Source of the DNA: Verrucomicrobiales bacterium
Lineage (GTDB): Bacteria; Verrucomicrobiota; Verrucomicrobiia; Verrucomicrobiales; DEV007
DNA: 64,000 nucleotides
Direction of reading: 5' to 3'
Assembly: GCA_029213195.1 (NCBI GenBank)
Contig: JARGNI010000020.1
Location: 1-64,000, forward strand
A model generated the notes under the pieces. That model was given only the letters and a program-made list of their open reading frames with translations, searched no databases and was not told the origin of the DNA. Both the position numbers and the translations under genes were made by a program. This document shows, piece by piece, positions 1 to 64,000 of this stretch. Every line of letters begins with the position of its first letter. Position 1 is the first letter of the stretch.

Positions 1-54
1 TTCGGCTTCGGCTTCGGCTTCGGCTTCGGCTTCGGCTTCGGCTTCGGCTTCGGC
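1..54 (-). repeat. Hexanucleotide tandem repeat encoding (Ala-Glu)n
   Basis: Nine perfect copies of TTCGGC on the + strand read as GCC GAA in frame on the minus strand, giving alternating Ala-Glu. The array touches the window edge, so its full length is unknown. The unit is a multiple of three, so length changes would alter the tail without shifting frame. Confidence 0.9.
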
Positions 55-861
55 AAAAACTTCTTCCGATTCCAGTTCGTCTTCGATTATCGGAATCTCC
101 ACTCCAAGAACCGTATCCCCTCCACTTTCATCGGCCTCCTCTAGAATCGGTGGCTGCTCGGGAGCAGCTTCTTCCGAAAATTCAGGCTCCGCAGTGAGCT
201 CTTTCTCGACCGGTTCGGAAAGATTGATCTCTTCCACCTCGATCGGAATCAGGTTCTCTTCTGAAACAGGTTCGAGAGCTTCATCCTCGCTGTCCTGGTC
301 GTCAGGCTCATCCACGGCGGCAACCGGCTCAGGTTCTTCGAGGAAGGCTTGCGGATCGGAGTCGCGAGCCCCCTCCTCCCTGATAGAAACGATTTCTTCC
401 TCATCGAGAAATGCCGTACTTTCGGGAATCTTCGGCGCGTCGGATTCATCCACTGACTCGATCGGCTCAGGTTCTTCGAGGAGAGTTTCCGACTCGGGAT
501 CGGGGCCTTTCTCCTCTCGAATAGAAACGATCTCTTCTTCAGGCAGAGACATTGTGCTCTCATCGGCGAGAGGGTCATCTTCCTGCAAAATCCTGGAAGT
601 GAATTCGGCAAGATCGGAAGTCTCTTCCGCTCCCTGATTCTCCTCCTCCAGCATCTCGTCGGTGATCCAACCCTCTGCTGGCTCTCCGGGGCGAGTATCC
701 CCGGACCGACTAGGACGAGCCTTTTCCTCCTTCTCCTCACGGAGTTCCGGAGATTCCACGTGATCTCGTGTTCCTCTCCGTTTTTTCGGGGAAGCTGGCT
801 TTTTCGAAAACTTGCCGACGAGGCTATCCCACTCGTCCTGATCAATCCACGAGTCTGACAT
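1..861 (-). CDS. Acidic low-complexity protein downstream of ParA (3' end cut by window edge)
   Basis: The frame is open from an ATG at 861 to base 1 with no stop, so at least 287 codons are present and the C-terminus lies outside the window. The first 30 or so residues are mixed and basic (start MSDSWIDQDEWDSLVGKF). The rest is dominated by Glu, Asp, Ser and Pro, with repeated EEIVSIREE and LEEPEP motifs, and ends in an Ala-Glu dipeptide run. No enzymatic motif is visible. The ATG lies inside the last codons of the ParA-like gene (20-base overlap), so translation is probably coupled and the product may be a partner or cargo adaptor of that ATPase. I do not recognise a family. The other frames here are also open but read as Arg/Ser-rich shadows. 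Confidence 0.8.
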   Translation of the reverse strand, partial: MSDSWIDQDEWDSLVGKFSKKPASPKKRRGTRDHVESPELREEKEEKARPSRSGDTRPGEPAEGWITDEMLEEENQGAEETSDLAEFTSRILQEDDPLADESTMSLPEEEIVSIREEKGPDPESETLLEEPEPIESVDESDAPKIPESTAFLDEEEIVSIREEGARDSDPQAFLEEPEPVAAVDEPDDQDSEDEALEPVSEENLIPIEVEEINLSEPVEKELTAEPEFSEEAAPEQPPILEEADESGGDTVLGVEIPIIEDELESEEVFAEAEAEAEAEAEAEAEAE

Positions 862-1693
862 GCTCCTCCTCCTCTTCCGATTCCAGGCCTGTTTCTTCGA
901 AAAGCTGAATGCGTTCTTCGAACTCCGCCGCCAATTGGTCAAAAATCAACGAAGAGGGGGAAGGTCGACGACGCAGAAGAGCAACCGGCACTCCAGATCG
1001 ACTCGCTTCGCGAAAATCCCGATGTTCCGGAATGACCGTCTCGAACACGAGTTCGTTGGGGAGAAGATCTCGAAACTCGCGCTGGTCGTCGAGGTTCGAA
1101 GGATCATCCGGGTCGGCCATGGAAAGAACAAATCCCGCGAGGTTGGGGCGGTCCGAATCCTGATTCGCCTTTACGGAAGCAATCATACGGAGCACCTGCG
1201 GCAAACTCCGAAGGCAAAGCGGTTCGGGACGCTCGGGCACGAGAAGATGATCCACAACGGAACACAATCCGATCCCAATGGGTCCGATCCCTGCAGGAGT
1301 ATCATACACGATCAGATCGTAGTCCCCGGCCTGAAGCTCATCGTGGATCCAATGGATGCGACTCTCCGAAATCCACTCCTGCCCCATTCCTGAAAGCAAT
1401 TCATCGAGAGACTGCCGACTGCCCCTCGTCATCAGCGAAAGCCCCGGCTGGTTGGTCTCCATGATGGCGGAATCAATGCGAGACGCCGTGAGGTCGGTTA
1501 ACCCGGCGAGAAAATCATAATACCCCACAGCATCCTTGGCGCGCTCGGTAAGCGAAAAGCCAAGACCTCCCTGCAGGTCGCAATCGACGACGAGAACCTT
1601 CCATCCTCGTCTGGCAAGCGAATAGCAGAGATTGACCGCGATGGTCGTCTTTCCGACACCTCCTTTTTGGCTGATGATAGCAACAGTTGTCAC
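842..1693 (-). CDS. ParA/Soj/MinD-family ATPase
   Basis: This 283-aa P-loop ATPase of the ParA/MinD class carries the deviant Walker A box KGGVGKTT (Lys10, Lys15), a switch I-like VDCDLQGGLG near residue 40 and a Walker B-like LIVYDTPAG near residue 130. Family members position chromosomes, plasmids, pili, flagella or chemotaxis arrays by ATP-dependent dimerisation. No ParB gene or parS-like repeats are visible here, so cargo positioning is more likely than plasmid partition. The start is GTG at 1693, where the product begins MTTVAIISQKGG; no Shine-Dalgarno is evident and the leader is AT-rich. The C-terminus is glutamate-rich (EEEEEH) and overlaps the start of the acidic EA-repeat gene. The pilus genes at 5-10 kb are close but separately transcribed. 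Confidence 0.9.
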   Translation of the reverse strand: MTTVAIISQKGGVGKTTIAVNLCYSLARRGWKVLVVDCDLQGGLGFSLTERAKDAVGYYDFLAGLTDLTASRIDSAIMETNQPGLSLMTRGSRQSLDELLSGMGQEWISESRIHWIHDELQAGDYDLIVYDTPAGIGPIGIGLCSVVDHLLVPERPEPLCLRSLPQVLRMIASVKANQDSDRPNLAGFVLSMADPDDPSNLDDQREFRDLLPNELVFETVIPEHRDFREASRSGVPVALLRRRPSPSSLIFDQLAAEFEERIQLFEETGLESEEEEEHVRLVD

Positions 1694-1848
1694 AGTATTT
1701 TTAAAATTTTAACAATCTAACCCAAAATTTTTATTTTCTCGAACAGTTTTCCATTTTCCGGGGTCGAAAAGCCGCAAAAGAATTGTCTCGCGACTCGAAT
1801 TTGAGTAAGCTCCCCACACTGCAGCACGCCTCTATCTGCCATTTATCT
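1694..1848. promoter_or_regulatory. AT-rich divergent intergenic region
   Basis: This gap separates the divergent ParA-like gene and the secreted protein starting at 1849. Bases 1697-1738 are almost pure A/T with runs such as TTTTTAAAATTTTAA, in contrast to the GC-rich genes on both sides. It probably carries promoters for both directions, but I could not choose clear -35/-10 pairs. Confidence 0.45.
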
Positions 1849-3354
1849 ATGAATTTGAAATCCCTCACATGTTTCCTGGTCTTTTCCGCTTTCGCGTTCT
1901 TCCTCGTCGGGCCCGCCCAAGGGGATGAAATCAAACTGAAGAATGGAGAAATGCTGAACGGCAAAATCACCTATGAGGGCGATGATCTCGTGAAAATCGA
2001 GATGGCGGTTTCCGGCACGATCAAACAAACCCGCAACGTAGCCCGGGCCGATATCCTCGAGATCATCAAGGATGCGCCAGACAATGTGGCCTTTGCCAAG
2101 CTCCAGAATCTGCTTCCCACTCCCTCGCTCCTTCCCGCCAGCCGATATGAGGTCCTGCTCGAAACGGGACCTGCCGCCTTCCTCCGATCCTTCCCCGAGA
2201 GCAAGCATGTTCCCAAGGTCAAGGAGATCCAGGACACCCTGGAGACCGAGCTCGACAAGGTAGAGCGAGGCTTCATCAAGGTGGAAGACGAGTGGATCAG
2301 TCCTCAGGATCGAGCCGAGTTTGCCGCGTTGACCGAGTCCAAGATTGCACTCCTGAAAATGAAATCAGCCGTTCGAGCCCGAAACTACAACGGCTACATC
2401 AGCGCTCTTCGTGAGTTCGAAACCCTGGAAGAAAAATACTACGGATCGCCCGCTTTTCCGGTGGCCCTCAACGCGGCAAAAGAGATCATCCCGGCTTTCG
2501 GAAACCAGCTCCAAACCATGCTGAGGAATGTGGAGTATCTGAATCAACAGTACGAGCAAAACCTTTCTGCGATGGATGAACTCGCCAGGGCCCAGGTCGC
2601 CGAGGCCCGCCAGAAAGAAGTCGAAAATTACAAGGCTGGCGTGGAAGCCGACAAGAAGGAGGGGATCAAGTGGGTTCGCCTCGATCCTCGCTCCAAGCCA
2701 GCGATCGAATCCTATCTGAAACTCGCGAGTGATGAACTCGTCCGGATTCAGGAATACGATGTCAGTGCCCTTGAGAGGCAGGCCGACATGCTTGTCAAAG
2801 CGGATCAACAGGCCGCCGGTGGAGACCTGACCGCGGCCCGGGCGACCCTCAAGCAAGCTGCCGCCATCACTGGCAAATCAGCGGGGTCTTCGAGACGGGG
2901 CAGCGCCGGTTCCTACATTGCCGCGATCAGTGCGAAGATTTCAGATAAGGAAGCCAAGGCAAAGGCCGAGGCAAAAGCTCGCGAGGAAGCCCTGGCATCG
3001 GAAGCCCTGACCGCCAATCTCAAACCTTCAGGGGGAGGAGATACCGAGGACGCCGGAGAGGAAGCTGGCGAAGAAGTGGCAGAGACCGAAGAAGAAAAGC
3101 CGGTCGACGAATTTGCGGCACTCGCCAATCCAGGCAAGAAGGGGGACAAGAAAGAGGCTCCCAAAGCATCCGAAAAACCCAAGTCGAAGCCAAAGCCTAA
3201 ACCCAAGCCAGAGGAGCGAGAAGAGGAACGTCCTCGTCCAACCGTAGTCGAAGATTCGGGGGGAGGCATTCCCATTTCAAGGATCATCCAGATCGTCACT
3301 GGCCTCCTCCTCGTTACCGTGGTCGTCCTGAAAGTTATGGGCAAAAAAGGCTGA
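1849..3354 (+). CDS. Secreted, C-terminally membrane-anchored protein of unknown function
   Basis: The product is 501 aa. The start chosen is ATG 1849 because it opens a clear signal peptide (MNLKSLTCFLVFSAFAFFLV, cleavage near AQG-DE); an earlier in-frame start at 1783 would place charged residues before it. After cleavage comes an IKLKNGEMLNGKITYEG stretch, a sequence type common at the N-terminus of exported PVC proteins. Helical, Glu/Lys/Ala-rich middle sequence follows, then a Lys/Pro/Glu-rich linker (about residues 400-465) and a C-terminal transmembrane helix (IIQIVTGLLLVTVVVLKV) ending in a short basic tail. The topology suggests a periplasmic coiled-coil body tethered to the inner membrane. 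I do not recognise a named family. Confidence 0.85.
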   Translation: MNLKSLTCFLVFSAFAFFLVGPAQGDEIKLKNGEMLNGKITYEGDDLVKIEMAVSGTIKQTRNVARADILEIIKDAPDNVAFAKLQNLLPTPSLLPASRYEVLLETGPAAFLRSFPESKHVPKVKEIQDTLETELDKVERGFIKVEDEWISPQDRAEFAALTESKIALLKMKSAVRARNYNGYISALREFETLEEKYYGSPAFPVALNAAKEIIPAFGNQLQTMLRNVEYLNQQYEQNLSAMDELARAQVAEARQKEVENYKAGVEADKKEGIKWVRLDPRSKPAIESYLKLASDELVRIQEYDVSALERQADMLVKADQQAAGGDLTAARATLKQAAAITGKSAGSSRRGSAGSYIAAISAKISDKEAKAKAEAKAREEALASEALTANLKPSGGGDTEDAGEEAGEEVAETEEEKPVDEFAALANPGKKGDKKEAPKASEKPKSKPKPKPKPEEREEERPRPTVVEDSGGGIPISRIIQIVTGLLLVTVVVLKVMGKKG

Positions 3355-3384
3355 CTCCACAGCGGCTGACTCCACAGCGGCTGA
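3349..3384 (+). repeat. 15-bp tandem repeat across the stop codon
   Basis: GGCTGACTCCACAGC occurs twice in tandem (3349-3363, 3364-3378), followed by a third partial copy (GGCTGA). The TGA stop of the preceding gene lies in the first unit and recurs in each later one, so later copies add nothing to the protein. Confidence 0.85.
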
Positions 3385-3412
3385 TCCGACCGGGACAACC
3401 GCTACCCATCGT

Positions 3413-3446
3413 GAATCCTCCAGCGGATCCGATTGACGGAGGATTC
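3413..3446. terminator. Inverted repeat between convergent genes, putative bidirectional terminator
   Basis: GAATCCTCC (3413-3421) pairs perfectly with GGAGGATTC (3438-3446) across a 16-base loop. It sits between a + gene ending at 3354 and a minus gene ending at 3450. There is no strong T-run on either side, so intrinsic termination is plausible but not proven. Confidence 0.5.
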
Positions 3447-3449
3447 AGG

Positions 3450-5096
3450 TCAGGAAGAAATCATGTTCAAACCCTCTTCGAGCAAATCGATGAGCCGGTG
3501 CCGGTGATCTTTCACTTCCTCCTGGAAAAACGAACGGGAGGACTCGAACAGCGCCTGGATTTCCGGGGCAGGGTGAAATCCTCGAGACTGGATCCGCAAC
3601 GTGTTTTCATCGTCGCGGAATTCCGACAAGCCCAGTAGCCAGCAAGCGAGCGCGGGGAGAAACTTTCGATCCAATCCCTCGAAGACCCAGCTCCAGCAAG
3701 TCTCACTCGGCTCAGCGATCAAATGCTCCGTAGGTGTCTCCGTTCGGATCTTGAGCTTCCATTGCGGCCACGCCTCCAATGAATGATTCCAAGCGAAACG
3801 GGTCTGCTCTTCGGTCTCGACACGGTGCAGCTGTAACTGCCAGGGAGTCAGGAGTTGCAGCTTCACCCCCTCGGCTTCCAGTTCATCCTGCAGCTGCAGG
3901 AACCTCCTCAGGAGCAGGATGGTTTCCCGAGACTGGAATCCCGCCAGGTAGCCAAACATGGGCAGTGGTATCCCCTTCTCCGGGTCACCAACCACGGCTG
4001 TAAAACGCTCCTCGGAATAGACCGCTCGAAAGCGGGTCGTGCCTTCGAAATCGCTCAAAAAGGGATGAATCAGCTTCTGGTTGACCGCATTCACAAATCC
4101 GTCCACGAGCCAGTCTTCAGGAGGTAGCAGATAGGTGTATCGGAGCGTAGCGTCCTTCTCCGCCTTCGGATTCTGCCCCAGCAGAACATACGGCGAAAAA
4201 GGGGCCCTGGTTTTTGCCTCGTCCTGCTCCGCCAATTTGTCAGGATACGATTTTCGGAAACCATCGGCGAGGAATCGGGCGACCATGCCTTGAGGACGAA
4301 CCGAGGGGCGGGTCGCAAACAGCATTGCACTTCCGCCCTTCCCCGACTTGCGCAATTGCGCCTTTTCCATCTTCTGCAGCTGTTCATCCAAAGCCGCAAG
4401 GACAGGCTCGATGCCTTTCCACTTCCCTGCCCTCCAACGCCGCTCCAACTTCTGAAACGGCTTCTCCAACTTGTTTCGATCGGAAGAATGAGAAGTTCCC
4501 TCGGCATGATGCATCGCTCGATACAATTCTGAGATGAGGGAGAGACAATGCCACTGCAAGGCGGTTTCATCCGAGTGCCTTGGTTCCCTAAGGAAGGAAA
4601 AGCCAAGGGCGAGGACGATCCGAACTCGAACCCCGTAGCTCAGAGAAACGAGAAGATCTTCTGCCTTGATGCTCTCAAGAAGATCCGGTGAATCCGCCCA
4701 TCGCGAAATCTCGGCGAGGACGAGACGCAGCAAAGTGTATCCCGTCGCCTCCGGTATCTCTTCCCGACTACGGAAGTAGGGCGCGATCTGCTCGCCCTCG
4801 GTGAGAGGGCAGATCAATCCTTCGAACTTGCCATCGAACTCGTGCCACTCGAAAGGAGCGGTCGCCACCCCCTTGGCCTGCGAAAGAGCAATCTTGGCGA
4901 GGATGGATTCCCGGGTCTCGGTGGGAACCCTACCCCCGGGCGCAGGGCAAACCAGCCAGAGAAGCCCGTCGCGATGCTGACGGCGACCGATATAGAGATC
5001 CCAGCCCAGGGGCACCGGGGGCGCATTCACCCCGGGGTTCTTGACTCGGCAGAGCGGAACGGGCGGATCTCGCTGAATCTGCGCTTCGGCGATCAA
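3450..5096 (-). CDS. Pseudokinase-like protein with unknown C-terminal half
   Basis: The product is 548 aa, read from a TTG start at 5096 (a GTG at about codon 22 is the alternative; an in-frame TGA lies upstream). Residues about 30-230 can be laid against a serine/threonine kinase fold. IKAEDLLVS sits where kinases have DIKPENILVS, and VRIVLALGFSF sits where they have VKIxDFG. The catalytic HRD Asp and the DFG Asp are both absent, so phosphotransfer is unlikely. A Lys/Arg-rich segment with a short coiled coil follows (about 200-260). The C-terminal 290 residues match nothing I know. No signal peptide or membrane helix is seen, so it should be cytoplasmic. It lies 62 bases downstream of the pseudopilin gene on the same strand. 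The kinase-fold reading is my inference. Confidence 0.75.
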   Translation of the reverse strand: MIAEAQIQRDPPVPLCRVKNPGVNAPPVPLGWDLYIGRRQHRDGLLWLVCPAPGGRVPTETRESILAKIALSQAKGVATAPFEWHEFDGKFEGLICPLTEGEQIAPYFRSREEIPEATGYTLLRLVLAEISRWADSPDLLESIKAEDLLVSLSYGVRVRIVLALGFSFLREPRHSDETALQWHCLSLISELYRAMHHAEGTSHSSDRNKLEKPFQKLERRWRAGKWKGIEPVLAALDEQLQKMEKAQLRKSGKGGSAMLFATRPSVRPQGMVARFLADGFRKSYPDKLAEQDEAKTRAPFSPYVLLGQNPKAEKDATLRYTYLLPPEDWLVDGFVNAVNQKLIHPFLSDFEGTTRFRAVYSEERFTAVVGDPEKGIPLPMFGYLAGFQSRETILLLRRFLQLQDELEAEGVKLQLLTPWQLQLHRVETEEQTRFAWNHSLEAWPQWKLKIRTETPTEHLIAEPSETCWSWVFEGLDRKFLPALACWLLGLSEFRDDENTLRIQSRGFHPAPEIQALFESSRSFFQEEVKDHRHRLIDLLEEGLNMISS

Positions 5097-5158
5097 GAAA
5101 ATCGAGGATTTGGTTCTTTCCCACCCCGCTGGATTTTCTCAGGAAACAAGCCGAAGTC

Positions 5159-5755
5159 TCAATTCGACTGCCAATTTGTGATGTGTTTGGCCTGGTCCTC
5201 CTCCACTCCCGGATCCGCATCCACAATCGACCAGAGATCATAGGTCGGATTGATTGTGGTCCTTTCTTCGGGCTTGATATTGGGAGGCTCGGCCAGGTAA
5301 CGGATGGGATTTCCGTAAGTATCGATCACCATGAATTCGCCCCCGATCACGTCCGATCGAGGGTTTTTTGAATTCTCGTTTTCCTTGTAACTCAGTTTGG
5401 CGACGTAGACTTTTTCATCGGAATCCTCATTCTCCTGGATATCGGCGGTGCCGTTTTCATCCCAGTCGCCCGAAAGGTGCTTATAAAGCACGGAGGCACC
5501 TTCGATCCCAGAAGTATCTCGATCCCCACCTCCTCCAGGATTCTGAGGATAAATCCCGTGATCGATTTGATACTTCGAAAGACCCGACTCAATCTCGGCG
5601 ATAAAGGCTTCGACCTGATTCCGATTCACCCTGGTTTGAATACCGGGGAGCGAAGCGATCAGGATCCCCGCGAGGAGGATCATAATCCCAATCACCGTCA
5701 TCAGCTCGACCAAGCTGAATCCGGCATTTCGTGGAGAGGGGGAAGGCAATTTCAT
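5159..5755 (-). CDS. gspG: GspG-like type II secretion/type IV pilus pseudopilin
   Basis: The product is 198 aa. ATG 5755 is chosen over an upstream start because it gives a short basic leader followed by the prepilin peptidase site G^FSLVELM and a 20-residue hydrophobic helix (TVIGIMILLAGILIASL). Glu at position 5 of the mature protein is present, as in nearly all type IV pilins. The mature domain has the GspG-like sequence LSKYQIDHGIYPQNPGGGG and a conserved DTYGNPIRYL region, but is longer than classic GspG (about 140 aa). It is the last gene of the ATPase-ATPase-platform-pseudopilin run, so it probably forms the pseudopilus of that machine. Confidence 0.9.
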   Translation of the reverse strand: MKLPSPSPRNAGFSLVELMTVIGIMILLAGILIASLPGIQTRVNRNQVEAFIAEIESGLSKYQIDHGIYPQNPGGGGDRDTSGIEGASVLYKHLSGDWDENGTADIQENEDSDEKVYVAKLSYKENENSKNPRSDVIGGEFMVIDTYGNPIRYLAEPPNIKPEERTTINPTYDLWSIVDADPGVEEDQAKHITNWQSN

Positions 5756-5820
5756 ACCCGCAGAGTAGCAGACTCGCTTGTTCGGTGTCAATACAATGTA
5801 AATCAGTAGCTTTGCTGATC

Positions 5821-7089
5821 CTATCCCTGGTTGTTCATTTCAGTGATGATCGAAATCATCGGCATGAACAGGGCAATCACGATCGTTCCCACAATAGCTG
5901 CGAGAAGCACGATCATGATGGGCTCAATCAGGGACGTCATCGCATCAACCGCATTGTCGACCTCATCATCGTAGACATCGGCAATTTTCAGCAACATATC
6001 CGGCAACTGACCAGTTTCCTCTCCCACATCGACCATACTGATGACCATGGGAGGGAAAATTCGGCTCGCTTCGAGGGGTGCCACCACCGACTCCCCTTCC
6101 TTGACGGCCTCGTGAACCTTCTCGATCGCATCCGATACAATCACATTTCCTGCCGTATCTCGAGTGATATTGAGAGCCTGGAGGATGGGAACACCACTGG
6201 TGACCAGAGTTCCCAGGGTCCGGGTGAAACGAGAGATAGCACTCTTCAACTGAACCGGGCCAAACACAGGCACGTAGAGCTTCATTCGGTCGATAATCTG
6301 ACGACCACCTTTTGTCATCGCGAAGACCTTCCAACCTGCGTAGAGAACCGCACCAATGACGAGGATGATGATCCACTTGTCCTGGATCCACCGACTCATG
6401 TTAATCACGACCTGGGTGATCGCTGGTAACGGTTTGTCACCCAGCATCTCGGCAAAGATACGCTCGAATCGAGGTACGATCACCGCCATGAGGAAAACGA
6501 GAATTCCAACCGCAATCACGATCACGATGATCGGATACACCATCGCCGCGACGATTCGGTTCTTCAATTTCTCGGCTTTTTCCTTGTACTCGGCCAGTCG
6601 GATCAGGACGAGTTCGAGAACACCACCGAGCTCTCCGGCTTTGACCATGTTGACATACAACTTATCAAAAACCTTGGGGTGTTGCCCCAGGCTCTCGGAG
6701 AAAGTGGACCCTCCCGCGACGGAATCGGCGAGATGATTGATCGTTCCCGCCATGACCCGGTTTTTTTCCTGTTTGCCGAGCACGGAGAGCCCCCGCAGAA
6801 GCGGCAATCCTGCATCCACCAGAGTGGCCAGCTGCCGGGTGAAGATCATGAGGACCTTGCCCTTTACTTTGCCTCCAATCGCAGTCCCCTTGGATTTTCC
6901 TTTCTGCCCTTTCTTGACTCGGCTCTTGGCTTTGCTGGACACGCCGCCCTTGCCGGCCGGCACGACCTGAGTGGGGTAGAGACCGCTTTTTCGCAGCTGC
7001 GTGATCGCATCCCCTTCGTCGTTTGCCTTGATCGACCCCGTCGTTTCCTGCCCCTTCGCATCCAAGGCAATATATTCAAAATTCGCCAT
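5821..7089 (-). CDS. gspF: GspF/PilC inner-membrane platform protein
   Basis: The product is 422 aa, the usual size for the platform protein of type II secretion or type IV pili. It begins MANFEYIALDAKGQ, the typical GspF/PilC N-terminus, and contains two T2SSF helical domains. Three membrane segments are visible near residues 170-195, 220-240 and 385-410. Between residues about 45 and 78 there is a very basic Lys/Gly/Ser-rich insert (KAKSRVKKGQKGKSKG) that ordinary members lack and that could contact the ATPase or phospholipid. It lies between the ATPase genes and the pseudopilin, all on the minus strand, and would couple ATPase motion to pilin extraction. Confidence 0.93.
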   Translation of the reverse strand: MANFEYIALDAKGQETTGSIKANDEGDAITQLRKSGLYPTQVVPAGKGGVSSKAKSRVKKGQKGKSKGTAIGGKVKGKVLMIFTRQLATLVDAGLPLLRGLSVLGKQEKNRVMAGTINHLADSVAGGSTFSESLGQHPKVFDKLYVNMVKAGELGGVLELVLIRLAEYKEKAEKLKNRIVAAMVYPIIVIVIAVGILVFLMAVIVPRFERIFAEMLGDKPLPAITQVVINMSRWIQDKWIIILVIGAVLYAGWKVFAMTKGGRQIIDRMKLYVPVFGPVQLKSAISRFTRTLGTLVTSGVPILQALNITRDTAGNVIVSDAIEKVHEAVKEGESVVAPLEASRIFPPMVISMVDVGEETGQLPDMLLKIADVYDDEVDNAVDAMTSLIEPIMIVLLAAIVGTIVIALFMPMISIITEMNNQG

Positions 7090-7179
7090 GTTTTTTTATC
7101 TGGTTTCCAATAAATGGTGTTGTTTTCAGAGTATCGTTTTGAGCCTCTCCGTGTCGATGGAAATCGTTCGGAGAGAAAA

Positions 7180-8874
7180 TTATGTGTATTTCAGTACCTC
7201 CTCGATGGTCGTAATCCCTTCGAAGATGTTTCGAAGACCATCCTCACGCAGAGTCTTCATTCCGAGCTCCTGGGCTTTCTGCTTCAGGACGACCGTCGCG
7301 GCTCGTTGCGCAACAAGATCTCGAATCGGATCGCTCATATCGAGGAGTTCGAAGAGACCTTGTCGTCCCTTGTATCCGGTGTCGTTGCAGGTATCACAAC
7401 CTTGCCCGGTGTAGAACTCTCGGCCTCCCGTGTCGGCACTGGTCAGTCCGAGCTGCGCGAGCACGGCTGAGGAAGGTTGATACGAGACCCGGCAATCTTC
7501 ACAGATCCGTCGCAGAAGACGCTGACCCAGAACGCCCTCGAGAGTCGCAGCCACGAGGAAGGGCTCGCACCCCATATCAATGAGTCGAGTCACCGCTCCG
7601 GGCGCGTCATTCGTGTGCAAGGTGGAAAGCACGAGGTGCCCCGTAAGGGAAGCCTGGATCGCAATCTGAGCAGTTTCGAGGTCACGCATCTCACCGACGA
7701 GGATTCGGTCGGGATCCTGACGCAGGAAGGCGCGAAGAACGCGTCCGAAATTCAACCCGATGGATTCGTTCACCGGAACCTGCATGATCCCATCGATGTC
7801 ATACTCGACAGGGTCTTCGGCCGTGAGGAGCTTGGAGTCCTCGGTATTCACCTTTCGGAGGCAGGCATAAAGAGTCGTCGTCTTTCCGGCTCCGGTCGGC
7901 CCCGTACAGATGAAGATCCCGTTGGGTTTTACAATGGTGTCGGAAATGTATTCGTAGAGATCCGGAGTCAGATTCAAGGTCTCCAGATCGAGATTCACAT
8001 TGGAGCGATCGAGGACACGAAGCACGACACTTTCCCCGAATGCGGTGGGGAGGGTCGAAACCCGCATGTCGACCGGCTTGTCATTGATCTCCTTGGTGAT
8101 CCGTCCATCCTGCGGCAGACGAGTCTCCGCGATATTGAGACTGGACATGACCTTGATTCGCGAAATGATGGCCTGCTTCAGATGCTGAGGCGGCGGGGCC
8201 ATCTCATAGAGAGCACCATCTACCCGGTAGCGAATCTTGAAGTCGTCCTCGAAGGGCTCGAAGTGGATATCCGAAGCCTTCTCTTTGATCGCCTGGTAAA
8301 GAACCAGATCGACATATCGAATGATGGGAGCCGAGTTGGACTCTTCCTCGAGATCATCTTCCGAAATCGCAGCGACCTCGGCGCGGATGGCGGCAAGTGC
8401 GTCGCTTTCACCTGAAGGCTCTTCACCCTCTTCCCCGGTACCACCTCCGCCGTAGTAGAGTCTCTGGATCAGCTCGGCGATCTGCTCGGGAGGAGCCACC
8501 GCCGGGATGATCTGCTGGTTGAGCGTAAATCCCAGTTCCTCCAGGTTCTGTGGATTCAGGGGATCGGCTACCGCTACCTGCAATCCTCCATCGAGAAACT
8601 GGATCGGAATCGCCTGATACAGCTTGGCATCGCCCCCGGTCATGGCACGCAGGACCTGCGGGGCCGGTTCGAACTCGCTGAGATCGTAAAACTCGCCGCC
8701 TATATCCTGGGCCACGAGTTGAAACAACTGGTCACGCTGAATCACGCCCCACTCCTCTACCGCAAAGGTGATATCCTGCTCGCTGGCATGTGCCGCCGCG
8801 ACATACTCGTCGCGCTGCGAGTCATCGATGAGACCCCGCGAGATCAGAAGATCGATTACACTTTCAATCGTCAT
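7180..8874 (-). CDS. gspE: GspE/PilB-type secretion/pilus assembly ATPase (copy 1)
   Basis: The product is 564 aa and starts at ATG 8874. It has an MshEN/GspE N-terminal domain (about residues 1-140), a Gly/Glu-rich linker, and a RecA-like motor with Walker A GPTGAGKTTT (325-334), an Asp box, and a Walker B/His-box region (ILVGEMRDLETA, LSTLHTNDAPGAVTRL). Two CxxC pairs near the C-terminus (CEDC and CDTC) form the usual zinc site. It powers pilin or pseudopilin assembly from the cytoplasmic face. It lies between PilC and the second ATPase. The 90 bases before PilC contain a CTCTCCG/CGGAGAG inverted repeat that could separate transcripts. Confidence 0.93.
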   Translation of the reverse strand: MTIESVIDLLISRGLIDDSQRDEYVAAAHASEQDITFAVEEWGVIQRDQLFQLVAQDIGGEFYDLSEFEPAPQVLRAMTGGDAKLYQAIPIQFLDGGLQVAVADPLNPQNLEELGFTLNQQIIPAVAPPEQIAELIQRLYYGGGGTGEEGEEPSGESDALAAIRAEVAAISEDDLEEESNSAPIIRYVDLVLYQAIKEKASDIHFEPFEDDFKIRYRVDGALYEMAPPPQHLKQAIISRIKVMSSLNIAETRLPQDGRITKEINDKPVDMRVSTLPTAFGESVVLRVLDRSNVNLDLETLNLTPDLYEYISDTIVKPNGIFICTGPTGAGKTTTLYACLRKVNTEDSKLLTAEDPVEYDIDGIMQVPVNESIGLNFGRVLRAFLRQDPDRILVGEMRDLETAQIAIQASLTGHLVLSTLHTNDAPGAVTRLIDMGCEPFLVAATLEGVLGQRLLRRICEDCRVSYQPSSAVLAQLGLTSADTGGREFYTGQGCDTCNDTGYKGRQGLFELLDMSDPIRDLVAQRAATVVLKQKAQELGMKTLREDGLRNIFEGITTIEEVLKYT

Positions 8875-8911
8875 GTTGTTCTGAAATTTTTCCTAACTGC
8901 AAACCGCCGGA

Positions 8912-10642
8912 TCAGTCCGAATCCGCCATTGTTACCCTCATGACCTCATCCGAGGTCGTCGTTCCGGCGAGAACTTTCCGGACACCATCCTCACGCAGGG
9001 TTCGCATTCCCAATTCTCGGGCACGCTTCCGAAGACCCGAAGTCGATTCGTCCCCATTGATCAAGAGGCGCACTTCCTCGATAATGTTGAAGATCTCGAA
9101 GAGACCCATCCGACCTTTGTATCCGGTCATCCGACAGGTACGGCATCCTTCACCTTTCCGGATGCTCGCCTTTCCGAGCTGCTCCGCGGTGAGCCGCAGC
9201 GCCCGGATGTCTTTCTCCGTCAGCTCTGCGGGAGCCTCGCAATCCGGACACACTTTCCGGACAAGTCGCTGCGCCATGATGGATCGAACTGCACTTGCGA
9301 TCAGGAATTTCTTCACCCCGATATCCGCGAGACGAGCCACCGCCGAGGGAGCGTCGTTGGTGTGGAGGGTGGAGAAAACGAGGTGACCGGTCAAACTCGC
9401 GTTGATCGCAATCGAAGCCGTCTCGAGATCTCGAATCTCACCAATCATGATGATGTTCGGTGCTTGTCGCAGAATCGCACGAAGCGCGGCGGCGAAAGTC
9501 ATCCCGATGTCTTCTTTCACCTGGACCTGGTTGATCCCGGAAAGCAGATACTCGACCGGATCCTCCACCGTAATGATCTTACGATCGGACTTGTTGATCG
9601 CATTGAGACAGGCGTAAAGCGTCGTGGTCTTTCCCGAACCAGTCGGTCCCGTGACGAGAATGATGCCATCGGGCAGCCGGATCAGCTCGTCGAAGGTAGC
9701 CTGGTCATCACTGAAGAAACCGAGCTGAGGAAGACCAATCGTCAACGAACTCTTGTCCAGGATCCGCATCACGATACTCTCACCACACGATGTCGGAACG
9801 GTGGAAACACGCAAATCGAGGTCACCACTTCCGAACTTGGCCTGGATTCGTCCATCCTGAGGCAATCGTTTCTCCGAGATCGCCATCGATCCCGTCATGA
9901 TCTTGATCCGGCTGACGACGGAGGAAAGCAGTCTCGTCGGGTGGCTTTGCACCTTGTGAAGGGCTCCATCGATCCGGTAGCGGACTCGCATCTCTTCTTC
10001 GAGCGGCTCGATGTGAATATCGGAGGCTCGGTTCTGGTAGGCTTCCTGGAGAATCTGGTAGACCAGCTTGATGATGGGAGCATCGCCGCCCTCTCCTTCC
10101 GCCGTTTCGGTAACGGCGATGGCATCGGAATCGAGTTTCGAAATCTGCTCGGAATCCAGTTCCGTCTGGTAAAAATCGAGCTGACGCTGCTTGATCGCCG
10201 AGTCAGAACCAACGACGAACTCCGGCTCCACCGAAAGGACATGTCTCACCGAATCGAGGCCATCGAAGTCGAGCGGATCCGTCACGGCCACGACCAGGGT
10301 TCCGCCAGACTCGGCAATCGGAACGATCCCGAAGCGGACCGCCGTCTCTGCCGGAACTTGCGTCGCCACATTCGGATCGATGTCCATCTTCCGAATGTCG
10401 ACATACTCCATCCCGGAATTCTGGGCGAGAGTCTCGGCGATTTGATCGTCGGTGATCTTGTTCTGAGACAGTAGCGCCTCGAGGGTCGACTCCTGCGCCT
10501 TCTTTTTGTGGGTGACATCCTCGATCGCGTCTGCATCGACGAGATTGGATTCCTGCAAGAGGTCGAGGAGATAAGGTTCGTTTGCGTACAAAACTAAAGG
10601 AGGGTTTGTGTTGCTCTTTTCACCGATGGGTGGGTCACCCAC
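8912..10642 (-). CDS. pilB: GspE/PilB-type secretion/pilus assembly ATPase (copy 2)
   Basis: The product is up to 576 aa. The N-terminal GspE domain (about 20-160) is followed by the motor with GPTGSGKTT (332-340, Lys338), IMIGEIRDLETA, a His box (STLHTNDAPSAVARL) and the tetracysteine site (CPDC, CRTC). It differs from copy 1 throughout its N-terminal domain, so the two are paralogues rather than a recent duplication. The longest reading starts at GTG 10642 inside a dyad. A TTG at 10591 would give the more family-like start before YANEPYLLDLL. Neither has a convincing ribosome-binding site, so the start is uncertain. It heads the 10.6-5.2 kb run. Which copy serves pili and which serves secretion cannot be told from sequence. 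Confidence 0.92.
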   Translation of the reverse strand: MGDPPIGEKSNTNPPLVLYANEPYLLDLLQESNLVDADAIEDVTHKKKAQESTLEALLSQNKITDDQIAETLAQNSGMEYVDIRKMDIDPNVATQVPAETAVRFGIVPIAESGGTLVVAVTDPLDFDGLDSVRHVLSVEPEFVVGSDSAIKQRQLDFYQTELDSEQISKLDSDAIAVTETAEGEGGDAPIIKLVYQILQEAYQNRASDIHIEPLEEEMRVRYRIDGALHKVQSHPTRLLSSVVSRIKIMTGSMAISEKRLPQDGRIQAKFGSGDLDLRVSTVPTSCGESIVMRILDKSSLTIGLPQLGFFSDDQATFDELIRLPDGIILVTGPTGSGKTTTLYACLNAINKSDRKIITVEDPVEYLLSGINQVQVKEDIGMTFAAALRAILRQAPNIIMIGEIRDLETASIAINASLTGHLVFSTLHTNDAPSAVARLADIGVKKFLIASAVRSIMAQRLVRKVCPDCEAPAELTEKDIRALRLTAEQLGKASIRKGEGCRTCRMTGYKGRMGLFEIFNIIEEVRLLINGDESTSGLRKRARELGMRTLREDGVRKVLAGTTTSDEVMRVTMADSD

Positions 10643-10740
10643 CTGACCCGCGGCTTTCGCCTCGCTTCCGATTTTCCGGAGAAGGCATGCCGCGGACGGG
10701 CAAACTAGAGGTTTTGCCCCCTGACGGGAAGAAAAAAAGA
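10629..10740 (-). promoter_or_regulatory. Structured 5' leader upstream of the second gspE/pilB ATPase
   Basis: Three nested or consecutive dyads lie just upstream of the ATPase. GGGCAAA/TTTGCCC (10698-10704 with 10713-10719, 8-base loop); CCGCGGC/GCCGCGG (10648-10654 with 10689-10695, enclosing a smaller imperfect stem); and the near-perfect 15-base dyad GGTGGGTCACCCACC (10629-10643), which contains the candidate GTG start. Read as minus-strand RNA this is a compact multi-stem leader, and the last stem could hide the start codon. It does not match the c-di-GMP-I riboswitch core, and I assign no class. Confidence 0.5.
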
Positions 10741-10783
10741 GCCGAACCCGGGTTTTTCGGGGGAAATCTTAAAAAAATCCGGA

Positions 10784-11830
10784 TCACGGAAAGCGAAAGA
10801 GATATTCTTTTTCTTCCGTCTGCACCGAGGGAGGAAACTGGGCATTTTCAAAAAAGTCATATCCTTCCTTCAGATTCACCCAGAAATCGATCCACTTGGG
10901 TTGGCGAGCCCACTCTTGCTCCATCCTCTGGTCCGTCATGCGGAAAGGAAAGACATGCACTCGAAAGAACCGCTGTTCATTGCGCAGAGAGGAGGAAGCC
11001 AGGGTGAAGACCTCATTCATATCCTCGGGACTCAGGACATACGATCCGCCCGAACGCGTACCTCCGTGAATCATAATCTCGCCCCCCGTTCGACCGAGCG
11101 AGCGATCCAGTTCGTTGGGATACCCGAGGTCCATACCCAGGTGGTGCCGAGTCCCCGGTCGCATCCGCTCCGAACTGACGTAGTAGAATCCTTCGGGGGA
11201 TTGCTTGTCCCCTTCCCGGAGTTTCGGCCCGAGCTTTCCTGCCAAATCCCGCAGTCGATATACTTTGAAAAGCTCGAAACGGCTCTCCTCCGAGCCCTGG
11301 AGCCAGACTTCGAGTTCTTTCTCTTCTTTGAAAATACGAACAAAGAGATCCGCTCCTCTCCTCAGGCCCATCCGACCGAGTTCGGCATCGAGCTGGGCTC
11401 CCGTTTCCTTCACCACGCTCTTGGAAAAAGACGTTTCCACGGCGGCAGTGGACCCAAACCGGCCGTATTCCCCTGCCCCTCCGGGCAACAGCCCGCGAAG
11501 CACCCGAGACGTGCTCGAGGCAAGAGGGTAGGGTCGACGAGTCAACCCTGTTGAGTCCGCCTTTTCGGTCCCCTCGCCCGTTTTTACCACCGGCTCCGAG
11601 ATCGTAGCAACGCCAGACTCCAGCTCACCAGAAGCCTCCACCACGGATTCCTCCGATTCTCGGTCCGGGAGAATCCACCTGCTCCAGCGACGGGGAGCCT
11701 CGATCGCTTTCTCGACGAGACTTTCCACGCCACGATCAGAGGGATGCGTCTCCAGCCAGTCCTGAACCAGCCATGGCGACGCAATTCCAGTTCCGATCAA
11801 GACAAGAGACAGGGAAAGACGAAACAACAT
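10784..11830 (-). CDS. YafK/DpaA-like L,D-transpeptidase-fold protein lacking the catalytic Cys
   Basis: The product is 348 aa. ATG 11830 gives a signal peptide or anchor (MLFRLSLSLVLIGTGIA). The frame stays open further upstream, but only antisense to the MTA phosphorylase gene. Residues about 155-330 match the YafK-type YkuD domain: HHLGMDLGYPNELDRSLGRTGG, then EIMIHGG. Active family members follow this His with a motif ending in a catalytic Cys (HGxCxSxGC). Here the sequence is HGGTRSGGSYVL, so His255 is kept but both cysteines are replaced, with Ser263 at the nucleophile position. It is therefore probably not a normal transpeptidase or amidase; it may bind peptidoglycan without turnover. 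The 110-residue N-terminal linker is low-complexity. Confidence 0.85.
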   Translation of the reverse strand: MLFRLSLSLVLIGTGIASPWLVQDWLETHPSDRGVESLVEKAIEAPRRWSRWILPDRESEESVVEASGELESGVATISEPVVKTGEGTEKADSTGLTRRPYPLASSTSRVLRGLLPGGAGEYGRFGSTAAVETSFSKSVVKETGAQLDAELGRMGLRRGADLFVRIFKEEKELEVWLQGSEESRFELFKVYRLRDLAGKLGPKLREGDKQSPEGFYYVSSERMRPGTRHHLGMDLGYPNELDRSLGRTGGEIMIHGGTRSGGSYVLSPEDMNEVFTLASSSLRNEQRFFRVHVFPFRMTDQRMEQEWARQPKWIDFWVNLKEGYDFFENAQFPPSVQTEEKEYLFRFP

Positions 11831-11968
11831 TTTAAAAAATATAGTTAAGATTTTTAAAATGTAAAGAAAACAGAAGCTTCTCGAATCAGCCAAATCCGGC
11901 CTTACCGAAACCCCATCGTGCCTGCAATCCCCGCTTGGCTTGGAGAGCGATGCTCTTACAATGGACGC

Positions 11969-12850
11969 ATGCATACCCCAGAGGACGAACCCGCAATCGG
12001 AGTGATCGGTGGATCCGGTCTCTATAACATCGACGGTCTCAGCGACGTGGAAGAAATCTCGATCGAGACGCCCTTCGGGGCGCCTTCCGACGCGATCATC
12101 GGGGGTCGCATGGGAGGGCGACAAGTTTACTTTCTCCCCCGGCACGGGCGTGGTCATGTGCATCTCCCCTCGGAGCTGAATCACCGGGCCAACATCTGGG
12201 CCCTGCGATCTCTCAACGTACGCTGGATCATCGCCGTCACTGCAGTGGGTTCCCTGCAGGAGCAATACCGTCCTCGCGACATCGTTCTCTTCGACCAGTT
12301 CTTCGATCGAACGAGCCAGAGGGCCCATCATACCTTCTTCGGCAGAGGGATCGTGGCGCACATCGCATTCGGCGATCCCATCTCCGAGTCCTTGCGTCAA
12401 CTCCTCCTCACGACCGCCAGAGACCTCGGGAAAAACGTCCACGACGGGGGGACGTATGTGAATATGGATGGCCCGGCTTTCTCGACCCGGGCCGAATCCG
12501 AAACCAATCGGAAACTTGGTTTCGACCTCATCGGAATGACCAATCTTCCCGAGGCAAAGCTGGCCCGAGAAGCCGAGATTTCTCTCGCCACCCTCGCGAT
12601 GATCACCGACTACGATTGCTGGAAGGTCGAAGAGGAGGCGGTCACCGCCCACTCCGTGATCGAACACGTCCAGGCCAATGCCGAATCGGCCAAGGCGATT
12701 CTACAGGAAGTCATTCCGAAGATCCCTACGACTCCCGGGTGGCCGGAGCACTCGGCCCTCGACACCGCCCTCTTCACCGATCCCGCGGCCTGGCCGGAAA
12801 CCACCGTCGAAGAGCTCCGCCCGCTATTGGCCAGATTTCTAAAAAGTTAG
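11969..12850 (+). CDS. mtnP: S-methyl-5'-thioadenosine phosphorylase
   Basis: The product is 293 aa. It phosphorolyses methylthioadenosine to adenine and methylthioribose-1-phosphate in methionine salvage and polyamine by-product recycling. Visible family motifs are GVIGGSGLY at the N-terminus, PRHGRGHVHLPSELNHRAN (phosphate and substrate binding), a TAVGSL loop, NMDGPAFSTRAES, IGMTNLPEAKLAREAEI and ITDYDCW. ATG 11969 is chosen because it places the GGSG phosphate loop about ten residues in, as in the family; the longer frame from 11918 adds unrelated residues. It is divergent from the L,D-transpeptidase-like gene, with AT-rich sequence between. No other Met-salvage gene is nearby. Confidence 0.95.
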   Translation: MHTPEDEPAIGVIGGSGLYNIDGLSDVEEISIETPFGAPSDAIIGGRMGGRQVYFLPRHGRGHVHLPSELNHRANIWALRSLNVRWIIAVTAVGSLQEQYRPRDIVLFDQFFDRTSQRAHHTFFGRGIVAHIAFGDPISESLRQLLLTTARDLGKNVHDGGTYVNMDGPAFSTRAESETNRKLGFDLIGMTNLPEAKLAREAEISLATLAMITDYDCWKVEEEAVTAHSVIEHVQANAESAKAILQEVIPKIPTTPGWPEHSALDTALFTDPAAWPETTVEELRPLLARFLKS

Positions 12851-12907
12851 CCTTTGTTTCATTTCTGAGTTGCATTATTTTAAAAACTTCTTAAGTTTGC
12901 GATTCCA

Positions 12908-13735
12908 TTGCGTCTCCACCCGACCGTTACCGTATTGAAAACACGAGCACACTCTCTCGCTGCCGCGCTTTTTGCGTTGGCTCTCCCCTTTCTCGCCGGC
13001 AGTTGTGCCAATCAGAAGAAGAAAGGAATGAAGGACACTGAAGTTTCGGCGACTCAGGAAAACGCTCGTCCCCAGGGGCCCTGGAATGCGGTCGATGGCA
13101 ACCGACTTCCCACCTCCGTCGGCACGAAGGACTCCTATTCCAAGGTCAATACGAGCATGCCTTTCGTCGCCCTGACCTTCGACGACGGTCCTCACGCCAC
13201 GAACACACCTCGTCTCCTCGACATTCTCAAATCCCGGAATGTGAAAGCCACCTTCTACGTGGTCGCGACCAATACCCGCCGCTACCCGGAGATCATGCGT
13301 CGCATTGTCGCCGAAGGTCATGAGATCGGAAATCATACCGTCACCCACGGAAACCTGACCAAGATGTCGGAATCCGAGGTGAGAAAAGAACTCTCGGCTT
13401 CTCACGAAGCGATCGTCGCAGCCACGGGAGTGGCGCCGAGGACGATGCGTCCGCCCTATGGAGCGATCACGAGCTCACAGAAGTCGTGGATTCGACGCGA
13501 GTTCGGCTACCCTTCCATCCTCTGGTCCGTCGATCCGGAAGACTGGAAGAAACCGGGAGCTTCCATCGTCGCCAACCGCCTCGTCTCGGGAGCTCGTCCA
13601 GGTGGGATCCTGCTCGTACACGACATCCACTCCGCTTCCATCGATGCGATGCCCTCGGCGATCGATCAACTGCTCGCCAAGGGCTTCCAGTTCGTGACCG
13701 TTACGCAACTGATCGCGATGGACGGGAAAGGCTGA
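12908..13735 (+). CDS. Lipoprotein polysaccharide deacetylase (NodB domain)
   Basis: The product is 275 aa from a TTG start at 12908. A signal peptide ends in the lipobox LAGSC (Cys33), so this is a lipoprotein in the periplasm or on the outer membrane. The NodB domain has all five carbohydrate esterase 4 motifs: TFDDGPH (90-96), HTVTH (143-147), RPPYG (181-185), a DPEDW (about 209-213) and LVHDIH (236-241). It should remove N- or O-acetyl groups from peptidoglycan or an exopolysaccharide using a His-His-Asp bound metal. The adjacent AlgI/AlgX-type acetylation pair, convergent and 24 bases away, suggests that both tune acetylation of an envelope glycan. Confidence 0.93.
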   Translation: MRLHPTVTVLKTRAHSLAAALFALALPFLAGSCANQKKKGMKDTEVSATQENARPQGPWNAVDGNRLPTSVGTKDSYSKVNTSMPFVALTFDDGPHATNTPRLLDILKSRNVKATFYVVATNTRRYPEIMRRIVAEGHEIGNHTVTHGNLTKMSESEVRKELSASHEAIVAATGVAPRTMRPPYGAITSSQKSWIRREFGYPSILWSVDPEDWKKPGASIVANRLVSGARPGGILLVHDIHSASIDAMPSAIDQLLAKGFQFVTVTQLIAMDGKG

Positions 13736-13759
13736 TCGGCGAGAATCACAAGTCTCTGC

Positions 13760-15358
13760 TCAGTCGGCTTCCTCGAACTCGGTCGCGAAGAGCCTCTCCA
13801 GGTCCACCCGGAAAAAGTCATCGATCTGGGTGGCCGACGCCTCGGGACCCGATTCCGGCAACGGCACGAGCCTCAGGCGATACCGCTTTCCGGTCTGCAG
13901 ATGTGCTGACGGGAGAATCTCTCGTTCTCGAAAGGCCCAGAGAAACACCCAGGCTTCGTCGGCAGCGTAGCTTCTCGATTCCACCTCGATCTCGGTAAAG
14001 ATTCCCGAATAGAGAGCCGAGGCATAGGGAGTCTGCTTCGGGTCTCCCGCCTGGGACCGCTCCGAGAGAACCCCGGACAACACGAGCGCCTCGGGATCGC
14101 GGGCTTTCTCTCGTTGGCGCGTGGAAAAAGTCACCGGCTCCCAGGAAATGCCCGCGCGGCGCGCGGGAACCTCCGCGAGAAAAAGATCCCGGGCGGAGAT
14201 CAGCCACACCACGGCCTCTTTCTCGCGCACCTGGTCATCTGGAAGGGCGGCCAAAGACTTCCGAACATCCGTCGCACCTCCCCCATTGATGGCGATGACG
14301 TGAAGATTCTGTCCCAAGCGATCGGCGAGGTGAGAGGAGAAACCCGCACCGATCTTCTCTTCCCCATTGATATCGAAACCGAGAGACGGGTCCTCAAAGA
14401 CATTCACGAAACTATCGCCCAGGAGCACGAGCGGGGCGTCCGAATCACTCGGGAGGGGAAGGTTCGACGAAGGCTCGAGAATTCGAGTGATCGAAACTTC
14501 TTCGGCAGGAAAGACATCCACCTGGCGTTCCTCCAAACTCAGCATATCGACCAGATCTCCCTGACTCTCACGCGGCACCTCTTGCCTCACGTTTTCTCTC
14601 CCACCCGATGAATCGGCCGCAAGTCGCGTGGCGAGGAGATCCGCAACCGCCTCCATGGTCTGAGGAGTCCAGTGCGTATCCTGCCGGAGAAAGACATCCC
14701 CCGCCCTCGCGATCTCGGAGAAGAGCGGGACGAGATCAACAAACTCGACGCCATAGGATTCGATTTCTTCCCTGACCGAATCCCAATCCGAAGCCATCCG
14801 AAACGAGCGCGACGCTTCCGCAGCATCACCGAATCCGGTTGTCTCGATCATCGCCTTCGTCGGAACGGGAACGATTACGAGACGGATGTCTCTTTCCTCC
14901 AATTGCTCGGCGAATTTCTTCACTACAGGCAACGGAGGCTGCCAGACCTGATCAGAAGGTGCTCGAGCCACCGACGGCGGCTCGACATAACGCGGCCCTT
15001 TTCCGACTGCAGCATCGATATCCGGTCGGTAGAAGAGCCATCCATCTCTGCCGATCACGACGCGAGAGTTTCCTTCCGAAAACCAGCGAACCAAGCGTCC
15101 CTGGTCTCGGCCTCTCCATTTTTCAAACAGCGCAGCGTCTTCGAAGTGGGACTCCCATTCTCGAAGCGTTCCTTCGAGAGTCTCCGAGGCCGATGGCGGC
15201 GCTCCGTTTCCGATCAGTTCGACGACGGCCAGAATCCCGGGAACGGCAATGAGAAGGAGAAAGGCGAGAGCTGCGCCCCGAGCCAACCCTATCCCGAACT
15301 CGTAGCGCGGTTCTTCCGGTAATTCTCCATACGGATTTTTTAGCGATCCTTTATCCAT
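13760..15358 (-). CDS. AlgX/AlgJ-like O-acetyltransferase (SGNH-type), membrane anchored
   Basis: The product is 532 aa. ATG 15358 overlaps the stop of the MBOAT gene as TGATG, indicating translational coupling; a longer upstream reading overlaps that gene and is rejected. A single N-terminal membrane segment (about residues 28-48) anchors a periplasmic domain with the AlgX/DHHW signature: GRDGWLFYRPD, DTHWTP (catalytic Asp/His region) and LGDSFVNVFED (Ser block). Such proteins receive acetyl groups from an MBOAT partner and move them to a polysaccharide. About 110 C-terminal residues after WLISARDLF look like an extra beta-rich domain. The substrate glycan is not identified. Confidence 0.9.
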   Translation of the reverse strand: MDKGSLKNPYGELPEEPRYEFGIGLARGAALAFLLLIAVPGILAVVELIGNGAPPSASETLEGTLREWESHFEDAALFEKWRGRDQGRLVRWFSEGNSRVVIGRDGWLFYRPDIDAAVGKGPRYVEPPSVARAPSDQVWQPPLPVVKKFAEQLEERDIRLVIVPVPTKAMIETTGFGDAAEASRSFRMASDWDSVREEIESYGVEFVDLVPLFSEIARAGDVFLRQDTHWTPQTMEAVADLLATRLAADSSGGRENVRQEVPRESQGDLVDMLSLEERQVDVFPAEEVSITRILEPSSNLPLPSDSDAPLVLLGDSFVNVFEDPSLGFDINGEEKIGAGFSSHLADRLGQNLHVIAINGGGATDVRKSLAALPDDQVREKEAVVWLISARDLFLAEVPARRAGISWEPVTFSTRQREKARDPEALVLSGVLSERSQAGDPKQTPYASALYSGIFTEIEVESRSYAADEAWVFLWAFREREILPSAHLQTGKRYRLRLVPLPESGPEASATQIDDFFRVDLERLFATEFEEAD

Positions 15359-16776
15359 CAGAACTGAAAGTAGAGAAAGGGATTGAAACCCTGGACCGAG
15401 AGGATGCGAACACTCCCGAAAAGCAGCAGCAGCCCGAGCACGAGTTTCCACGCGCAGACACGCTGAAGGAACTGTTGGGTATTGGGTAGGAAAAAGGCAA
15501 AAACGAACGCGATACCCAGCTGCAACAAGTGGGTGGGGCGCAAGACGACGTCGGACAGCAAATCAGAAGCCGGGGTCAAGTCACTCCCCCCGAACATCGC
15601 GGCCAGGTAGCGGAGCGCGACCTCGAGGCTCTCGGCGCGAAAGAACACCCAGGTGATGAGGAGCACCGAAAAGGTAACGGGCCATCGGACCCACGACGGG
15701 AGAACCCACTTCACCCGCCCCTTACAGAATCGCTCGAGCGCCAGCCAGAACCCATGGATGCCTCCCCAGATGACAAAGGTCCACTGGGCGCCATGCCAGA
15801 GCCCTCCGATCAGCATCACAAGAAAAAGGTTGAGGTAGGTCCGGGCTCTCCCCTTTCGGTTCCCCCCGAGGGGGATGTAGAGGTAATCGCGGAGAAAACT
15901 GGACAGCGAGATGTGCCACCGCCGCCAGAACTCGGTGATACTGCGACTCTTGTAGGGTGAGTCGAAATTCTCGGGGAATCGGAACCCTAACATACGCCCA
16001 AGTCCGAGCGCCATGTCGGAATAGGCGCTGAAATCGAAATAGATCTGAAACGCATAGGCGAGGACCCCGACCCAGGCGAGGGCGGGAGAGAGAGATCCTG
16101 ATCCGGCCTCGAAACACAGGTCTGCGATTGCTCCCATGGGATTCGCGAGAAGCACCTTCTTCGCAAATCCATAGTTGAAACGGGTAAACCCTCCCACAAA
16201 GCCGGGAAGGGTCTCCTCCCGGTTCCGAATCTGCTCGGCGATCGAGCCGTACCGGACGATCGGACCGGCCACCAGTTGGGGAAACAGGGAGACGTAACAT
16301 GCGAAATCGACAAAATTCTTCGCGGCACGGGCGTGTCCCCGGTAGAGATCGATGCTGTAGCTCATCGACTGGAAGGTATAGAAGGAGATACCGACCGGGA
16401 GAACAATGGTCCGGAGAAACTCCGGAGCCGCCACCTCTTGCCACCCGAAGAGAAGCGCGATGGAGTTCACGCTCTCGGAGAAGAAGAGGGCATATTTGAA
16501 AAAGGCGAGGACCCCGAGATTGGCGAGGACTGACACGTAGAGTCCGGCCTTTCGAGACAAGGTCGATGCGCCTTCCCTGCTGATCGCTCGCCCACACTGG
16601 TAGTCCAGCAAAGTGGAACCCAGCATCAGGAAGACGAACCAGGGATTCCACCAGCCGTAGAAGACGTAGCTGACCAGGGTCAGGGTCAACGAACGCCAAC
16701 GAGCCGGAGTCAGGAAGTAGAACAGCAGCGCCAGCGGCAGGAATCCGAAAAGGAAGGTGTGGGAGGTAAAGACCAC
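15358..16776 (-). CDS. algI: MBOAT-family O-acyltransferase (AlgI type)
   Basis: The product is 472 aa and starts at GTG 16776 (MVFTSHTFLFGFLP, the typical AlgI N-terminus). It is a polytopic inner-membrane protein with many hydrophobic helices. The conserved MBOAT features are PVGISFYTFQSMSY, FWRRWHIS (His278), YIPLGGNRKG and GGLWHGAQWTFVIWGG with the catalytic His at about 318. It carries acyl groups across the membrane to its coupled SGNH-type partner downstream. Upstream 146 bases separate it from a divergent membrane protein. The symbol denotes the family; alginate itself is not implied. Confidence 0.93.
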   Translation of the reverse strand: MVFTSHTFLFGFLPLALLFYFLTPARWRSLTLTLVSYVFYGWWNPWFVFLMLGSTLLDYQCGRAISREGASTLSRKAGLYVSVLANLGVLAFFKYALFFSESVNSIALLFGWQEVAAPEFLRTIVLPVGISFYTFQSMSYSIDLYRGHARAAKNFVDFACYVSLFPQLVAGPIVRYGSIAEQIRNREETLPGFVGGFTRFNYGFAKKVLLANPMGAIADLCFEAGSGSLSPALAWVGVLAYAFQIYFDFSAYSDMALGLGRMLGFRFPENFDSPYKSRSITEFWRRWHISLSSFLRDYLYIPLGGNRKGRARTYLNLFLVMLIGGLWHGAQWTFVIWGGIHGFWLALERFCKGRVKWVLPSWVRWPVTFSVLLITWVFFRAESLEVALRYLAAMFGGSDLTPASDLLSDVVLRPTHLLQLGIAFVFAFFLPNTQQFLQRVCAWKLVLGLLLLFGSVRILSVQGFNPFLYFQF

Positions 16777-16922
16777 GGAGCTCGCAGGAATAGAGTGGGA
16801 GTGCAGAATTTCTTACTCTGCCAGCTGCGACAAGGCGAGTTCAAATCGCCCGAAGAAACCGATGAGAAAATGGGGGCTGATTTGTACTGGGGCAAATAGA
16901 AGAGAGAGGATATTCTCTATCC

Positions 16923-17885
16923 ATGGAAAACCGCAAACCCGATCTCATCGCCGCAACCCGGCTCGCCTTCGACCGAATGAAGACGATCCTGTTTCGTCCT
17001 TTCGACCTCGGAAAGTGGTTCGCGCTCGGGTTCACCGCCTGGCTCGCCACCCTGCTGGAAGGCGGTGGCTCCTTCAACTCCTCTACCTCCTCCTCGGACA
17101 GCACTTCGGAAGAATCCTTTTCCGAAATGGTGGAAACCGCCCGCGGCTGGATCGAGGAGAACTTTGAAATGATCCTCACGATCGGGAGCATTGTCTTTGT
17201 GATTCTCCTCGTCTTCGGACTCGTCATCACCTGGGTCCGATCTCGAGGCAAGTTCATGTTTCTCGACAACACGGTCCAGAATCGAGCTCTCATTGCCCAC
17301 CCCTGGGGGGAATTCAAGAAAGAGGGCAACTCGCTTTTTTTCTGGATGCTGATCTACGGATTTGTCTTCTTCCTTCTTTTTTCCTGCCTTGCCGCCGGAG
17401 CCATCATGATTTCCTGGCCCATGCTGGAAGCGGAAAACTTCGACATGGAAACTCTCCCCACCCTCATCAGCCTGGGGGTCGGAACCCTCTTGTTGGGACT
17501 CGTCGCCAGCTACATTTTCATGCTGCTGGAGAATTTCGTGATTCCCATGATGTATCGGGACCGTCTGCGCGCCGGGGAAGCCTGGAGTCGTGTTCTCGCC
17601 GTCCATTCCCAGAACTTCTGGCAGTTCGTTCTCTTCTACCTCTGGATGCTCGTCCTCGGACTGGGCACCGGGATCCTCGTCCTGGTGCTTGTCCTCGCGA
17701 CCTGCTGTATCGCGGGAATCATTCTCGCCATCCCCTATCTCGGAGCCGTCCTCCAGCTTCCCCTGACGGTCTTCTACCGGATGCTGGGGCCCGAATTCCT
17801 GAGGCAGTTCGGAGACGAGTTCGACGTCTTCTCGGTGGCTACCCCGCCTTCTCCGATCCTTCCCGAAGGAGATTCAATGGGATGA
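16923..17885 (+). CDS. Polytopic membrane protein of unknown function
   Basis: The product is 320 aa from ATG 16923. It begins ENRKPDLIAATRLAFDRMKTILFRPFDLGKWFALGF, a pattern seen in a family of uncharacterised bacterial membrane proteins with an N-terminal amphipathic region. Five or six membrane helices follow (about 95-115, 140-165, 185-210, 235-260 and 262-285). A Ser/Thr-rich loop lies at about 50-65. The C-terminal tail overlaps the convergent tsaB gene by 12 bases. No catalytic motif is seen and the function is unknown. Confidence 0.85.
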   Translation: MENRKPDLIAATRLAFDRMKTILFRPFDLGKWFALGFTAWLATLLEGGGSFNSSTSSSDSTSEESFSEMVETARGWIEENFEMILTIGSIVFVILLVFGLVITWVRSRGKFMFLDNTVQNRALIAHPWGEFKKEGNSLFFWMLIYGFVFFLLFSCLAAGAIMISWPMLEAENFDMETLPTLISLGVGTLLLGLVASYIFMLLENFVIPMMYRDRLRAGEAWSRVLAVHSQNFWQFVLFYLWMLVLGLGTGILVLVLVLATCCIAGIILAIPYLGAVLQLPLTVFYRMLGPEFLRQFGDEFDVFSVATPPSPILPEGDSMG

Positions 17886-18497
17886 CGCTGTCTTCGGAGT
17901 GGTGATATAGGGAGCCCGGAGATAGTGCGGCTCGAGCGCCTTTTTTTTCTCCGGGAAAGCCCCTTCCTGCGTCGCTCTCCGAGCAATCCGAGTCGCTTCG
18001 GGGAAGGCAAGCTGAACCCGAGAGAACCGCTCGACAACGGACTCTTCTGCCGAAACGACGCTCCCCTCGTAATCCGCGAGGCGGGTTTCCAAATCTTCCG
18101 CGGAAAGGAGCTTCGGTTCCCCCGATAGAGTCCCCGCGATGACTTCTGCGAAGAAGAAGGTCTTTCTCCGCGCATCGCCCACCACGAGATAGTCTTCCTC
18201 TTCGGAAAACGCCTCCAGCGAGGACACCCCGACGGTCTCCCAATCCCTCGCCAACCCGAGTCCATTTGCGACCGCAATTCCGACACGGATGCCGCCGTAG
18301 ACTCCTGGACCGAGGCCCACGGCGATTTTCGTGATGCGATCTTCGAACTGCTGCAACGCGGTCTCGACCGGTTCAAAAATGATGGAATTGTGGGAGCGAT
18401 CGGTCTCGAAGGCCTCCTCCCACAGCACCTCCTGCGCCGCCTCGTCGTAGACTGCCAGCGAGGCCCGGCGGGTTGACGTTTCCAAGGCCAGAATCAT
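17874..18497 (-). CDS. tsaB: tRNA threonylcarbamoyladenosine biosynthesis protein TsaB
   Basis: The product is 207 aa, normal for the family. TsaB is the catalytically inactive ASKHA-fold paralogue that forms the TsaBD(E) complex making t6A37 on ANN-decoding tRNAs. Seen: MILALETSTRRASLAVYD, SHNSIIFEPVETAL, GLGPGVYGGIRVGIAVANGLG and a PHYLRAPYIT tail. Its ATG overlaps the tsaE stop as ATGA, so thiL, tsaE and tsaB form a coupled operon. A tsaD gene is not in the window. The 3' end overlaps a convergent membrane-protein gene by 12 bases. Confidence 0.95.
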   Translation of the reverse strand: MILALETSTRRASLAVYDEAAQEVLWEEAFETDRSHNSIIFEPVETALQQFEDRITKIAVGLGPGVYGGIRVGIAVANGLGLARDWETVGVSSLEAFSEEEDYLVVGDARRKTFFFAEVIAGTLSGEPKLLSAEDLETRLADYEGSVVSAEESVVERFSRVQLAFPEATRIARRATQEGAFPEKKKALEPHYLRAPYITTPKTASSH

Positions 18498-18910
18498 ACC
18501 TCGGAGACCCTCCTGGTTTCATCCTCAAGTGTTTCGAAACGCAATTGGATCGTCTCTTCCGGTAAGACCTGCGGGAACTTCTCGGCCCACTCGACCAGGA
18601 CGACACCAGCTTCGTCGAGATACTCCTCCCATCCGATCGCGTCCAGTTCGGAGGCCGAATCGAGGCGATAGAAATCGAAGTGAAAAACGGGCCACTTTCC
18701 TCCGGGATACTCCTGGACGAGCGCGAAAGTCGGACTGGTGACCTCGGCACCGGACCCGAGCCCGGCGACAACGCCCTTGCAGAAATGAGTCTTCCCGGCC
18801 CCGAGATCTCCATTCAACGCGACAACGTCACCGGCCTCCAGTCGCCCGGCAAACTGGCGACCCAAGTCGATCATTTCTTTTTCCGATCGGAGAGGCGAAC
18901 TGGCTTTCAT
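18494..18910 (-). CDS. tsaE: tRNA threonylcarbamoyladenosine biosynthesis ATPase TsaE
   Basis: The product is 138 aa. It is the small P-loop ATPase of t6A synthesis, with Walker A NGDLGAGKTHFCKG, the downstream VTSPTFALVQEY, FHFDFYRL and LVEWAEKF motifs all in family order. ATG 18910 overlaps the thiL stop (ATGA), and its own stop overlaps the tsaB start in the same way. A start 24 bases further upstream would cut deeper into thiL and is not favoured. Confidence 0.95.
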   Translation of the reverse strand: MKASSPLRSEKEMIDLGRQFAGRLEAGDVVALNGDLGAGKTHFCKGVVAGLGSGAEVTSPTFALVQEYPGGKWPVFHFDFYRLDSASELDAIGWEEYLDEAGVVLVEWAEKFPQVLPEETIQLRFETLEDETRRVSEV

Positions 18911-19827
18911 TCTCGATTCCGGTAGTGCTCCCAACCACTCGGCAGGGATCGGTCCGTGGATTCGGTAAGTTCGCCAATTTTCGTCAATTCACAATCAGGG
19001 AACCGGCCGCCCCAGTCTTTTGCGAGGCTGTCCCAGGCGCCAGGAGAAACTGTGAGCAAAAGCTCATAGTCCTCCCCCTCCGTAATCGCCCGTTCGACGG
19101 GAACCCCTTCATGACAGGGCACACTCTCGAGGTCGATCGCGTAGCCGACTCCACTGCTTTTCGCGAGACGTGGCAGATCCGATCCCACCCCATCGCTGAG
19201 ATCCATCATGGCCGTGACCGCCCCCGACTTCGCCAGCCACTGCCCCTGTTCCACTCGTGGAGAGAAAGTGAGATGACGGCCACTTGCGAACGATCCGCCG
19301 AGGCGACCGGTCACTGCCACGAAGTCCCCCACTTTGCCACCCGATCTCAGCAGGCACTCGTTTCGCCCTACCTTTCCCAAGAGAGCAATCGAGAGCAAGG
19401 CACCCCGAGCCGGGAGCCGCGTCGTCTCTCCGCCCACCACCGCGCATCCGAAGGATTCCGCTGCCTCCTGGATTCCCCGATACCAACCCGTGACCTCGGA
19501 AACCGCTCTCTCGTCGTCCACCGCGAGCGTGACGAGAGCAAACGTCGGACGCCCTCCCATCGCCGCCATATCGCTGATCGCTCGACAAAGGGCCTTGCGA
19601 CCGACCCGTTCGGCATCGGTTCCCTCTTTGAAATGAACTCCCTCCACGACGCTGTCCGTCTTGAAAAGCAGGAGTTCCCCGCTTTCCGAATCGGATTCGA
19701 GAACGGCACAATCGTCACCCGGCCCGGTGAGAACCCCCGGAGCAGAGGAAAGTCCCGCAAGGAGATGACTGACGAGCGCTTCCTCCCCCCATTCGCGGAC
19801 CGATGGATTTTCGCCGGTTTCACTCAT
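18907..19827 (-). CDS. thiL: Thiamine-monophosphate kinase
   Basis: The product is 306 aa. It phosphorylates thiamine monophosphate to thiamine diphosphate, the last step of cofactor synthesis. Family features in order: LTGPGDDCAVLE, LLFKTDSVVEGVHF, a long helix with RAISDMAAMGG, VVGGETTR, SGGKVGDFVAVTGRLG, MMDLSDGVGSDLPRLA and ITEGEDYELL. ATG 19827 is preferred over a GTG two codons upstream. It is the first gene of the ATGA-coupled thiL-tsaE-tsaB operon and lies 17 bases downstream of the CPBP protease gene. Confidence 0.95.
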   Translation of the reverse strand: MSETGENPSVREWGEEALVSHLLAGLSSAPGVLTGPGDDCAVLESDSESGELLLFKTDSVVEGVHFKEGTDAERVGRKALCRAISDMAAMGGRPTFALVTLAVDDERAVSEVTGWYRGIQEAAESFGCAVVGGETTRLPARGALLSIALLGKVGRNECLLRSGGKVGDFVAVTGRLGGSFASGRHLTFSPRVEQGQWLAKSGAVTAMMDLSDGVGSDLPRLAKSSGVGYAIDLESVPCHEGVPVERAITEGEDYELLLTVSPGAWDSLAKDWGGRFPDCELTKIGELTESTDRSLPSGWEHYRNRE

Positions 19828-19844
19828 GGGCACTCATGATCACT

Positions 19845-20690
19845 CTAGGACCCGCCCGGGTCCAGCATCAGGATGATATTCGCAGCATTGAAGAACGCAT
19901 GCATTCCGATCGGAACCCAGAGGCAACGGGTCCATTCGTAGGCACAGGTCAGAAGAATGGAAAAAACCCAAAGCGGGAGAAGCGCAGGAAGATTGCCATG
20001 AACGACAGCAAAGAGCCCTCCGATGATGACCATCGAAAAGACAGGATTCGTAGCCCGCTTGAGGGCTCCGTACATGTATCCTCGAAAGAGAATCTCCTCC
20101 ACAAAAGGAGCCGCGATACAGGCCATGACAACAGAGAGAGCCAGCTGGATCCTCGAATCGGAACTCTGCAAGGCCTCAACCGTTTCCTGCGCCGAGAGAT
20201 CGGTAAAGATCTTTTCGAGAAAGCCCTGCGAGAGCGTCCCCACCCCCCAGGCACAGATCAGGAGGGAGGCAAAGCCACCGACGACAGTGTAGAGAACGAT
20301 GGGAGCGAGCCCGAGACGTTTCAGCCCAAACAGCTCCGAGACTCGACGGTTCCGGATCCACTCAAGGATCCCGTAGGTCATGACTCCCACAAAGAAAAAG
20401 TAGGCAATGTTCACCAGCATCCCCCAGGGCCCGGCCTCGGAGGAGAGATGATCCGTCCCGTCTTCCTTAACCGCTCCCGCCATGAGCACCTCGAGAACCG
20501 GGTTCAGGAGGAAGAGCAGGGCTGGAAAAAACATGAGTATGAGATCATACCCATCGTAATCTGGAATCGGTCGATTCTCCGGCGGACGAATTTTCCGTCG
20601 GATCGCAAAAAATCCGGCTCCCAGCACGAGGGCGAGGAGCAGGATGATTTCGAAGTCTAGAAGGACTCTTTTTGCGGCGAGTTCGTCCAT
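19845..20690 (-). CDS. CPBP-family intramembrane metalloprotease
   Basis: The product is 281 aa with about seven membrane helices. The CPBP/Abi glutamic-type protease motifs are present: EEILFRG (198-204), a downstream His in FAVVHGN (about 231) and FNAAN near the C-terminus (about 268). Relatives include type II CAAX-processing enzymes and bacterial proteins with roles in bacteriocin immunity or membrane-protein processing, but substrates are rarely known. It starts 16 bases beyond the end of glycogen phosphorylase and probably shares a transcript with it and with the thiL operon. Confidence 0.92.
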   Translation of the reverse strand: MDELAAKRVLLDFEIILLLALVLGAGFFAIRRKIRPPENRPIPDYDGYDLILMFFPALLFLLNPVLEVLMAGAVKEDGTDHLSSEAGPWGMLVNIAYFFFVGVMTYGILEWIRNRRVSELFGLKRLGLAPIVLYTVVGGFASLLICAWGVGTLSQGFLEKIFTDLSAQETVEALQSSDSRIQLALSVVMACIAAPFVEEILFRGYMYGALKRATNPVFSMVIIGGLFAVVHGNLPALLPLWVFSILLTCAYEWTRCLWVPIGMHAFFNAANIILMLDPGGS

Positions 20691-20705
20691 CGAGGAATCG
20701 CTCGC

Positions 20706-23189
20706 CTATACCTGGACCTGGGGCAACTTCCAGATTTCTTCGGCATATTCCCGGATGGTGCGATCACTGGAGAATTTCCCGACCCTGGCCGTGTTGAGAA
20801 TGGCCATGCGAGCCCAACGAGCACGATCACGATAGGCCTCGTCCACCTTCTCCTGCGTCTCGATGTAAGCGCGGTAGTCGGCGAGAACGAGATAGGGATC
20901 TCCGCCGTCGAGAAGACTGTGACGAATCCGGTCGAAAGATCCACGAGGCGCGAAAGAATCGGAGGCGAGCCAATCGAGTACCGCTCTCAGCTCGGTGTCT
21001 TCCCAATATTTGTCGATGGAGCAATATCCACTCTTCCAGAGGGATTCGACTTCCTCCACCGTGAGTCCGAAGATGAAAATGTTGTCGTCGCCGACTTCTT
21101 CTCCGATTTCGACATTGGCTCCATCAAGGGTTCCAATGGTGAGCGATCCATTGAGAGCCAACTTCATATTTCCAGTTCCGGAGGCTTCTTTTCCGGCAGT
21201 AGAGATCTGCTCGGAAAGATCGGAAGCAGGAATAATGATCTCGGCAGAGCTCACTCCATAGTTGGGGAGAAAGGCGACTTTCAGTTTCCCCTTGATCCGC
21301 TCGTCGTTGTTGATCTTTTCACCGACGGCATTGATGGCGTGAATGATCTCCTTCGCCAGCTCGTATCCCGGTGCCGCCTTGGCGCCGAAGACGAACACGC
21401 GAGGCACGACGTCGAGATCCGGATTCTGGAGAAGACGGCGATACTGCGTCAGGATGTTGAGGAGATTGAGATGCTGACGCTTGTATTCGTGGAGTCGCTT
21501 GATCTGCACATCGAAAAGCGCGGAGGGCTCGACCTCGATTCCACAGCGTTCCTGGATCAGGGCGGCGAGCTTCTCCTTGTTGTGATGCTTGATCGTCATG
21601 AACCGCTCCTGGAAGGCGGGATCGTCCGCAAACTTCTCGAGCTCCCGCAAACGATCGAGATCGGCAGGCCAGTCGGATCCGATCGACTCGTCGATCAGAC
21701 CGGAAAGCTCGGGGTTGCAGGCCTTGAGCCAGCGACGAGGTGTGATCCCGTTGGTCTTGTTCTGAAACCGCTCCGGGAAGAGCGCATAGAAATTGGAGAA
21801 AAGATCCTTCTTGAGCAACTCGGTGTGAAGTGCCGCCACCCCATTGGTGGTGTGACTTCCCACAACCGCGAGGTAGGCCATGCGAATCTGCTTGGGAGCG
21901 CCTTCCTCGATCAGTGACATCTCCGCCTTCTTGTGGTGATCGCCGGGCCACTTGGCTTCGACGACATCTTCGAGAAATCGCTTGTTGATCTCGAAGATGA
22001 TCTGGAGATGTCTCGGCAGAACCTTCTCGAACAGTGGCACACTCCATTTCTCGAGCGCCTCGGGAAGAAGGGTGTGATTGGTGTAGGCAAAGGTCTTGCC
22101 GCAGATCTCCCAGGCCTGATCCCAGGGCAGGAGTTCGTCGTCGATAAGAATCCGCATCAGTTCGGCCACCGCAATCGCCGGGTGCGTGTCGTTCAACTGG
22201 ATCGCCGCCTTTTCCGGGAAGCTGTCCCAGGTATCGTTGCAACGGCGGTGCCGTTTTACGATGTCCTGGAGAGAACAGGTCACGAAGAAATACTGCTGCA
22301 CGAGACGCAGCTCTTTCCCCGCTTCCGTGGAATCATTGGGATAGAGCACTTTCGAGATCGACTCGCTCTCGGCTTTTTCTCTTACGGCGTCGACGTAGCC
22401 GCCCCGATTGAAGATATCGAGATCGAAATCGCGAGACGCGGTGCTCTCCCAGAGGCGAAGATAGTTCACTGTCGACCCCCCATATCCAACGATGGGAATG
22501 TCCCAGGGAACTCCAAGGATGGAACGCGTTCCCGTCCAGACCGGGCGTCCCTGCCCGAGTTCATCGAACTGATTCTCGACGTGACCGTAGAGGGGTACCT
22601 CAACGGAGTACTCGGGACGACAGATCTCCCATGGGTTTCCGAAGCGGCGCCATTCGTCCGGAGACTCCGCTTGCTGGCCATGGATGAATTTCTGGCGAAA
22701 AAGGCCGAACTCGTAGTTGATTCCGTAGCCGACCGCAGGGAGATCGAGCGTCGCGAGCGAATCCATGAAACACGCAGCGAGTCGCCCCAGGCCCCCGTTC
22801 CCCAGTCCCAGGTCCGGTCCCTCTTCGAGAAGAACGTCGAAATCCTGCCCGAGTTCGGAAATGGCTTCCTGGCAATCCTTCAGGAGCCCCAGGTTGACGA
22901 GATTGTTCTCGAGCAGTCTCCCCATGAGATACTCGAGAGAGAGATAATAAACTCGACGCACGTTCTGGTTGTAGTGACTCGTATGGACCTCACTGGCCCT
23001 CTCCATCATGCGACCGCGAACGGCGAGACAGATGGCCCTCCACCAGTCTCCCGATGTCGCATACTTGGGACCGTGAGCCTGGTGCCGAATCAGGTTTTCG
23101 AGAATGTCCTTCTTGAGCGCTTCCTTGGCGGAAGCACCCGTTTCGTCCAACCCCGTCGTCGACGTGTCCTCTGTAGTCTCAGTCTCCAT
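20706..23189 (-). CDS. glgP: Glycogen/alpha-glucan phosphorylase
   Basis: The product is 827 aa, the usual length. It releases glucose-1-phosphate from alpha-1,4-glucans using PLP. Seen: the N-terminal GDWWRAI and [38 protein letters not shown], the NGITPRRWL motif, the PLP-lysine box [14 protein letters not shown] with Lys near residue 676, and [12 protein letters not shown]. The first 25 residues are a Thr/Glu-rich extension. This is the only glycogen-metabolism gene in the window. Confidence 0.97.
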
Positions 23190-23201
23190 AATCTTTCTTC
23201 C

Positions 23202-23702
23202 TTACGTTTCGTGTTTGCCGCTATGGCTAATCTCTATCGTGAGTCCTTTCAATAAAATGTCTTGAGCCCAGGATCCGATCCCGGGATCTTCCGATTCGCG
23301 TGGTCCCGCGATATTGAGAGTCCGAATTGGATTCCGGGTCAGTAATTTTCGAATCTCTTCGCTGGAGCCTTTCCGCTCCCCCGTCACTACATAGCAAGGT
23401 CGATTCCAAGCCTTGGCAAATTTCTCGGTCAGTTCTGTTCCACCCTGCAATCGAGGCGCCCGACTCAGGATCAGCGTCGCGTCACTGTCCCGGACATTCC
23501 ACTCCGTTCTTTGGTCGGATTCGGCAGAAGCCGTCTCGGAAAGGCAAAACTGCGATGAAATCACTCCCAGTTCGTTGATGCGTCCCCGGGGACACCATCC
23601 TCCATGCGGAATTCCAAGAACGAGGGCCACCCGGAGGGCTGCCTCGTCCACTCCCGTCTGTCCTCCGGAAACCACTTTTGCGACCAGCGGCGACCCGATC
23701 AT
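23202..23702 (-). CDS. Putative molybdenum carrier / SLOG-like nucleotide-binding protein
   Basis: The product is 166 aa. It matches the Mo-carrier family (PF12694): VVSGGQTGVDEAALRVAL, GIPHGGWCPRGRINE, QRTEWNVRDSDATLILS and GGTELTEKFAKAWNRPCYVV. These are Rossmann-like proteins related to the LOG/TIR-associated SLOG fold. The molybdenum role is proposed from a few members, and the ligand here may be a nucleotide. ATG 23702 is chosen; a TTG lies one codon upstream. It ends 12 bases before the glgP start on the same strand, so the two may be cotranscribed. Confidence 0.85.
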   Translation of the reverse strand: MIGSPLVAKVVSGGQTGVDEAALRVALVLGIPHGGWCPRGRINELGVISSQFCLSETASAESDQRTEWNVRDSDATLILSRAPRLQGGTELTEKFAKAWNRPCYVVTGERKGSSEEIRKLLTRNPIRTLNIAGPRESEDPGIGSWAQDILLKGLTIEISHSGKHET

Positions 23703-23767
23703 CAATGACTCGAGCCCCAGGGTCGTGATTTCACCACGTCGGACAGGAGAGAGGCCTGCCTGGCAGA

Positions 23768-24448
23768 CTACTTGATTTCCAGGAGTTCGACCTCGAAAAT
23801 CAAGGTGCTGTAGGGCTTGATCTTGTCTCCCGTGGCCCGTTCGCCGTAGGCGAGGTCGTACGGGATGAAGAATCGATACTTGGCTCCTTCCGGCATGAGC
23901 TGGACGCCTTCAGTCCAACCGGGAATGACCCGATTCAGAGGAAAGGAGGTAGGCTCGCCCCGATCGACGCTGCTGTCGAAAACGGTTCCGTCGATCAAGG
24001 TGCCATGGTAGTGGACGGTGACCTCGTCGGTCGCTGCAGGTTTTTCCCCGTCCCCTTCCTTGATGACCTCATACTGGAGTCCGGAATCGGTGACCTTGAT
24101 CCCATCCTTTTTCGCGTTCTCCTCGAGGAACTTCTTGCCAGCAATCAGGTTTTCCTTGGCCGCACCGGTCGCATTCTTCTCATCGAGAATTTTCTGGTTC
24201 TCATTAAAGGCGGCCTTCACTTCGGCCTCGGAGAGTAACGGAGTATCCTCGTTCTGGACCGAGCGAAACGCAGCGGCAAACTGATCCAGATCGATCTCGA
24301 TCCCACTTTCTCCAAGCTGACGGGCAATCACGAGACCGTAGGCATAGCTGATTCTCTCTTTGAGGGATTCGGGAGCAGATGGATCCTGGGACATGAGCGA
24401 TGTAGGGAGGGTGGCAAAAAGGGCACCAAGAAGAAGAATGGAGCGCAT
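23768..24448 (-). CDS. FKBP-type peptidyl-prolyl cis-trans isomerase, exported
   Basis: The product is 226 aa, of the Mip/FkpA type. ATG 24448 gives a signal peptide (MRSILLLGALFATLPTSLMS). An N-terminal dimerisation domain (about 35-115, with SYAYGLVIARQL) is followed by a C-terminal FKBP domain (about 130-226) with VTVHYHGTLIDGTVFDSS, VIPGWTEGVQLMPEG and FFIPYDLAYGE. It would act as a periplasmic folding helper. A longer upstream reading exists but lacks a signal peptide. It lies 65 bases downstream of the Mo-carrier gene's start on the same strand. Confidence 0.93.
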   Translation of the reverse strand: MRSILLLGALFATLPTSLMSQDPSAPESLKERISYAYGLVIARQLGESGIEIDLDQFAAAFRSVQNEDTPLLSEAEVKAAFNENQKILDEKNATGAAKENLIAGKKFLEENAKKDGIKVTDSGLQYEVIKEGDGEKPAATDEVTVHYHGTLIDGTVFDSSVDRGEPTSFPLNRVIPGWTEGVQLMPEGAKYRFFIPYDLAYGERATGDKIKPYSTLIFEVELLEIK

Positions 24449-24798
24449 AACGTTTTTGGCAGAGTAAAAGGCGTGGAGACGATTTCTCCCCGCAGAGAGC
24501 GGGAATCTAAGCGTTTTCCCCTCGAGGAGCAAGAGGAGAAAGAAGCCGGCAAACACCGTTCCTGGAGTTTTTGATCCGTTCCTTCCCGGAGATCAGTCGA
24601 TATCCAGTCTAAGAAAGGGACAATTTGAACCGTTACTGGATGGGACACTCCGATCTTTCAAAATTTGTGACTGAAACCTTCCTCCATTCGTCTGCTTCTG
24701 GCGCACCCCACCCTCCCCTTTTACGTAAAGTTTTTAAAAATATTTCGAAAAATTTGTAAAACTTTATTTTCGACCTTATCTTATTGATCTTCGAAGCC
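24449..24798. promoter_or_regulatory. Divergent AT-rich intergenic region with inverted repeat
   Basis: This 350-base gap separates the FKBP gene and the amidase. Bases 24718-24785 are strongly AT-rich. TAAAGTTTT (24728-24736) and AAAACTTTA (24760-24768) form a perfect 9-base inverted repeat with a 23-base spacer, upstream of the amidase start. It could be an operator or part of a promoter. The rest shows no gene. Confidence 0.45.
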
Positions 24799-25407
24799 AT
24801 GTTCCGCCAACGACAGTCCCCTGCTCTCCTTGTTCTTGCTCTCCTTCTTTTCGGGGGAGTTACGCAGGCGTTCGCCTTCCGAACCGTCGTCATCGACCCG
24901 GGTCACGGAGGTCGCGACCTCGGCGCCGCAGACTCCTATGTGTATGAGAAACACATCAATCTCGACGTGGCGCGTCGCCTCGAGCGAGCGCTCAAGGAAG
25001 CCGGGTTCAAGACGGTGATGACTCGCACCAAGGATGAGTTCATCGCCCTGAGCGAGCGCTCGGCACGGGCAAACCGATACCGGAATGCAGTCTTCGTCAG
25101 CGTGCACTTCAATTCCAGCTATCGTACCGCAGCACTTGGAATCGAAACCTTTTACCGGAGCTCGAGCTCCGAGAAGTTCGCTCGGTTTGTGCAGAGCGAA
25201 CTGATCAAAAACATCGGGGCAACCGACCGGGGAGTGAAAACCGGAAACTTCTCCGTTCTCCGGCGCACCAAGCATCCGTCGATTCTCGTCGAGGGTGGTT
25301 TCATTTCCAACAAGGATGAGCGAAGTGCGATGCTGGATCCTCAGTATCGCCAGGTGGTCGCCGACAGCATTGCCCGCGGGATCATCCAGTTCAATCGACG
25401 CGGGTAA
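24799..25407 (+). CDS. N-acetylmuramoyl-L-alanine amidase (Amidase_3)
   Basis: The product is 202 aa. ATG 24799 gives a signal peptide ending near GVTQAFA. The whole mature protein is an Amidase_3 zinc domain: VVIDPGHGGRDLGA (first Zn His), the Glu in VYEKHINLDVARRLE, SVHFNSS (second Zn His) and VEGGFISNKDE (catalytic Glu). It cleaves the amide between MurNAc and the stem peptide during cell separation. There is no SPOR, LysM or AMIN targeting domain. It sits 15 bases upstream of the NAD(P)HX repair gene and may share its transcript. Confidence 0.94.
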   Translation: MFRQRQSPALLVLALLLFGGVTQAFAFRTVVIDPGHGGRDLGAADSYVYEKHINLDVARRLERALKEAGFKTVMTRTKDEFIALSERSARANRYRNAVFVSVHFNSSYRTAALGIETFYRSSSSEKFARFVQSELIKNIGATDRGVKTGNFSVLRRTKHPSILVEGGFISNKDERSAMLDPQYRQVVADSIARGIIQFNRRG

Positions 25408-25422
25408 TGCCCTCGTAACGGC

Positions 25423-26946
25423 ATGCTGGTGACCTGTCAGCAAATGTCCGAAGCCGAAGCTCGGCTTTTCTCGGGAAACATCTCTCCCGAACCCTACATG
25501 GATGCCGCTGGGCTACGCTGTGCCCATGCGATCCAATCTTTCTTCCCTGATCCGGGACATGCGGAAGTCTTTTGTGGAAAGGGCAACAATGGCGGCGACG
25601 CCCTCGTCGTAGCGCGATGGCTCAAGCGATCCGGCTGGTCCGTCCGATTCCATTTCTCCCATGGGCTCCAGGGCATCTCCGAGCTCGCGAAGCGAAAATG
25701 GGTCGAGTGGAATGCGGAGCCCGAGCCTGCACGAGTCGAACGTCGAGGGCCGACCATCCTCGTCGACGGACTCCTCGGAATCGGGGCGACAGGTGATCTG
25801 CGTGGGGCAATTCGCGAATGCACCGACAACCTCAACCTGATGCGGGATGAGCAGCATGCCACCACCTTTGCCATCGACATCCCCACCGGTCTCGATGCCG
25901 ACACCGGGGAGGCTGGAGCGGGGGCCGTCGTCGCGGACTACACCCTCTCCATTACGGCGGCAAAGACAGGATTCGCCGCCGATACGTCAACGAATCATCT
26001 CGGCCGCCTCGTCGAAATCCCCCTCCCCATTCCTCTCGTCGAGGCAGATCGATCCACCCGGTTCCTGTTTCCCTCGCATCTTCGTGCCCGGCTCCCAAGA
26101 AGAGACTTTGACTTTCACAAAGGTTCCGCCGGCCGCGTGCTCTTGATCGCGGGGTCCCGAGGCATGACCGGTGCGGGTGTTCTTTCCACGTTGGGAGCCT
26201 CCCATACCGGAGCAGGACTCACCACTCTCTGTGTCCCTGAAGAAATCTATCCGGTCCTTGCCGCGACCGTTTCGGCAGAGATCATGGTCCGTCCCGTCGC
26301 CTCGCTGAAGGAAGCTCTGGACATGCCACACGATGTCATCGGGATCGGTCCCGGACTCGGAAACACCTGGGAAGACGAACTGACCGAAGTCCTCTTTTCT
26401 CATCCCAAGCCCATCGTCGTCGATGCCGATGCCCTGAACCAGCTGTCCCGATGCGAGCGGGATCTCGAAAACCTTCCTTCGGCACGGCTGCTCACTCCTC
26501 ATCCGGGTGAGCTCTCGCGACTCACCTCGCTAACCGGCCCCCGCGTCGAGATCACCCGGTCCCTCGCGGAACGCTGGGGCGTCACCCTCCTGCACAAAGG
26601 TTCCCGCACCGTCGTCGCGACTCCGGGGGAAAAGACCGAGATCAATACGACGGGGCACCCGGGGATGGCGAGCGGCGGCATGGGCGATGTTCTCACCGGA
26701 ATCTGCGCCGCCCTGATCGGACAAGGGCTGTCCCTCCACGACAGCGCCGCCCTCGGCAGTTGGCTCCTCGGCAAGGCCGCAGAGATCGCTCGCGATCAAA
26801 ACGACATCGCAGCTCGATCTGTTACCGCTCCCCTGGCAGCCCATCACCTCGGGCATGCCCTGGCGGACTTGCAGCAGTGGTCTCTCCCAGAGGCACAGGT
26901 GCCAACCAGTTCCACGGTTTCATCGGAAGATTCCGAAGAACCATAA
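25423..26946 (+). CDS. nnr: Bifunctional NAD(P)H-hydrate repair enzyme (epimerase + ADP/ATP-dependent dehydratase)
   Basis: The product is 507 aa. The N-terminal YjeF_N epimerase domain (about 1-215) has FCGKGNNGGDALVVARWL and DGLLGIG. The C-terminal carbohydrate-kinase-like dehydratase domain (about 225-490) has KGSAGRVLLIAGS, GIGPGLG, DADALNQL, LTPHPGELSRL and the GHPGMASGGMGDVLTG nucleotide-binding motif. Together they recycle NAD(P)H damaged by hydration. It follows the amidase by 15 bases. The last 125 bases overlap a convergent DUF2752-type gene. Confidence 0.95.
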   Translation: MLVTCQQMSEAEARLFSGNISPEPYMDAAGLRCAHAIQSFFPDPGHAEVFCGKGNNGGDALVVARWLKRSGWSVRFHFSHGLQGISELAKRKWVEWNAEPEPARVERRGPTILVDGLLGIGATGDLRGAIRECTDNLNLMRDEQHATTFAIDIPTGLDADTGEAGAGAVVADYTLSITAAKTGFAADTSTNHLGRLVEIPLPIPLVEADRSTRFLFPSHLRARLPRRDFDFHKGSAGRVLLIAGSRGMTGAGVLSTLGASHTGAGLTTLCVPEEIYPVLAATVSAEIMVRPVASLKEALDMPHDVIGIGPGLGNTWEDELTEVLFSHPKPIVVDADALNQLSRCERDLENLPSARLLTPHPGELSRLTSLTGPRVEITRSLAERWGVTLLHKGSRTVVATPGEKTEINTTGHPGMASGGMGDVLTGICAALIGQGLSLHDSAALGSWLLGKAAEIARDQNDIAARSVTAPLAAHHLGHALADLQQWSLPEAQVPTSSTVSSEDSEEP

Positions 26947-27319
26947 AGAGAACGACTGCTCCGACGAGGACCAGCGAATAGCCCCATCGCCAGCGAAACG
27001 GCAGCGGCTTCCAGTGTTCCGGATAGACCCAGCGGATCCAGGTGCGAACCGCCCCCAGGATCAAAAACGGGAGGGCGATGATCAGAGCCACATTCTGCTC
27101 CACGGCTCCCGCGAGATCGCCTCGCAGGAGAGCCAGGGTGGCCCGGGTGTTTCCGCACCCTGGACAATGCCACCCCGTCCAAATGTGGAAGGCACACTTG
27201 GGAAGCCACCAGGGGTTCGCTCGGAGTTCCGTTCCCTTGAGAACGAATCCGCCAATGACGATCAGGGCAAGAACGGAGACCGTGATCCCCCACTTCTGCG
27301 CACAATTCCGGGGAGTCAT
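26822..27319 (-). CDS. DUF2752 membrane protein
   Basis: The product is 165 aa. ATG 27319 is chosen; the longer frame lacks a sensible N-terminus. The DUF2752 hallmark is CAFHIWTGWHCPGCGNTRATLALLRGD: an aromatic-rich stretch then CPGCGxTR. Three or four membrane helices surround it. The function of the family is unknown. The hydrophobic domain ends near base 26950, and the last 40 or so residues (Pro/Gly/Arg-rich) are encoded opposite the 3' end of nnr, so the true end could be read from an overlap of two convergent genes. Confidence 0.85.
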   Translation of the reverse strand: MTPRNCAQKWGITVSVLALIVIGGFVLKGTELRANPWWLPKCAFHIWTGWHCPGCGNTRATLALLRGDLAGAVEQNVALIIALPFLILGAVRTWIRWVYPEHWKPLPFRWRWGYSLVLVGAVVLFMVLRNLPMKPWNWLAPVPLGETTAASPPGHARGDGLPGER

Positions 27320-27347
27320 GCCGAGCCCTGGAAAATTCCCGTGGAGA

Positions 27348-27884
27348 CTACTGCACCTCCATAAAGGCACTGAGAAACGAAGCGCCAAAGATGAGAATGT
27401 TGGCCACGATTCCCACGCCGAACGAAATCCAGCACCACATCTTTGCCTTCGCCGAAGCCTCTTTGGCTGCGGCGATATCCCCCCGCGCAATCGCCGGGTC
27501 GACCTTCGTCGCAAAAACGATTCCGGGGATGGCCAAGGGAAGACAACAGAGAATCAGGCAGACAATCGACTGCCAGAGATAGGTGGGAATCTTTTCGCCG
27601 GGAGGCAAAGTCTGCGCCGTGTTGGTCACCGGACTCAATGTTGGAGAAGGTTCCGAGGCGGAAGCAGAAGGATTGGCTGCAGGAGCCGCTTCTGGAGTCG
27701 GAGCCCCCATCGCGGGAGGAGAGTCACCAAATTGGGACAACGAAGACAGTGGCACCCAATCGGTCAGGGTCTCATTCCAGACAAGCTCGTCACCGGACAG
27801 CTGGCCTCCATCTTTGAGCTGTTGAAGCTCCTCTTCACTCACCGGTCCGACCTGCTGGCCATCTTTTGCGTAATACCAATCCAT
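27348..27884 (-). CDS. GYF_2 + CD225/dispanin-like membrane protein
   Basis: The product is 178 aa. Residues 1-50 are a bacterial GYF_2 domain (DWYYAKDGQQVGPVSEEELQQL and a second WVPLSSL), which binds proline-rich peptides in characterised GYF proteins. A Pro/Ala/Ser linker follows (55-95). Residues about 100-175 form a two-helix CD225/dispanin-like membrane region (PTYLWQSIVCLILCC, then a KVDPAIARGDIAAAKEAS loop and a second helix). The gene lies 12 bases downstream of ybeY and 28 bases upstream of the DUF2752 gene, on the same strand. The function is unknown; membrane scaffolding is a guess. Confidence 0.9.
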   Translation of the reverse strand: MDWYYAKDGQQVGPVSEEELQQLKDGGQLSGDELVWNETLTDWVPLSSLSQFGDSPPAMGAPTPEAAPAANPSASASEPSPTLSPVTNTAQTLPPGEKIPTYLWQSIVCLILCCLPLAIPGIVFATKVDPAIARGDIAAAKEASAKAKMWCWISFGVGIVANILIFGASFLSAFMEVQ

Positions 27885-27896
27885 AACAATAGTTCC

Positions 27897-28367
27897 TTAG
27901 GGTTCTCGATTCCTAGCATCTTCCGACAGGATCCGCGACAAAATATCTTCCTGAATCCGGTGCATCTCGACTCGTTCCGTCTCCTCGAGATCAGAGTGCC
28001 CATTGAGATGCAGGAGTCCATGGATCAGGTAGAGGAGAGTTTCTTCATCGGTCGTCTTCCCATACTCGGAAGCAACCTGGCGCGCCGTTTCCTCGCTGAC
28101 GAGTATCTCCCCGTGATGAAACGTGATCACATCGGTCGGAGTCGGATCATCGAGAAACTCCCCATGCACCTCTGCGATCGTTTCGTCGGTGACCAGGGTC
28201 ATCTCGACCATCTCGAGACCGGGCAGGACGGGTCGTTCCGTGCCAGGATTCTCGAGAACCAGAGGAAGACTTCGATTGACCCGCTGCTCCAGCCACTGCA
28301 GTCGCTCCTCGTTGAGATCCACCTGAGAATACAATTCCAGGATCGGCGAGGAAGAATCAGGTTTCAT
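27897..28367 (-). CDS. ybeY: Endoribonuclease YbeY
   Basis: The product is 156 aa. YbeY takes part in 16S rRNA 3' maturation and ribosome quality control. Seen: LVTDETIAEVHGEFLDDPTPTDVITF and the metal motif HGLLHLNGHSD, with His116, His120 and His124. The canonical third ligand is the final His of HGxLHLxGxxH. Here that position is Asp126 (HSD), as in Bacteroidetes-type YbeY, so activity is still likely. It lies between the PgpH-like gene (83 bases upstream) and the GYF/dispanin gene. Confidence 0.93.
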   Translation of the reverse strand: MKPDSSSPILELYSQVDLNEERLQWLEQRVNRSLPLVLENPGTERPVLPGLEMVEMTLVTDETIAEVHGEFLDDPTPTDVITFHHGEILVSEETARQVASEYGKTTDEETLLYLIHGLLHLNGHSDLEETERVEMHRIQEDILSRILSEDARNREP

Positions 28368-28450
28368 CGATCTCGAATATTCCAGGAAACGACTTTCTCA
28401 CTGACGATCCGAAACCCGGATTCCGGCCCGCGAACCTAACGACCTCTGTT

Positions 28451-30118
28451 TCAGGATCCCCCGGAAGCCACCGGATCGGTCGTCTTTTCGGTTCCCTCGG
28501 ATTTGATCCTGGTCGTCGGGCTTTTTCCCTTTTTCTTTCGAGGCTTGGGGTTCTCGCTCCCCTCTTCGATCTTCGGATACTCGATCCGGGTGTGCATCAT
28601 GCTTCGAAGAGTCGTCGCAAAGCTGTTCTTGATCGTCGCAAGATCTCTCAAGGTCAGGGCGGCATCATCGAGCTGGCCATCGTTGAGTCGATCGCGAAAG
28701 ATTCCATCGATGAGCTCGTCGATCTTCTTGGGGGTCGGCTTCTGCAGACTGCGCGAAGCACTCTCGACCGAGTCGGCAAGGCTGATGATCGCGCTCTCCC
28801 GGGTCGTCGGCTTGGGACCCGCATAGCGAAAGGATTCCTTTTTCACCTCGGGGATATCCTCCTCGTGGGCATTCCCCTCTTCATACTGCTGCTGGATTTC
28901 ATCTCGCAACTTGAGGGCCCGGTGGTAGAAAAACTGGATCAGGGAAGTCCCGTGGTGTTCCTGGATGACACTGACGATCTCGGTATTGAGCTTGTGCTTC
29001 AAGGCCATGTCGACCCCATCCTTGACGTGAGCCATCACGATCAGTGCGCTCATATTCGGCGTCAGCTCATCGTGGGGATTCATTCCATCCCCGATATTCT
29101 CGACGAAATAGGCCGGCTTCTTCATCTTGCCGATATCGTGGAAGTAAGAGCAGACCCGGCATTTGATCGCGCTGGCGCCGATCGCCTCGGCCGCTGTCTC
29201 CGCAAGAGTCGCGACAACGAGACTGTGGTGATAGGTCCCCGGCGCCTCGATCGTCATCCGCTTCAGCAAGGGGTGATTGAGATCGGCAAACTCCATCCAG
29301 GAGACATCGGTCGTAATTCGGAAGGTCGCCTCGATCAGGGGAAGCAGTCCGCTCACCACGACGGCGGTCAGGGTCGAAACGAGAATCGCCGAGAGCGCCT
29401 GTTTCCCAACCATCTCCCACTCCACTGCGGAAGCCCCCAGGCCAGGCCACTGGATCTGCCCCAGGGTCACCGCAAGGAGAACACAGGCCAGTCCCGAGTA
29501 GGCTCCTGCCATGACAAGGCGGCTCCGCTTACGCACGCCCTTGGTCAGGTAGATCGCGACAAAGCCGCAGATCATCGAGAAGATGATGAAGAGGAAGGCC
29601 TGATCCTTGGCCACAGTCATTCCGCCGAAAAGGCTCGCATAGACCACCGCAAAGGTTCCGTGACGGCGCCCCACCAGCAGCGAAACCGCGATCGGGGCAA
29701 AGATGTAGGGCTCGACGAGAAATCGAAACCCTCCCTCCGGAGCAAAAGTGGTCGCGACGTATTCACTCAGCTTCACCAGCAGGAGCTGGATCAGGATGAT
29801 GGACAACATCAGCGAAATCGTCGAATTCTGGTGAAAGGTCTGCGAGAGGCTGACCTGCCAATGGACCACCAGCGTCGCTGTGATCACCGTGACAACCACG
29901 ACCGCCTGGAGCGGGTTGCCCGCAAAGATGGCCGTCTCGCTGGAAGAAAAGATGATCCAGAAAGAGACCAACGCGACGAAGACGACAAAGAGCAATCCAC
30001 ACACCTGCCACCCCGAGCGCATCATCGAGGAGATGGCGGTCTCGTTGGGTTTGCGACGCTTCTGGCCACTGGAAAAGCCGCGGCTTTGAAGTCGCTTCTG
30101 CGAGAGAAAATGGAACAT
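28451..30118 (-). CDS. pgpH: PgpH-like 7TM-HD family phosphodiesterase (no extracellular HDED domain)
   Basis: The product is 555 aa. About six or seven membrane helices lie in residues 35-280. A cytoplasmic HD domain follows (about 300-480) with the HDIG metal motif SYFHDIGKM, the upstream HSLVVATLAETAAEAIG, and a NPHDELTPNMSALIVMAHVKDG stretch. This is the 7TMR-HD architecture of PgpH/YqfF, which hydrolyses cyclic di-AMP in Firmicutes. The large extracellular 7TMR-HDED domain of classical members is missing; only short loops are present. The last 60 residues are Lys/Pro/Thr-rich. It is beside ybeY, a common PgpH neighbour. Cyclic di-AMP as substrate is inferred from the family. Confidence 0.9.
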   Translation of the reverse strand: MFHFLSQKRLQSRGFSSGQKRRKPNETAISSMMRSGWQVCGLLFVVFVALVSFWIIFSSSETAIFAGNPLQAVVVVTVITATLVVHWQVSLSQTFHQNSTISLMLSIILIQLLLVKLSEYVATTFAPEGGFRFLVEPYIFAPIAVSLLVGRRHGTFAVVYASLFGGMTVAKDQAFLFIIFSMICGFVAIYLTKGVRKRSRLVMAGAYSGLACVLLAVTLGQIQWPGLGASAVEWEMVGKQALSAILVSTLTAVVVSGLLPLIEATFRITTDVSWMEFADLNHPLLKRMTIEAPGTYHHSLVVATLAETAAEAIGASAIKCRVCSYFHDIGKMKKPAYFVENIGDGMNPHDELTPNMSALIVMAHVKDGVDMALKHKLNTEIVSVIQEHHGTSLIQFFYHRALKLRDEIQQQYEEGNAHEEDIPEVKKESFRYAGPKPTTRESAIISLADSVESASRSLQKPTPKKIDELIDGIFRDRLNDGQLDDAALTLRDLATIKNSFATTLRSMMHTRIEYPKIEEGSENPKPRKKKGKSPTTRIKSEGTEKTTDPVASGGS

Positions 30119-30133
30119 GTGCGGTCTGTGTGC

Positions 30134-30168
30134 CCACTGGAAGGATCGCAGAACGAAAACTCCAGTGG
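30134..30168. repeat. 8-base inverted repeat upstream of the PgpH-like gene
   Basis: CCACTGGA (30134-30141) pairs perfectly with TCCAGTGG (30161-30168), spacer 19 bases, 16 bases upstream of the PgpH-like start codon on the minus strand. Its position in the 5' leader makes it a candidate hairpin or operator. Confidence 0.4.
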
Positions 30169-30276
30169 CTATGTAGCGAAAGAATTACCCTGAAAACGGT
30201 CGCAAAACAACACCGAATTCGAGGAATTGCTGTTCGCAAGAACACTTTTTGAATTGCAGAGGTCGATTCCTCCCGA

Positions 30277-30399
30277 TCAGATCACCCGTCCAACGAAGAA
30301 CGTGAGGACACACACGATGACCAGTGTTCGGTCGTCGACCACTTTCCCCCGGAGCAGGAAAAAGGAAAGAATCGCACCGGCCAGGATCGTGAATCTCAT
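30277..30399 (-). CDS. Small membrane protein (40 aa)
   Basis: ATG 30399 to TGA 30277 encodes 40 residues starting MRFTILAGAILSFFLLRGK with two hydrophobic stretches separated by KVVDDRT, consistent with a small hairpin membrane protein. A GGGAG-type Shine-Dalgarno lies about ten bases upstream. A 14-codon ORF (MDKKTEGHVSSGRK) ends three bases before this ATG and may be a coupled leader. Nothing else of coding character fills the gap between queA and the PgpH-like gene. The function is unknown. Confidence 0.5.
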   Translation of the reverse strand: MRFTILAGAILSFFLLRGKVVDDRTLVIVCVLTFFVGRVI

Positions 30400-30504
30400 G
30401 ATTCACTTTCTCCCGGAACTGACATGGCCTTCGGTTTTCTTGTCCATGGAACCCTCGTGTCGGCTGAATTCTTCTTGAGAAAACCCGGCAAGGCGAGCCC
30501 GGCC

Positions 30505-31488
30505 TCACAGGATCAGCATGCAATCCCCATAGCTGAAGAAGCGATACCGTTCCTCCACGGCCCTGGCGTAAGCTTCGAGCATCAACTCCCGATCGGCCAA
30601 CGCGCTGACGAGCATCAGCAAGGTCGATTTGGGTAGATGGAAATTGGTCAGCAAGGCATCGACCACCTGGAATTCGTAGGGCGGGTAGATGAAAATATCG
30701 GTCTCTCCGTTCTGGGGTTTCAATCCCGCCTTTCCTCCAGAGGCTCCGCAGCTCTCGAGGACGCGAACGACCGTGGTTCCGATCGCGATGGTCCGTCGGG
30801 CTTTCTGGATCGCAGAAATCGTGTCCTCCCGCAGGGCGAACTTCTCACTGTGCATGTGATGCTCGGTCACGTCGTCGACCGACACCGGGCGAAACGTCCC
30901 GATCCCGACATGCAGAGTGACAAAGGTGTGGGGGAATTTCTCGAGGGTCTCTTCGGAGAAATGCAGTCCCGCCGTCGGGGCGGCGATGGCGCCTTCTTCC
31001 CTGGCATAGACCGTCTGGTAGCGATCCCGATCTTCGGCGGTGTCGGGACGAGCGATGTAGGGAGGCAGGGCAAGGTGCCCGTGGACCGATTCGTCCGGTG
31101 CCTCGTCGAATTCGATGATCCTTTCTCCTCCCGGATCACAGATCTCGAGGACGGTCCCCGTCGAATCCCCGATCTCCACGGTGCGCCCGGGCTTGAACTT
31201 CTTCCCCGGCTTCACGAGGCACTTCCATCGTCGATCCGTGATCGGCTCGACCCGGAGGATCTCACTGCTCCCATCATTCGAGAAAAAGCGGGCCGGCACG
31301 ACCCGGGTGTCATTGAGGACAAGGAGATCGTCGGCTCCCACATAGGATGGAAAATCCCGAAACTGCCGATGCTCGATCGTCCGGCTGGCACGATCGATGA
31401 CCATCATTCTCGACTCTCCCCGCTGCTTGGGTGGCTGCTGCGCGATCAGCTCCTCGGGTAGCGCAAAATCAAAGTCAGCGGTATTCAT
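30505..31488 (-). CDS. queA: S-adenosylmethionine:tRNA ribosyltransferase-isomerase
   Basis: The product is 327 aa. QueA moves the ribosyl group of SAM to preQ1 at tRNA position 34 to form epoxyqueuosine. Seen: FALPEELIAQQPPKQRGESRM, LLVLNDTRVVPAR, the YARxEGAIAAPTAGLHF box (YAREEGAIAAPTAGLHFS), THVGxGTF-type LHVGIGTFRPV, and LLTNFHLPKSTLLMLV near the end. ATG 31488 is chosen; a TTG two codons upstream is possible. No other queuosine gene is in the window. Confidence 0.96.
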   Translation of the reverse strand: MNTADFDFALPEELIAQQPPKQRGESRMMVIDRASRTIEHRQFRDFPSYVGADDLLVLNDTRVVPARFFSNDGSSEILRVEPITDRRWKCLVKPGKKFKPGRTVEIGDSTGTVLEICDPGGERIIEFDEAPDESVHGHLALPPYIARPDTAEDRDRYQTVYAREEGAIAAPTAGLHFSEETLEKFPHTFVTLHVGIGTFRPVSVDDVTEHHMHSEKFALREDTISAIQKARRTIAIGTTVVRVLESCGASGGKAGLKPQNGETDIFIYPPYEFQVVDALLTNFHLPKSTLLMLVSALADRELMLEAYARAVEERYRFFSYGDCMLIL

Positions 31489-31558
31489 CGCCAAAGATTT
31501 CGTTCACCTCCGGAGAAAAGAAAAGGAGGAAATGACACGGTGCATCCGCTACCAACTC

Positions 31559-32707
31559 CTACTTCCGACAACGGGTCAGCGACATGATCGCGAAAGCGGT
31601 GCCATAGGGCTGATGGTAGGAGTAGAAGGGGAAATCCCACCACGAGCCATCCTTCTCCTGCAGATCCATGAGGAGAGTTGCCAACATCTCGCGATACGGT
31701 TCGGCCTCTTTCTCCGAGAGTAATTCGAGATTGCAGGCGGCGTAGAAATGGCCGTAGTAGAAAAAATAGCCCGCCACCGCAAACCAGGTCTCGTGAGGAA
31801 CCGGACGCTTCCGTCCGATATCGAGCCAGCCATTTCGATCTCCGAGTCGCTGCAGCCATTCGATCACGACCTCATCGGTGATGCCATCGTCCCCCCAGAT
31901 GCGGAGGGCATAGTTGCAGGCCTGCGACCGTCCCAGGCTTCCCCCGGGACGATTGATCCCGTAGAGCGGTCGCGCTTTCAGATACTCTCCATAAAGATAA
32001 CTGTGATCCGACTTTCGCTGGCGATTGATCGAATCGATCGCCCGCTCCAGCATCGGCTCCGGGATGATGACGCCTTCGATCTCCCTGGCTTCGTGAAAGG
32101 CCACCAGCACGGTCGCCGTCGTGAAACTGATCGCGCTCGAGGACGGACGTGCCGTCTTCGCCCGAAAGTCATAGTATCCCCAGCCCCCATCGACCGACTC
32201 GTATCGCCCCAGTCGATCGATCTGACCATTGATGAGTTCGACGACTCTCTCCTGCTGCTTCGGGTCCATCCGCGGATACAGATCGACCAGCGCCTGGATC
32301 CCATAGGCATGAGTCCAGACATTGTAGATCGCCGTGGCATCGGCACGACGTACCTTGGGGAGATACCGGAGCAGATACTCCGTCCCCTTGGCGAGAGATT
32401 CCGCCGCCGGTCCTGGTTTCTCGCAGGCACCGGACTCGATGAGGGCCGACACCGACATCGCGGTCACCGCGCAGCGAAAAGCATCATGCGCTCCCGGTGC
32501 GGGGGCATAGATATTCAGCCCCTTGGTCTGGCGAGCAGAACCCCAGCTCCCATTCGGATTCTGATCGGCGATGAGAAATTCAACCCCGTCCTGGATGGAC
32601 TTCTCAAGCGACTCGTCGATCTCAGCACCGAGCGAGATGCCCGGCACAGTCCAAAGCAGCGCAGGAAGAAGAAGCGCCGGAAAGAAGGTTCTGGAAAACC
32701 GCTTCAC
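31559..32707 (-). CDS. Secreted squalene-cyclase/prenyltransferase-repeat protein
   Basis: The product is 382 aa. It starts at GTG 32707, which overlaps the adaptor gene's stop as GTGA. A signal peptide ends near SLGA. The mature protein is an alpha-alpha toroid of the terpene cyclase/prenyltransferase class, with QW-like repeats: FLIADQNPNGSWGSA, GRYESVDGGWGYYDF, GDRNGWLDIG and LQEKDGSWWDFPFYS. The DXDD catalytic motif of squalene-hopene cyclases is not seen, and the protein is exported and about half the length of such cyclases. It is more likely a secreted binding or structural toroid than a cyclase. It is coupled to the HlyD-like adaptor upstream. Confidence 0.88.
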   Translation of the reverse strand: MKRFSRTFFPALLLPALLWTVPGISLGAEIDESLEKSIQDGVEFLIADQNPNGSWGSARQTKGLNIYAPAPGAHDAFRCAVTAMSVSALIESGACEKPGPAAESLAKGTEYLLRYLPKVRRADATAIYNVWTHAYGIQALVDLYPRMDPKQQERVVELINGQIDRLGRYESVDGGWGYYDFRAKTARPSSSAISFTTATVLVAFHEAREIEGVIIPEPMLERAIDSINRQRKSDHSYLYGEYLKARPLYGINRPGGSLGRSQACNYALRIWGDDGITDEVVIEWLQRLGDRNGWLDIGRKRPVPHETWFAVAGYFFYYGHFYAACNLELLSEKEAEPYREMLATLLMDLQEKDGSWWDFPFYSYHQPYGTAFAIMSLTRCRK

Positions 32708-34350
32708 TTTTTCTCTCCTGACTTTTTCTCTTCTTGTTCGTCGCCCTCTTTCTCCTGGGACTCCGGGGCTTTCGCGGGAGCCTTCGGCAAAACGATCTCG
32801 TCTCCGGCTTTCAAACCCTCGAGGATTTCAATCTTGTCTCCACTTGTCTTGCCCGTCTTCACGACACGCGTCTTTCCACCTTTCAGGGTCACCATTTCGC
32901 GATCGCCCTCTTTCTTGACCGCTTTCTTCGGCACCGTGATCGCCTTGGCTTTCTTATAGAGAACGATCTCGGCCTCGCCCTTGATCCCGGGAACGATCGA
33001 CTCTTTTCCTTTGGAGAGAGAAATCACTGTGTCGAATGTGCCGTCCGCATACGGAACACGGGAAACCGATGTCACCTTGCCTCCGACCTTCTCGTCGGGA
33101 AGAATCTTGAAGCTCGCTTCGGCCGACTGACCTGTTTCCAGCCCGCTGACCTTGTCTTCCGGAACGAGACACCGGAGTTGGGGCTGGTTCGGGTCGACCA
33201 GGGTCATGACGATCTCATTCATAGTCAGCTTCCCACCCGGAATCAGCTTCCGTTCGACCGTCGCTGCGGTGGTCCACTTGCCCTTCTGACTCATCCCGTA
33301 GTAAACAATGCCGTCTTGAGGCGCCCGGAGATCGAGATTCTCGAGATCCGCTTCATGCTCGCCGAGGGAGCGGATCGCCTCATCGTGAGCTCGCTGCTTG
33401 GCGGCCAGTTCCAGCTTCGCTTTCTGCAACCCTTCGCGGAGAGATCTCTCGCCGGCACGCCAGTTGATTCGTTGAAGCTCGAGAGCGGACTTCAGACTCT
33501 CGTGCTCACGAGGGATCGAGGTCGTGAGAACTCGACGGACGCGCTCCTTGGTCTGCTCGAGCATCCAGGTGTATTCATCGACACTGTTCTGGGCTCGCTG
33601 CAGGATGATTTCCTCGGTCTCCTCGGTCAGGTCATCCCGCTCATACATTTTCTTGAGCTGATTCAGCTCTTCCGTCGCGTAGGCGAGATAATTTTCTGCC
33701 GAGCTGACATCCTTTTTGGCGTCCTTCTCCCGCATCGGTCGACTGACATCTTCAAAGTAAGCCAGGTCTTCCTCGGCGTGTTGCTTCGACTTCCTTACAT
33801 TGGCGAGAGAAATCGGCGTCGTCTTCTCCAGCTTTTCCAATTCCTTGATCGCCGTGGCCAGCTCCAGTTCCTGCAGCGGCATCGCTGCTTTCAATTGCTT
33901 GATCTTTTCTTCCAACTTCTCGCTATCGAGATCGATGAGCAGGTCCCCTTTTTTCACCACCGTTCCGTGAGGAACCACCTCGATGACCGTAAGATCGGAC
34001 CAGCGCTCGAGATGGGCGGAAATCGGAGTCTGCTTCGCCGACTCGACGATACCCGAGATCTTGGTCTTCACCGAAAACTCGCCCGCAGTGACTTTGTGCA
34101 GGGTTTCCTCCGCCTTCGCTTCCTTGGCAGGCGTTTTCTCTGCAGCAGGCGCTTTTTTCTCTTCCGAAGCCTTTTCTTTTGCCGGTTCCTTTTTCACCGA
34201 CTCGGACTTTTTCTCCTCCTTGGCGGGGGCCTTCTGGGCCGGCTTGGACTTTTCCTCGCCCGCCTTCTGAGCGTGGACAAACGATCCCGAGGCGAAGAGG
34301 CAAACCGCGAGAATCCTGAATAGAGCTGATTGAAAAGAGTTCGGGAGCAT
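32704..34350 (-). CDS. HlyD/RND-type periplasmic adaptor (membrane fusion) protein
   Basis: The product is 548 aa. ATG 34350 opens a signal peptide ending near FVHA. A 65-residue Lys/Glu/Ala/Pro-rich linker (about 28-95) follows. Then come a biotinyl-lipoyl-like half (SGIVESAKQTPISAHLERWSDL, VVKKGDLLIDLDSEKLEEKI), a long alpha-helical hairpin of coiled coil (about 140-330), and the returning half with LRAPQDGIVYYG. A beta-barrel and MP-proximal domain (IVPGIKGEAEIV, VPKKAVKKEGDRE) complete the fold. A Lys/Glu-rich tail ends the protein. There is no transporter or outer-membrane channel gene beside it; the coupled gene is a prenyl-cyclase-like toroid. Confidence 0.9.
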   Translation of the reverse strand: MLPNSFQSALFRILAVCLFASGSFVHAQKAGEEKSKPAQKAPAKEEKKSESVKKEPAKEKASEEKKAPAAEKTPAKEAKAEETLHKVTAGEFSVKTKISGIVESAKQTPISAHLERWSDLTVIEVVPHGTVVKKGDLLIDLDSEKLEEKIKQLKAAMPLQELELATAIKELEKLEKTTPISLANVRKSKQHAEEDLAYFEDVSRPMREKDAKKDVSSAENYLAYATEELNQLKKMYERDDLTEETEEIILQRAQNSVDEYTWMLEQTKERVRRVLTTSIPREHESLKSALELQRINWRAGERSLREGLQKAKLELAAKQRAHDEAIRSLGEHEADLENLDLRAPQDGIVYYGMSQKGKWTTAATVERKLIPGGKLTMNEIVMTLVDPNQPQLRCLVPEDKVSGLETGQSAEASFKILPDEKVGGKVTSVSRVPYADGTFDTVISLSKGKESIVPGIKGEAEIVLYKKAKAITVPKKAVKKEGDREMVTLKGGKTRVVKTGKTSGDKIEILEGLKAGDEIVLPKAPAKAPESQEKEGDEQEEKKSGEKK

Positions 34351-34390
34351 TCCAGATACTTAATTTATGTTAATTTCTTTAGGTATAAAA

Positions 34391-34396
34391 ATTATA
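34391..34396 (-). promoter_or_regulatory. Putative -10 box of the adaptor operon
   Basis: A perfect TATAAT on the minus strand (34391-34396) lies in an AT-rich patch 40 bases before the adaptor ATG. No good -35 hexamer is visible 17 bases upstream, so this is tentative. Confidence 0.35.
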
Positions 34397-34465
34397 AAAC
34401 TAGGCGAGAAACTACGGATTGGGAAGCAGTTTCTTGCGCCGCCGCAGAAGATACGAACGAACGGG

Positions 34466-34906
34466 TCAACGATGATACGGTTCCCCTCGAAGCAAGGTGT
34501 GGACCCGGTAGAGCTGTTCCAGCAATACGAGCAGGGCCAGTTCGTGCTGCAGGGTAAAGGCACTCAGCGCGATGACGTGATCCGACTCTTTCCGCAAGGC
34601 CGGGGTATGGCCATCTGCACCTCCAATGAGCAAAGCCACTTTCCGAACTCCATCCATCTGCCAGTCACGAATTCGATCCGCGAAAGCTTCCGTCGTCCAG
34701 GAGTCTCCCCGCTCGTCCATCGCGATGCGAATCGCCCCCTCGCTTCGTGCGAGGAGCAACTGGCTGTTCTTCGCCTGGCCCTGGTCCTTGCTGTCGGTCT
34801 GCAGGGTCAGATCCGTGTAGCGTCGCAACCGCTTCTGATACTCCTCGATCCCAAGCTTGGCGTAGCGGAGGGAGGGTTTTCCAATTGCAGTGATCTGCCA
34901 CTTCAT
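34466..34906 (-). CDS. rlmH: 23S rRNA (pseudouridine1915-N3)-methyltransferase
   Basis: The product is 146 aa. It methylates pseudouridine 1915 in helix 69. The SPOUT-fold signatures are present: MKWQITAIGKPS at the N-terminus, LDERG-type MDERGDSWTTEAFADRI, LLIGGADGHTP (SAM-binding knot) and the C-terminal LLEQLYRVHTLLRGEPYHR. ATG 34906 is chosen over an upstream frame start that overlaps the divergent tcdA region. The adaptor gene lies downstream on the same strand, separated by 115 bases. Confidence 0.96.
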   Translation of the reverse strand: MKWQITAIGKPSLRYAKLGIEEYQKRLRRYTDLTLQTDSKDQGQAKNSQLLLARSEGAIRIAMDERGDSWTTEAFADRIRDWQMDGVRKVALLIGGADGHTPALRKESDHVIALSAFTLQHELALLVLLEQLYRVHTLLRGEPYHR

Positions 34907-34970
34907 AACTCGAAAATTCTCAACGCGACCAGCTTGCATCCCAGAAGAGTTCGCCGCAAGGTTCGCCTCC

Positions 34971-35792
34971 TTGAATTCCGATTCTCCAACCGACTACGAA
35001 AACCGTTTCTCCGGTCTCGCCCGGCTCTACGGATCGACCGAACTCCAGCAGATCCGTGGGGCGCACATCGCCGTCATCGGAATCGGCGGAGTCGGATCCT
35101 GGACCGCAGAAGCCCTCGCCCGCAGCGGAGTCGGCGAGCTGACCCTGATCGATCTCGACGAGGTCTGCATCACCAACGTGAACCGACAGCTCCCCGCACT
35201 CGATGGAAATGTCGGCCGATTCAAGGTCGAGGCCGTTGCCGAGCGATTGCGCCTCATTCATCCCGATCTCGTCGTGCATGAAAAACATGCCTTCTTCACC
35301 GAGCGAAACGCCGACGAATTGCTCGCCCCCGGATTCGATTGCATCGTCGACGCGATCGACGACGTGAAGCAGAAAGCGTTTCTCATCGCCACCTGCAGAG
35401 ACAGGCGACAGCCTCTCGTCGTCGCGGGCGGCGCCGGAGGAAAACGAAATCCAGCTCGCATCCAGAGCGACGATCTTGCCTACGCGACCAACGACCGCCT
35501 CCTCAAGCTCGTGCGGAAAAAGCTGCGGCAGGAATACGAATTCCCCGAGGAGCAGACCAAGGCTCCCTTTGGCTTCCGGACGGTCTTCAGTACCGAGAAT
35601 GCCCGCTACCCCTGGGCCGATGGAACCATCCACGACGAACCCGAACCCGGCAGCCACCTCCGCCTCAATTGCGAGACCGGTTTCGGCACCGCTGCCCCCG
35701 TGACGGGAACCTTCGGCTTTGCCGCTGCCGCCGAAGCCATCGAAGTGGTTCTGGGAAGCGAAGGCTACCGATCCCGCGGTCCGGTTTCCTGA
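34971..35792 (+). CDS. tcdA: tRNA threonylcarbamoyladenosine dehydratase (TcdA/CsdL)
   Basis: The product is 273 aa from a TTG at 34971 (MNSDSPTDYENRFSGLARLYG); an ATG at 34890 would add 27 residues but overlaps rlmH. The ThiF/E1-like fold is clear: HIAVIGIGGVGSWTAEALARSG (ATP site), LIDLDEVCITNVNRQ, DAIDDVKQKAFLI and the PVTGTFGFAAAAEAIEVVLG tail. It cyclises t6A to ct6A at position 37 of tRNA using ATP. It is divergent from rlmH. It fits with the TsaB/TsaE genes of the same modification at 18 kb, although the two loci are separate. Confidence 0.94.
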   Translation: MNSDSPTDYENRFSGLARLYGSTELQQIRGAHIAVIGIGGVGSWTAEALARSGVGELTLIDLDEVCITNVNRQLPALDGNVGRFKVEAVAERLRLIHPDLVVHEKHAFFTERNADELLAPGFDCIVDAIDDVKQKAFLIATCRDRRQPLVVAGGAGGKRNPARIQSDDLAYATNDRLLKLVRKKLRQEYEFPEEQTKAPFGFRTVFSTENARYPWADGTIHDEPEPGSHLRLNCETGFGTAAPVTGTFGFAAAAEAIEVVLGSEGYRSRGPVS

Positions 35793-35829
35793 AGGCGAGG
35801 AATTCCGCGAAAAAACCGGATTCACCCGA

Positions 35830-37455
35830 TCAGTTCAGGGCGACCAGCACCCGAACCTGGTCCACTTCGCGACGACCGCTCTGCAGCTTGAGATTGAGCG
35901 TCTTCCGGTCGTCGCTGAGCAGGAACTCGTCGCTTCCCGAATCGAGACCCCTTGCGCGATTGAAAGACGCACCGTTCTCCTTCATCAAGGTCCCCACCGA
36001 TTCGTCGGAATTCGCGAGGCGATCCGACGAAAAAATCACCCCGACCACCGGATGGTCGAAAGTCAGCGAAGCCTCGACTTCCCCATCCTCGGACCGCTCC
36101 TCATCCGACCAGACCTGCAGCAGATAGCTTCGCAACTCCCCCGTTGCGTGCAGGGATTCCCCGGGGTTGTTCTCCGCCGAGGCAAACTGCCCCACCGCAA
36201 TCTGGTCGACCTCGAGATCCTTTTCGGGACGGAACGATTCGTTCTCGACGAACACCTGGACCTCTTCCTCCTCTTCGTTTGCCTCCACTTCGGCTCCGGG
36301 CAACTCGATCCGGACCGAGCCCAGGTTGTCCACCACCCCCGAAGCCATGGCCCAGGCCTTGGAGAAAGGCTGAGGATTGTAGGGAATATCGAGCAACTTG
36401 TCCCGATTCAAATCCGCCTTGATCGCCTCTCTCGCAAACAGGGAGCGACACTCTCCCTTGTCGAGGCAGACTCCGCCATCTCCCGAAAAGATGATCGCCT
36501 CGGTCGAGTTCTTCGATCGAGCATCGATCCCGATCAGGGGAACCGACTTGGAAACCGTAATCCCTTTCGAACGGATCTTGAGGGGCTCCTTGCTGGGTCC
36601 GGCCTTGGCGAGAGCCACACCATGATAGACGAAGGTCTCCTCGTCGTCCCCGAGTTCGAAACGAGCCGGTCCCTCGACCGTCAGTTCGGAGCCCGATTCG
36701 AAACGCAGGGAAACCACGCCCCGATCGAGTTGATAGCTCCCGGGAAGGATTTCTCCGTTCGCCGTCGGCTGTCCTTCCTGACCCCAGGCCACATCCGAAG
36801 ACACCTTCACGATCGTCGCCACCCCATCGGGAGCCAGCACCCGGGATGCGATCGTCTGCATCAGGAAAAAGGCACCGATCGCCACCGCCGCCGCGACCCC
36901 GGCCATCTTCGTGACCTGCCAGCCCCAGGAAGTCGGCATCGGGATGATATTCGATTCTTCCTCTGCAATCTGTTGATCGAGACGCTTCGTGAAGTCGTCG
37001 ACAAAGTGATCGGTCCGGGTCTCGGCCCACATCCGGGTCTCGAGAGCTTCGAGAAATGCCTCCTCCCCCTTCGCGGGATCCAAAGCCTCCCGCAGCCACT
37101 CATTCTCCGCCAGCAACTGGCGAAGCCTCGGCACATCGGCTTCCTTCTCGAGGAGAAGAGCCGCGAGCCGATTCCCCTCTTTGGACGAGAGCGATCCGTC
37201 CTCCACACGAGAAACCAGGTCGGAAAATTCGATCCCGGCGAGTTCCTCCATCTCGGTCCAGGAACTCGTCATCGATCCGGCATCCAGCTCGAGCGCACAA
37301 CGGATCCACTCGTCGAACTGGGCCTCCTCGCGAAACGCAGCGATCAGCTCCGGATCCGAAGCCAGTTCCTCGGTGAAACGAGACAGCGCGGTTTCGTCAA
37401 CGTCCCCTTCCCGGATCGCCTGCAGCCACTCTTCCCTGTTGTTTTCCCGATTCAT
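35830..37455 (-). CDS. FecR-like anti-sigma/transmembrane regulator
   Basis: The product is 541 aa. A cytoplasmic Glu-rich N-terminal region (about 1-165) precedes one membrane helix (MAGVAAAVAIGAFFLMQTIA). The periplasmic part begins with a FecR-like segment (VSSDVAWGQEGQPTANGEILPGSYQLDRGVVSLRFESG, then ELTVEGPARFEL). The C-terminal 200 residues are a second beta-rich region not found in plain FecR. The gene follows the ECF sigma gene by 9 bases, the typical sigma/anti-sigma layout in PVC bacteria, so it probably sequesters that sigma factor until an envelope signal arrives. The signal is unknown. Confidence 0.9.
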   Translation of the reverse strand: MNRENNREEWLQAIREGDVDETALSRFTEELASDPELIAAFREEAQFDEWIRCALELDAGSMTSSWTEMEELAGIEFSDLVSRVEDGSLSSKEGNRLAALLLEKEADVPRLRQLLAENEWLREALDPAKGEEAFLEALETRMWAETRTDHFVDDFTKRLDQQIAEEESNIIPMPTSWGWQVTKMAGVAAAVAIGAFFLMQTIASRVLAPDGVATIVKVSSDVAWGQEGQPTANGEILPGSYQLDRGVVSLRFESGSELTVEGPARFELGDDEETFVYHGVALAKAGPSKEPLKIRSKGITVSKSVPLIGIDARSKNSTEAIIFSGDGGVCLDKGECRSLFAREAIKADLNRDKLLDIPYNPQPFSKAWAMASGVVDNLGSVRIELPGAEVEANEEEEEVQVFVENESFRPEKDLEVDQIAVGQFASAENNPGESLHATGELRSYLLQVWSDEERSEDGEVEASLTFDHPVVGVIFSSDRLANSDESVGTLMKENGASFNRARGLDSGSDEFLLSDDRKTLNLKLQSGRREVDQVRVLVALN

Positions 37456-37464
37456 CGATCTTCT

Positions 37465-38013
37465 CTACGACGCCCCCAGGGGAGTCCCGATCTTTTCCTC
37501 CATACACTTCTTCAAAGCGACCCGAACCCGTTCGAGTGCCTTGCGGACTGCGGGAGGCTTCATTTCAAATTCTTCGGCGATATCCTGGGCCGAGAGGTCA
37601 TTCTCATACCGGGACTTCAAGAGCCCGAGGCTCTTTTCCGGGAGCGTTCTGATGCACTCCCGCAGGGCCGTAACCTTGGCCAGCGCCGTATCGCCGAGTT
37701 CGCGATCCTCTTCGTCGCTCACCGAGGAGCTCGAGACGAGAACATCCGTGAGGTTGTCCGAGAGAATCCGTTTTCTCCGGGCGCTCTTTCGGCGCTCGTT
37801 GATGACCAGGTTTCGCGCAATTCCCCGCAACCAGGGACCAAAATCCCGCTCCCGGTCGAACTCGTCGAGCCGGTTGTAGGCAACGATGAAAGCCTCCTGG
37901 GCCACATCATCGACCCAGAGCGGATCTACGCCCAGCGAACGCACGAAACCTCGCAGTCCCGCGTGGTGTTCACGGACCTGCTCGATGAAGAGCTCGCGTT
38001 GGGTGGAATCCAT
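37465..38013 (-). CDS. ECF-type RNA polymerase sigma factor
   Basis: The product is 182 aa from ATG 38013. Region 2 is GVDPLWVDDVAQEAFIVAYNRLDEF followed by GPWLRGIARNLVINERRK. Region 4 is LPEKSLGLLKSRYENDLSAQDIAEEFEMKPPAVRKALERVRVALKKCME, the helix-turn-helix. It belongs to the PVC-expanded ECF group that pairs with FecR-like partners, which is encoded 9 bases downstream. The promoter it recognises cannot be read from this window. Confidence 0.93.
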   Translation of the reverse strand: MDSTQRELFIEQVREHHAGLRGFVRSLGVDPLWVDDVAQEAFIVAYNRLDEFDRERDFGPWLRGIARNLVINERRKSARRKRILSDNLTDVLVSSSSVSDEEDRELGDTALAKVTALRECIRTLPEKSLGLLKSRYENDLSAQDIAEEFEMKPPAVRKALERVRVALKKCMEEKIGTPLGAS

Positions 38014-38126
38014 AGGTTCACCATTTCTTGTTCCGAGCCACCAAGACGTGACACGAAACGGGAAAAAATCGTCTCCCTCAGTTTACGCCTGATTCTCGAA
38101 GGAAACGATCTCAAAAATGGCCGGGA

Positions 38127-38154
38127 TTGACAGAATCGCTTTTCCCACTACATT
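38127..38154 (+). promoter_or_regulatory. Sigma-70 type promoter of the tRNA-Thr gene
   Basis: A perfect TTGACA (38127-38132) and TACATT (38149-38154) are spaced by 16 bases. The tRNA begins 29 bases after the -10. Confidence 0.6.
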
Positions 38155-38183
38155 CTGCGCCCTCCCATGGAGGAAAGCACCAC

Positions 38184-38255
38184 GCCACTGTAGCTCAGGG
38201 GTAGAGCAATTCACTCGTAATGAATAGGTCGTCGGTTCAATTCCGACCAGTGGCT
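38184..38255 (+). tRNA. tRNA-Thr (anticodon CGT)
   Basis: A 72-nt cloverleaf: acceptor GCCACTG/CAGTGGC with discriminator T, D arm TAGCTCAGGGGTAGAGC, anticodon arm ATTCA-CTCGTAA-TGAAT with anticodon CGT reading ACG, short variable loop, and T arm GTCGG-TTCAATT-CCGAC. CCA is not encoded. Reading by structure alone identifies threonine. Confidence 0.95.
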
Positions 38256-38418
38256 CGCCTCCGGGCGAGCCAGTAACCCCGGAGGGTTGAACCGACGAAG
38301 TCACTGCCCCTGGTCCCGCCGCCGCGGGATTTTCAATTCCGGCGCAGCCGCTCATCCGCAGGTCTCGCGTTCAGCGAGACAACTCCATTCCGACCCGTGG
38401 CTCGCCTCCGGGCGAGCC
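38238..38418 (+). repeat. Duplicated tRNA 3' end carrying an 8-bp hairpin
   Basis: A 34-base segment (38238-38271) that starts in the T-loop and runs past the tRNA recurs at 38385-38418 with two mismatches. In each copy GGCTCGCC and GGCGAGCC form an 8-bp stem around TCCG. In copy 1 the stem begins inside the acceptor 3' strand. The copies flank 113 bases. The arrangement resembles an att-site duplication, but no integrase is present. Confidence 0.75.
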
Positions 38419-38567
38419 GAACTTCCCGGTTCCAAACTCGACAGGCGAGAAAAAATCTCGCAGGATATCCATTCCTATGGGGGAAATCTCCAGGCTCTTC
38501 CAACCGGGCACTCCTGGCCCCGAACTGAACCTGTTGAACTCGCCCGCCGCCCCTTGGAGTCCTCGCC
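38256..38567. other. Non-coding region after tRNA-Thr
   Basis: There is no convincing gene. It holds the duplicated tRNA tail, several short hairpins (AACCC/GGGTT near 38276, TCTCGC/GCGAGA near 38363) and GC-rich sequence. Open frames here are short and antisense to the tRNA-like sequence, so they are ignored. Confidence 0.6.
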
Positions 38568-38990
38568 ATGACCGACGAAGAACAGAAACAACTTCCCCTC
38601 GACGGACTCGAAGAGATGCCCCTGATGCCGCGTTGTGAGGAAACTGGGCAGAATGCCGACCTTCATCTCGTCGTGTATAAACCGGACGGAAAAGAATTCC
38701 CCATGGCCCGCATCTTGACCACCCAGGCCCGTCATCTCTATCGACACTCGACGACACTCAGCATCCCCATCTGGATCCTGACGCTCGAAAGCCTGCGCCG
38801 GCTCGAAGAGCGACAGAAAATTCCGCTTCAATCCGAGGCTTCCGAGACGGTTCGCCGGTGGTTGCGATACCACAAAGAGGCGGCATGGAAGGGCGTGATG
38901 GATGCCGATCGGGCGCGACAGGGGGAGCTTGGGCTCGATGACGACGGATCCCTGAACCTTGAGGGTCACACAGAAGAGTTAGCCCTGTAG
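38568..38990 (+). CDS. Hypothetical protein
   Basis: The product is 140 aa from ATG 38568 (MTDEEQKQLPLDGLEEMP). It looks globular and cytoplasmic: a mixed acidic N-terminus, then VVYKPDGKEFPMARILTTQA, a Leu-rich central segment (TLSIPIWILTLESLRRLEER) and an acidic C-terminus. Codon use is normal for the GC-rich part of the window. I do not recognise a family. It lies between the tRNA tail repeat and the AT-richer nuclease-fold genes, convergent with the SNase gene 39 bases away. Confidence 0.7.
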   Translation: MTDEEQKQLPLDGLEEMPLMPRCEETGQNADLHLVVYKPDGKEFPMARILTTQARHLYRHSTTLSIPIWILTLESLRRLEERQKIPLQSEASETVRRWLRYHKEAAWKGVMDADRARQGELGLDDDGSLNLEGHTEELAL

Positions 38991-39028
38991 GCTCGTCCCG
39001 CACAATCTGGAACGGATCGGGGAACCGT

Positions 39029-39919
39029 CTATTCCGTTGACTTTACACTCAGGAATTGACTGATCTCTGAAAGCGTAGCTTCGCCTATGCCACTCACACG
39101 TAGCAACCCATCGAGTGTTTCATAGGGTCGCCCTTCAATAATGCGGTTCGCCAGCGTCTCTCCAATACCGGGAAGCCGCATCAGTTCGTCACGTGCCGCA
39201 AGATTCGGATTGAGCGTTTCACCGGATAACAGCGGTGCATTGCCGGTTGCCATGCTGATCTCACGATCATCCTCTCGCTGTTGCTGCCTCTCCGAAGGGA
39301 GATTGGTCCAGATTGTCTTGCTCCACACCCCCTCATTGTTCTTCGCAGCGAGCAATTCCAAGTCTTTCAATCGTTCGCGATACTCCTCCCGGGTCATCCC
39401 GTGATAAGTTTCGCGGGAAACTCCGTAGGCCCTCGCCAAACCTTTCTGGACCAGCACTTCGGCGAGATCAAGTCCCTCTGAAGTCACAACAAAACCGTAG
39501 ATTCTTTTGTATTTGCCGTCTCCACGAGCATCTGCGTAGGCCGTGAAAAGAGTAAAAGGCTGCTGGAGAAGCTTTGTCACTTCTTTTGCTGCCGCCTCAC
39601 CAAATTCTTTTGCGATGCGAATCGATTCCTGGGGGCTTCCACCCGCCTTCGTAATGCCGAAGTATCGCCGCTGTTCCCTCAACCTTCTCGCATCGCTTTC
39701 GTCACCGATATGCCATTCGATGCAATCGGCTCCATAGAGGCGGACGGTATGCTCATCCCCCCCTGCAGTTCGAACCAAGAAACTGTCCCCGTCTGCCCAA
39801 TCCGCGGATACGAGAGTACATCCGACAAGTCGATTCAGAGGAGTCGAGGCATAGCCCCTTTCGGAAGCACAAAAACATGCTGCGACAACGACACAAGTTG
39901 TCAGGAATCTCCGGATCAT
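39029..39919 (-). CDS. Exported SNase-like nuclease with C-terminal HhH domain
   Basis: The product is 296 aa. ATG 39919 gives a signal peptide (MIRRFLTTCVVVAACFCA), and its ATG overlaps the stop of the 66-codon ORF upstream (ATGA). Residues about 30-190 form a thermonuclease/SNase-like domain: VSADWADGDSFLVR, HTVRLYGADCIEW, a helix with FGEAAAKEVTKLL, and GLDLAEVLVQKGLARAYG. Residues about 230-290 form a ComEA-like helix-hairpin-helix domain (AARDELMRLPGIGETLANRIIEG, then GLLRVSGIGEATL). A secreted DNA-binding nuclease, possibly for nutrient or competence DNA, is the natural reading. The gene is more AT-rich than its neighbours. Confidence 0.88.
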   Translation of the reverse strand: MIRRFLTTCVVVAACFCASERGYASTPLNRLVGCTLVSADWADGDSFLVRTAGGDEHTVRLYGADCIEWHIGDESDARRLREQRRYFGITKAGGSPQESIRIAKEFGEAAAKEVTKLLQQPFTLFTAYADARGDGKYKRIYGFVVTSEGLDLAEVLVQKGLARAYGVSRETYHGMTREEYRERLKDLELLAAKNNEGVWSKTIWTNLPSERQQQREDDREISMATGNAPLLSGETLNPNLAARDELMRLPGIGETLANRIIEGRPYETLDGLLRVSGIGEATLSEISQFLSVKSTE

Positions 39920-40116
39920 TCCGTCCAAAGCGAGTCGATATCGTAGATAGGTTCGTAAGAAGAGCATTTGTTTACAAGTGTGGCATATCCGATCACTCTA
40001 TGAGAATCAGCATCTTCCAGAAAGACAGGTAACACTGGCACCTTGGGTCGGGCAAGTTTCATCCAAACAGCTTTACAAGGCCAGTGCGCTGGAATTGATC
40101 GACCGAGAAAACTCAC
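39916..40116 (-). CDS. Small ORF coupled to the SNase gene (66 aa)
   Basis: GTG 40116 to TGA 39916 encodes 66 residues, ending ATGA over the SNase start. An in-frame TAA lies just upstream, so it is not the tail of a longer gene. The sequence has protein-like character (WMKLARPKVPVLPVFLEDA, then HRVIGYATLVN and YEPIYDIDSLW). I do not recognise a family. The overlap and codon use support it moderately. Confidence 0.4.
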   Translation of the reverse strand: MSFLGRSIPAHWPCKAVWMKLARPKVPVLPVFLEDADSHRVIGYATLVNKCSSYEPIYDIDSLWTE

Positions 40117-40181
40117 GCCCCCAAACTTTCTTTAAGCAAAACGCTAATTATTGGCTCTACTACTTCTGAGACGCTCCCTCT

Positions 40182-40709
40182 TCAGGATGGAAGGGGTAAG
40201 AGCAAATCTCGTTCACAGGAATATTCCGTCCAGGATACCGTCATCCACTTTCCTTTTCCCTTGGGGAGATTCTTTCGGAGGATTAGCTTCGCATCGATGC
40301 GATGATCGGAGTCGATCTCCACCACTATCAGAGCGCCAAAGTTCCCGGATCGCTTTACGCGAACCCGCTGGTGCCTTTTTCCAGGAGAGATGGTCTTCAC
40401 CTCGATAAGAAGGTCACCGATCCGACCATCTGATCCTTGTTGGCCGGAATCAGAGCGTTCCATTCCGAATCGCCGCTCCGCGTATAGTTCTCCAATCTCC
40501 CCGTAGATGGGGAGCCAACGGCCCTTGTCCTCGTAGTATTCCATCGCAAAGGCGAGGAGACCTTCGATACAAAAATTGTCTTCAAAAAAGTCTTCCCTGT
40601 TGGCCTCAATTTCGTCCCGACAAACCCAATCCCCATCTTCCCAGGGGCCTACTCGAGGATGCTCCTCGGAGTATCCTGGAATCCAGCGAAGGTGGGGAAA
40701 TCGTGACAT
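40182..40709 (-). CDS. Putative PD-(D/E)XK nuclease-fold protein
   Basis: The product is 175 aa from ATG 40709. The central segment has the order GEIGELYAERRFG (helix with GExxE), QQGSDGRIGDLLIEVKTIS (Asp94 or Asp99, Glu103-x-Lys105) and a later FGALIVVEIDSD strand, matching the restriction-endonuclease-like fold in DUF6998-like proteins. The E-V-K triad is intact, so catalysis is possible. There is no signal peptide. It lies 43 bases downstream of the NERD gene on the same strand and is AT-rich like it. The nuclease assignment is by motif, not by homology search. Confidence 0.75.
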   Translation of the reverse strand: MSRFPHLRWIPGYSEEHPRVGPWEDGDWVCRDEIEANREDFFEDNFCIEGLLAFAMEYYEDKGRWLPIYGEIGELYAERRFGMERSDSGQQGSDGRIGDLLIEVKTISPGKRHQRVRVKRSGNFGALIVVEIDSDHRIDAKLILRKNLPKGKGKWMTVSWTEYSCERDLLLPLPS

Positions 40710-40752
40710 TGGGACTGGTAACTTACTTTTCTACATACTGGACGAGCGCGAA

Positions 40753-41727
40753 TCACTTACCAAGTCCTGGCCTTTCTTGAACTCTCCTCGTCCGAACCTT
40801 CGAAAATACTTCCCTCCGAGATTTCCTAGAACTCGCGTTCGCACCCTTGATTCTCTTCTCAGCGGGATCCTTTGGAAGCTCCACCCGTGTCAATTCCTCG
40901 AGTCGCTTTTCCAGCAGTTTCCACGACCGGTCGTCCAGGGACTTCGCATTTCCTCGAAGTAGCTGACGGATTTGCTTTTCATTTACTACCACGACCTCTC
41001 CCCTCGCCGTCGAGGAAGCAAACCATCCCGGGTAGGTCAACACGGGTGTCACGTCGACAGGGACATCTCCAGTCCATTCTCGAGCTGACTTTCTCAACCA
41101 TTTCGCCTGTCTGATCACCTGATTCAGATTTTCTGTATCGTAGCTCCCATCTGGAAAATTAATCTTGTGACCATCATACGTCAGCTTATGCCGATCCTGA
41201 TCAGCCACCTTCTTCCTGCGGCACTTCGTCTCGATGGCGAGCAGGCCGCTACCAGTCAAGACGATGTGATCGAAGTTCCACACCGATCCATTTTCCTCGA
41301 CAACGAGATCATGAAAGACTCGTACCCTCTCATTCTGCAAGGCATCGAGTTCTGCACCAACACATTGCTCGCCTCGCAGCCCGGACCACATATTCGGAAG
41401 AGGCCGTATGACGTTCCAAGTCTGCCACAAGCAAAATCCGCAAGCGAAAACTCCAATGATTAGGATTGGGATACTCCAAGAACTTCCCAACAAAGAAATC
41501 GCAAGAATCGGAAAAAAGCTGCTGAAGACGGAAGCCGTCAGCCAAGTGGTAAACCGCTCCCACTGCTCCTCGCTCCTTTCCCTCAAACTATACCCAGCCG
41601 GGCGACGCATGGATTTAAAAGGCCGGACTGCATTGCGACGATTCTCGTGAAGCTTCCAGAGAAAGCTGACCAAGACCAGAAACGGTAGAAAAGGAAAACT
41701 AAACAGAAGCCAAATGGGAACGTTCAT
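40753..41727 (-). CDS. Membrane-anchored NERD-domain protein
   Basis: The product is 324 aa. ATG 41727 is chosen over an upstream GTG because it begins with a membrane helix (MNVPIWLLFSFPFLPFLVLV). A second helical pair lies at about 70-100. The NERD domain (about 105-225) has RGEQCVGAELDAL, NFDHIVLTGSGLLAIETKC (Asp143, Glu156, Lys158) and an ALN-type NLNQVIRQAKWLR. NERD is related to PD-(D/E)XK nucleases. The C-terminus is very basic and nucleic-acid-binding in character. A TATAAT promoter precedes it. It is the first gene of the minus-strand nuclease-fold run. Confidence 0.88.
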   Translation of the reverse strand: MNVPIWLLFSFPFLPFLVLVSFLWKLHENRRNAVRPFKSMRRPAGYSLRERSEEQWERFTTWLTASVFSSFFPILAISLLGSSWSIPILIIGVFACGFCLWQTWNVIRPLPNMWSGLRGEQCVGAELDALQNERVRVFHDLVVEENGSVWNFDHIVLTGSGLLAIETKCRRKKVADQDRHKLTYDGHKINFPDGSYDTENLNQVIRQAKWLRKSAREWTGDVPVDVTPVLTYPGWFASSTARGEVVVVNEKQIRQLLRGNAKSLDDRSWKLLEKRLEELTRVELPKDPAEKRIKGANASSRKSRREVFSKVRTRRVQERPGLGK

Positions 41728-41783
41728 AGCGGGCCCCGGCAATGTAAGGGGCAAACCGCGCGACACAAAAAGAAATTATGGAA

Positions 41784-41812
41784 ATTATAAAAGCGAGGGG
41801 TGTAGGTCTCGA
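41784..41812 (-). promoter_or_regulatory. Promoter of the NERD gene
   Basis: On the minus strand TCGAGA (41807-41812) and a perfect TATAAT (41784-41789) are spaced by 17 bases. This puts the start of transcription about 50 bases before the NERD ATG. Confidence 0.6.
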
Positions 41813-41838
41813 TTTTGCACCCCCTCCTACCAAGCGCG

Positions 41839-42125
41839 ATGCGCGAGGCCGGATACAGATGGCAGGCGGTCTCCCCCACCCCGGCCGTGCACAAGCTGAT
41901 CTTTGCTGCCTCGAAATTTGAGTTCGAAGTCGGCGACTTGCCCCCCCCCAATTCGACCGATCGGCGATCTCGAATCTTCTCCATTTGAAGTTTGCGGACT
42001 TTCCCGTGGAGATGGTCGGAGTGCGGGCCCTCGCCTACAAGAAAACAACTGACAAGCATGCTTGCTGGGAAGAGATGGCCGATATCTCGAATCAAGGGAA
42101 TAAGAAAGAAACACCCGATCCATGA
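41839..42125 (+). pseudogene. Candidate gene interrupted by a frameshift at a C9 tract
   Basis: ATG 41839 reads MREAGYRWQAVSPTP through GDLPPP at the C9 run (41941-41949), then goes out of frame. With one more C the frame would continue (QFDRSAISN, ADFPVEMVGVRALAY, and so on) to a TGA at 42123-42125 that overlaps the sulfatase ATG as ATGA, 95 residues in all. Both halves read as protein-like, and the stop overlap is the usual coupling geometry. It may be a pseudogene, a phase-variable gene or a base-calling error. The minus strand is also open here. Confidence 0.35.
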
Positions 42126-43483
42126 GCCGAATTTTCCTTCTCCTCCTTTCCAGCCTCAGCCTCTTCTCTCAAGGGCTTGCCGAGACGACTCCGCCGAACA
42201 TCGTCTTCTTCTTTGCCGATGACCTCGGCTACGGAGACCTCGGATGCTATGGGCACCCCTACGCGAGAACTCCGAACCTCGACCGCCTTGCGGAAGAAGG
42301 AACCCGTTTTACGCAGGCCTACGTCACTGGGGTGACCTGCAATCCCAGCCGAACCGGCCTCATGACCGGTTTGCATCCAGCGAGATTTCAACGCTACGCT
42401 GCGGACTTCGGTTTTGGAGACCGGGTCACGATCTCGGAACTGCTGAAACGACAGGGCTACAGGACGGGGCATTTTGGGAAATGGCATATTGGTCCTGACT
42501 CGACCGAGGTCGATGGGATGTATGGCCTCGATGTGGTTCAGGTGATTGGGAAGAGCAAAGGGGAGGATGCCGGTCGGGACGACGATCTGACCACTGCAGC
42601 AATTGCCTTCATGAAGGAGAACGCCGCCAAGCAGCCGATCTATGTGAACATCTGGGGGCACAGCACTCATTTCCCTGTCACGGTGCCTCCCTCACTTGCC
42701 GGAGAATTCGAGGAGATCGAGGTCGACCGAGAAGACTTTGCAAAAACGATGCAGCACAAGTTCGACGAATGTCAGGAAATTGGCGGAGATCTCGACGAAT
42801 CGATGCGGCAGTATCTTGGCGACGTTTGGTCGATTGATCGCAATGTGGAACGAGTTCTTGCAGCGATCGATGAACTGGGGATCCGGGACAACACGATCTT
42901 CGTTTTCTCCAGCGATCACGGACCCGCTCCGGTCATTCTCGGGAAGAAAGGGGCAAGAGAATTTTCGAACAACATGCTGGGGTATGCGGGAATCCATCGG
43001 GGCGGAAAACACACCTTTTTTGAAGGCGGCACGCGGGTCCCATTTCTCCTTCGCTGGCCAGGCAAAATCCCGGAAGGGCATGTCGATTCCGAAAGCGTCA
43101 TCTCCTTCATTGACTGGATGCCGACCATAGCTTCCATCGCGGGGATTGAAGAACTACCTCGCAAGATGGATGGGGAAGATGTATCGGAAATCTGGTTTGG
43201 TCAGGGTAGAGAGCGTGCGAACCCGCTGTTCTGGCAGGTCAGCTCGCAAGGTGCTTCCGGGGTGATGCGCCAGGGAAAGTGGAAATTTCACGAGGCGGGG
43301 AAAAGGGGAGAAAATCAGCTCTACGACCTTTCGACCGACCCGTCGGAAAAAAAGAATCTTGCCAACGATCATCCCGAGGTGGTTGCGGAGTTGAAAGAGA
43401 AGCTCGATGCCTGGCAGGCGGAATTGCCGAAGTCGTATGAGAAGAGGAAGAATGCTTCGAAGCGGGAAAAGAAGGTGAAGTAA
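42122..43483 (+). CDS. Secreted arylsulfatase-family sulfatase
   Basis: The product is 453 aa from ATG 42122 with a signal peptide ending at GLA. The N-terminal sulfatase domain has metal residues in FADDLGYGDLGCYGHPYART and the formylglycine motif CNPSR (Cys73). HFGKWHIG, SSDHGP and GGKHTFFEGGTRVPFLLRW follow. The C-terminal part has a QLYDLSTDPSEKKNLA motif. It would remove sulfate from a sulfated glycan. A modifying enzyme would be needed to make formylglycine and is not in the window. The GC content is normal, so it is not part of the AT-rich run. Confidence 0.94.
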   Translation: MSRIFLLLLSSLSLFSQGLAETTPPNIVFFFADDLGYGDLGCYGHPYARTPNLDRLAEEGTRFTQAYVTGVTCNPSRTGLMTGLHPARFQRYAADFGFGDRVTISELLKRQGYRTGHFGKWHIGPDSTEVDGMYGLDVVQVIGKSKGEDAGRDDDLTTAAIAFMKENAAKQPIYVNIWGHSTHFPVTVPPSLAGEFEEIEVDREDFAKTMQHKFDECQEIGGDLDESMRQYLGDVWSIDRNVERVLAAIDELGIRDNTIFVFSSDHGPAPVILGKKGAREFSNNMLGYAGIHRGGKHTFFEGGTRVPFLLRWPGKIPEGHVDSESVISFIDWMPTIASIAGIEELPRKMDGEDVSEIWFGQGRERANPLFWQVSSQGASGVMRQGKWKFHEAGKRGENQLYDLSTDPSEKKNLANDHPEVVAELKEKLDAWQAELPKSYEKRKNASKREKKVK

Positions 43484-43492
43484 ACTTTTTGC

Positions 43493-44707
43493 TCAACTTT
43501 CCTCTTCGCCAAGCAGCACCTCCAGTGCATCGGCGAGCCGCTCGCACTGCTCGACTTCGTTGTACGCCTGGGCACTGATGCGGAAGCCTCGCTTCGGATG
43601 ACGGGGTAGCGGAAACATGGGCAAATCAATCGCATACCGCTCAAAAAGTTGTCGCTGCAGCCTTAGGGTGGGAGTCGGTGTGCTCGCCCAATCCAGTTCA
43701 GGCTCCGCTGAAGGATCATCGGGGAGAAACACGGTGGCGAGGGAACCGATCATTGTTTCAGGCGCCACGGTTTGCGTTCCCAGGCGCTCAATCAGAAGCC
43801 GCCGCCCCTGGAGAACGACGTCGCGATTTCGCTTCATCAACGCCTCGATCCCTCCCGGAAAAAGCCCGCTTAAGAATTGGATCGCATCCGCAATACACGC
43901 CCAGGCGGTGGGGTCGAGCGTTCCCGGCCAATCCATCACATCCGAAAATCGGCTGCGTCCTTCCCGCGGGGTATTCCACCCATGACTGATGACCAGGGGA
44001 GCGATGCGGTCCTGGAACCTCGGTTTCACCCAGAGGAAACCAGCTCCTTTCGGAGCGCAAAGCCACTTGTGGCAATTCCCGGTGTAGAAGTCCGCTCCCA
44101 AGGACTCGATATCGAGGGGAAACATCCCGGGAGCATGGGCACCATCGATGAGAACGAGGGCGTCCCGGGATTTCACCAGGGTGATCAGTTCTTCCAGCGG
44201 GAAGATCAATCCTGTTCCGCTGGTGACGTGATCGATGATTGCAATGCGAGTGCGTTCGCTGAGCGCGTCGCAGACGGCCTCCAGCACTTCATTCTCATGC
44301 TGGATCGGCAATTTGATTTCTGCTTCCACTACGCTCGCACCTGAACGCTCTGCCACATAGCGCGCTGCGTTGTTGCAGGCGTTGTATCCCATATTGGTCA
44401 CGAGAATCTCATCTCCTTCGCCCCAGTCTCGTTCGAGTGAGCGCAGCACGGTGTTCACCCCCGCTGTGGCATTTGTTATCAAAGCAAGATCACCTGGCGA
44501 AACGTTCAGCAGCTCTCCCAAGGCCGCTAGTGAGCCATCCATGAGCGGCTGCATTTCCCGGGTCAGGAACTGAACCGGCTCCCGTTCCATGTGAGCGCGC
44601 AATTCAGCCTGGCGATCCAATACCGCGACCGGGCAGGCACCGAAGGCTCCGTGATTCAAGTAGTCGATCCTGGGGTCCAGGGACCATAGATCTTCGAGAG
44701 CACTCAT
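43493..44707 (-). CDS. Class V aminotransferase (isopenicillin-N epimerase-like)
   Basis: The product is 404 aa from ATG 44707. It is a fold-type I PLP enzyme with YLNHGAFGACP, a TNATAGVNTVLRSL phosphate-binding region, IIDHVTSGTGLIFPLEEL, LIDGAHAPG (Asp of the PLP pyridine) and DFYTGNCHKWLCAPKGAGFLW, with the Schiff-base Lys in the HKW motif. This layout fits the isopenicillin N epimerase/cysteine desulfurase-like subgroup. The substrate is unknown. It is convergent with the sulfatase and starts 50 bases before the end of the DUF-type membrane gene upstream. Confidence 0.92.
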   Translation of the reverse strand: MSALEDLWSLDPRIDYLNHGAFGACPVAVLDRQAELRAHMEREPVQFLTREMQPLMDGSLAALGELLNVSPGDLALITNATAGVNTVLRSLERDWGEGDEILVTNMGYNACNNAARYVAERSGASVVEAEIKLPIQHENEVLEAVCDALSERTRIAIIDHVTSGTGLIFPLEELITLVKSRDALVLIDGAHAPGMFPLDIESLGADFYTGNCHKWLCAPKGAGFLWVKPRFQDRIAPLVISHGWNTPREGRSRFSDVMDWPGTLDPTAWACIADAIQFLSGLFPGGIEALMKRNRDVVLQGRRLLIERLGTQTVAPETMIGSLATVFLPDDPSAEPELDWASTPTPTLRLQRQLFERYAIDLPMFPLPRHPKRGFRISAQAYNEVEQCERLADALEVLLGEEES

Positions 44708-44757
44708 GTCCTAGACTGACGGCGTTCGGACGAAAGGGAACAGAAATCGCGTGGCGC

Positions 44758-45183
44758 CTATTTTGGTTGCGAACCCTTCGCTCCCGCCAGTTTTCCTCCC
44801 AGGTAGGCCATGGGCAAATATGCGCCGACGAGGTCTGCCACAGCAAACCACACCGGTCCACCATGCATCGCGACCATCATGATTCCTCCTGTCAGGAAAA
44901 GCGCCCCGATTCCCAGGGCGAATTTCATCCGATGGCTGGCCGCCAGTTTTGCGGCAACAAAGGCTCCCACCAGGGTACCGAGAGCGTGGGCCAGCCAGGG
45001 AGCAATGAAGTGAACGGGCTCAAGTAGCTTCAAGTTCTCGGAAAACTTTTCGGGATCGGACATATCAACACCCTCCGGCGGTGGAATCACCATGGGCCCG
45101 ATCATGATGATCGCCATGTTGATCACGCTGCCGAGGACAATTCCGGCGAGCACCGCCAACACATTTCGGAGAATCGGATGCAT
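44758..45183 (-). CDS. Small integral membrane protein (four helices)
   Basis: The product is 141 aa from ATG 45183 with about four membrane helices: NVLAVLAGIVLGSVINMAIIMIG, IAPWLAHALGTLVGAFVAA, FALGIGALFLTGGIMMV and FAVADLVGAYLPMAYLGG. There is a Pro/Glu-containing loop of about 25 residues between helices 1 and 2. I do not recognise a named family. It lies upstream of the aminotransferase gene on the same strand. Confidence 0.8.
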   Translation of the reverse strand: MHPILRNVLAVLAGIVLGSVINMAIIMIGPMVIPPPEGVDMSDPEKFSENLKLLEPVHFIAPWLAHALGTLVGAFVAAKLAASHRMKFALGIGALFLTGGIMMVAMHGGPVWFAVADLVGAYLPMAYLGGKLAGAKGSQPK

Positions 45184-45446
45184 CTCACCACTTCATCAAA
45201 CTTGGAGCCGACTCGTCACGCCAAATCTACACCTAGCGCCCAGCTTTAGGGGATGTGATCTCGCACGGGTGGAGGGAACTCCACTTCGTATCCCCGTTCC
45301 TCGTGCCCCCCGGCGGTTGATTCTTGAGACGCTTTCCTAGATCACCGTTAGGAATTCGCTTTTCCACTCCGACGCTCCCTCACGGCACATTGCCCCGGCT
45401 TGGAGAGGGTCGCCTGAAAGCCATCCGAGAATCGCGCTCCCGAGTC

Positions 45447-46745
45447 TCACCAACTCTCGTATCCGAGCCACTGCTCCCCCGCCCGGTCGATGGCCTGCTG
45501 CCAGGAATCAGGAGCGTGTCGCTTCAGTCGACCGAGGATTTCCCGCTTCACCCTTTCCGTAGGCTCCATGACGGCGAGTCGCCGTTTCTCCCGGGAGGTG
45601 AAGACGAGACTCTTTTGAAAGGTTCTCGGAAGAGGCACTCCGACCCGAACGGTGGCGAGATAGGATTTCTTCGATTCGATCGATTCGAGATCCGACCAGG
45701 TGATGCGTCCCCCTCTCCCCGGCGACTTCAGAACAATGGAGTCCCCATCGATTGCGACCCACTGGGATCCGATCGTGGAAAGATACAGGGAGACCGCGGG
45801 AACGCCGACCAAGAGGAAGAATCCACCCATCCAGCGACCGAACTCTTCATCGGCAATGGCCTCGACCAGGAAAACGCGATGAAACGCGAGATCGATCCAG
45901 GGCACGAAGGCGATCGCACTCAGGACGACCACGACGGCATCCCCTGCCATCTGCTGTCCAGCCGATCCCACTCGAATGGCGCCCCGGAATCCAGCCCCCT
46001 GCCGATACAGTTTGGTCAGCAGAATCAATCCCACCGCCACGAGAATTCCTCCCCCGACTCGTCGTCCGGTCTGCAGGCCATCGACTGCCTGTCGCCGATC
46101 GACGATCCGCTCTTCGCCCCGTATCTCGAAGACCTCGCCCTTGTACTCTGCAAGCGTGGCATCGGGCCCGGCAAATCGCCGCCAATCTTCCAGGGAGAAG
46201 ATTTCGTCCCCCGCAGCCCCTTCGAAGAGGACCTGCAATCCGGGCACTTTGCGCATCGATTCAGGCGAAATGAGAAGACCGGTCCCAGGCGGAAACCGTT
46301 TTCCCAACCAAGTGACCTTCACAATCTCGGGCAGGTCCTCCGCTACCTGGGCTCCGTATTTTTCCGCGAAAGCCCTCTGGTACCCGACCTGATTCCGGAT
46401 CCGGAAAAGGCGGTCGCGGTAGAGGAGCAGGAAGGAACTGTCGGCCACCCGGAACGCCTCCAAGGGGAGGAAGGAGTCCACGTTTTCTCCCGGTTCCCGC
46501 AAGGTTCGGGATCCTTCAAAAGAGTCGTCTTCCAGGAGTGCAAGCACTTGTGCAGGGAACCGTTTCGTTTCCTCTTCCTCCGGCTGCCAAGCCTCGCGAG
46601 GCGTCTCCGAAAAACCGATTTTCTTCGCCACTGCGACCTCGACCTGGACACTCTCCAATCGAAAGTCGGGAAACGGAAACAACAGGCCGGCCAGACCCGC
46701 CGCGAGCAGGAAAACCGCAACGATGCGGACGATCCAGTTGATCAT
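45447..46745 (-). CDS. Membrane protein with C-terminal PH-like region, unknown
   Basis: The product is 432 aa from ATG 46745. It begins with a membrane helix (IVRIVAVFLLAAGLAGLLF). A periplasmic stretch with acidic and Tyr/Arg-rich sequence follows (about 30-225), then three helices (about 230-330). The C-terminal part (about 335-432) reads VAIDGDSIVLKSPGRGGRITWSDLESIESKKS, a bacterial PH-like layout. It is the last gene of the 50.5-45.4 kb minus-strand run. No enzymatic motif is visible. Confidence 0.8.
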   Translation of the reverse strand: MINWIVRIVAVFLLAAGLAGLLFPFPDFRLESVQVEVAVAKKIGFSETPREAWQPEEEETKRFPAQVLALLEDDSFEGSRTLREPGENVDSFLPLEAFRVADSSFLLLYRDRLFRIRNQVGYQRAFAEKYGAQVAEDLPEIVKVTWLGKRFPPGTGLLISPESMRKVPGLQVLFEGAAGDEIFSLEDWRRFAGPDATLAEYKGEVFEIRGEERIVDRRQAVDGLQTGRRVGGGILVAVGLILLTKLYRQGAGFRGAIRVGSAGQQMAGDAVVVVLSAIAFVPWIDLAFHRVFLVEAIADEEFGRWMGGFFLLVGVPAVSLYLSTIGSQWVAIDGDSIVLKSPGRGGRITWSDLESIESKKSYLATVRVGVPLPRTFQKSLVFTSREKRRLAVMEPTERVKREILGRLKRHAPDSWQQAIDRAGEQWLGYESW

Positions 46746-46806
46746 ATTTCTCCCGTATCTTTCCGGCCAGCACGAGCCACCACCGAGCAGGACCAGCCCG
46801 TTTTCA

Positions 46807-47859
46807 TCACAAATTCTCGCCCGATTCGATTCCGGTGATCGCCCAGCGACCGTCGATTTTCCTGAGCTGATAGAGATCTCCCCCCGCGTCTGGCGGACCG
46901 ACCACGACGGAAGCCGTGGTGCCGTCGTTGCTCTTCTCGACGAACCACAAATTCTCTCGTGTCCCCCCGTAGTCGAAATCCACGCTCACCTTCTGATCGG
47001 TGATCTTCGGCGAACCCACTCGCGTCACTTCCTCCCTGCTGAAAAGAGGATTTACCACGTAGATGTAGGTGACCTGAGCCGGTGTTTGATAGAATTCATA
47101 CATCTCCTCGTCGAGGAAAGCGGGATAGAGGCTCGTGATCTCGATATCGTCGATATAGATCGTCCCGGCGAACCAGCTGGCTTCGAGGCTGAAGGATTCA
47201 CGACGTTCCCCAAGATCATGAATGGTCGCGCTCAACTCCTGCCAGCCGCTCTCTGGGCGGACAATCCATTCACGCAATTCCGAGTTCTGTTGGGGATCGA
47301 TCACTCGCAGGCGAATCTTGACGCCGGGAGGGGCACGACCGGGCTCAAGGGTTTCCAGCGACACGGTGGGTGGGATCCAAACCCGGAACGAAAAACGGAC
47401 TCCCTTGACGTCGGGAGGGACCGTGAGCGCATGCTCGAAATAGTCCTCGGTCGTGAACGCCATGACGCGGTTGTCGGGATCGGCCGGGTCCTGAACCACG
47501 GTCCCGCCTCCGGGCTCCATCGAAATCCCCGTTTCAAAATTCCCGGCGGCGAAGAACGAAGGGGTCGCCGGTTTCGCTTCCACCATTCCGCGCCCAGGTT
47601 CAGTCGGCTCGCCACTCACCCCGAGGTTCTCCTCATGATGATCTACGAGTTGTGATACGCCCTTCCGAATGACGGCAGACTGCTTTGCCAATTCCGCGTC
47701 AAATCGCTGCGAACCAAGCCCTTTGCGAAGTCGATAGAGCACTTCCGCATGTCCTTCGGCTGCCACGCCATCCAATCTCAGGGAAAAGAGATTCGCCAGT
47801 TCGCCGCGATCTCCGGCGGCGGCACGGGCGACGGCGGCCCGGTAGTCGAGATCATACAT
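46807..47859 (-). CDS. Hypothetical protein with jelly-roll-like domain
   Basis: The product is 350 aa. ATG 47859 overlaps the previous gene's end by 8 bases; a start 21 bases earlier is possible. A helical N-terminal part (about 1-85, YDLDYRAAVARAAAGDRGEL) precedes a beta-rich region (about 100-235) with NFETGISMEPGGGTVVQD, a series of hydrophobic strands and IYIDDIEI, which reads like a carbohydrate-binding jelly roll. A C-terminal part (about 235-350) contains LYQLRKIDGRWAITGIE, a short SnoaL/NTF2-like ending. I assign no function. Confidence 0.75.
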   Translation of the reverse strand: MYDLDYRAAVARAAAGDRGELANLFSLRLDGVAAEGHAEVLYRLRKGLGSQRFDAELAKQSAVIRKGVSQLVDHHEENLGVSGEPTEPGRGMVEAKPATPSFFAAGNFETGISMEPGGGTVVQDPADPDNRVMAFTTEDYFEHALTVPPDVKGVRFSFRVWIPPTVSLETLEPGRAPPGVKIRLRVIDPQQNSELREWIVRPESGWQELSATIHDLGERRESFSLEASWFAGTIYIDDIEITSLYPAFLDEEMYEFYQTPAQVTYIYVVNPLFSREEVTRVGSPKITDQKVSVDFDYGGTRENLWFVEKSNDGTTASVVVGPPDAGGDLYQLRKIDGRWAITGIESGENL

Positions 47860-48871
47860 TGACCATCTGGACGGTCTCATCTTCCCGCCCCGGCACTTCC
47901 GGACGCGTAAACTCGGCGATCAATTCGACAACGGCTTGCGGATCGCCTCCCTCACCGGTCTCGGTGCCGGAAGAGCGACTCTTCGTCATTTCTCCCGGGT
48001 CGTCTCCATTGCCCTCGCGGATCTCGGATCCAGGAAGCTGCTCGGAGCGAAGGGCCAGATCGGCAATGGGGGCATCGAGAGCGCTCGTGAATTCCTCCCG
48101 CATCTCTTCCGGGCCGAGGAGGAGATAGAGGACTGAGTCACGGACCAGGATCTCCCCGTCGAAACCCAGTTTCTCCAGGTAGTCCTCGATGTCGGACTTC
48201 TCCTCTTCCAAAGGGACATCCATGACCCCTACCTCGAGCGATGCACCGTCGGCCATCACCTCAACCACAGCCCCAGCGAAATCCTCCAACCTCACGGAGT
48301 CGGGCTCTTCGGTGTATTCGAAATGAAGAAAGACATCGAGCGCGGATTCCGCCTCCGTCGATGACACCTTCCAGCCGGGCTTCACTTCACAGACCCCCGG
48401 CAACCAGTTCCTCGGTTCGCCCAGGGGGAGCATGACGAGGTTCGCCTCGATCGCACGAACGAAATTGGGCAAGTGTCCCGTCGCCGTACCTGCGGAGCGC
48501 ACTGTGCTCGCGGGGAGAGTGATCGTCCCGATGGGAGCCCCGCCAGCATGAAACACGATCTCGATCTGCTCTACCCAAGGAGCCGACGCCCCGGTTGCGA
48601 GAGAGGCCGCACAAATTTGACCGATGAGAAGATCCCGATCCTTCACCCCGGATCGGAAAGCGACGACCGCTTTCTTCTCATCCATTCCTACCGCGACATC
48701 CAGCAACCCGGCATCCTCGACGAGAAATACCTCGAGAGCCCGCTCTATCAAAGCCACCTCCTTCTCCTCTGGCGGGGCAGAAGCGGCGATGACGGTTGAC
48801 CAGACCAAGCAAACGCCGAGGCAAGTCCAGCGGAGCGCTCTCCGTATTTTTTGGGACGATTCAGGCTTCAT
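47852..48871 (-). CDS. Secreted hypothetical protein
   Basis: The product is 339 aa. ATG 48871 gives a basic leader and hydrophobic segment (RRALRWTCLGVCLVWSTVIAASA) and overlaps the previous gene by 11 bases; an ATG three codons upstream is an alternative. The mature protein is acidic, with no known motif; two long alternating segments (about 40-180 and 180-300) may be a repeated fold. The 3' end overlaps the next gene by 8 bases, so the run is translationally coupled. Confidence 0.75.
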   Translation of the reverse strand: MKPESSQKIRRALRWTCLGVCLVWSTVIAASAPPEEKEVALIERALEVFLVEDAGLLDVAVGMDEKKAVVAFRSGVKDRDLLIGQICAASLATGASAPWVEQIEIVFHAGGAPIGTITLPASTVRSAGTATGHLPNFVRAIEANLVMLPLGEPRNWLPGVCEVKPGWKVSSTEAESALDVFLHFEYTEEPDSVRLEDFAGAVVEVMADGASLEVGVMDVPLEEEKSDIEDYLEKLGFDGEILVRDSVLYLLLGPEEMREEFTSALDAPIADLALRSEQLPGSEIREGNGDDPGEMTKSRSSGTETGEGGDPQAVVELIAEFTRPEVPGREDETVQMVNV

Positions 48872-50522
48872 CGATCGCATATTTTGTGGCCGCCAGTCTC
48901 TTCGCCGCAGCCTTCCAGTAGTCCTTGAAAGCATCGTTTCCCTTGACCTTCCCAATGAGGTCTTTGCCCGTCGTCTTCTTCAGGTATTCATTGTAATCCT
49001 TGAGCTTTCCGTCCCATTCATTGGCCTTGGAAACGAGGGGTTCCTTACTTGTCACCAACTCCCCCAGAAGATTCATGGCCTCCGCGACTTCCCCGGAAGG
49101 TCTCTGGATGTTCTTGGTGAATCGCTTCAAATTCGAAGACCCAGATTTCCCCTTCGCGGCGTCCTCCATGTCTTTCTTGATGGCATTGGCGAGCCCAAGC
49201 AGCATCCAGACCTTTCGATTTCCGGGTGAAGCCTTCTCGATCATCTCCCCGACCTTCTTTTCATAGACCCCTTGCCAGCCAAACTCATCGCCTGCAGCTC
49301 CCGTTGCGTTCTCCGGCCTCTCGATCGGCTCGAGTCGGATCGTCGGCATCCAACTCTTGTAATCGGGATAATCTCCGAGCGGGAAGTTGCACTGGTGATT
49401 CCCGTAGGCACGCCGAGTGCCCGTTTTTGACTGACCATTGACCGTCACCTTGACGATCGCATTCTCGATGGCGGCCCCGCCCATTTTTATCGTAGCCCCC
49501 CAGAAACGAAACTCGCCCAGGGGTTTGGAATAGCGAAAACACCGCTCGATCGTTACCGGATGGTAGTCAGGAGCCGATACCTCCACCCGGACGCGGTAGG
49601 CGGGAAGTTCCGACTCCATCTGGAAATCCAAGCTCCCGGAATCCGACTCCCCTTCCTCCCCTTTCGGGTTTTCCAACTGAAGGATGTATCGTCCGCTGCG
49701 GTCGGTCCTGACCTGAACCTGCTCCCCTCCTCTCACTTTGCCGGTGACCACCGCATTCTTGACCCCGACTTTCAGGGCGCGGTCATTGACCCGCCCGACA
49801 ATCTCGATCTCCCGGGCCGTATCCGAAACCATGAGTTGGCCGAGCCGATGAGGGTAGCCCTTCTTCATGCAGGCCAGGATCACCATCTGCTTACCCCGCA
49901 CGCTCGCTTCGAGAGGATGAGGGCTGTGCAGGAAATGCGTCACCATCCACCGAGATCCGACCGAGTGGGAAAGAACTCCCCTGAGACGCATCTCGTAGCA
50001 GGATTCCGGAACGGTGAAGGAAGCCTCGAAGGGGATGGTAGCTGTCTCCTCAAACGGGTCCGTGCGCTCCTTCCTCGGGGACACGTCCACGGCTTCCGTC
50101 ACGAGATGCATGGATCCGCCTTCCGCCACTTTGAGTTCCTGCCGCTCGTTTTTCAGATCGGAGAGCAAGGTCCAGGCCGCTCCCCGATCCTGGTAGAGGT
50201 CGCCTTGAGCCCCCATCGTATCGGGCAGCAAAGGCCAGGCCTGTTTCTCGTCCGTCTTGAAATCCAGGTGAATTTCGATCTGATGGCTCACGCGAGTTGT
50301 CATGAGGCCGCCTCCGCCCCATCCGCGAGTGACCTTGACTTTCATCGTCCCTTTGACGACCACCTCGTCACCCGGCAGGTAAGGCCCCTTCGGCTCAACC
50401 GATTCGATCGACATCGCCGAGGAAATCCCCCAGGAAACAGATGGCATCGCCAGGCACCCCAGCAGGGCAATTACACAGACGCCCCTTCCACCCACCGAAT
50501 TCAGAATCCTCTGGCAGTCCAT
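48861..50522 (-). CDS. Large secreted hypothetical protein with beta-rich domains
   Basis: The product is 553 aa from ATG 50522 with a signal peptide (VCVIALLGCLAMPSVSWG). A first beta region (about 40-210) has a Gly-rich turn (TRGWGGGGLMTTR) and metal-free Ig-like strands. A carboxypeptidase-regulatory-like part (about 240-300: VTGKVRGGEQVQVRTDRSGRYILQL) follows, then further strands and a Lys-rich helical C-terminus (about 430-553). It is the first gene of the cluster and faces the divergent vWA gene. The family is unrecognised. Confidence 0.8.
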   Translation of the reverse strand: MDCQRILNSVGGRGVCVIALLGCLAMPSVSWGISSAMSIESVEPKGPYLPGDEVVVKGTMKVKVTRGWGGGGLMTTRVSHQIEIHLDFKTDEKQAWPLLPDTMGAQGDLYQDRGAAWTLLSDLKNERQELKVAEGGSMHLVTEAVDVSPRKERTDPFEETATIPFEASFTVPESCYEMRLRGVLSHSVGSRWMVTHFLHSPHPLEASVRGKQMVILACMKKGYPHRLGQLMVSDTAREIEIVGRVNDRALKVGVKNAVVTGKVRGGEQVQVRTDRSGRYILQLENPKGEEGESDSGSLDFQMESELPAYRVRVEVSAPDYHPVTIERCFRYSKPLGEFRFWGATIKMGGAAIENAIVKVTVNGQSKTGTRRAYGNHQCNFPLGDYPDYKSWMPTIRLEPIERPENATGAAGDEFGWQGVYEKKVGEMIEKASPGNRKVWMLLGLANAIKKDMEDAAKGKSGSSNLKRFTKNIQRPSGEVAEAMNLLGELVTSKEPLVSKANEWDGKLKDYNEYLKKTTGKDLIGKVKGNDAFKDYWKAAAKRLAATKYAIDEA

Positions 50523-50819
50523 ACCTAATGATGAACGCGTTACCGCTTCCTACTTTGCAGCAAATGTTCAATCCACCGCGTCGTTTGCGCGGTCAGCGAT
50601 CGGATTGTGGGCCCAGGCCATGCAACCGCATTGGGATACCAAAGCTTGGGTTTTTCCTATTCCCGCGTTCCTGGCCCGCCTCGATCCGGCCGAAACAGTG
50701 AAGGAGGCGAAGCTCCGAGACCTTGGAAATAGCGCAGAAAGGTGTCACAAAATGGGAAGAAATATGCCAATTTAGATGGTGAAGCAGGATTCCTGCCTCG
50801 AAACCACACCGACGCGCTC
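50523..50819. other. Divergent intergenic region between the orphan cluster and the vWA gene
   Basis: About 300 bases hold no supported gene. An in-frame GTG at 50742 could extend the vWA gene by 26 residues. The rest is non-repetitive and must hold promoters for both directions, but no clear -35/-10 pair was found. Confidence 0.5.
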
Positions 50820-53264
50820 ATGACCATTCTCGAATTGCAAAAAGCCCTGGAGGAAACGCCGGAAGACTGGGGGCTTCGCCTCCAAGTTGTCGAAGCGCTC
50901 ATTGCAGAGGGCCATCACAATTCTGCCGTTGAGGTGGTCAATGGGGGACAGGCTCTCCCGCAGGAGCCAAAACCCTGGCTCGACGCCGCAAAGTGCTATG
51001 CCGCCGTCGGAGCGCTCGAACAAGCCCGTGGACTGGTCGCGAGCTCGCTGGAGATCGACGCGGAATACGAGCCGGCTCTCACCTATCGCAACGAACTCGA
51101 GGCCCAGATCGCTGCGACCCCGGTCGCTCTCACCGCCGATGACGTCGACGAGGAGACAGGCGAGGAGGCTGAAGCTTCTCCCGCCGCCAGCGAAGCGCCC
51201 GCCGTCGAAGAAGCCGAAGAAGAAGTGCACGAAGTCGTCCTCGCTCTCCAGGAAGCCGAACAAGGCGAAGCCATTACGCTCCCCCAGGTCAGCTTTTCGC
51301 ACGAGGAGATGGATGCGCTTCACGCAGCGGAGGAGGAATCCCGTCGCCAGCGCGAAGCGACAATCAAGAAGGACCGGATCAACTCCGTTCTCATCACGAT
51401 CATTCTCCACGTCGTCATCATCCTGCTCCTCGCCGTCGTGGCGACGAAAGTTCCCCCACGTGTCCCTCCCCAGATCGTGGCTTCTGCAGCTACGGAACAG
51501 CAGCAGGACATTATCGAGGACACCAAGATGGAGAAACCCACGGTCGATCCCACCACGGCGGTGAACTCCGCCGTCGCGGACATCATCTCCGTCTCCGCGG
51601 AATCGAGCTTTTCCGTCTCCAGCCTCGACGTTCCCATCGCTGATGTCGCGATGGAGAATGTGACCTCGTTCAATCCGTCCATGAGCCTGGGCATGCCGAC
51701 CTCGTCGGAGTCGAAGATGATGTTCGGCCAACCCATGGAGGGTGAGGTACTGGGTGTCATTCTCGACGTCTCCGGTTCGATGGCGGAATTCCTCCCCATG
51801 GTCGTGCGCGAGGTCGACAAGAACTTCAAGGATTCCCCCGTGGTTTATGTGAGGAACATGCTCCTCCGAAACGAACAGGCCGACGCAGAAGTGCGGCTCA
51901 TCATCCCGGAAGAAGTCATTCCCTACAACCAGGAGCTCAAGACCCGGACTCCTTACTGGTTCCTCTGGCATGACCTTCCGCGAAAAGCACCCCAGCGCTA
52001 TGTCGACCGACTGATCGAAACTTTCAAGACCCGCCCGAATCAGTTCCTCGTGACAGGGCAGTGGAATCACAGTCGCGTTCACTCGGCTCTCGACTTCCTC
52101 ATGGAAGAGGAAATTGACTCGCTCTACATCTTTTCCGACTTCGAGGATTTTGTCGATGAAGACATCGCCCTGACCCTGGGACAGAAACTGGGCCGCCGGA
52201 AAATCCGAACCTATCTCCAGCCAGCCACCGGCGGCACCGAGTTTCTCGATGTGATGACGAAGAAGGTGGCCAATCGCACGCTGGGCAGGCAGATGCCTTC
52301 GCTCGTTTCCATCCTCGGTGGCGGCGGTATGAAGGACGACGAGCCCACCTCCCTGCTCCTCCCGAAGAAGGAAGAGAAAGAGCTCAGTGTTGATGCGACC
52401 TACGCGAAACCGCGAGAGGAAATGATCGGAAAGGAATTCTACTCCTTCAAACCTCGCAAGGAGTGGACCGAGATCCACCGGATCTCGGAGCCCGAATACG
52501 AAGCCGTCTTCTATGGTCCCGAAGCGAGAGTGGCAGTTTTCCTCAAAGACGATGACGGGGCCTTCATCCAGGAGCCGATCACCTTCCACTACCACAGCAT
52601 CAAGCAGATCCCGGATCATCCCGACCCCCGCTATCGCTATCGCCATCGCAAGTTTCTCCGGCTCGAGGAGGAGCCCAGTTTCGACGGAAAGGAAATCGTC
52701 TGGAAGATGGTTCTGGAAGACGAGCTGAAGTTCGAAGTCCACCTCTACCTGGGTCGCAAGGGCATGAACGCTACCTATGTCGCCGATCCTCCCACCGATG
52801 GGACCTACGACAACGCCTATATTTACTTCCGTGTCCCCGACCTCGCGCGCGAGCGGAAGGATCTCTACTTCGGCCACGACTTCCCCGCCGAAGGAGTGAA
52901 ACTGGACGAAGTTCGTGAAGTGGTTCAGCCCAACGAGGTCATCTTCAATCTCCCCCGCCAATTCCGCGATCGATACGGAACCCGCTGGGCCCAGAAAGGG
53001 TTCGAGCCGGGCTACAACACCCGGAAGTTCGATGAACTGATCCGCCAGCTTCCCGAAGGGGTTCGCGATCTCGTCGTGCAAGGCCCCTCTTTTGGACCGA
53101 GGAAGTTCCACGCGCGCACCACCAGTAGCAAGATCCTGCTCCATGGCGGATCCCACCGAAGCGATATCGAACCCTGGGAGGCTTTCCACGCGCGTCTCGT
53201 ACGCTCGAGGGATGAGCGAACTCGCTTTACCAAGACCGAGGCCATCCAGATCGAAATCGAGTGA
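50820..53264 (+). CDS. TPR + transmembrane + vWA-domain protein
   Basis: The product is 814 aa. ATG 50820 (MTILELQKALEETPEDWGLRL) is chosen because the TPR-like helices start at once; GTG 50742 adds only a polar leader. A helical TPR-like region (1-95), an acidic Glu/Ala-rich linker (95-180) and one membrane helix (about 187-210) precede a periplasmic part with LGVILDVSGSMAEFLP, a von Willebrand A-type motif at about 313-324 (Asp-x-Ser-x-Ser), and a C-terminal beta-rich region (about 480-814). The vWA MIDAS Thr and Asp are not obvious. It faces the orphan cluster and may act with it. Confidence 0.85.
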   Translation: MTILELQKALEETPEDWGLRLQVVEALIAEGHHNSAVEVVNGGQALPQEPKPWLDAAKCYAAVGALEQARGLVASSLEIDAEYEPALTYRNELEAQIAATPVALTADDVDEETGEEAEASPAASEAPAVEEAEEEVHEVVLALQEAEQGEAITLPQVSFSHEEMDALHAAEEESRRQREATIKKDRINSVLITIILHVVIILLLAVVATKVPPRVPPQIVASAATEQQQDIIEDTKMEKPTVDPTTAVNSAVADIISVSAESSFSVSSLDVPIADVAMENVTSFNPSMSLGMPTSSESKMMFGQPMEGEVLGVILDVSGSMAEFLPMVVREVDKNFKDSPVVYVRNMLLRNEQADAEVRLIIPEEVIPYNQELKTRTPYWFLWHDLPRKAPQRYVDRLIETFKTRPNQFLVTGQWNHSRVHSALDFLMEEEIDSLYIFSDFEDFVDEDIALTLGQKLGRRKIRTYLQPATGGTEFLDVMTKKVANRTLGRQMPSLVSILGGGGMKDDEPTSLLLPKKEEKELSVDATYAKPREEMIGKEFYSFKPRKEWTEIHRISEPEYEAVFYGPEARVAVFLKDDDGAFIQEPITFHYHSIKQIPDHPDPRYRYRHRKFLRLEEEPSFDGKEIVWKMVLEDELKFEVHLYLGRKGMNATYVADPPTDGTYDNAYIYFRVPDLARERKDLYFGHDFPAEGVKLDEVREVVQPNEVIFNLPRQFRDRYGTRWAQKGFEPGYNTRKFDELIRQLPEGVRDLVVQGPSFGPRKFHARTTSSKILLHGGSHRSDIEPWEAFHARLVRSRDERTRFTKTEAIQIEIE

Positions 53265-53295
53265 GCCGATCCTTTCCTGACTCTTCTCCCTTCCC

Positions 53296-53311
53296 GCTTC
53301 GAACACGAAGC
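53296..53311. terminator. Short hairpin between convergent genes
   Basis: GCTTCG (53296-53301) pairs with CGAAGC (53306-53311) around AACA. It lies between the vWA gene and the convergent adenylate-kinase-like gene. There is no T-run on either side, so its role is tentative. Confidence 0.35.
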
Positions 53312-53339
53312 TGGTGGGAGACCATGAGCGATCCGCTGC

Positions 53340-54548
53340 TTAGATATCGCGGCGAATCTCGGATCCTTCGAAGTAGACTCGAATGCGATAGGTGGTGTTC
53401 GGGCGAAACTCGATCTCGCCCGTCTTCACGTTGACCCGCTCCGGGATCTTTGAAAGCTGCTTGTCGACGACGGCGTGGTAGCCGCGGTCCGAGAAAATAT
53501 CGATCAGCATCGCCAATGCGAGCGGGTTGGCGAGGACTTCGTCCTCGTTGTTGACGACAGCCCGTCCCGAGATGGCGTGGCGTTCGATGATGGGGATCAT
53601 TTTAACATTGATCAGCTCCACGACTTCGCGAAACAGATCACCATCTTTGCGGGCATACTCATCGAGTCGTTTCACCAACTCCTGCCGAGCATGGACGACC
53701 AGCTCGCTGGCGAGAGGAATTCCGCGGATGATCTCAAAGGTCTCGGGTTCCAATTCGAGAGAGCTCTGATACTGAAGCTCGTTGAGAATATTCTGCTCCA
53801 CCTCTTCGACCGTGCCCTGGGCATTGATGAGGTGATAGAAAAAGACTTCGCGCAACGATTGGAGGGCGTCCCAGGTGCTCTCCTTGAAAATCCGGTAACG
53901 ACGCTTAGCCGCTTCGACATCCAAGTCGGTGGCCCGAAGCTCCTGCAGTTCCCCCATCCCGGTCGCTCGCACTTCTTCGTTGTGCTGGGCGATCTGCCTT
54001 CCTCGAAAGAGCTGACGTTCGACACTGGTCTTTTCATCAACAAAGAGAACCATGACATGAATCGTGGGACGGCGAAAATGGCGCGCCGTCGGAGTATCGG
54101 AATGGCTCCGGTGGAGTTGCCGAACTTTCTCGACGAGCAACTTCATGCACTCGACCTGCACCTTGGTGCGAGGAAATCCGTCGAGGACGGCACCATCGCG
54201 GAATTCCGGCTCAAGCATCTTGCGGAGGAGGATTCCCATGACCTCACGGTCACCGACGAGCATTCCCTTGTCCTTGAGCGCCTTGGCCTCGGGACTGTTG
54301 AGGAGAGAACTCACCACGATCGGAGGACAAGTGAATCCCCGCGCCTTCATGATGAACTCGGTGTTGGTTCCTTTTCCGGAACCCGGGGCTCCCCCCAGCA
54401 GAATGATTTCCTTGGGAAACCGCAGATTCTCCTCGCCTATCTCGTCGACGAGGCCAGTCCAGACATCCAGGAAGATGACCTGGGCATCTTTGATCTCGTT
54501 GTCGGCCAGTTCTTCCGGGGCGACGGCCTCTTCTGCAGGTTTCTCCAT
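53340..54548 (-). CDS. Adenylate-kinase-like protein with large C-terminal extension
   Basis: The product is 402 aa, nearly twice the usual 215. Residues about 40-250 carry the nucleoside monophosphate kinase fold: Walker A GGAPGSGKGT (52-61), a GFPRT motif in LDGFPRTKVQV (123-131) and a LFRGR lid-side motif in the RQLFRGRQ stretch. The zinc-type lid cysteines are absent. Residues about 250-402 are an unfamiliar extension with a long helical part (VVHARQELVKRLDEYARKDG) and a C-terminal beta strand (TTYRIRVYFEGSEI). The real activity may not be AMP phosphorylation. It is convergent with the vWA gene. Confidence 0.85.
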   Translation of the reverse strand: MEKPAEEAVAPEELADNEIKDAQVIFLDVWTGLVDEIGEENLRFPKEIILLGGAPGSGKGTNTEFIMKARGFTCPPIVVSSLLNSPEAKALKDKGMLVGDREVMGILLRKMLEPEFRDGAVLDGFPRTKVQVECMKLLVEKVRQLHRSHSDTPTARHFRRPTIHVMVLFVDEKTSVERQLFRGRQIAQHNEEVRATGMGELQELRATDLDVEAAKRRYRIFKESTWDALQSLREVFFYHLINAQGTVEEVEQNILNELQYQSSLELEPETFEIIRGIPLASELVVHARQELVKRLDEYARKDGDLFREVVELINVKMIPIIERHAISGRAVVNNEDEVLANPLALAMLIDIFSDRGYHAVVDKQLSKIPERVNVKTGEIEFRPNTTYRIRVYFEGSEIRRDI

Positions 54549-54626
54549 TCTTTGCCCTCTCCCGTTTTTGGCCGTGCCGCAAGTCGGAAAATGACCGTCG
54601 ACACGATTCCTCCTCGCGAGGAAGAA

Positions 54627-55430
54627 TCACTTCCCTCCGGCGTCCACCCGAGCCGCGATATCATCGCGCATCGCGAGGACGGAATCGAGATAGGCTTTCT
54701 CCGCCTCTCCGATCTTCGGAAAGCCTTCCCCGGAGATGGGCTGATCCAGTGCGAGACGCATCGCGTTGTGCATGAGATAGCGCCCCGTGACCACATTCAT
54801 GTGAATCGCATCGCGATAGACATCCTCGATCTTCTTAAAAGGCGCTTTCCCGGCCCCGATATCGGTCGCGACCTGGTGGAGTAGATTCTGGGCATAGGTA
54901 AGTCGAAATTCCCGGTCGGGATGCACCCCCCGGAGAGTTTCCAACAGCTTTCGAAAATAGACGGGGCTGTGCTGCATTTTTCCGCCTGCATTTTTCTTGG
55001 CATACTCCTCGACCCGATACTCGGACTTGGCCCAACCGGTGTGGAGAATGATGGTGGCATCCGGCTGCATCGCAATCAACTCGGAGACCACCGCCGCATC
55101 CTCCATCAGCGTGCTGCCATAATGGATCTGGAGGGAAACGTAGTCGTATTGCTTCTCCTTGAGCGCCTGCGGCCACAAGGTCGAAGTCTTCACGCAGGGT
55201 TTATCCGGATTTTCGTAGATGAAAGGAAGACTCTTTCCACAGTCGACATGCCATTGCACATCCCCGTCGAGCTTGGAGGGCACCGTGTCCCAAGTCAGCG
55301 AATTGCCAATCAGGTAGTAGGAAGGTTTCGAAGCTCCCTCTCCAGACTTCTCCCCGGGCTTGTCATCGGCGAAGGCCAACCCACCGATTGAAAGAAGAAC
55401 CCATGCGAAAACAGATATCCAACGAATCAT
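54627..55430 (-). CDS. Exported SGNH-type hydrolase-like protein
   Basis: The product is 267 aa. ATG 55430 gives a signal peptide (MIRWISVFAWVLLSIGGLAF). The first SGNH-like block is LIGNSLTWDTVP (the Ser of GNSLT), and the last is DAIHMNVVTGRYLMHN (Asp-x-x-His), with VSLQIHYGSTL between. The layout fits the GDSL/SGNH esterase fold, likely a carbohydrate or ester hydrolase in the periplasm. It is divergent from the DUF1080 gene by 134 bases. Substrates are unknown. Confidence 0.82.
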   Translation of the reverse strand: MIRWISVFAWVLLSIGGLAFADDKPGEKSGEGASKPSYYLIGNSLTWDTVPSKLDGDVQWHVDCGKSLPFIYENPDKPCVKTSTLWPQALKEKQYDYVSLQIHYGSTLMEDAAVVSELIAMQPDATIILHTGWAKSEYRVEEYAKKNAGGKMQHSPVYFRKLLETLRGVHPDREFRLTYAQNLLHQVATDIGAGKAPFKKIEDVYRDAIHMNVVTGRYLMHNAMRLALDQPISGEGFPKIGEAEKAYLDSVLAMRDDIAARVDAGGK

Positions 55431-55564
55431 GGAGCGATCGTAGAATGGCAGGTGCTCTTCTGCCACTCCCTGATCCCGTCCCACCAAGATAGCGGGTGGC
55501 ACCTTCATGGGCAAAAAAGACATGGCTTCCCCCCTCCTTTTCCTGTCATAGTTCCCGCCGGTCC

Positions 55565-56308
55565 ATGCATCCTCGTCTTCTCATCCCCCTGTTTTCCTTG
55601 ATCCCTCTCGCGTTCGGAATTTCTTCCCCGGATGAAACGCCTGAAGGATTCCGTTCTCTTTTCGACGGAAAGACCCTCAAAGGATGGACCGTTCCAGAGG
55701 GCGACAACGGACACTGGAAAGTCCTCGGCGGGGTCATCGACTACGATGCTCAGTCCGAAGCCCAGGGGGAGAAACATCTCTGGAGTGCCGAAGAGTTCGG
55801 CGATTTTGAACTCCGTATCGACTGGAGGATCAAGGAGACGACAGGATTCTATCCAGTCCCCTATGTCCTCCCCGATGGCTCCTATGTCAGGGACGAGGCG
55901 GGAAAGAAAATCACCCACCCCATGCCCAATGCCGACTCCGGAATCTACCTGCGCGGCGAAGGAAAGTATCAGCTCAACATCTGGTGCTGGCCGATCGGTT
56001 CCGGAGAAGTCTATGGGATTCGGAACAATGAAGACCAGCCGCCGGAAATCCGGGCCGGGGTCACACCGAACCGCAAAGCTGATCGTCCGATCGGGGAATG
56101 GAACACCTTCCAGATCACGATGAAAGGAGACCGTCTCACCGTCGTCCTCAACGATCACCTCATCATCGAAGACGCCCTCCTTCCCGAGATCCCCGAACGC
56201 GGCCGGTTGGCCCTTCAGCATCACGGCGGAAAAAAGGCGGACGGAACCTGGTCCCCCGCTTCCAGCCTGGTGCAATTTCGAAATATCTTTATCCGCGAGT
56301 TGAAGTAA
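55565..56308 (+). CDS. DUF1080 (3-keto-disaccharide hydrolase-type) protein, secreted
   Basis: The product is 247 aa. ATG 55565 gives a signal peptide (HPRLLIPLFSLIPLAFG). Residues about 25-245 match the DUF1080/PF06439 jelly-roll: FRSLFDGKTLKGWTVPEG, a SEEFGDFEL-type strand (SAEEFGDFELRIDWRI), a PNADSGIYLRGEGKYQLNIW stretch and the RGRLALQHHGG strand near the end. PVC bacteria encode many of these; some hydrolyse 3-keto-glycosides. It starts a + strand pair with the TPR-redoxin gene 19 bases downstream. Confidence 0.92.
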   Translation: MHPRLLIPLFSLIPLAFGISSPDETPEGFRSLFDGKTLKGWTVPEGDNGHWKVLGGVIDYDAQSEAQGEKHLWSAEEFGDFELRIDWRIKETTGFYPVPYVLPDGSYVRDEAGKKITHPMPNADSGIYLRGEGKYQLNIWCWPIGSGEVYGIRNNEDQPPEIRAGVTPNRKADRPIGEWNTFQITMKGDRLTVVLNDHLIIEDALLPEIPERGRLALQHHGGKKADGTWSPASSLVQFRNIFIRELK

Positions 56309-56327
56309 TCGCCCTCCCCTTTCCTCC

Positions 56328-58637
56328 ATGAAAAAACGCATTCTCTTTTCCCTCCTTCTCCCTGCGCTCGTCGTTTCCCACGCAGAGGAAGAATCGACTC
56401 CCGCCGAGGAACAGGCTCCAGCCGAAGGACATTCCTACCACGGCGAAGTCTTCAACGAAGGTCCCCGACAGGCCGCGGTATTGATTCCCGGAACGGGAGA
56501 CGTGAGTTTCCCGGTCACGACGAAGAGCGAAGAAGCGCAGAAGTTTTTCGACCAGGGGGTCGGGCAGCTGCACGGATTCTGGGACTTCGAAGCCGAGCGC
56601 AGTTTCCGCCAGGTCGCCGCGATCGATCCCGATTGTGCGATGGCCTACTGGGGCATGGCGATGGCGAACTTCAAGAACAACGCCCGAGGCAAGGGATTCA
56701 TCGAGGAGGCCGTCGAGCGAAAGGAAAAGGTCTCGGAGCGCGAGCAGCTCTGGATCGAAGGCCTCGCGGAATACTTCAAGGACCCCAAGGCGGATCAGAA
56801 GAAACGTCTCCGCGAGTTCGTTCGCTCCATCGAAGAAATCGCGATGGAGAATCCCGACGACATCGAGGCCCAGGCGTTCCTCATGAAGCAGATCTACTAC
56901 AACCACGGCAAGGGTCTCGCCATTCCGAGTCACTACGCGATCAACCTGCTTGCGGAGAAAATTCTCACGGCCGATCCGGACCATCCCGCCAATCACTACC
57001 AGATCCATCTCTGGGACCGGGAGACGCCGGAGAAGGCCCTCAAGGCCGCTGCCAACTGCGGTCCCGCCGCTCCCGGGATCGCTCACATGTGGCACATGCC
57101 CGGCCACATCTATTCGAAGCTCCAGCGCTACGCCGATGCCACCTGGCAGCAGGAAGCCTCGGCTCGCATCGACCATGCTCACATGATGCGATTCCAGATC
57201 GTCCCGGACCAGATTCACAATTTTGCGCACAACAACGAGTGGTGTATCCGCAACTTCGATTTCCTCGGCCAGCATAGTCGTTCCGTCGAACTGGCGACGA
57301 ACATGATCTCGCTCCCCCGTCTCGCGAAGTTCAAGAAAGAGGACGACGACTCGACCTTCGATCCCGGTCGAGGCAGCTGGCAATATGGTCGTCAGCGATT
57401 GCGTGACACCCTCGTGCGCTACGAGCAGTGGGAGGAATTGATTCGCCAATCCGAGAACGGTCTCCTCGTCGTCGATGAAAAATCGATCACCCAGAAAGAT
57501 CACGACCGCTTCGTCGGCATCGCAAAGTTCGAGAGTGGTGATCTCAGTGGTGGCCAGGAGCACCTCGCCGCGCTGACAAAAATTCTCGATGAGAAAACCG
57601 CGAAGCGGGACAAGGCGATGGCGGATGCCGAGACCAAGGCCAAGAACGCGAAGAAGAAGGAGAGCGAGATCAAGAAAGCGCGCGAGGCCGCGGAGAGGAA
57701 TTTCAAAAAGGATATCGAGACCTATCAGAACCTCGTCAACGAGCTCCTCGTTTACGAAGCCCTGACCAAACCTCAACCCGATACCGAGAAGGCGAAAGAA
57801 CTGCTTCCGAAGTTGAAGAACCTCGCCAAATCACGACACGCCCTCCTCTGGCAGCGCGTTGGAAACGGGGAAGAAGCAATCAAGCTGGCCAACGAAGCTG
57901 TCAGCTCCGGAAAGGAGCAGGTTCTCCCTCTCGCCGCCCAGGTCGAGATCCTCGCCGAAAACGAGAAAGCGAAGGAGCTGGGAGAGGCTTTCGAAAAGCT
58001 GCGCACGACAGGACATCTCGCCGATCTCGAGACACCACCCCTGGCGCGACTTGGATCCATCGCCTCTTCGCTGGGTCTTCCCGAAGACTGGAGAACTCCT
58101 CCGGCACCCACGGACGATCTCGGGGAGCGTCCCGATCTCGATTCCCTCGGCCCCTTCCGCTGGTCCCCCCCATCCGCCCCCTCCTTTTCTCTGAAAAATG
58201 AAAAAGGAGAAACAGTCTCCCTGGCCGACTACCAGGGTCGCCCCGTGCTCGTGATCTATTTCCTCGGGCGGGGCTGCACCCACTGCATGGAACAACTCCA
58301 GGCATTCACGCCTTTCGCCGAGAAATATCGCGAGGCCGGAATCGAGATCGTCACGATCAGTACCGACACCGTCGAGGGCATCCAGGAAACCTTCCAGGAA
58401 AACGAAGGAGAGAAATCACCCTTTCCTTTCGTGATGCTGTCCGACCACTCCCTCAATCACTTCAAAGCCTACCGAGCCTTTGATGATTTCGAGGACATGG
58501 CCCTGCATGGCACCTACCTCATCGATGGAAGCCAGCGGATCCGCTGGCAGGACATCAGTTACGAGCCCTTCATGCACCCCGAGTGGTTGCTGGAGGAATG
58601 CCAGCGCTTGCTGGCGATCGACGAGCCGGAGAGCTGA
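56328..58637 (+). CDS. Secreted TPR-like protein with C-terminal thioredoxin/redoxin domain
   Basis: The product is 769 aa from ATG 56328, with a signal peptide (KKRILFSLLLPALVVSHA). The N-terminal two thirds are helical TPR-like repeats (EEAQKFFDQGVGQLHGFWDFEAERSF, then CAMAYWGMAMAN), with a Lys/Ala-rich coiled coil at about 425-475. From about 610 a TlpA/AhpC-type redoxin fold begins: PSFSLKNEKGETVSLADYQG, and the active site GCTHC with Cys650 and Cys653. It should act as a periplasmic thiol-disulfide protein. The neighbour encodes a DUF1080 protein. Confidence 0.92.
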   Translation: MKKRILFSLLLPALVVSHAEEESTPAEEQAPAEGHSYHGEVFNEGPRQAAVLIPGTGDVSFPVTTKSEEAQKFFDQGVGQLHGFWDFEAERSFRQVAAIDPDCAMAYWGMAMANFKNNARGKGFIEEAVERKEKVSEREQLWIEGLAEYFKDPKADQKKRLREFVRSIEEIAMENPDDIEAQAFLMKQIYYNHGKGLAIPSHYAINLLAEKILTADPDHPANHYQIHLWDRETPEKALKAAANCGPAAPGIAHMWHMPGHIYSKLQRYADATWQQEASARIDHAHMMRFQIVPDQIHNFAHNNEWCIRNFDFLGQHSRSVELATNMISLPRLAKFKKEDDDSTFDPGRGSWQYGRQRLRDTLVRYEQWEELIRQSENGLLVVDEKSITQKDHDRFVGIAKFESGDLSGGQEHLAALTKILDEKTAKRDKAMADAETKAKNAKKKESEIKKAREAAERNFKKDIETYQNLVNELLVYEALTKPQPDTEKAKELLPKLKNLAKSRHALLWQRVGNGEEAIKLANEAVSSGKEQVLPLAAQVEILAENEKAKELGEAFEKLRTTGHLADLETPPLARLGSIASSLGLPEDWRTPPAPTDDLGERPDLDSLGPFRWSPPSAPSFSLKNEKGETVSLADYQGRPVLVIYFLGRGCTHCMEQLQAFTPFAEKYREAGIEIVTISTDTVEGIQETFQENEGEKSPFPFVMLSDHSLNHFKAYRAFDDFEDMALHGTYLIDGSQRIRWQDISYEPFMHPEWLLEECQRLLAIDEPES

Positions 58638-58654
58638 TTCGCTCACCGATCGTT

Positions 58655-58687
58655 CAGCAGGGTTGAGTCCATCACCCAACCCTGTTG
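58655..58687. terminator. Inverted repeat between convergent genes, putative terminator
   Basis: CAGCAGGGTTG (58655-58665) pairs with CAACCCTGTTG (58677-58687) with one G-T pair and an 11-base loop. It fills the gap between the TPR-redoxin gene and the convergent FAD oxidoreductase, whose 3' end lies 6 bases away. A bidirectional terminator is likely. Confidence 0.6.
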
Positions 58688-58692
58688 GATCT

Positions 58693-60807
58693 TCACTTCA
58701 CCGGCAGCCACTGGACCGCATCGATGATGACGTAGCCGTCCGAATCGGCATTCCGAATCGTGACCTTTGCGGTTTCCCCGGCTCCAAAAGTCGCGGTCAT
58801 GACTTCCTGGAAGGGTTCGTGCGACGGCTTCTTCTTCTGGCTCACCTCGACGGTCTTGCTGCCGAGAGCATGATGAACTTCCACGGAAACATTCGACGCC
58901 CGATTATCGTTCGGCGGATAAGAAATCCGGACAGAATAAGTGCCCGCCTTTTCCAACTTCGCTGAAAAAGTCGCACTCGCCTCTCCCTTGTTTTCATCAT
59001 TGTCATGCCGATACCCGAACCCCACGAAGGGACCGTTGGCAGAGCTGGTCTTCCAACTGCCTTCCAAGGTGGCCTTTTCATCATCGACCACGATGCCCTC
59101 GAGCTTGGAAAGAGCGAGCCCCTTGCCTCCTGCCACCGGTCCATCGTAGTGTAGAATCTGCCCGTCTTCGAGGAGCTGCTTTCGGAGATCCTCATAGGAG
59201 ACATCCTGCACCGCGAGGTCCCCATCGATCGCGAGCGATGCGGCAGTGGCTGCGCTTTGACCGAGGATCATGAAGACCGGTTCCATCCGGATGGAACCAA
59301 AGGCGATGTGGGAACTGGAGACACAGACGGGAACGACGAGATTCTCACACTGTTCCTTTTTCGGAACGAGGGATCCGTAGGCGATCTCGTAGGGGCCACG
59401 GGTGCTGACGCCGATATCGCCTTCGTTCTGGACGTGTCCATTCTCATCGATGTGACGCTGGACGTTGTGGGAATCGATCGTGTAGGAGCCCATCCCGACC
59501 GAGTTCGGGGTCGGCTGCACCTTGCGGAGTTCATTCTCGGTCATGACGAAATCTCCGATCATCCGGCGCGCTTCCCGGATGTAGAGCTGGTGGGACCAGC
59601 CACCATTTTCCTCGAATTCGTCTTTGGGCAATCCCCAGCGATTCATCTCTTCCTGCACATCCTTGGGCACACGAGGGTCGGTGGCGATGAAGTAGAGTAG
59701 ACCCTGCTGATAGACTTCGTGCTCCCGGATGATCTCTTTTCTTCGCTCGTAGCTCGCCTCGGGGTAGTCCCAGTTGTAGCCGATGTTGTCGAAGCTGAAA
59801 GGGCCATGGTTGTTGGTATCGGTCTTACGATTCGGAATCGGATCGAACTTGCGAAAGACCTCCATGCCCCAGCCCGCTTCGAAGCAGCGAACAAGCAACT
59901 CGTACTGCCCGGGATCGTAGCCATCCGGCTTCGCAAAAGGAATCCGGTTCTCGGGATGATCGGTCAGACACATCCGGAAACAGTAGGCCTGGACCCGCTG
60001 GTCACCAGATCCCTTTTCCCCGGGAGGCTCCGTGCTGATCCGGGGAAGCACGCCACTGTCCGGATCACCGGGAACGACATAGGGGCTCACCGGTTTGTCG
60101 AGCACCTGGAAATGGTGCTGGTGATGGTCAACTCCGGTCTGAACGCCATTCCAATTCTCCCCGTAAACGGCGTTGGCCTCTCGACCGACATGATAGTCGA
60201 CCCCTGCCGTGGCGATGAGGTCGCCTTCATAAGTCGTATCGAGAAAGACTTTACCCGGATACGTTTTCCCGCTCAGCGTGGTGATGGAGACGATACGCCC
60301 ATCCTTCATCTCCACTCCCTTTTCCCGGTCAAGCCACTCGTCGCGATGCACCGGGATGTCGAACTCGGCGACGTATTCTTCGAAAACAGCGCGGGCGATT
60401 CTCGGCTCGAAGATCCACATCGTTTTCTGATCCCCATCGATCGCCGCCGTTCCCTGGCCTTTCCCGCCGTATTCGTCTTTCTCCTGCCACTTCCAGTTTT
60501 CCGGCTTCTGGTACTGCTTGTAGACGCGGTGATAGAAATCTCGAGAAAGCCCGCCGATGACAGCCTTGTTTCCCGTATCGGTCCATCCCAGTCCTCCGCT
60601 CGAAAGTCCTCCGAGAATGGTGTCGGGACTCACGATGATGACGGATTTTCCCATCTTCTTCGCCTGCACGGCCGCGATCACCGCGGCGCAGGTCCCCCCG
60701 TAGATCACGATATCGTGCTCGGATTGTTTTTCCGCCTGGAGAGGGTTCCCTGCCGCCAGCGAACAGGCCAGCAGTCCTGCCAAGAAAGGTTTGGTATTCT
60801 TTTTCAC
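58693..60807 (-). CDS. Exported FAD-dependent oxidoreductase with C-terminal golvesin-like domain
   Basis: The product is 704 aa. GTG 60807 is chosen because it opens the signal peptide MKKNTKPFLAGLLACSLA; the frame stays open 62 codons upstream but without a signal. The FAD domain (PF12831-like) begins DIVIYGGTCAAVIAAVQAKKMG and has GGLSSGGLGWTD and LDTTYEGDLIATAGVDYHVGRE, then a catalytic-type region with DPRVPKDVQEEMNRWGLPKDEF. The C-terminal 120 residues (AKLEKAGTYSVRISYPP, DGYVIIDAVQWLP) are a golvesin/xanthan-lyase-type domain seen in PVC secreted enzymes. The substrate is probably a glycan or sugar. Confidence 0.92.
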   Translation of the reverse strand: MKKNTKPFLAGLLACSLAAGNPLQAEKQSEHDIVIYGGTCAAVIAAVQAKKMGKSVIIVSPDTILGGLSSGGLGWTDTGNKAVIGGLSRDFYHRVYKQYQKPENWKWQEKDEYGGKGQGTAAIDGDQKTMWIFEPRIARAVFEEYVAEFDIPVHRDEWLDREKGVEMKDGRIVSITTLSGKTYPGKVFLDTTYEGDLIATAGVDYHVGREANAVYGENWNGVQTGVDHHQHHFQVLDKPVSPYVVPGDPDSGVLPRISTEPPGEKGSGDQRVQAYCFRMCLTDHPENRIPFAKPDGYDPGQYELLVRCFEAGWGMEVFRKFDPIPNRKTDTNNHGPFSFDNIGYNWDYPEASYERRKEIIREHEVYQQGLLYFIATDPRVPKDVQEEMNRWGLPKDEFEENGGWSHQLYIREARRMIGDFVMTENELRKVQPTPNSVGMGSYTIDSHNVQRHIDENGHVQNEGDIGVSTRGPYEIAYGSLVPKKEQCENLVVPVCVSSSHIAFGSIRMEPVFMILGQSAATAASLAIDGDLAVQDVSYEDLRKQLLEDGQILHYDGPVAGGKGLALSKLEGIVVDDEKATLEGSWKTSSANGPFVGFGYRHDNDENKGEASATFSAKLEKAGTYSVRISYPPNDNRASNVSVEVHHALGSKTVEVSQKKKPSHEPFQEVMTATFGAGETAKVTIRNADSDGYVIIDAVQWLPVK

Positions 60808-61203
60808 AGCATAAGAATAGAAGAGGGAGCTGCTCTCGACAAGCAACTGCTTCACGCCGGAAAAAACGTGACCAATTCTGGAGAATTTAAAATCACGGTG
60901 AGCGTTTTGATAAAGATGTCCCCGAGACGCTTCTTCCAAAAGATCTCGATTGATCGCTTCAACTGCTGCCCCAAAGAGAGAGCACTTCATCATCGATGAT
61001 CAGGGATTCCATGGACCTGCCTCTTTCGACCCGACTCGAATTTTCCCTAAAGGTCTAAGCGGAATACCAACGGGACGCATCATTGTCGGCACTTTCCTCC
61101 CGCAGCTGCGGGACCGCTACATCATAACCATGTAGCGGCGCTGGTGACAACGCCGACCGGGCCGATTTCAGCGAAGAACTCCCTTAACTTTGCGGCATTC
61201 CTC
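60808..61203. other. Intergenic region with a 9-bp inverted repeat
   Basis: The 396 bases between the FAD oxidoreductase start and the DUF1501 gene's end hold no gene I support. CCGCTACAT (61114-61122) and ATGTAGCGG (61130-61138) form a perfect 9-bp stem with a 7-base loop, about 65 bases after the DUF1501 stop, and CCGCAGCTGCGG is a palindrome just before it. There is no T-run, so termination is uncertain. Confidence 0.5.
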
Positions 61204-62619
61204 CTAAGCGAGGATGTCCCGGACCACCGATCCGTGGACATCGGTGAGACGAAAATCCCTTCCTGAGTATCGATAGGTGAGACGCTCGTGATCGAACCCT
61301 AACAGGTGCAGCATGGTCGCGTGCAAATCATGCACGTGAACGGGATTCGATGCCACGCTGAGAGCGAAATCATCGGTCTCCCCGTAGCTCATTCCGCCTT
61401 TGACACCGCCGCCCGCCATCCAAACGGTGAATCCATCGACGTGGTGATCCCGCCCCCAGCGCTCGGGATCCTTCTGGCCCGTTTTCTGGATCGTCGAAGT
61501 CCGACCCATCTCTCCCCCCCAGACGACGAGGGTGTCTTCGAGCATACCTCTCTCTTCGAGATCCTGGAGCAGGGCAGCGATGGGTTGGTCCGATTCCTCG
61601 GCCAACTTCCTGTGCCGCGGGAGCAAGCCACTGTGACTGTCCCACGGTTGCCCGGCCCCATGATAACACTGAATGTATCGAACCCCACGCTCGGCGAGTC
61701 GACGGGCCATGAGGAGATTTCGCCCTACCGGGGTCTTGCCATAGGCTTCCTGGACCGCCTCCGGTTCCTTCGTGACGTCAAAGGCATCCGTTGCCGCGCC
61801 CTGCATGCGGAAGGCCAGCTCCATCGAGTGGATTCGCGAATCGAGTCGCTCGTCTCCGGGCCGGTTGTTCTTGTGTCGCTGATTGAGAAACTGGGTCAGT
61901 CCAAGCTGGTTTCGCTGGGTTCCCGTTCGGATGTCGCTCCGGGTGAGATGCGGGATCATTTCTCCCCCCTTGGCATTGGTCTCGATGTGAGTGCCCTGGT
62001 AGACCCCGGGAAGGAACGAGCTGGTCCAGTTTCTCGACTGAGCCGTAGGCATCCCACTGGGCATAAGAACGACGTAGCCAGGAAGATCCTCGCTCTCCGT
62101 GCCCAGGCCGTAGAGCACCCAGGACCCGATACTGGGGCGGGCGAGAACGGGATGTCCGCAGTTCATCATGAGCAAGCCAGGCGAGTGATTCGCGATCTCA
62201 CTCTGCATCGACCGAATCACACAGAGCTTGTCGGCATGCTTCGCGACATGGGGATACAATTCCGAAATTTCAAGCCCGCTCTCCCCATGCTTCGAAAAGG
62301 AAAACGGCGAGGCCCAGACCGTGCCGACTCGATTTCGCTGGGTCGGCTGGAGGGTCTTCTTGATCGACTCGGGGAGTTCCTTCCCATCGAGTTTGTGCAA
62401 TGAAGGCTTAGGATCGAAGGAGTCGATCTGCGAAGGGCCTCCATTCATGAAAAGATGAATGACCCGTTTCGCTTTCGCCGGAAAATGGGGCTGCCGCGGA
62501 ACGAGGGGTGAATCGAGGGCAGTCGAATTGGCCAACAGATCCGAGGCAGCGAGAGCACCAAATCCGAAACCGAGACGTTGCAGGGCTTCGCGACGCGAAG
62601 TGAGAGAAAATTCGTTCAT
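61204..62619 (-). CDS. DUF1501 protein with Tat-type signal
   Basis: The product is 471 aa. ATG 62619 overlaps the DUF1553 gene's stop (TGATG), so the two are coupled. The N-terminus has an RR motif (TSRREALQRLGFGFGALA), indicating Tat export. The family signatures are visible: RVIHLFMNGGPSQIDSFDPKPSLHKLDG, SELYPHVAKHADKLCVIRSMQ, VVWGGEMGRTSTIQ and DHHVDGFTVWMAGGGVKGG. DUF1501 proteins are sulfatase-fold relatives that always sit beside DUF1549/DUF1553 cytochrome-like proteins in PVC bacteria. The catalytic role is unproven. Confidence 0.95.
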   Translation of the reverse strand: MNEFSLTSRREALQRLGFGFGALAASDLLANSTALDSPLVPRQPHFPAKAKRVIHLFMNGGPSQIDSFDPKPSLHKLDGKELPESIKKTLQPTQRNRVGTVWASPFSFSKHGESGLEISELYPHVAKHADKLCVIRSMQSEIANHSPGLLMMNCGHPVLARPSIGSWVLYGLGTESEDLPGYVVLMPSGMPTAQSRNWTSSFLPGVYQGTHIETNAKGGEMIPHLTRSDIRTGTQRNQLGLTQFLNQRHKNNRPGDERLDSRIHSMELAFRMQGAATDAFDVTKEPEAVQEAYGKTPVGRNLLMARRLAERGVRYIQCYHGAGQPWDSHSGLLPRHRKLAEESDQPIAALLQDLEERGMLEDTLVVWGGEMGRTSTIQKTGQKDPERWGRDHHVDGFTVWMAGGGVKGGMSYGETDDFALSVASNPVHVHDLHATMLHLLGFDHERLTYRYSGRDFRLTDVHGSVVRDILA

Positions 62620-64000
62620 CAGTCCACGTAAAGAAATTCGTTCGACATACAGAGTGCCTGCGCCACATGGGGCCAGGGATTGACCTTTCGCCCCTTCTCG
62701 ATATCGGCGAAGCGACCGATCCGTTCGATCTCGTTCTCGACCGGCGGACGCTGCAGGATTTGCTCGTAGATTGCGGTGATCCTCTCGACCCGATTCACAC
62801 CGACATCGAATCCCAGGGAGTCCACCGCCTTGCGAGCCTGCTCGATCACGAAGGGAGAATTCATGAGGAAGAGCGCCTGCGGAGGGACGATGTTGTCGGT
62901 CCGGCTCCCCTGCGTCTGCATGGGAGAGGGAAAATCGAAGTTGCGAAGGGTGGGATCGAGATTGAAGCGATTCACATAGCCATAAATGCTCCGGCGCTTG
63001 GAATGCTCCTCGCCCCAGAGCGGACCGGGGCGTCCTCGCATCGTCAGGTCGAGTTCACCCGACACGGCGAGGAGGGAATCGCGCAGCTCTTCCACAGAAA
63101 GACGCTTCCGATTGGCCCGCCAGTAGAGTTCGTTCTCCGGGTCCACCGCTGCCGCATCCTCACGAAGACTGCTCCTCTGCCGGTAGGTTTGCGAGGACAC
63201 GATGAGTCGAACAAGGTGCTTGGTCGATCCGCCGTTTTTCCGGAATTCAGCGGCGAGAAAATCGAGCAACTCGGGATGGCTCGGGGCCTCTCCCTGCAGT
63301 CCGAAATCGGAAGGCGTATCGACGAGAAAGTCTCCCATCAGCATTCCCCAGATCCGATTGACATAGACGCGAGCGGTCAGCGGATTGTCGAGGGATAGAA
63401 CCCTGTCGGCAAGATCGAGTCGTCCACTGTTCGCACTGCTGAAAGGTTTTTGCTCGGGTTCGAGAATCTCGAGAAAGCGACGTGGGACCCGCTCTCCGCG
63501 ATTCGATGGTTCCCCACGGATGAACACCGCCGGCTCGACCGGTTTACCCTTCTTTTCGGAAACCGCCATGGCCCGAACCGGGGCTCCTTCGTGAAAGAGA
63601 AGCAACTCCGCCAGCTCGGTCTGCTCGATGGTCTCCTTCACCGAGCGATTGTTCCCGGCTCGCTTCTTGTCTCCTGCCTCGACGATTTTCTTGTCGATCG
63701 CGGCCCGCTTCTTCTCGTAGTCGGCCACGACCTCCGCGGACGGCTGGTACCCCTCGATTTTCGGGTAGGCATCGAGCACCCAGGGAGAGGGACGCTGGAT
63801 GGAGTTGAATACCCCGTAGAGCGAGTAGTAGTCCGCTGTGGGAACGGGCTCGAACTTGTGATCGTGACAGCGCGCACAGGAGACTGTCATTCCGAGCAAC
63901 CCTCTCGTCGTCGCATCGATGACATCATCGACAAAGTCATGCGACATGCTGCGATGCGGAGAAACGCCGAGGAATCCGAGAGCGGCCAACTCGGGAGCGT
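62619..64000 (-). CDS. DUF1549/DUF1553 (PSD1-type) protein, 5' end outside window
   Basis: At least 460 residues are present; the frame is open at the right edge, so the N-terminus (usually a cytochrome c-like domain) is cut. Seen: the DUF1549 end with TVSCARCHDHKFEPVPTADYY and SLYGVFNSIQRPSP, then the DUF1553 part (about 190-440) with NPLTARVYVNRIWGMLMG, PSDFGLQGEAPSHPELLDFLA and NIVPPQALFLMNSP. The 3' end overlaps DUF1501 as TGATG. The pair is proposed to act in PVC carbohydrate or sulfated-glycan use, by genomic association. Confidence 0.93.
   Translation of the reverse strand, partial: APELAALGFLGVSPHRSMSHDFVDDVIDATTRGLLGMTVSCARCHDHKFEPVPTADYYSLYGVFNSIQRPSPWVLDAYPKIEGYQPSAEVVADYEKKRAAIDKKIVEAGDKKRAGNNRSVKETIEQTELAELLLFHEGAPVRAMAVSEKKGKPVEPAVFIRGEPSNRGERVPRRFLEILEPEQKPFSSANSGRLDLADRVLSLDNPLTARVYVNRIWGMLMGDFLVDTPSDFGLQGEAPSHPELLDFLAAEFRKNGGSTKHLVRLIVSSQTYRQRSSLREDAAAVDPENELYWRANRKRLSVEELRDSLLAVSGELDLTMRGRPGPLWGEEHSKRRSIYGYVNRFNLDPTLRNFDFPSPMQTQGSRTDNIVPPQALFLMNSPFVIEQARKAVDSLGFDVGVNRVERITAIYEQILQRPPVENEIERIGRFADIEKGRKVNPWPHVAQALCMSNEFLYVD

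Follow-up and report, generated by a model that had tools for sequence, protein, structure and literature searches.

Two adjacent minus-strand genes of a Verrucomicrobiales contig, encoding a predicted membrane protein with a NERD domain (40753–41727) and a 175-amino-acid PD-(D/E)XK protein hereafter called P175 (40182–40709), may constitute a horizontally acquired two-gene nuclease module that cuts incoming foreign DNA. This is our best, still tentative, explanation of a region of the 64,000-nucleotide stretch analysed here (the window), in which a first-pass annotation had seen a candidate defence or DNA-processing system of four genes: NERD, P175, a 66-codon ORF and an exported protein with SNase and helix-hairpin-helix domains (SNase-HhH). 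The NERD, P175 and SNase-HhH genes that it had placed on the minus strand were all recovered there.

The genes belong to an accessory insertion spanning about 38.26–50.8 kb, recognised as a variable site by comparison with relatives, whose left edge is a tRNA-Thr (CGT) gene (38184–38256, plus strand). The site is flanked on the left by the gene of an ECF sigma factor (37465–38013, minus strand), conserved in 30 of the 33 genus genomes at E ≤ 1e-30, and on the right by that of an 814-amino-acid protein with a TPR match (50820–53264, plus strand), conserved in 31 of the 33 at E ≤ 1e-100, the own genome being included in both counts. These flanking genes are 12.8 kb apart here vs 0.42–1.0 kb in 13 of the 15 testable genus genomes, i.e. 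those with both flank genes on a single contig (in the other 18 of the 33, the flanks are split across contigs or missing). In nine of the 13 empty sites the tRNA was read between the flanks, and in the remaining four (G001, G012, G013 and G018) the distance alone defines the empty state. The same site holds a tyrosine recombinase in G007 and STAND, TIR and SIR2 proteins in G004. This presence/absence pattern supports the view, already put forward in the first-pass annotation, that DNA was acquired at the tRNA-Thr site. A mobile element integrated at a tRNA would show an adjacent integrase and, at its far end, a duplicate att site. Neither was seen here, and the genes of the window that were scanned with Pfam (35830–38013 and 38568–54548) include no integrase family. 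The insertion also carries a 140-amino-acid accessory gene with no assigned function (38568–38990, plus strand), present in 8 of 141 genomes, own included, and in no other member of the genus, as well as a sulfatase gene (42122–43483, plus strand). Its remainder (43493–50414, minus strand) encodes two proteins confined to the own genome, a class-V aminotransferase (1 of 33 at E ≤ 1e-60) and a 517-amino-acid protein (1 of 141 at E ≤ 1e-20), as well as four called proteins whose Pfam matches are weak or absent. Genes were called with a simple codon-score script, from which some come out shortened.

The NERD gene lies in a 337-amino-acid open frame (40753–41766), and its likely start is the ATG at 41727, close to the starts of most aligned relatives. 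The NERD domain (PF08378, residues 128–237 of the open frame) scored 54.7 bits (cut-off 22.1); apart from a weak DUF6594 match, Pfam recognised nothing else, and the PDB sequences contained no meaningful relative. Two hydrophobic segments of 19 residues each (18–36 and 87–105 of the open frame, by Kyte-Doolittle hydropathy) suggest insertion into the membrane. Residues E133, D166 and E179-x-K181, which we ourselves assigned as the PD-(D/E)XK active site, are invariant in the nine aligned sequences. NERD domains have been described as PD-(D/E)XK nucleases in defence neighbourhoods of the Dnd and YprA types (PMC10853773; PMC12458937), and Pfam recognised no Dnd or YprA protein in the insertion.

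P175 belongs to an unnamed DUF6998-like family. At E ≤ 0.1, 38 of the 39 members of its alignment, the window's protein included, match DUF6998 (PF22522; best E 1.1e-6), the window's P175 scoring 17.4 bits, below the cut-off of 27; our search found no literature on DUF6998. The presumed active-site residues E74, D94 and E103-x-K105 are identical in all 39 sequences. The predicted structure has a mean pLDDT of 81, with block means of at least 90 over residues 51–170, and comprises a helix (38–62), a second helix (68–81) and two strands (95–97, with D94 just ahead, and 100–107). It thus shows the order typical of a PD-(D/E)XK fold, a glutamate-bearing helix followed by strands with the aspartate and the E-x-K motif. 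A search of PDB sequences with the P175 profile gave no match up to E 10, and in a Foldseek search with the model the first 12 rows were all the restriction endonucleases NhoI and Eco15I (best E 6e-6); structural comparison with NhoI gave Z 9.6 and an rmsd of 2.8 over 103 residues. NhoI and Eco15I are members of the BisI family of 5-methylcytosine-dependent restriction endonucleases, many homologues of which are described as small stand-alone proteins of 150–190 amino acids (PMC4926085). BisI-type proteins are reported to combine a PD-(D/E)XK core with an extra helix ahead of it, a Glu in the first core helix, an Asp and an x-x-K motif (PMC4926085; PMC11347163). The P175 model shares both the size of this family and the extra pre-core helix (38–62 ahead of 68–81). 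The likeness is one of fold and size, without recognisable sequence similarity to NhoI or Eco15I, and the E-x-K of P175 differs from the QVK of NhoI and the QIK of Eco15I. Hallmarks of the BisI family are an (H/R)(V/I/T/M) methyl-binding pair near the C-terminus and cleavage of GCNGC only if its cytosines are methylated; the homologues of BisI associated with mobile elements are described as larger, which P175 is not.

The same structural comparisons bear on a different role, in which P175 would be a DNA-processing enzyme of mobile elements, such as a Holliday-junction resolvase or a homing-type endonuclease, rather than a defence nuclease. The matches to I-Ssp6803I (Z 9.1) and the archaeal Hjc (Z up to 8.6) fall within one Z unit of NhoI, whereas Foldseek sets NhoI and Eco15I apart from Hjc (best E 7.8e-3). 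The P175 gene is present in 6 of the 141 genomes searched, own included, and relatives were found in 122 stretches of genome_contigs and in 57 plasmid records, 41 of them typed conjugative, as a mobile-element enzyme would predict; among the plasmid matches listed, 19 of 20 are annotated as hypothetical and one has no annotated feature. A phage origin was considered and dropped, since the 50,697 phage records searched yielded no match and a relative was seen on one viral contig. The genes directly before and after P175 relatives were scanned as 90 cluster representatives of 75 to 1100 amino acids lying within 1.2 kb, from loci other than L093 and L094, and their families were read from the matches listed (25 of 93 for Pfam, 25 of 83 for PADLOC families). 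Integrases, a resolvase and TnsD, which would suit DNA processing, appear among these listed matches together with type III and type IIG restriction enzymes, HamA, AbiEi, ArdC and antirestriction proteins, as well as housekeeping products such as ribosomal proteins L20 and S9 and IF3. In one locus (L157) a P175 relative begins 1 nt after a type III restriction subunit, which together with the AbiEi, HamA and type IIG matches argues against a processing role. On balance we consider the DNA-processing alternative unlikely.

NERD and P175 stand side by side, with order and strand kept, in three of the six genomes having P175 (G000, the genome analysed here, G006 and G025). This adjacency supports these two genes as a unit, whose co-occurrence the first-pass annotation had proposed to look for. 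The three pair loci occupy different genome sites; in G006, for instance, the pair is on contig C78 and the tRNA-Thr site, on C16, is empty. The G006 pair precedes two type I methyltransferase genes, a PDC-S31 candidate and a specificity gene; in G025 it adjoins the gene of a 706-amino-acid protein with a second NERD domain, with a PDC-S60 match nearby. Both loci carry defence genes that are either known or candidates. The G025 P175 frame has one in-frame stop, and the pair may therefore be decaying there, or the draft sequence may be wrong. Neither NERD nor P175 matched PADLOC-DB 2.0.0, and the literature on NERD and defence, among the matches listed, contained no description of the pair.

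These observations have to be weighed against a possible but less probable reading, that the two genes are independent passengers, P175 being an orphan endonuclease of mobile elements that stands on its own, NERD a membrane protein with a different task, and their adjacency a single chance event inherited by the three genomes. Elsewhere P175 adjoins many different genes, and no constant partner was seen. A profile of nine NERD relatives, which is narrower than that of Pfam and misses the remote NERD of the 706-amino-acid protein in L093, detected NERD in only two of 81 P175 loci (L093–L173), those of G006 and G025, and hence P175 is mostly found without a NERD of this kind; several NERD genes of relatives stand alone. 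In a tree of nine sequences the three paired NERD proteins (44–61% identical) form one clade with support of 93/94, and the pairing therefore probably arose once. There is also the precedent of SmdA, a membrane NERD protein of Staphylococcus aureus described as a cell-morphology factor, which is reported to lack several of the most conserved NERD residues (PMC9040797), whereas the presumed active-site residues of the protein studied here are invariant in nine relatives. Against chance inheritance, the gene order has been kept across different sites and despite divergence to about 45% identity for NERD and, between G000 and G006, to about 53% for P175.

If NERD and P175 do act as a module, the NERD protein would be anchored in the inner membrane, its PD-(D/E)XK domain facing the cytoplasm, and would supply the position at the membrane. 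P175 would be a small soluble restriction-type endonuclease with no methyltransferase of its own and would supply the choice of target, possibly a modified base as for BisI enzymes, and the two would jointly cleave foreign DNA during or shortly after its entry. We infer in this way the nuclease activity of the pair, its joint action, its target choice and its defence purpose. A type II restriction-modification system would have a cognate methyltransferase beside the nuclease; P175 has none, and no methyltransferase family was recognised among the Pfam-scanned window genes at 35830–38013 and 38568–54548. A parallel is offered by SNIPE, described as a nuclease at the membrane that cleaves phage DNA while it is being injected; an N-terminal region anchors its nuclease domain there (PMC13190303). 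SNIPE unites DUF4041 and GIY-YIG in one protein, whereas the arrangement proposed here comprises a NERD domain plus a separate P175, and Pfam matched neither DUF4041 nor GIY-YIG in the NERD protein. The pair would add a two-part nuclease module to the membrane-placed defences, and would suggest a function for a small plasmid-borne protein family mostly annotated as hypothetical among the matches listed. It is improbable, in our estimation, that the claim extends as far as an undescribed entry-restriction system, cutting DNA at its entry point, with the P175 family as new, widely spread small orphan restriction enzymes. The small size of P175 and the existence of NhoI as a clear structural yardstick make its activity accessible to tests with purified protein.

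The remaining two members of the run are difficult to reconcile with the four-gene defence system of the first-pass annotation, which we now regard as very improbable. The SNase-HhH gene (39029–39967, minus strand) encodes a protein with a probable signal peptide and clear matches to SNase (PF00565, 35.2 vs a cut-off of 21) and HHH_3 (45.1 vs a cut-off of 27), and probably starts at the ATG at 39919. It shares strand and similarly low GC with NERD and P175, as a common system would predict, but in the five further P175-bearing genomes tblastn up to E 1 found no SNase relative at the P175 loci (14.8–20 kb). None of the relatives searched therefore has all four genes as a group, a finding that the annotation had itself named as evidence against its proposal. 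In the loci read, SNase-HhH relatives have unrelated neighbours and no constant one. The idea of three nucleases in a row working together thus finds no support, and the four-gene system was dropped; in all probability, SNase-HhH is an exported nuclease without relation to the pair and lies downstream by chance. The 66-codon ORF (39916–40116, minus strand) gave only two chance-level matches in the loci searched (E 0.46 and 0.69) and has an odd composition (GC3 z −5.5); for want of relatives it was dropped as a gene of the run, and it is probably not a gene.

Nor was the single promoter claimed for the run confirmed. The promoter-like site upstream of NERD, TCGAGA-17-TATAAT (41784–41812, minus strand), is one of two such sites vs 1.8 in shuffled sequences, i.e. 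at chance level, and 262 nt separate P175 from the likely SNase start. NERD and P175, with a gap of 43 nt (40710–40752), are probably co-transcribed. Base composition agreed in part with the low GC and deviant codon use that had been expected of an island. Relative to the 39 window genes lying outside 38.3–50.5 kb (57.4 ± 2.2% GC), SNase, P175 and NERD have 53.0, 52.5 and 51.0% GC, GC3 z of −2.9, −2.4 and −2.4 and codon-use z of −3.7, −1.8 and −3.4, respectively; the other called genes of the insertion (38.26–50.8 kb), the sulfatase gene included, are unremarkable in GC. Single reference genes deviate equally (GC z −2.9 for that at 5159, GC3 z −2.8 for that at 1, codon-use z −3.1 for that at 23202), and what is unusual is therefore that three such genes adjoin one another.

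The duplicated tail of the tRNA, which had been taken as a mark of the island, does exist as a repeat of 35 nt (tRNA tail plus hairpin) in two 94% identical copies 147 nt apart (38237–38271 and 38384–38418, plus strand). An inverted T-arm copy suspected by eye in the tail units was not recovered by a scan allowing up to five mismatches in 20, Rfam recognised at the repeat the tRNA itself plus a sub-threshold antisense match to tRNA and no other known RNA family, and the literature on tyrT repeats held nothing relevant among the matches listed. The repeat search gave no copy near 50.8 kb, at the far end of the insertion, and the tail was dropped as an att site of the island. Tail copies are present in 6 of the 17 tRNA-Thr loci with a readable flank (in an 18th genome, G032, the contig stops at the tRNA), and in three of these six the site is empty (G006, G031 and G026). 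Because these three relatives carry the tail without the insertion, the duplication is, by comparison of the loci, a feature of the tRNA-Thr locus in several relatives and not of the island.

Comparison within the genus (33 genomes, including the study genome G000, a 5.9-Mb draft in 115 contigs of which the window is C36) revealed a variable site behind tRNA-Thr(CGT) (38184-38256, plus strand). The gene on its left flank, encoding an ECF sigma factor (37465-38013), is found in 30 of the 33 genomes, and the 814-aa gene on its right flank (50820-53264) in 31. Spacing was assessed in the 15 of 33 genomes that carry both flank genes on the same contig: the flank-to-flank distance is 418-1002 nt, an empty-type spacing, in 13 of these 15, 7.4 kb in G011 and 12.8 kb in G000. 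The tRNA lies between the flanks in all nine loci inspected out of the 13 short-spacing genomes. Elsewhere, the DNA directly after this tRNA differs: G014 and G007 carry similar-looking elements, a 414-aa protein of the latter matching phage integrase (PF00589, E 4.8e-10), and G004 carries STAND, TIR and SIR2 proteins. From the flank spacing in relatives and the differing DNA after the tRNA we therefore conclude that 38.26-50.8 kb is an accessory insertion in a hot spot. The first-pass annotation had proposed an acquired island of low GC; the acquisition is real, but the accessory DNA is larger than that patch, at about 12.5 kb. Its aminotransferase gene was detected in 1/33 genomes (E≤1e-60), its 517-aa gene in 1/141 genomes of the wider set (E≤1e-20), and its 140-aa gene in 8/141, with no second member of the genus possessing it. 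A Pfam scan of the genes and a repeat search found neither an integrase nor a far-end att copy in the insertion.

Four minus-strand genes of this insertion had been proposed to form a single defence or DNA-processing system: a membrane NERD protein (40753-41766; PF08378, 54.7 bits against a cut-off of 22.1), the 175-aa PD-(D/E)XK-like protein P175 (40182-40709; a weak DUF6998 match, E 0.0043, below cut-off), a 66-codon open frame (39916-40116) and an SNase-HhH protein (39029-39967; SNase score 35.2, cut-off 21). Most aligned relatives of NERD begin close to its likely start, the ATG at 41727; the start of SNase-HhH is probably at 39919. Composition was judged against the 39 genes of the window that lie outside 38.3-50.5 kb (GC 57.4 ± 2.2%, GC3 68.0 ± 5.0%). 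For SNase, P175 and NERD, respectively, GC content is 53.0, 52.5 and 51.0%, with GC3 z values of -2.9, -2.4 and -2.4 and codon-use z values of -3.7, -1.8 and -3.4. Since individual reference genes are as extreme (GC z -2.9, GC3 z -2.8 or codon-use z -3.1), the signal resides in three consecutive genes rather than in any single value. The remaining called genes at 38.3-50.4 kb stay within 2 SD of the reference composition.

Conservation of the neighbourhood reduces the proposed system from four genes to two. P175 is present in 6 of the 141 genomes, NERD in 22 and SNase-type proteins in 109. The NERD and P175 genes adjoin, in conserved order, in G000, G006 and G025; G005 has both on separate contigs, and the remote NERD matches of G043 and G059 (E 7.8e-19 and 2.0e-16) lie on contigs other than that of P175. 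The three paired NERDs form one clade (support 93/94, tree of nine sequences) with 44-61% identity, and the P175 proteins of G000 and G006 are 53% identical. The G006 pair is located on a different contig from the empty tRNA-Thr site of that genome; behind it come two genes for type I methyltransferases, a PDC-S31 defence candidate and a specificity gene. In G025, a 706-aa protein with a remote second NERD domain (L048 11075-13195, E 5.8e-5) is encoded just upstream of the pair, with a PDC-S60 candidate nearby; the P175 gene (L048 9504-10028) is interrupted by a single in-frame stop, its NERD partner by none. Adjacency that survived divergence and occurs at different genomic places argues for a joint function; against it, P175 mostly occurs without NERD, and several NERD genes occur without P175. 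The two-gene nuclease pair in an acquired insertion is real. By contrast, when the 14.8-20 kb around P175 in the five other genomes with this gene were searched by tblastn to E 1, no SNase relative was found, and no relative of the 66-codon frame was found among the loci searched, so neither is retained as a member. Relatives of SNase-HhH (51-69% identity) adjoin unrelated genes in the loci inspected.

The residues E74, D94, E103 and K105 of P175 are identical in 39/39 aligned sequences. In a Foldseek search of the PDB with the P175 model (mean pLDDT 81.2; residues 1-35 mostly <50), the top 12 rows were NhoI or Eco15I, BisI-family 5-methylcytosine-dependent restriction enzymes (E 6e-6 to 1.3e-3), followed by Hjc (7.8e-3). 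VIA-align gave Z 9.6 for NhoI (2.8 Å, 103 residues, 18% identity), 9.1 for I-Ssp6803I, 8.6 for Hjc and 7.2 for PvuII; as rows at most one Z unit apart count as ties, the model firmly supports a restriction-type PD-(D/E)XK fold and nothing narrower. Published descriptions of the BisI family give its enzymes as modification-dependent and many of them as 150-190 aa long, those tied to mobile elements being larger (PMC4926085; PMC11347163). The modelled P175 resembles this family, in which we do not place it because its profile had no sequence match to BisI-family enzymes among PDB sequences. The G005 protein (L049 560-1511) lacks the usual N-terminal part and stands at the end of a longer, 296-aa open frame, and may for these reasons be fused to another domain.

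The closest named relatives of P175 come from Verrucomicrobiales metagenome-assembled genomes. A scan of the genome contig collection gave 122 P175-encoding stretches, of which 80 loci were retained, from Verrucomicrobiota, Alpha-, Beta- and Gammaproteobacteria and one Dehalococcoidia record. Matches were also obtained in 57 plasmid records (41 typed conjugative) and one viral contig, and in none of the phage records. Neighbours differ between loci, and a profile of nine NERD relatives, which also misses the remote NERD domain carried by the 706-aa protein, found NERD in 2/81 loci even at E 10. Families listed for the 90 neighbour representatives include types III and IIG restriction enzymes, HamA, AbiEi, antirestriction proteins, integrase and resolvase, together with ribosomal proteins and other housekeeping families; in locus L157, P175 begins 1 nt after a type III restriction subunit.

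The NERD protein has two hydrophobic segments N-terminal to its NERD domain, and E133, D166, E179 and K181 are invariant across nine relatives. Published work describes NERD as an accessory nuclease of Dnd neighbourhoods (PMC10853773) and of a rare YprA system (PMC12458937), and as part of SmdA, a membrane protein with a role in cell morphology (PMC9040797). SNIPE, a nuclease bound to the membrane, is described as cutting phage DNA while it is being injected (PMC13190303). By analogy, NERD at the membrane could cut DNA as it enters, and P175 would provide target choice alongside it. Defence is a reasonable hypothesis for the function of the pair, whose nuclease activity is presumed. A second, weaker NERD match occurs in G000 itself (L184 on contig C97, E 1.6e-4, above cut-off).

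Loci L057 (G011, contig C2) and L058 (G026, contig C47) share a run of called genes of equal lengths in reversed order. The run holds an SNase-HhH relative 69% identical to that of the window, neighbouring genes and a Tubulin_2 protein, whose match (E 1.2e-34) was tested in L057. It reflects either a mobile element that the two genomes came to share recently or a mix-up in assembly.

One to three copies of the tRNA-Thr(CGT) 3' end (T-loop to 3' end) lie downstream of the tRNA in 6 of the 17 genus loci with a readable flank (window 38257-38418; L073 2272-2600; L074, L076, L082 and L079). G006 has three, spaced by 108 nt; its copies most resemble the tRNA of their own genome, as does one of the two in G004. 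Rfam returned no match to these units, which we liken to the E. coli tyrT repeats. Downstream of the tRNA in G004, a STAND NTPase, a SIR2-TIR protein and a further TIR protein (L079 1992-11218) likely constitute a defence cluster in the same hot spot.
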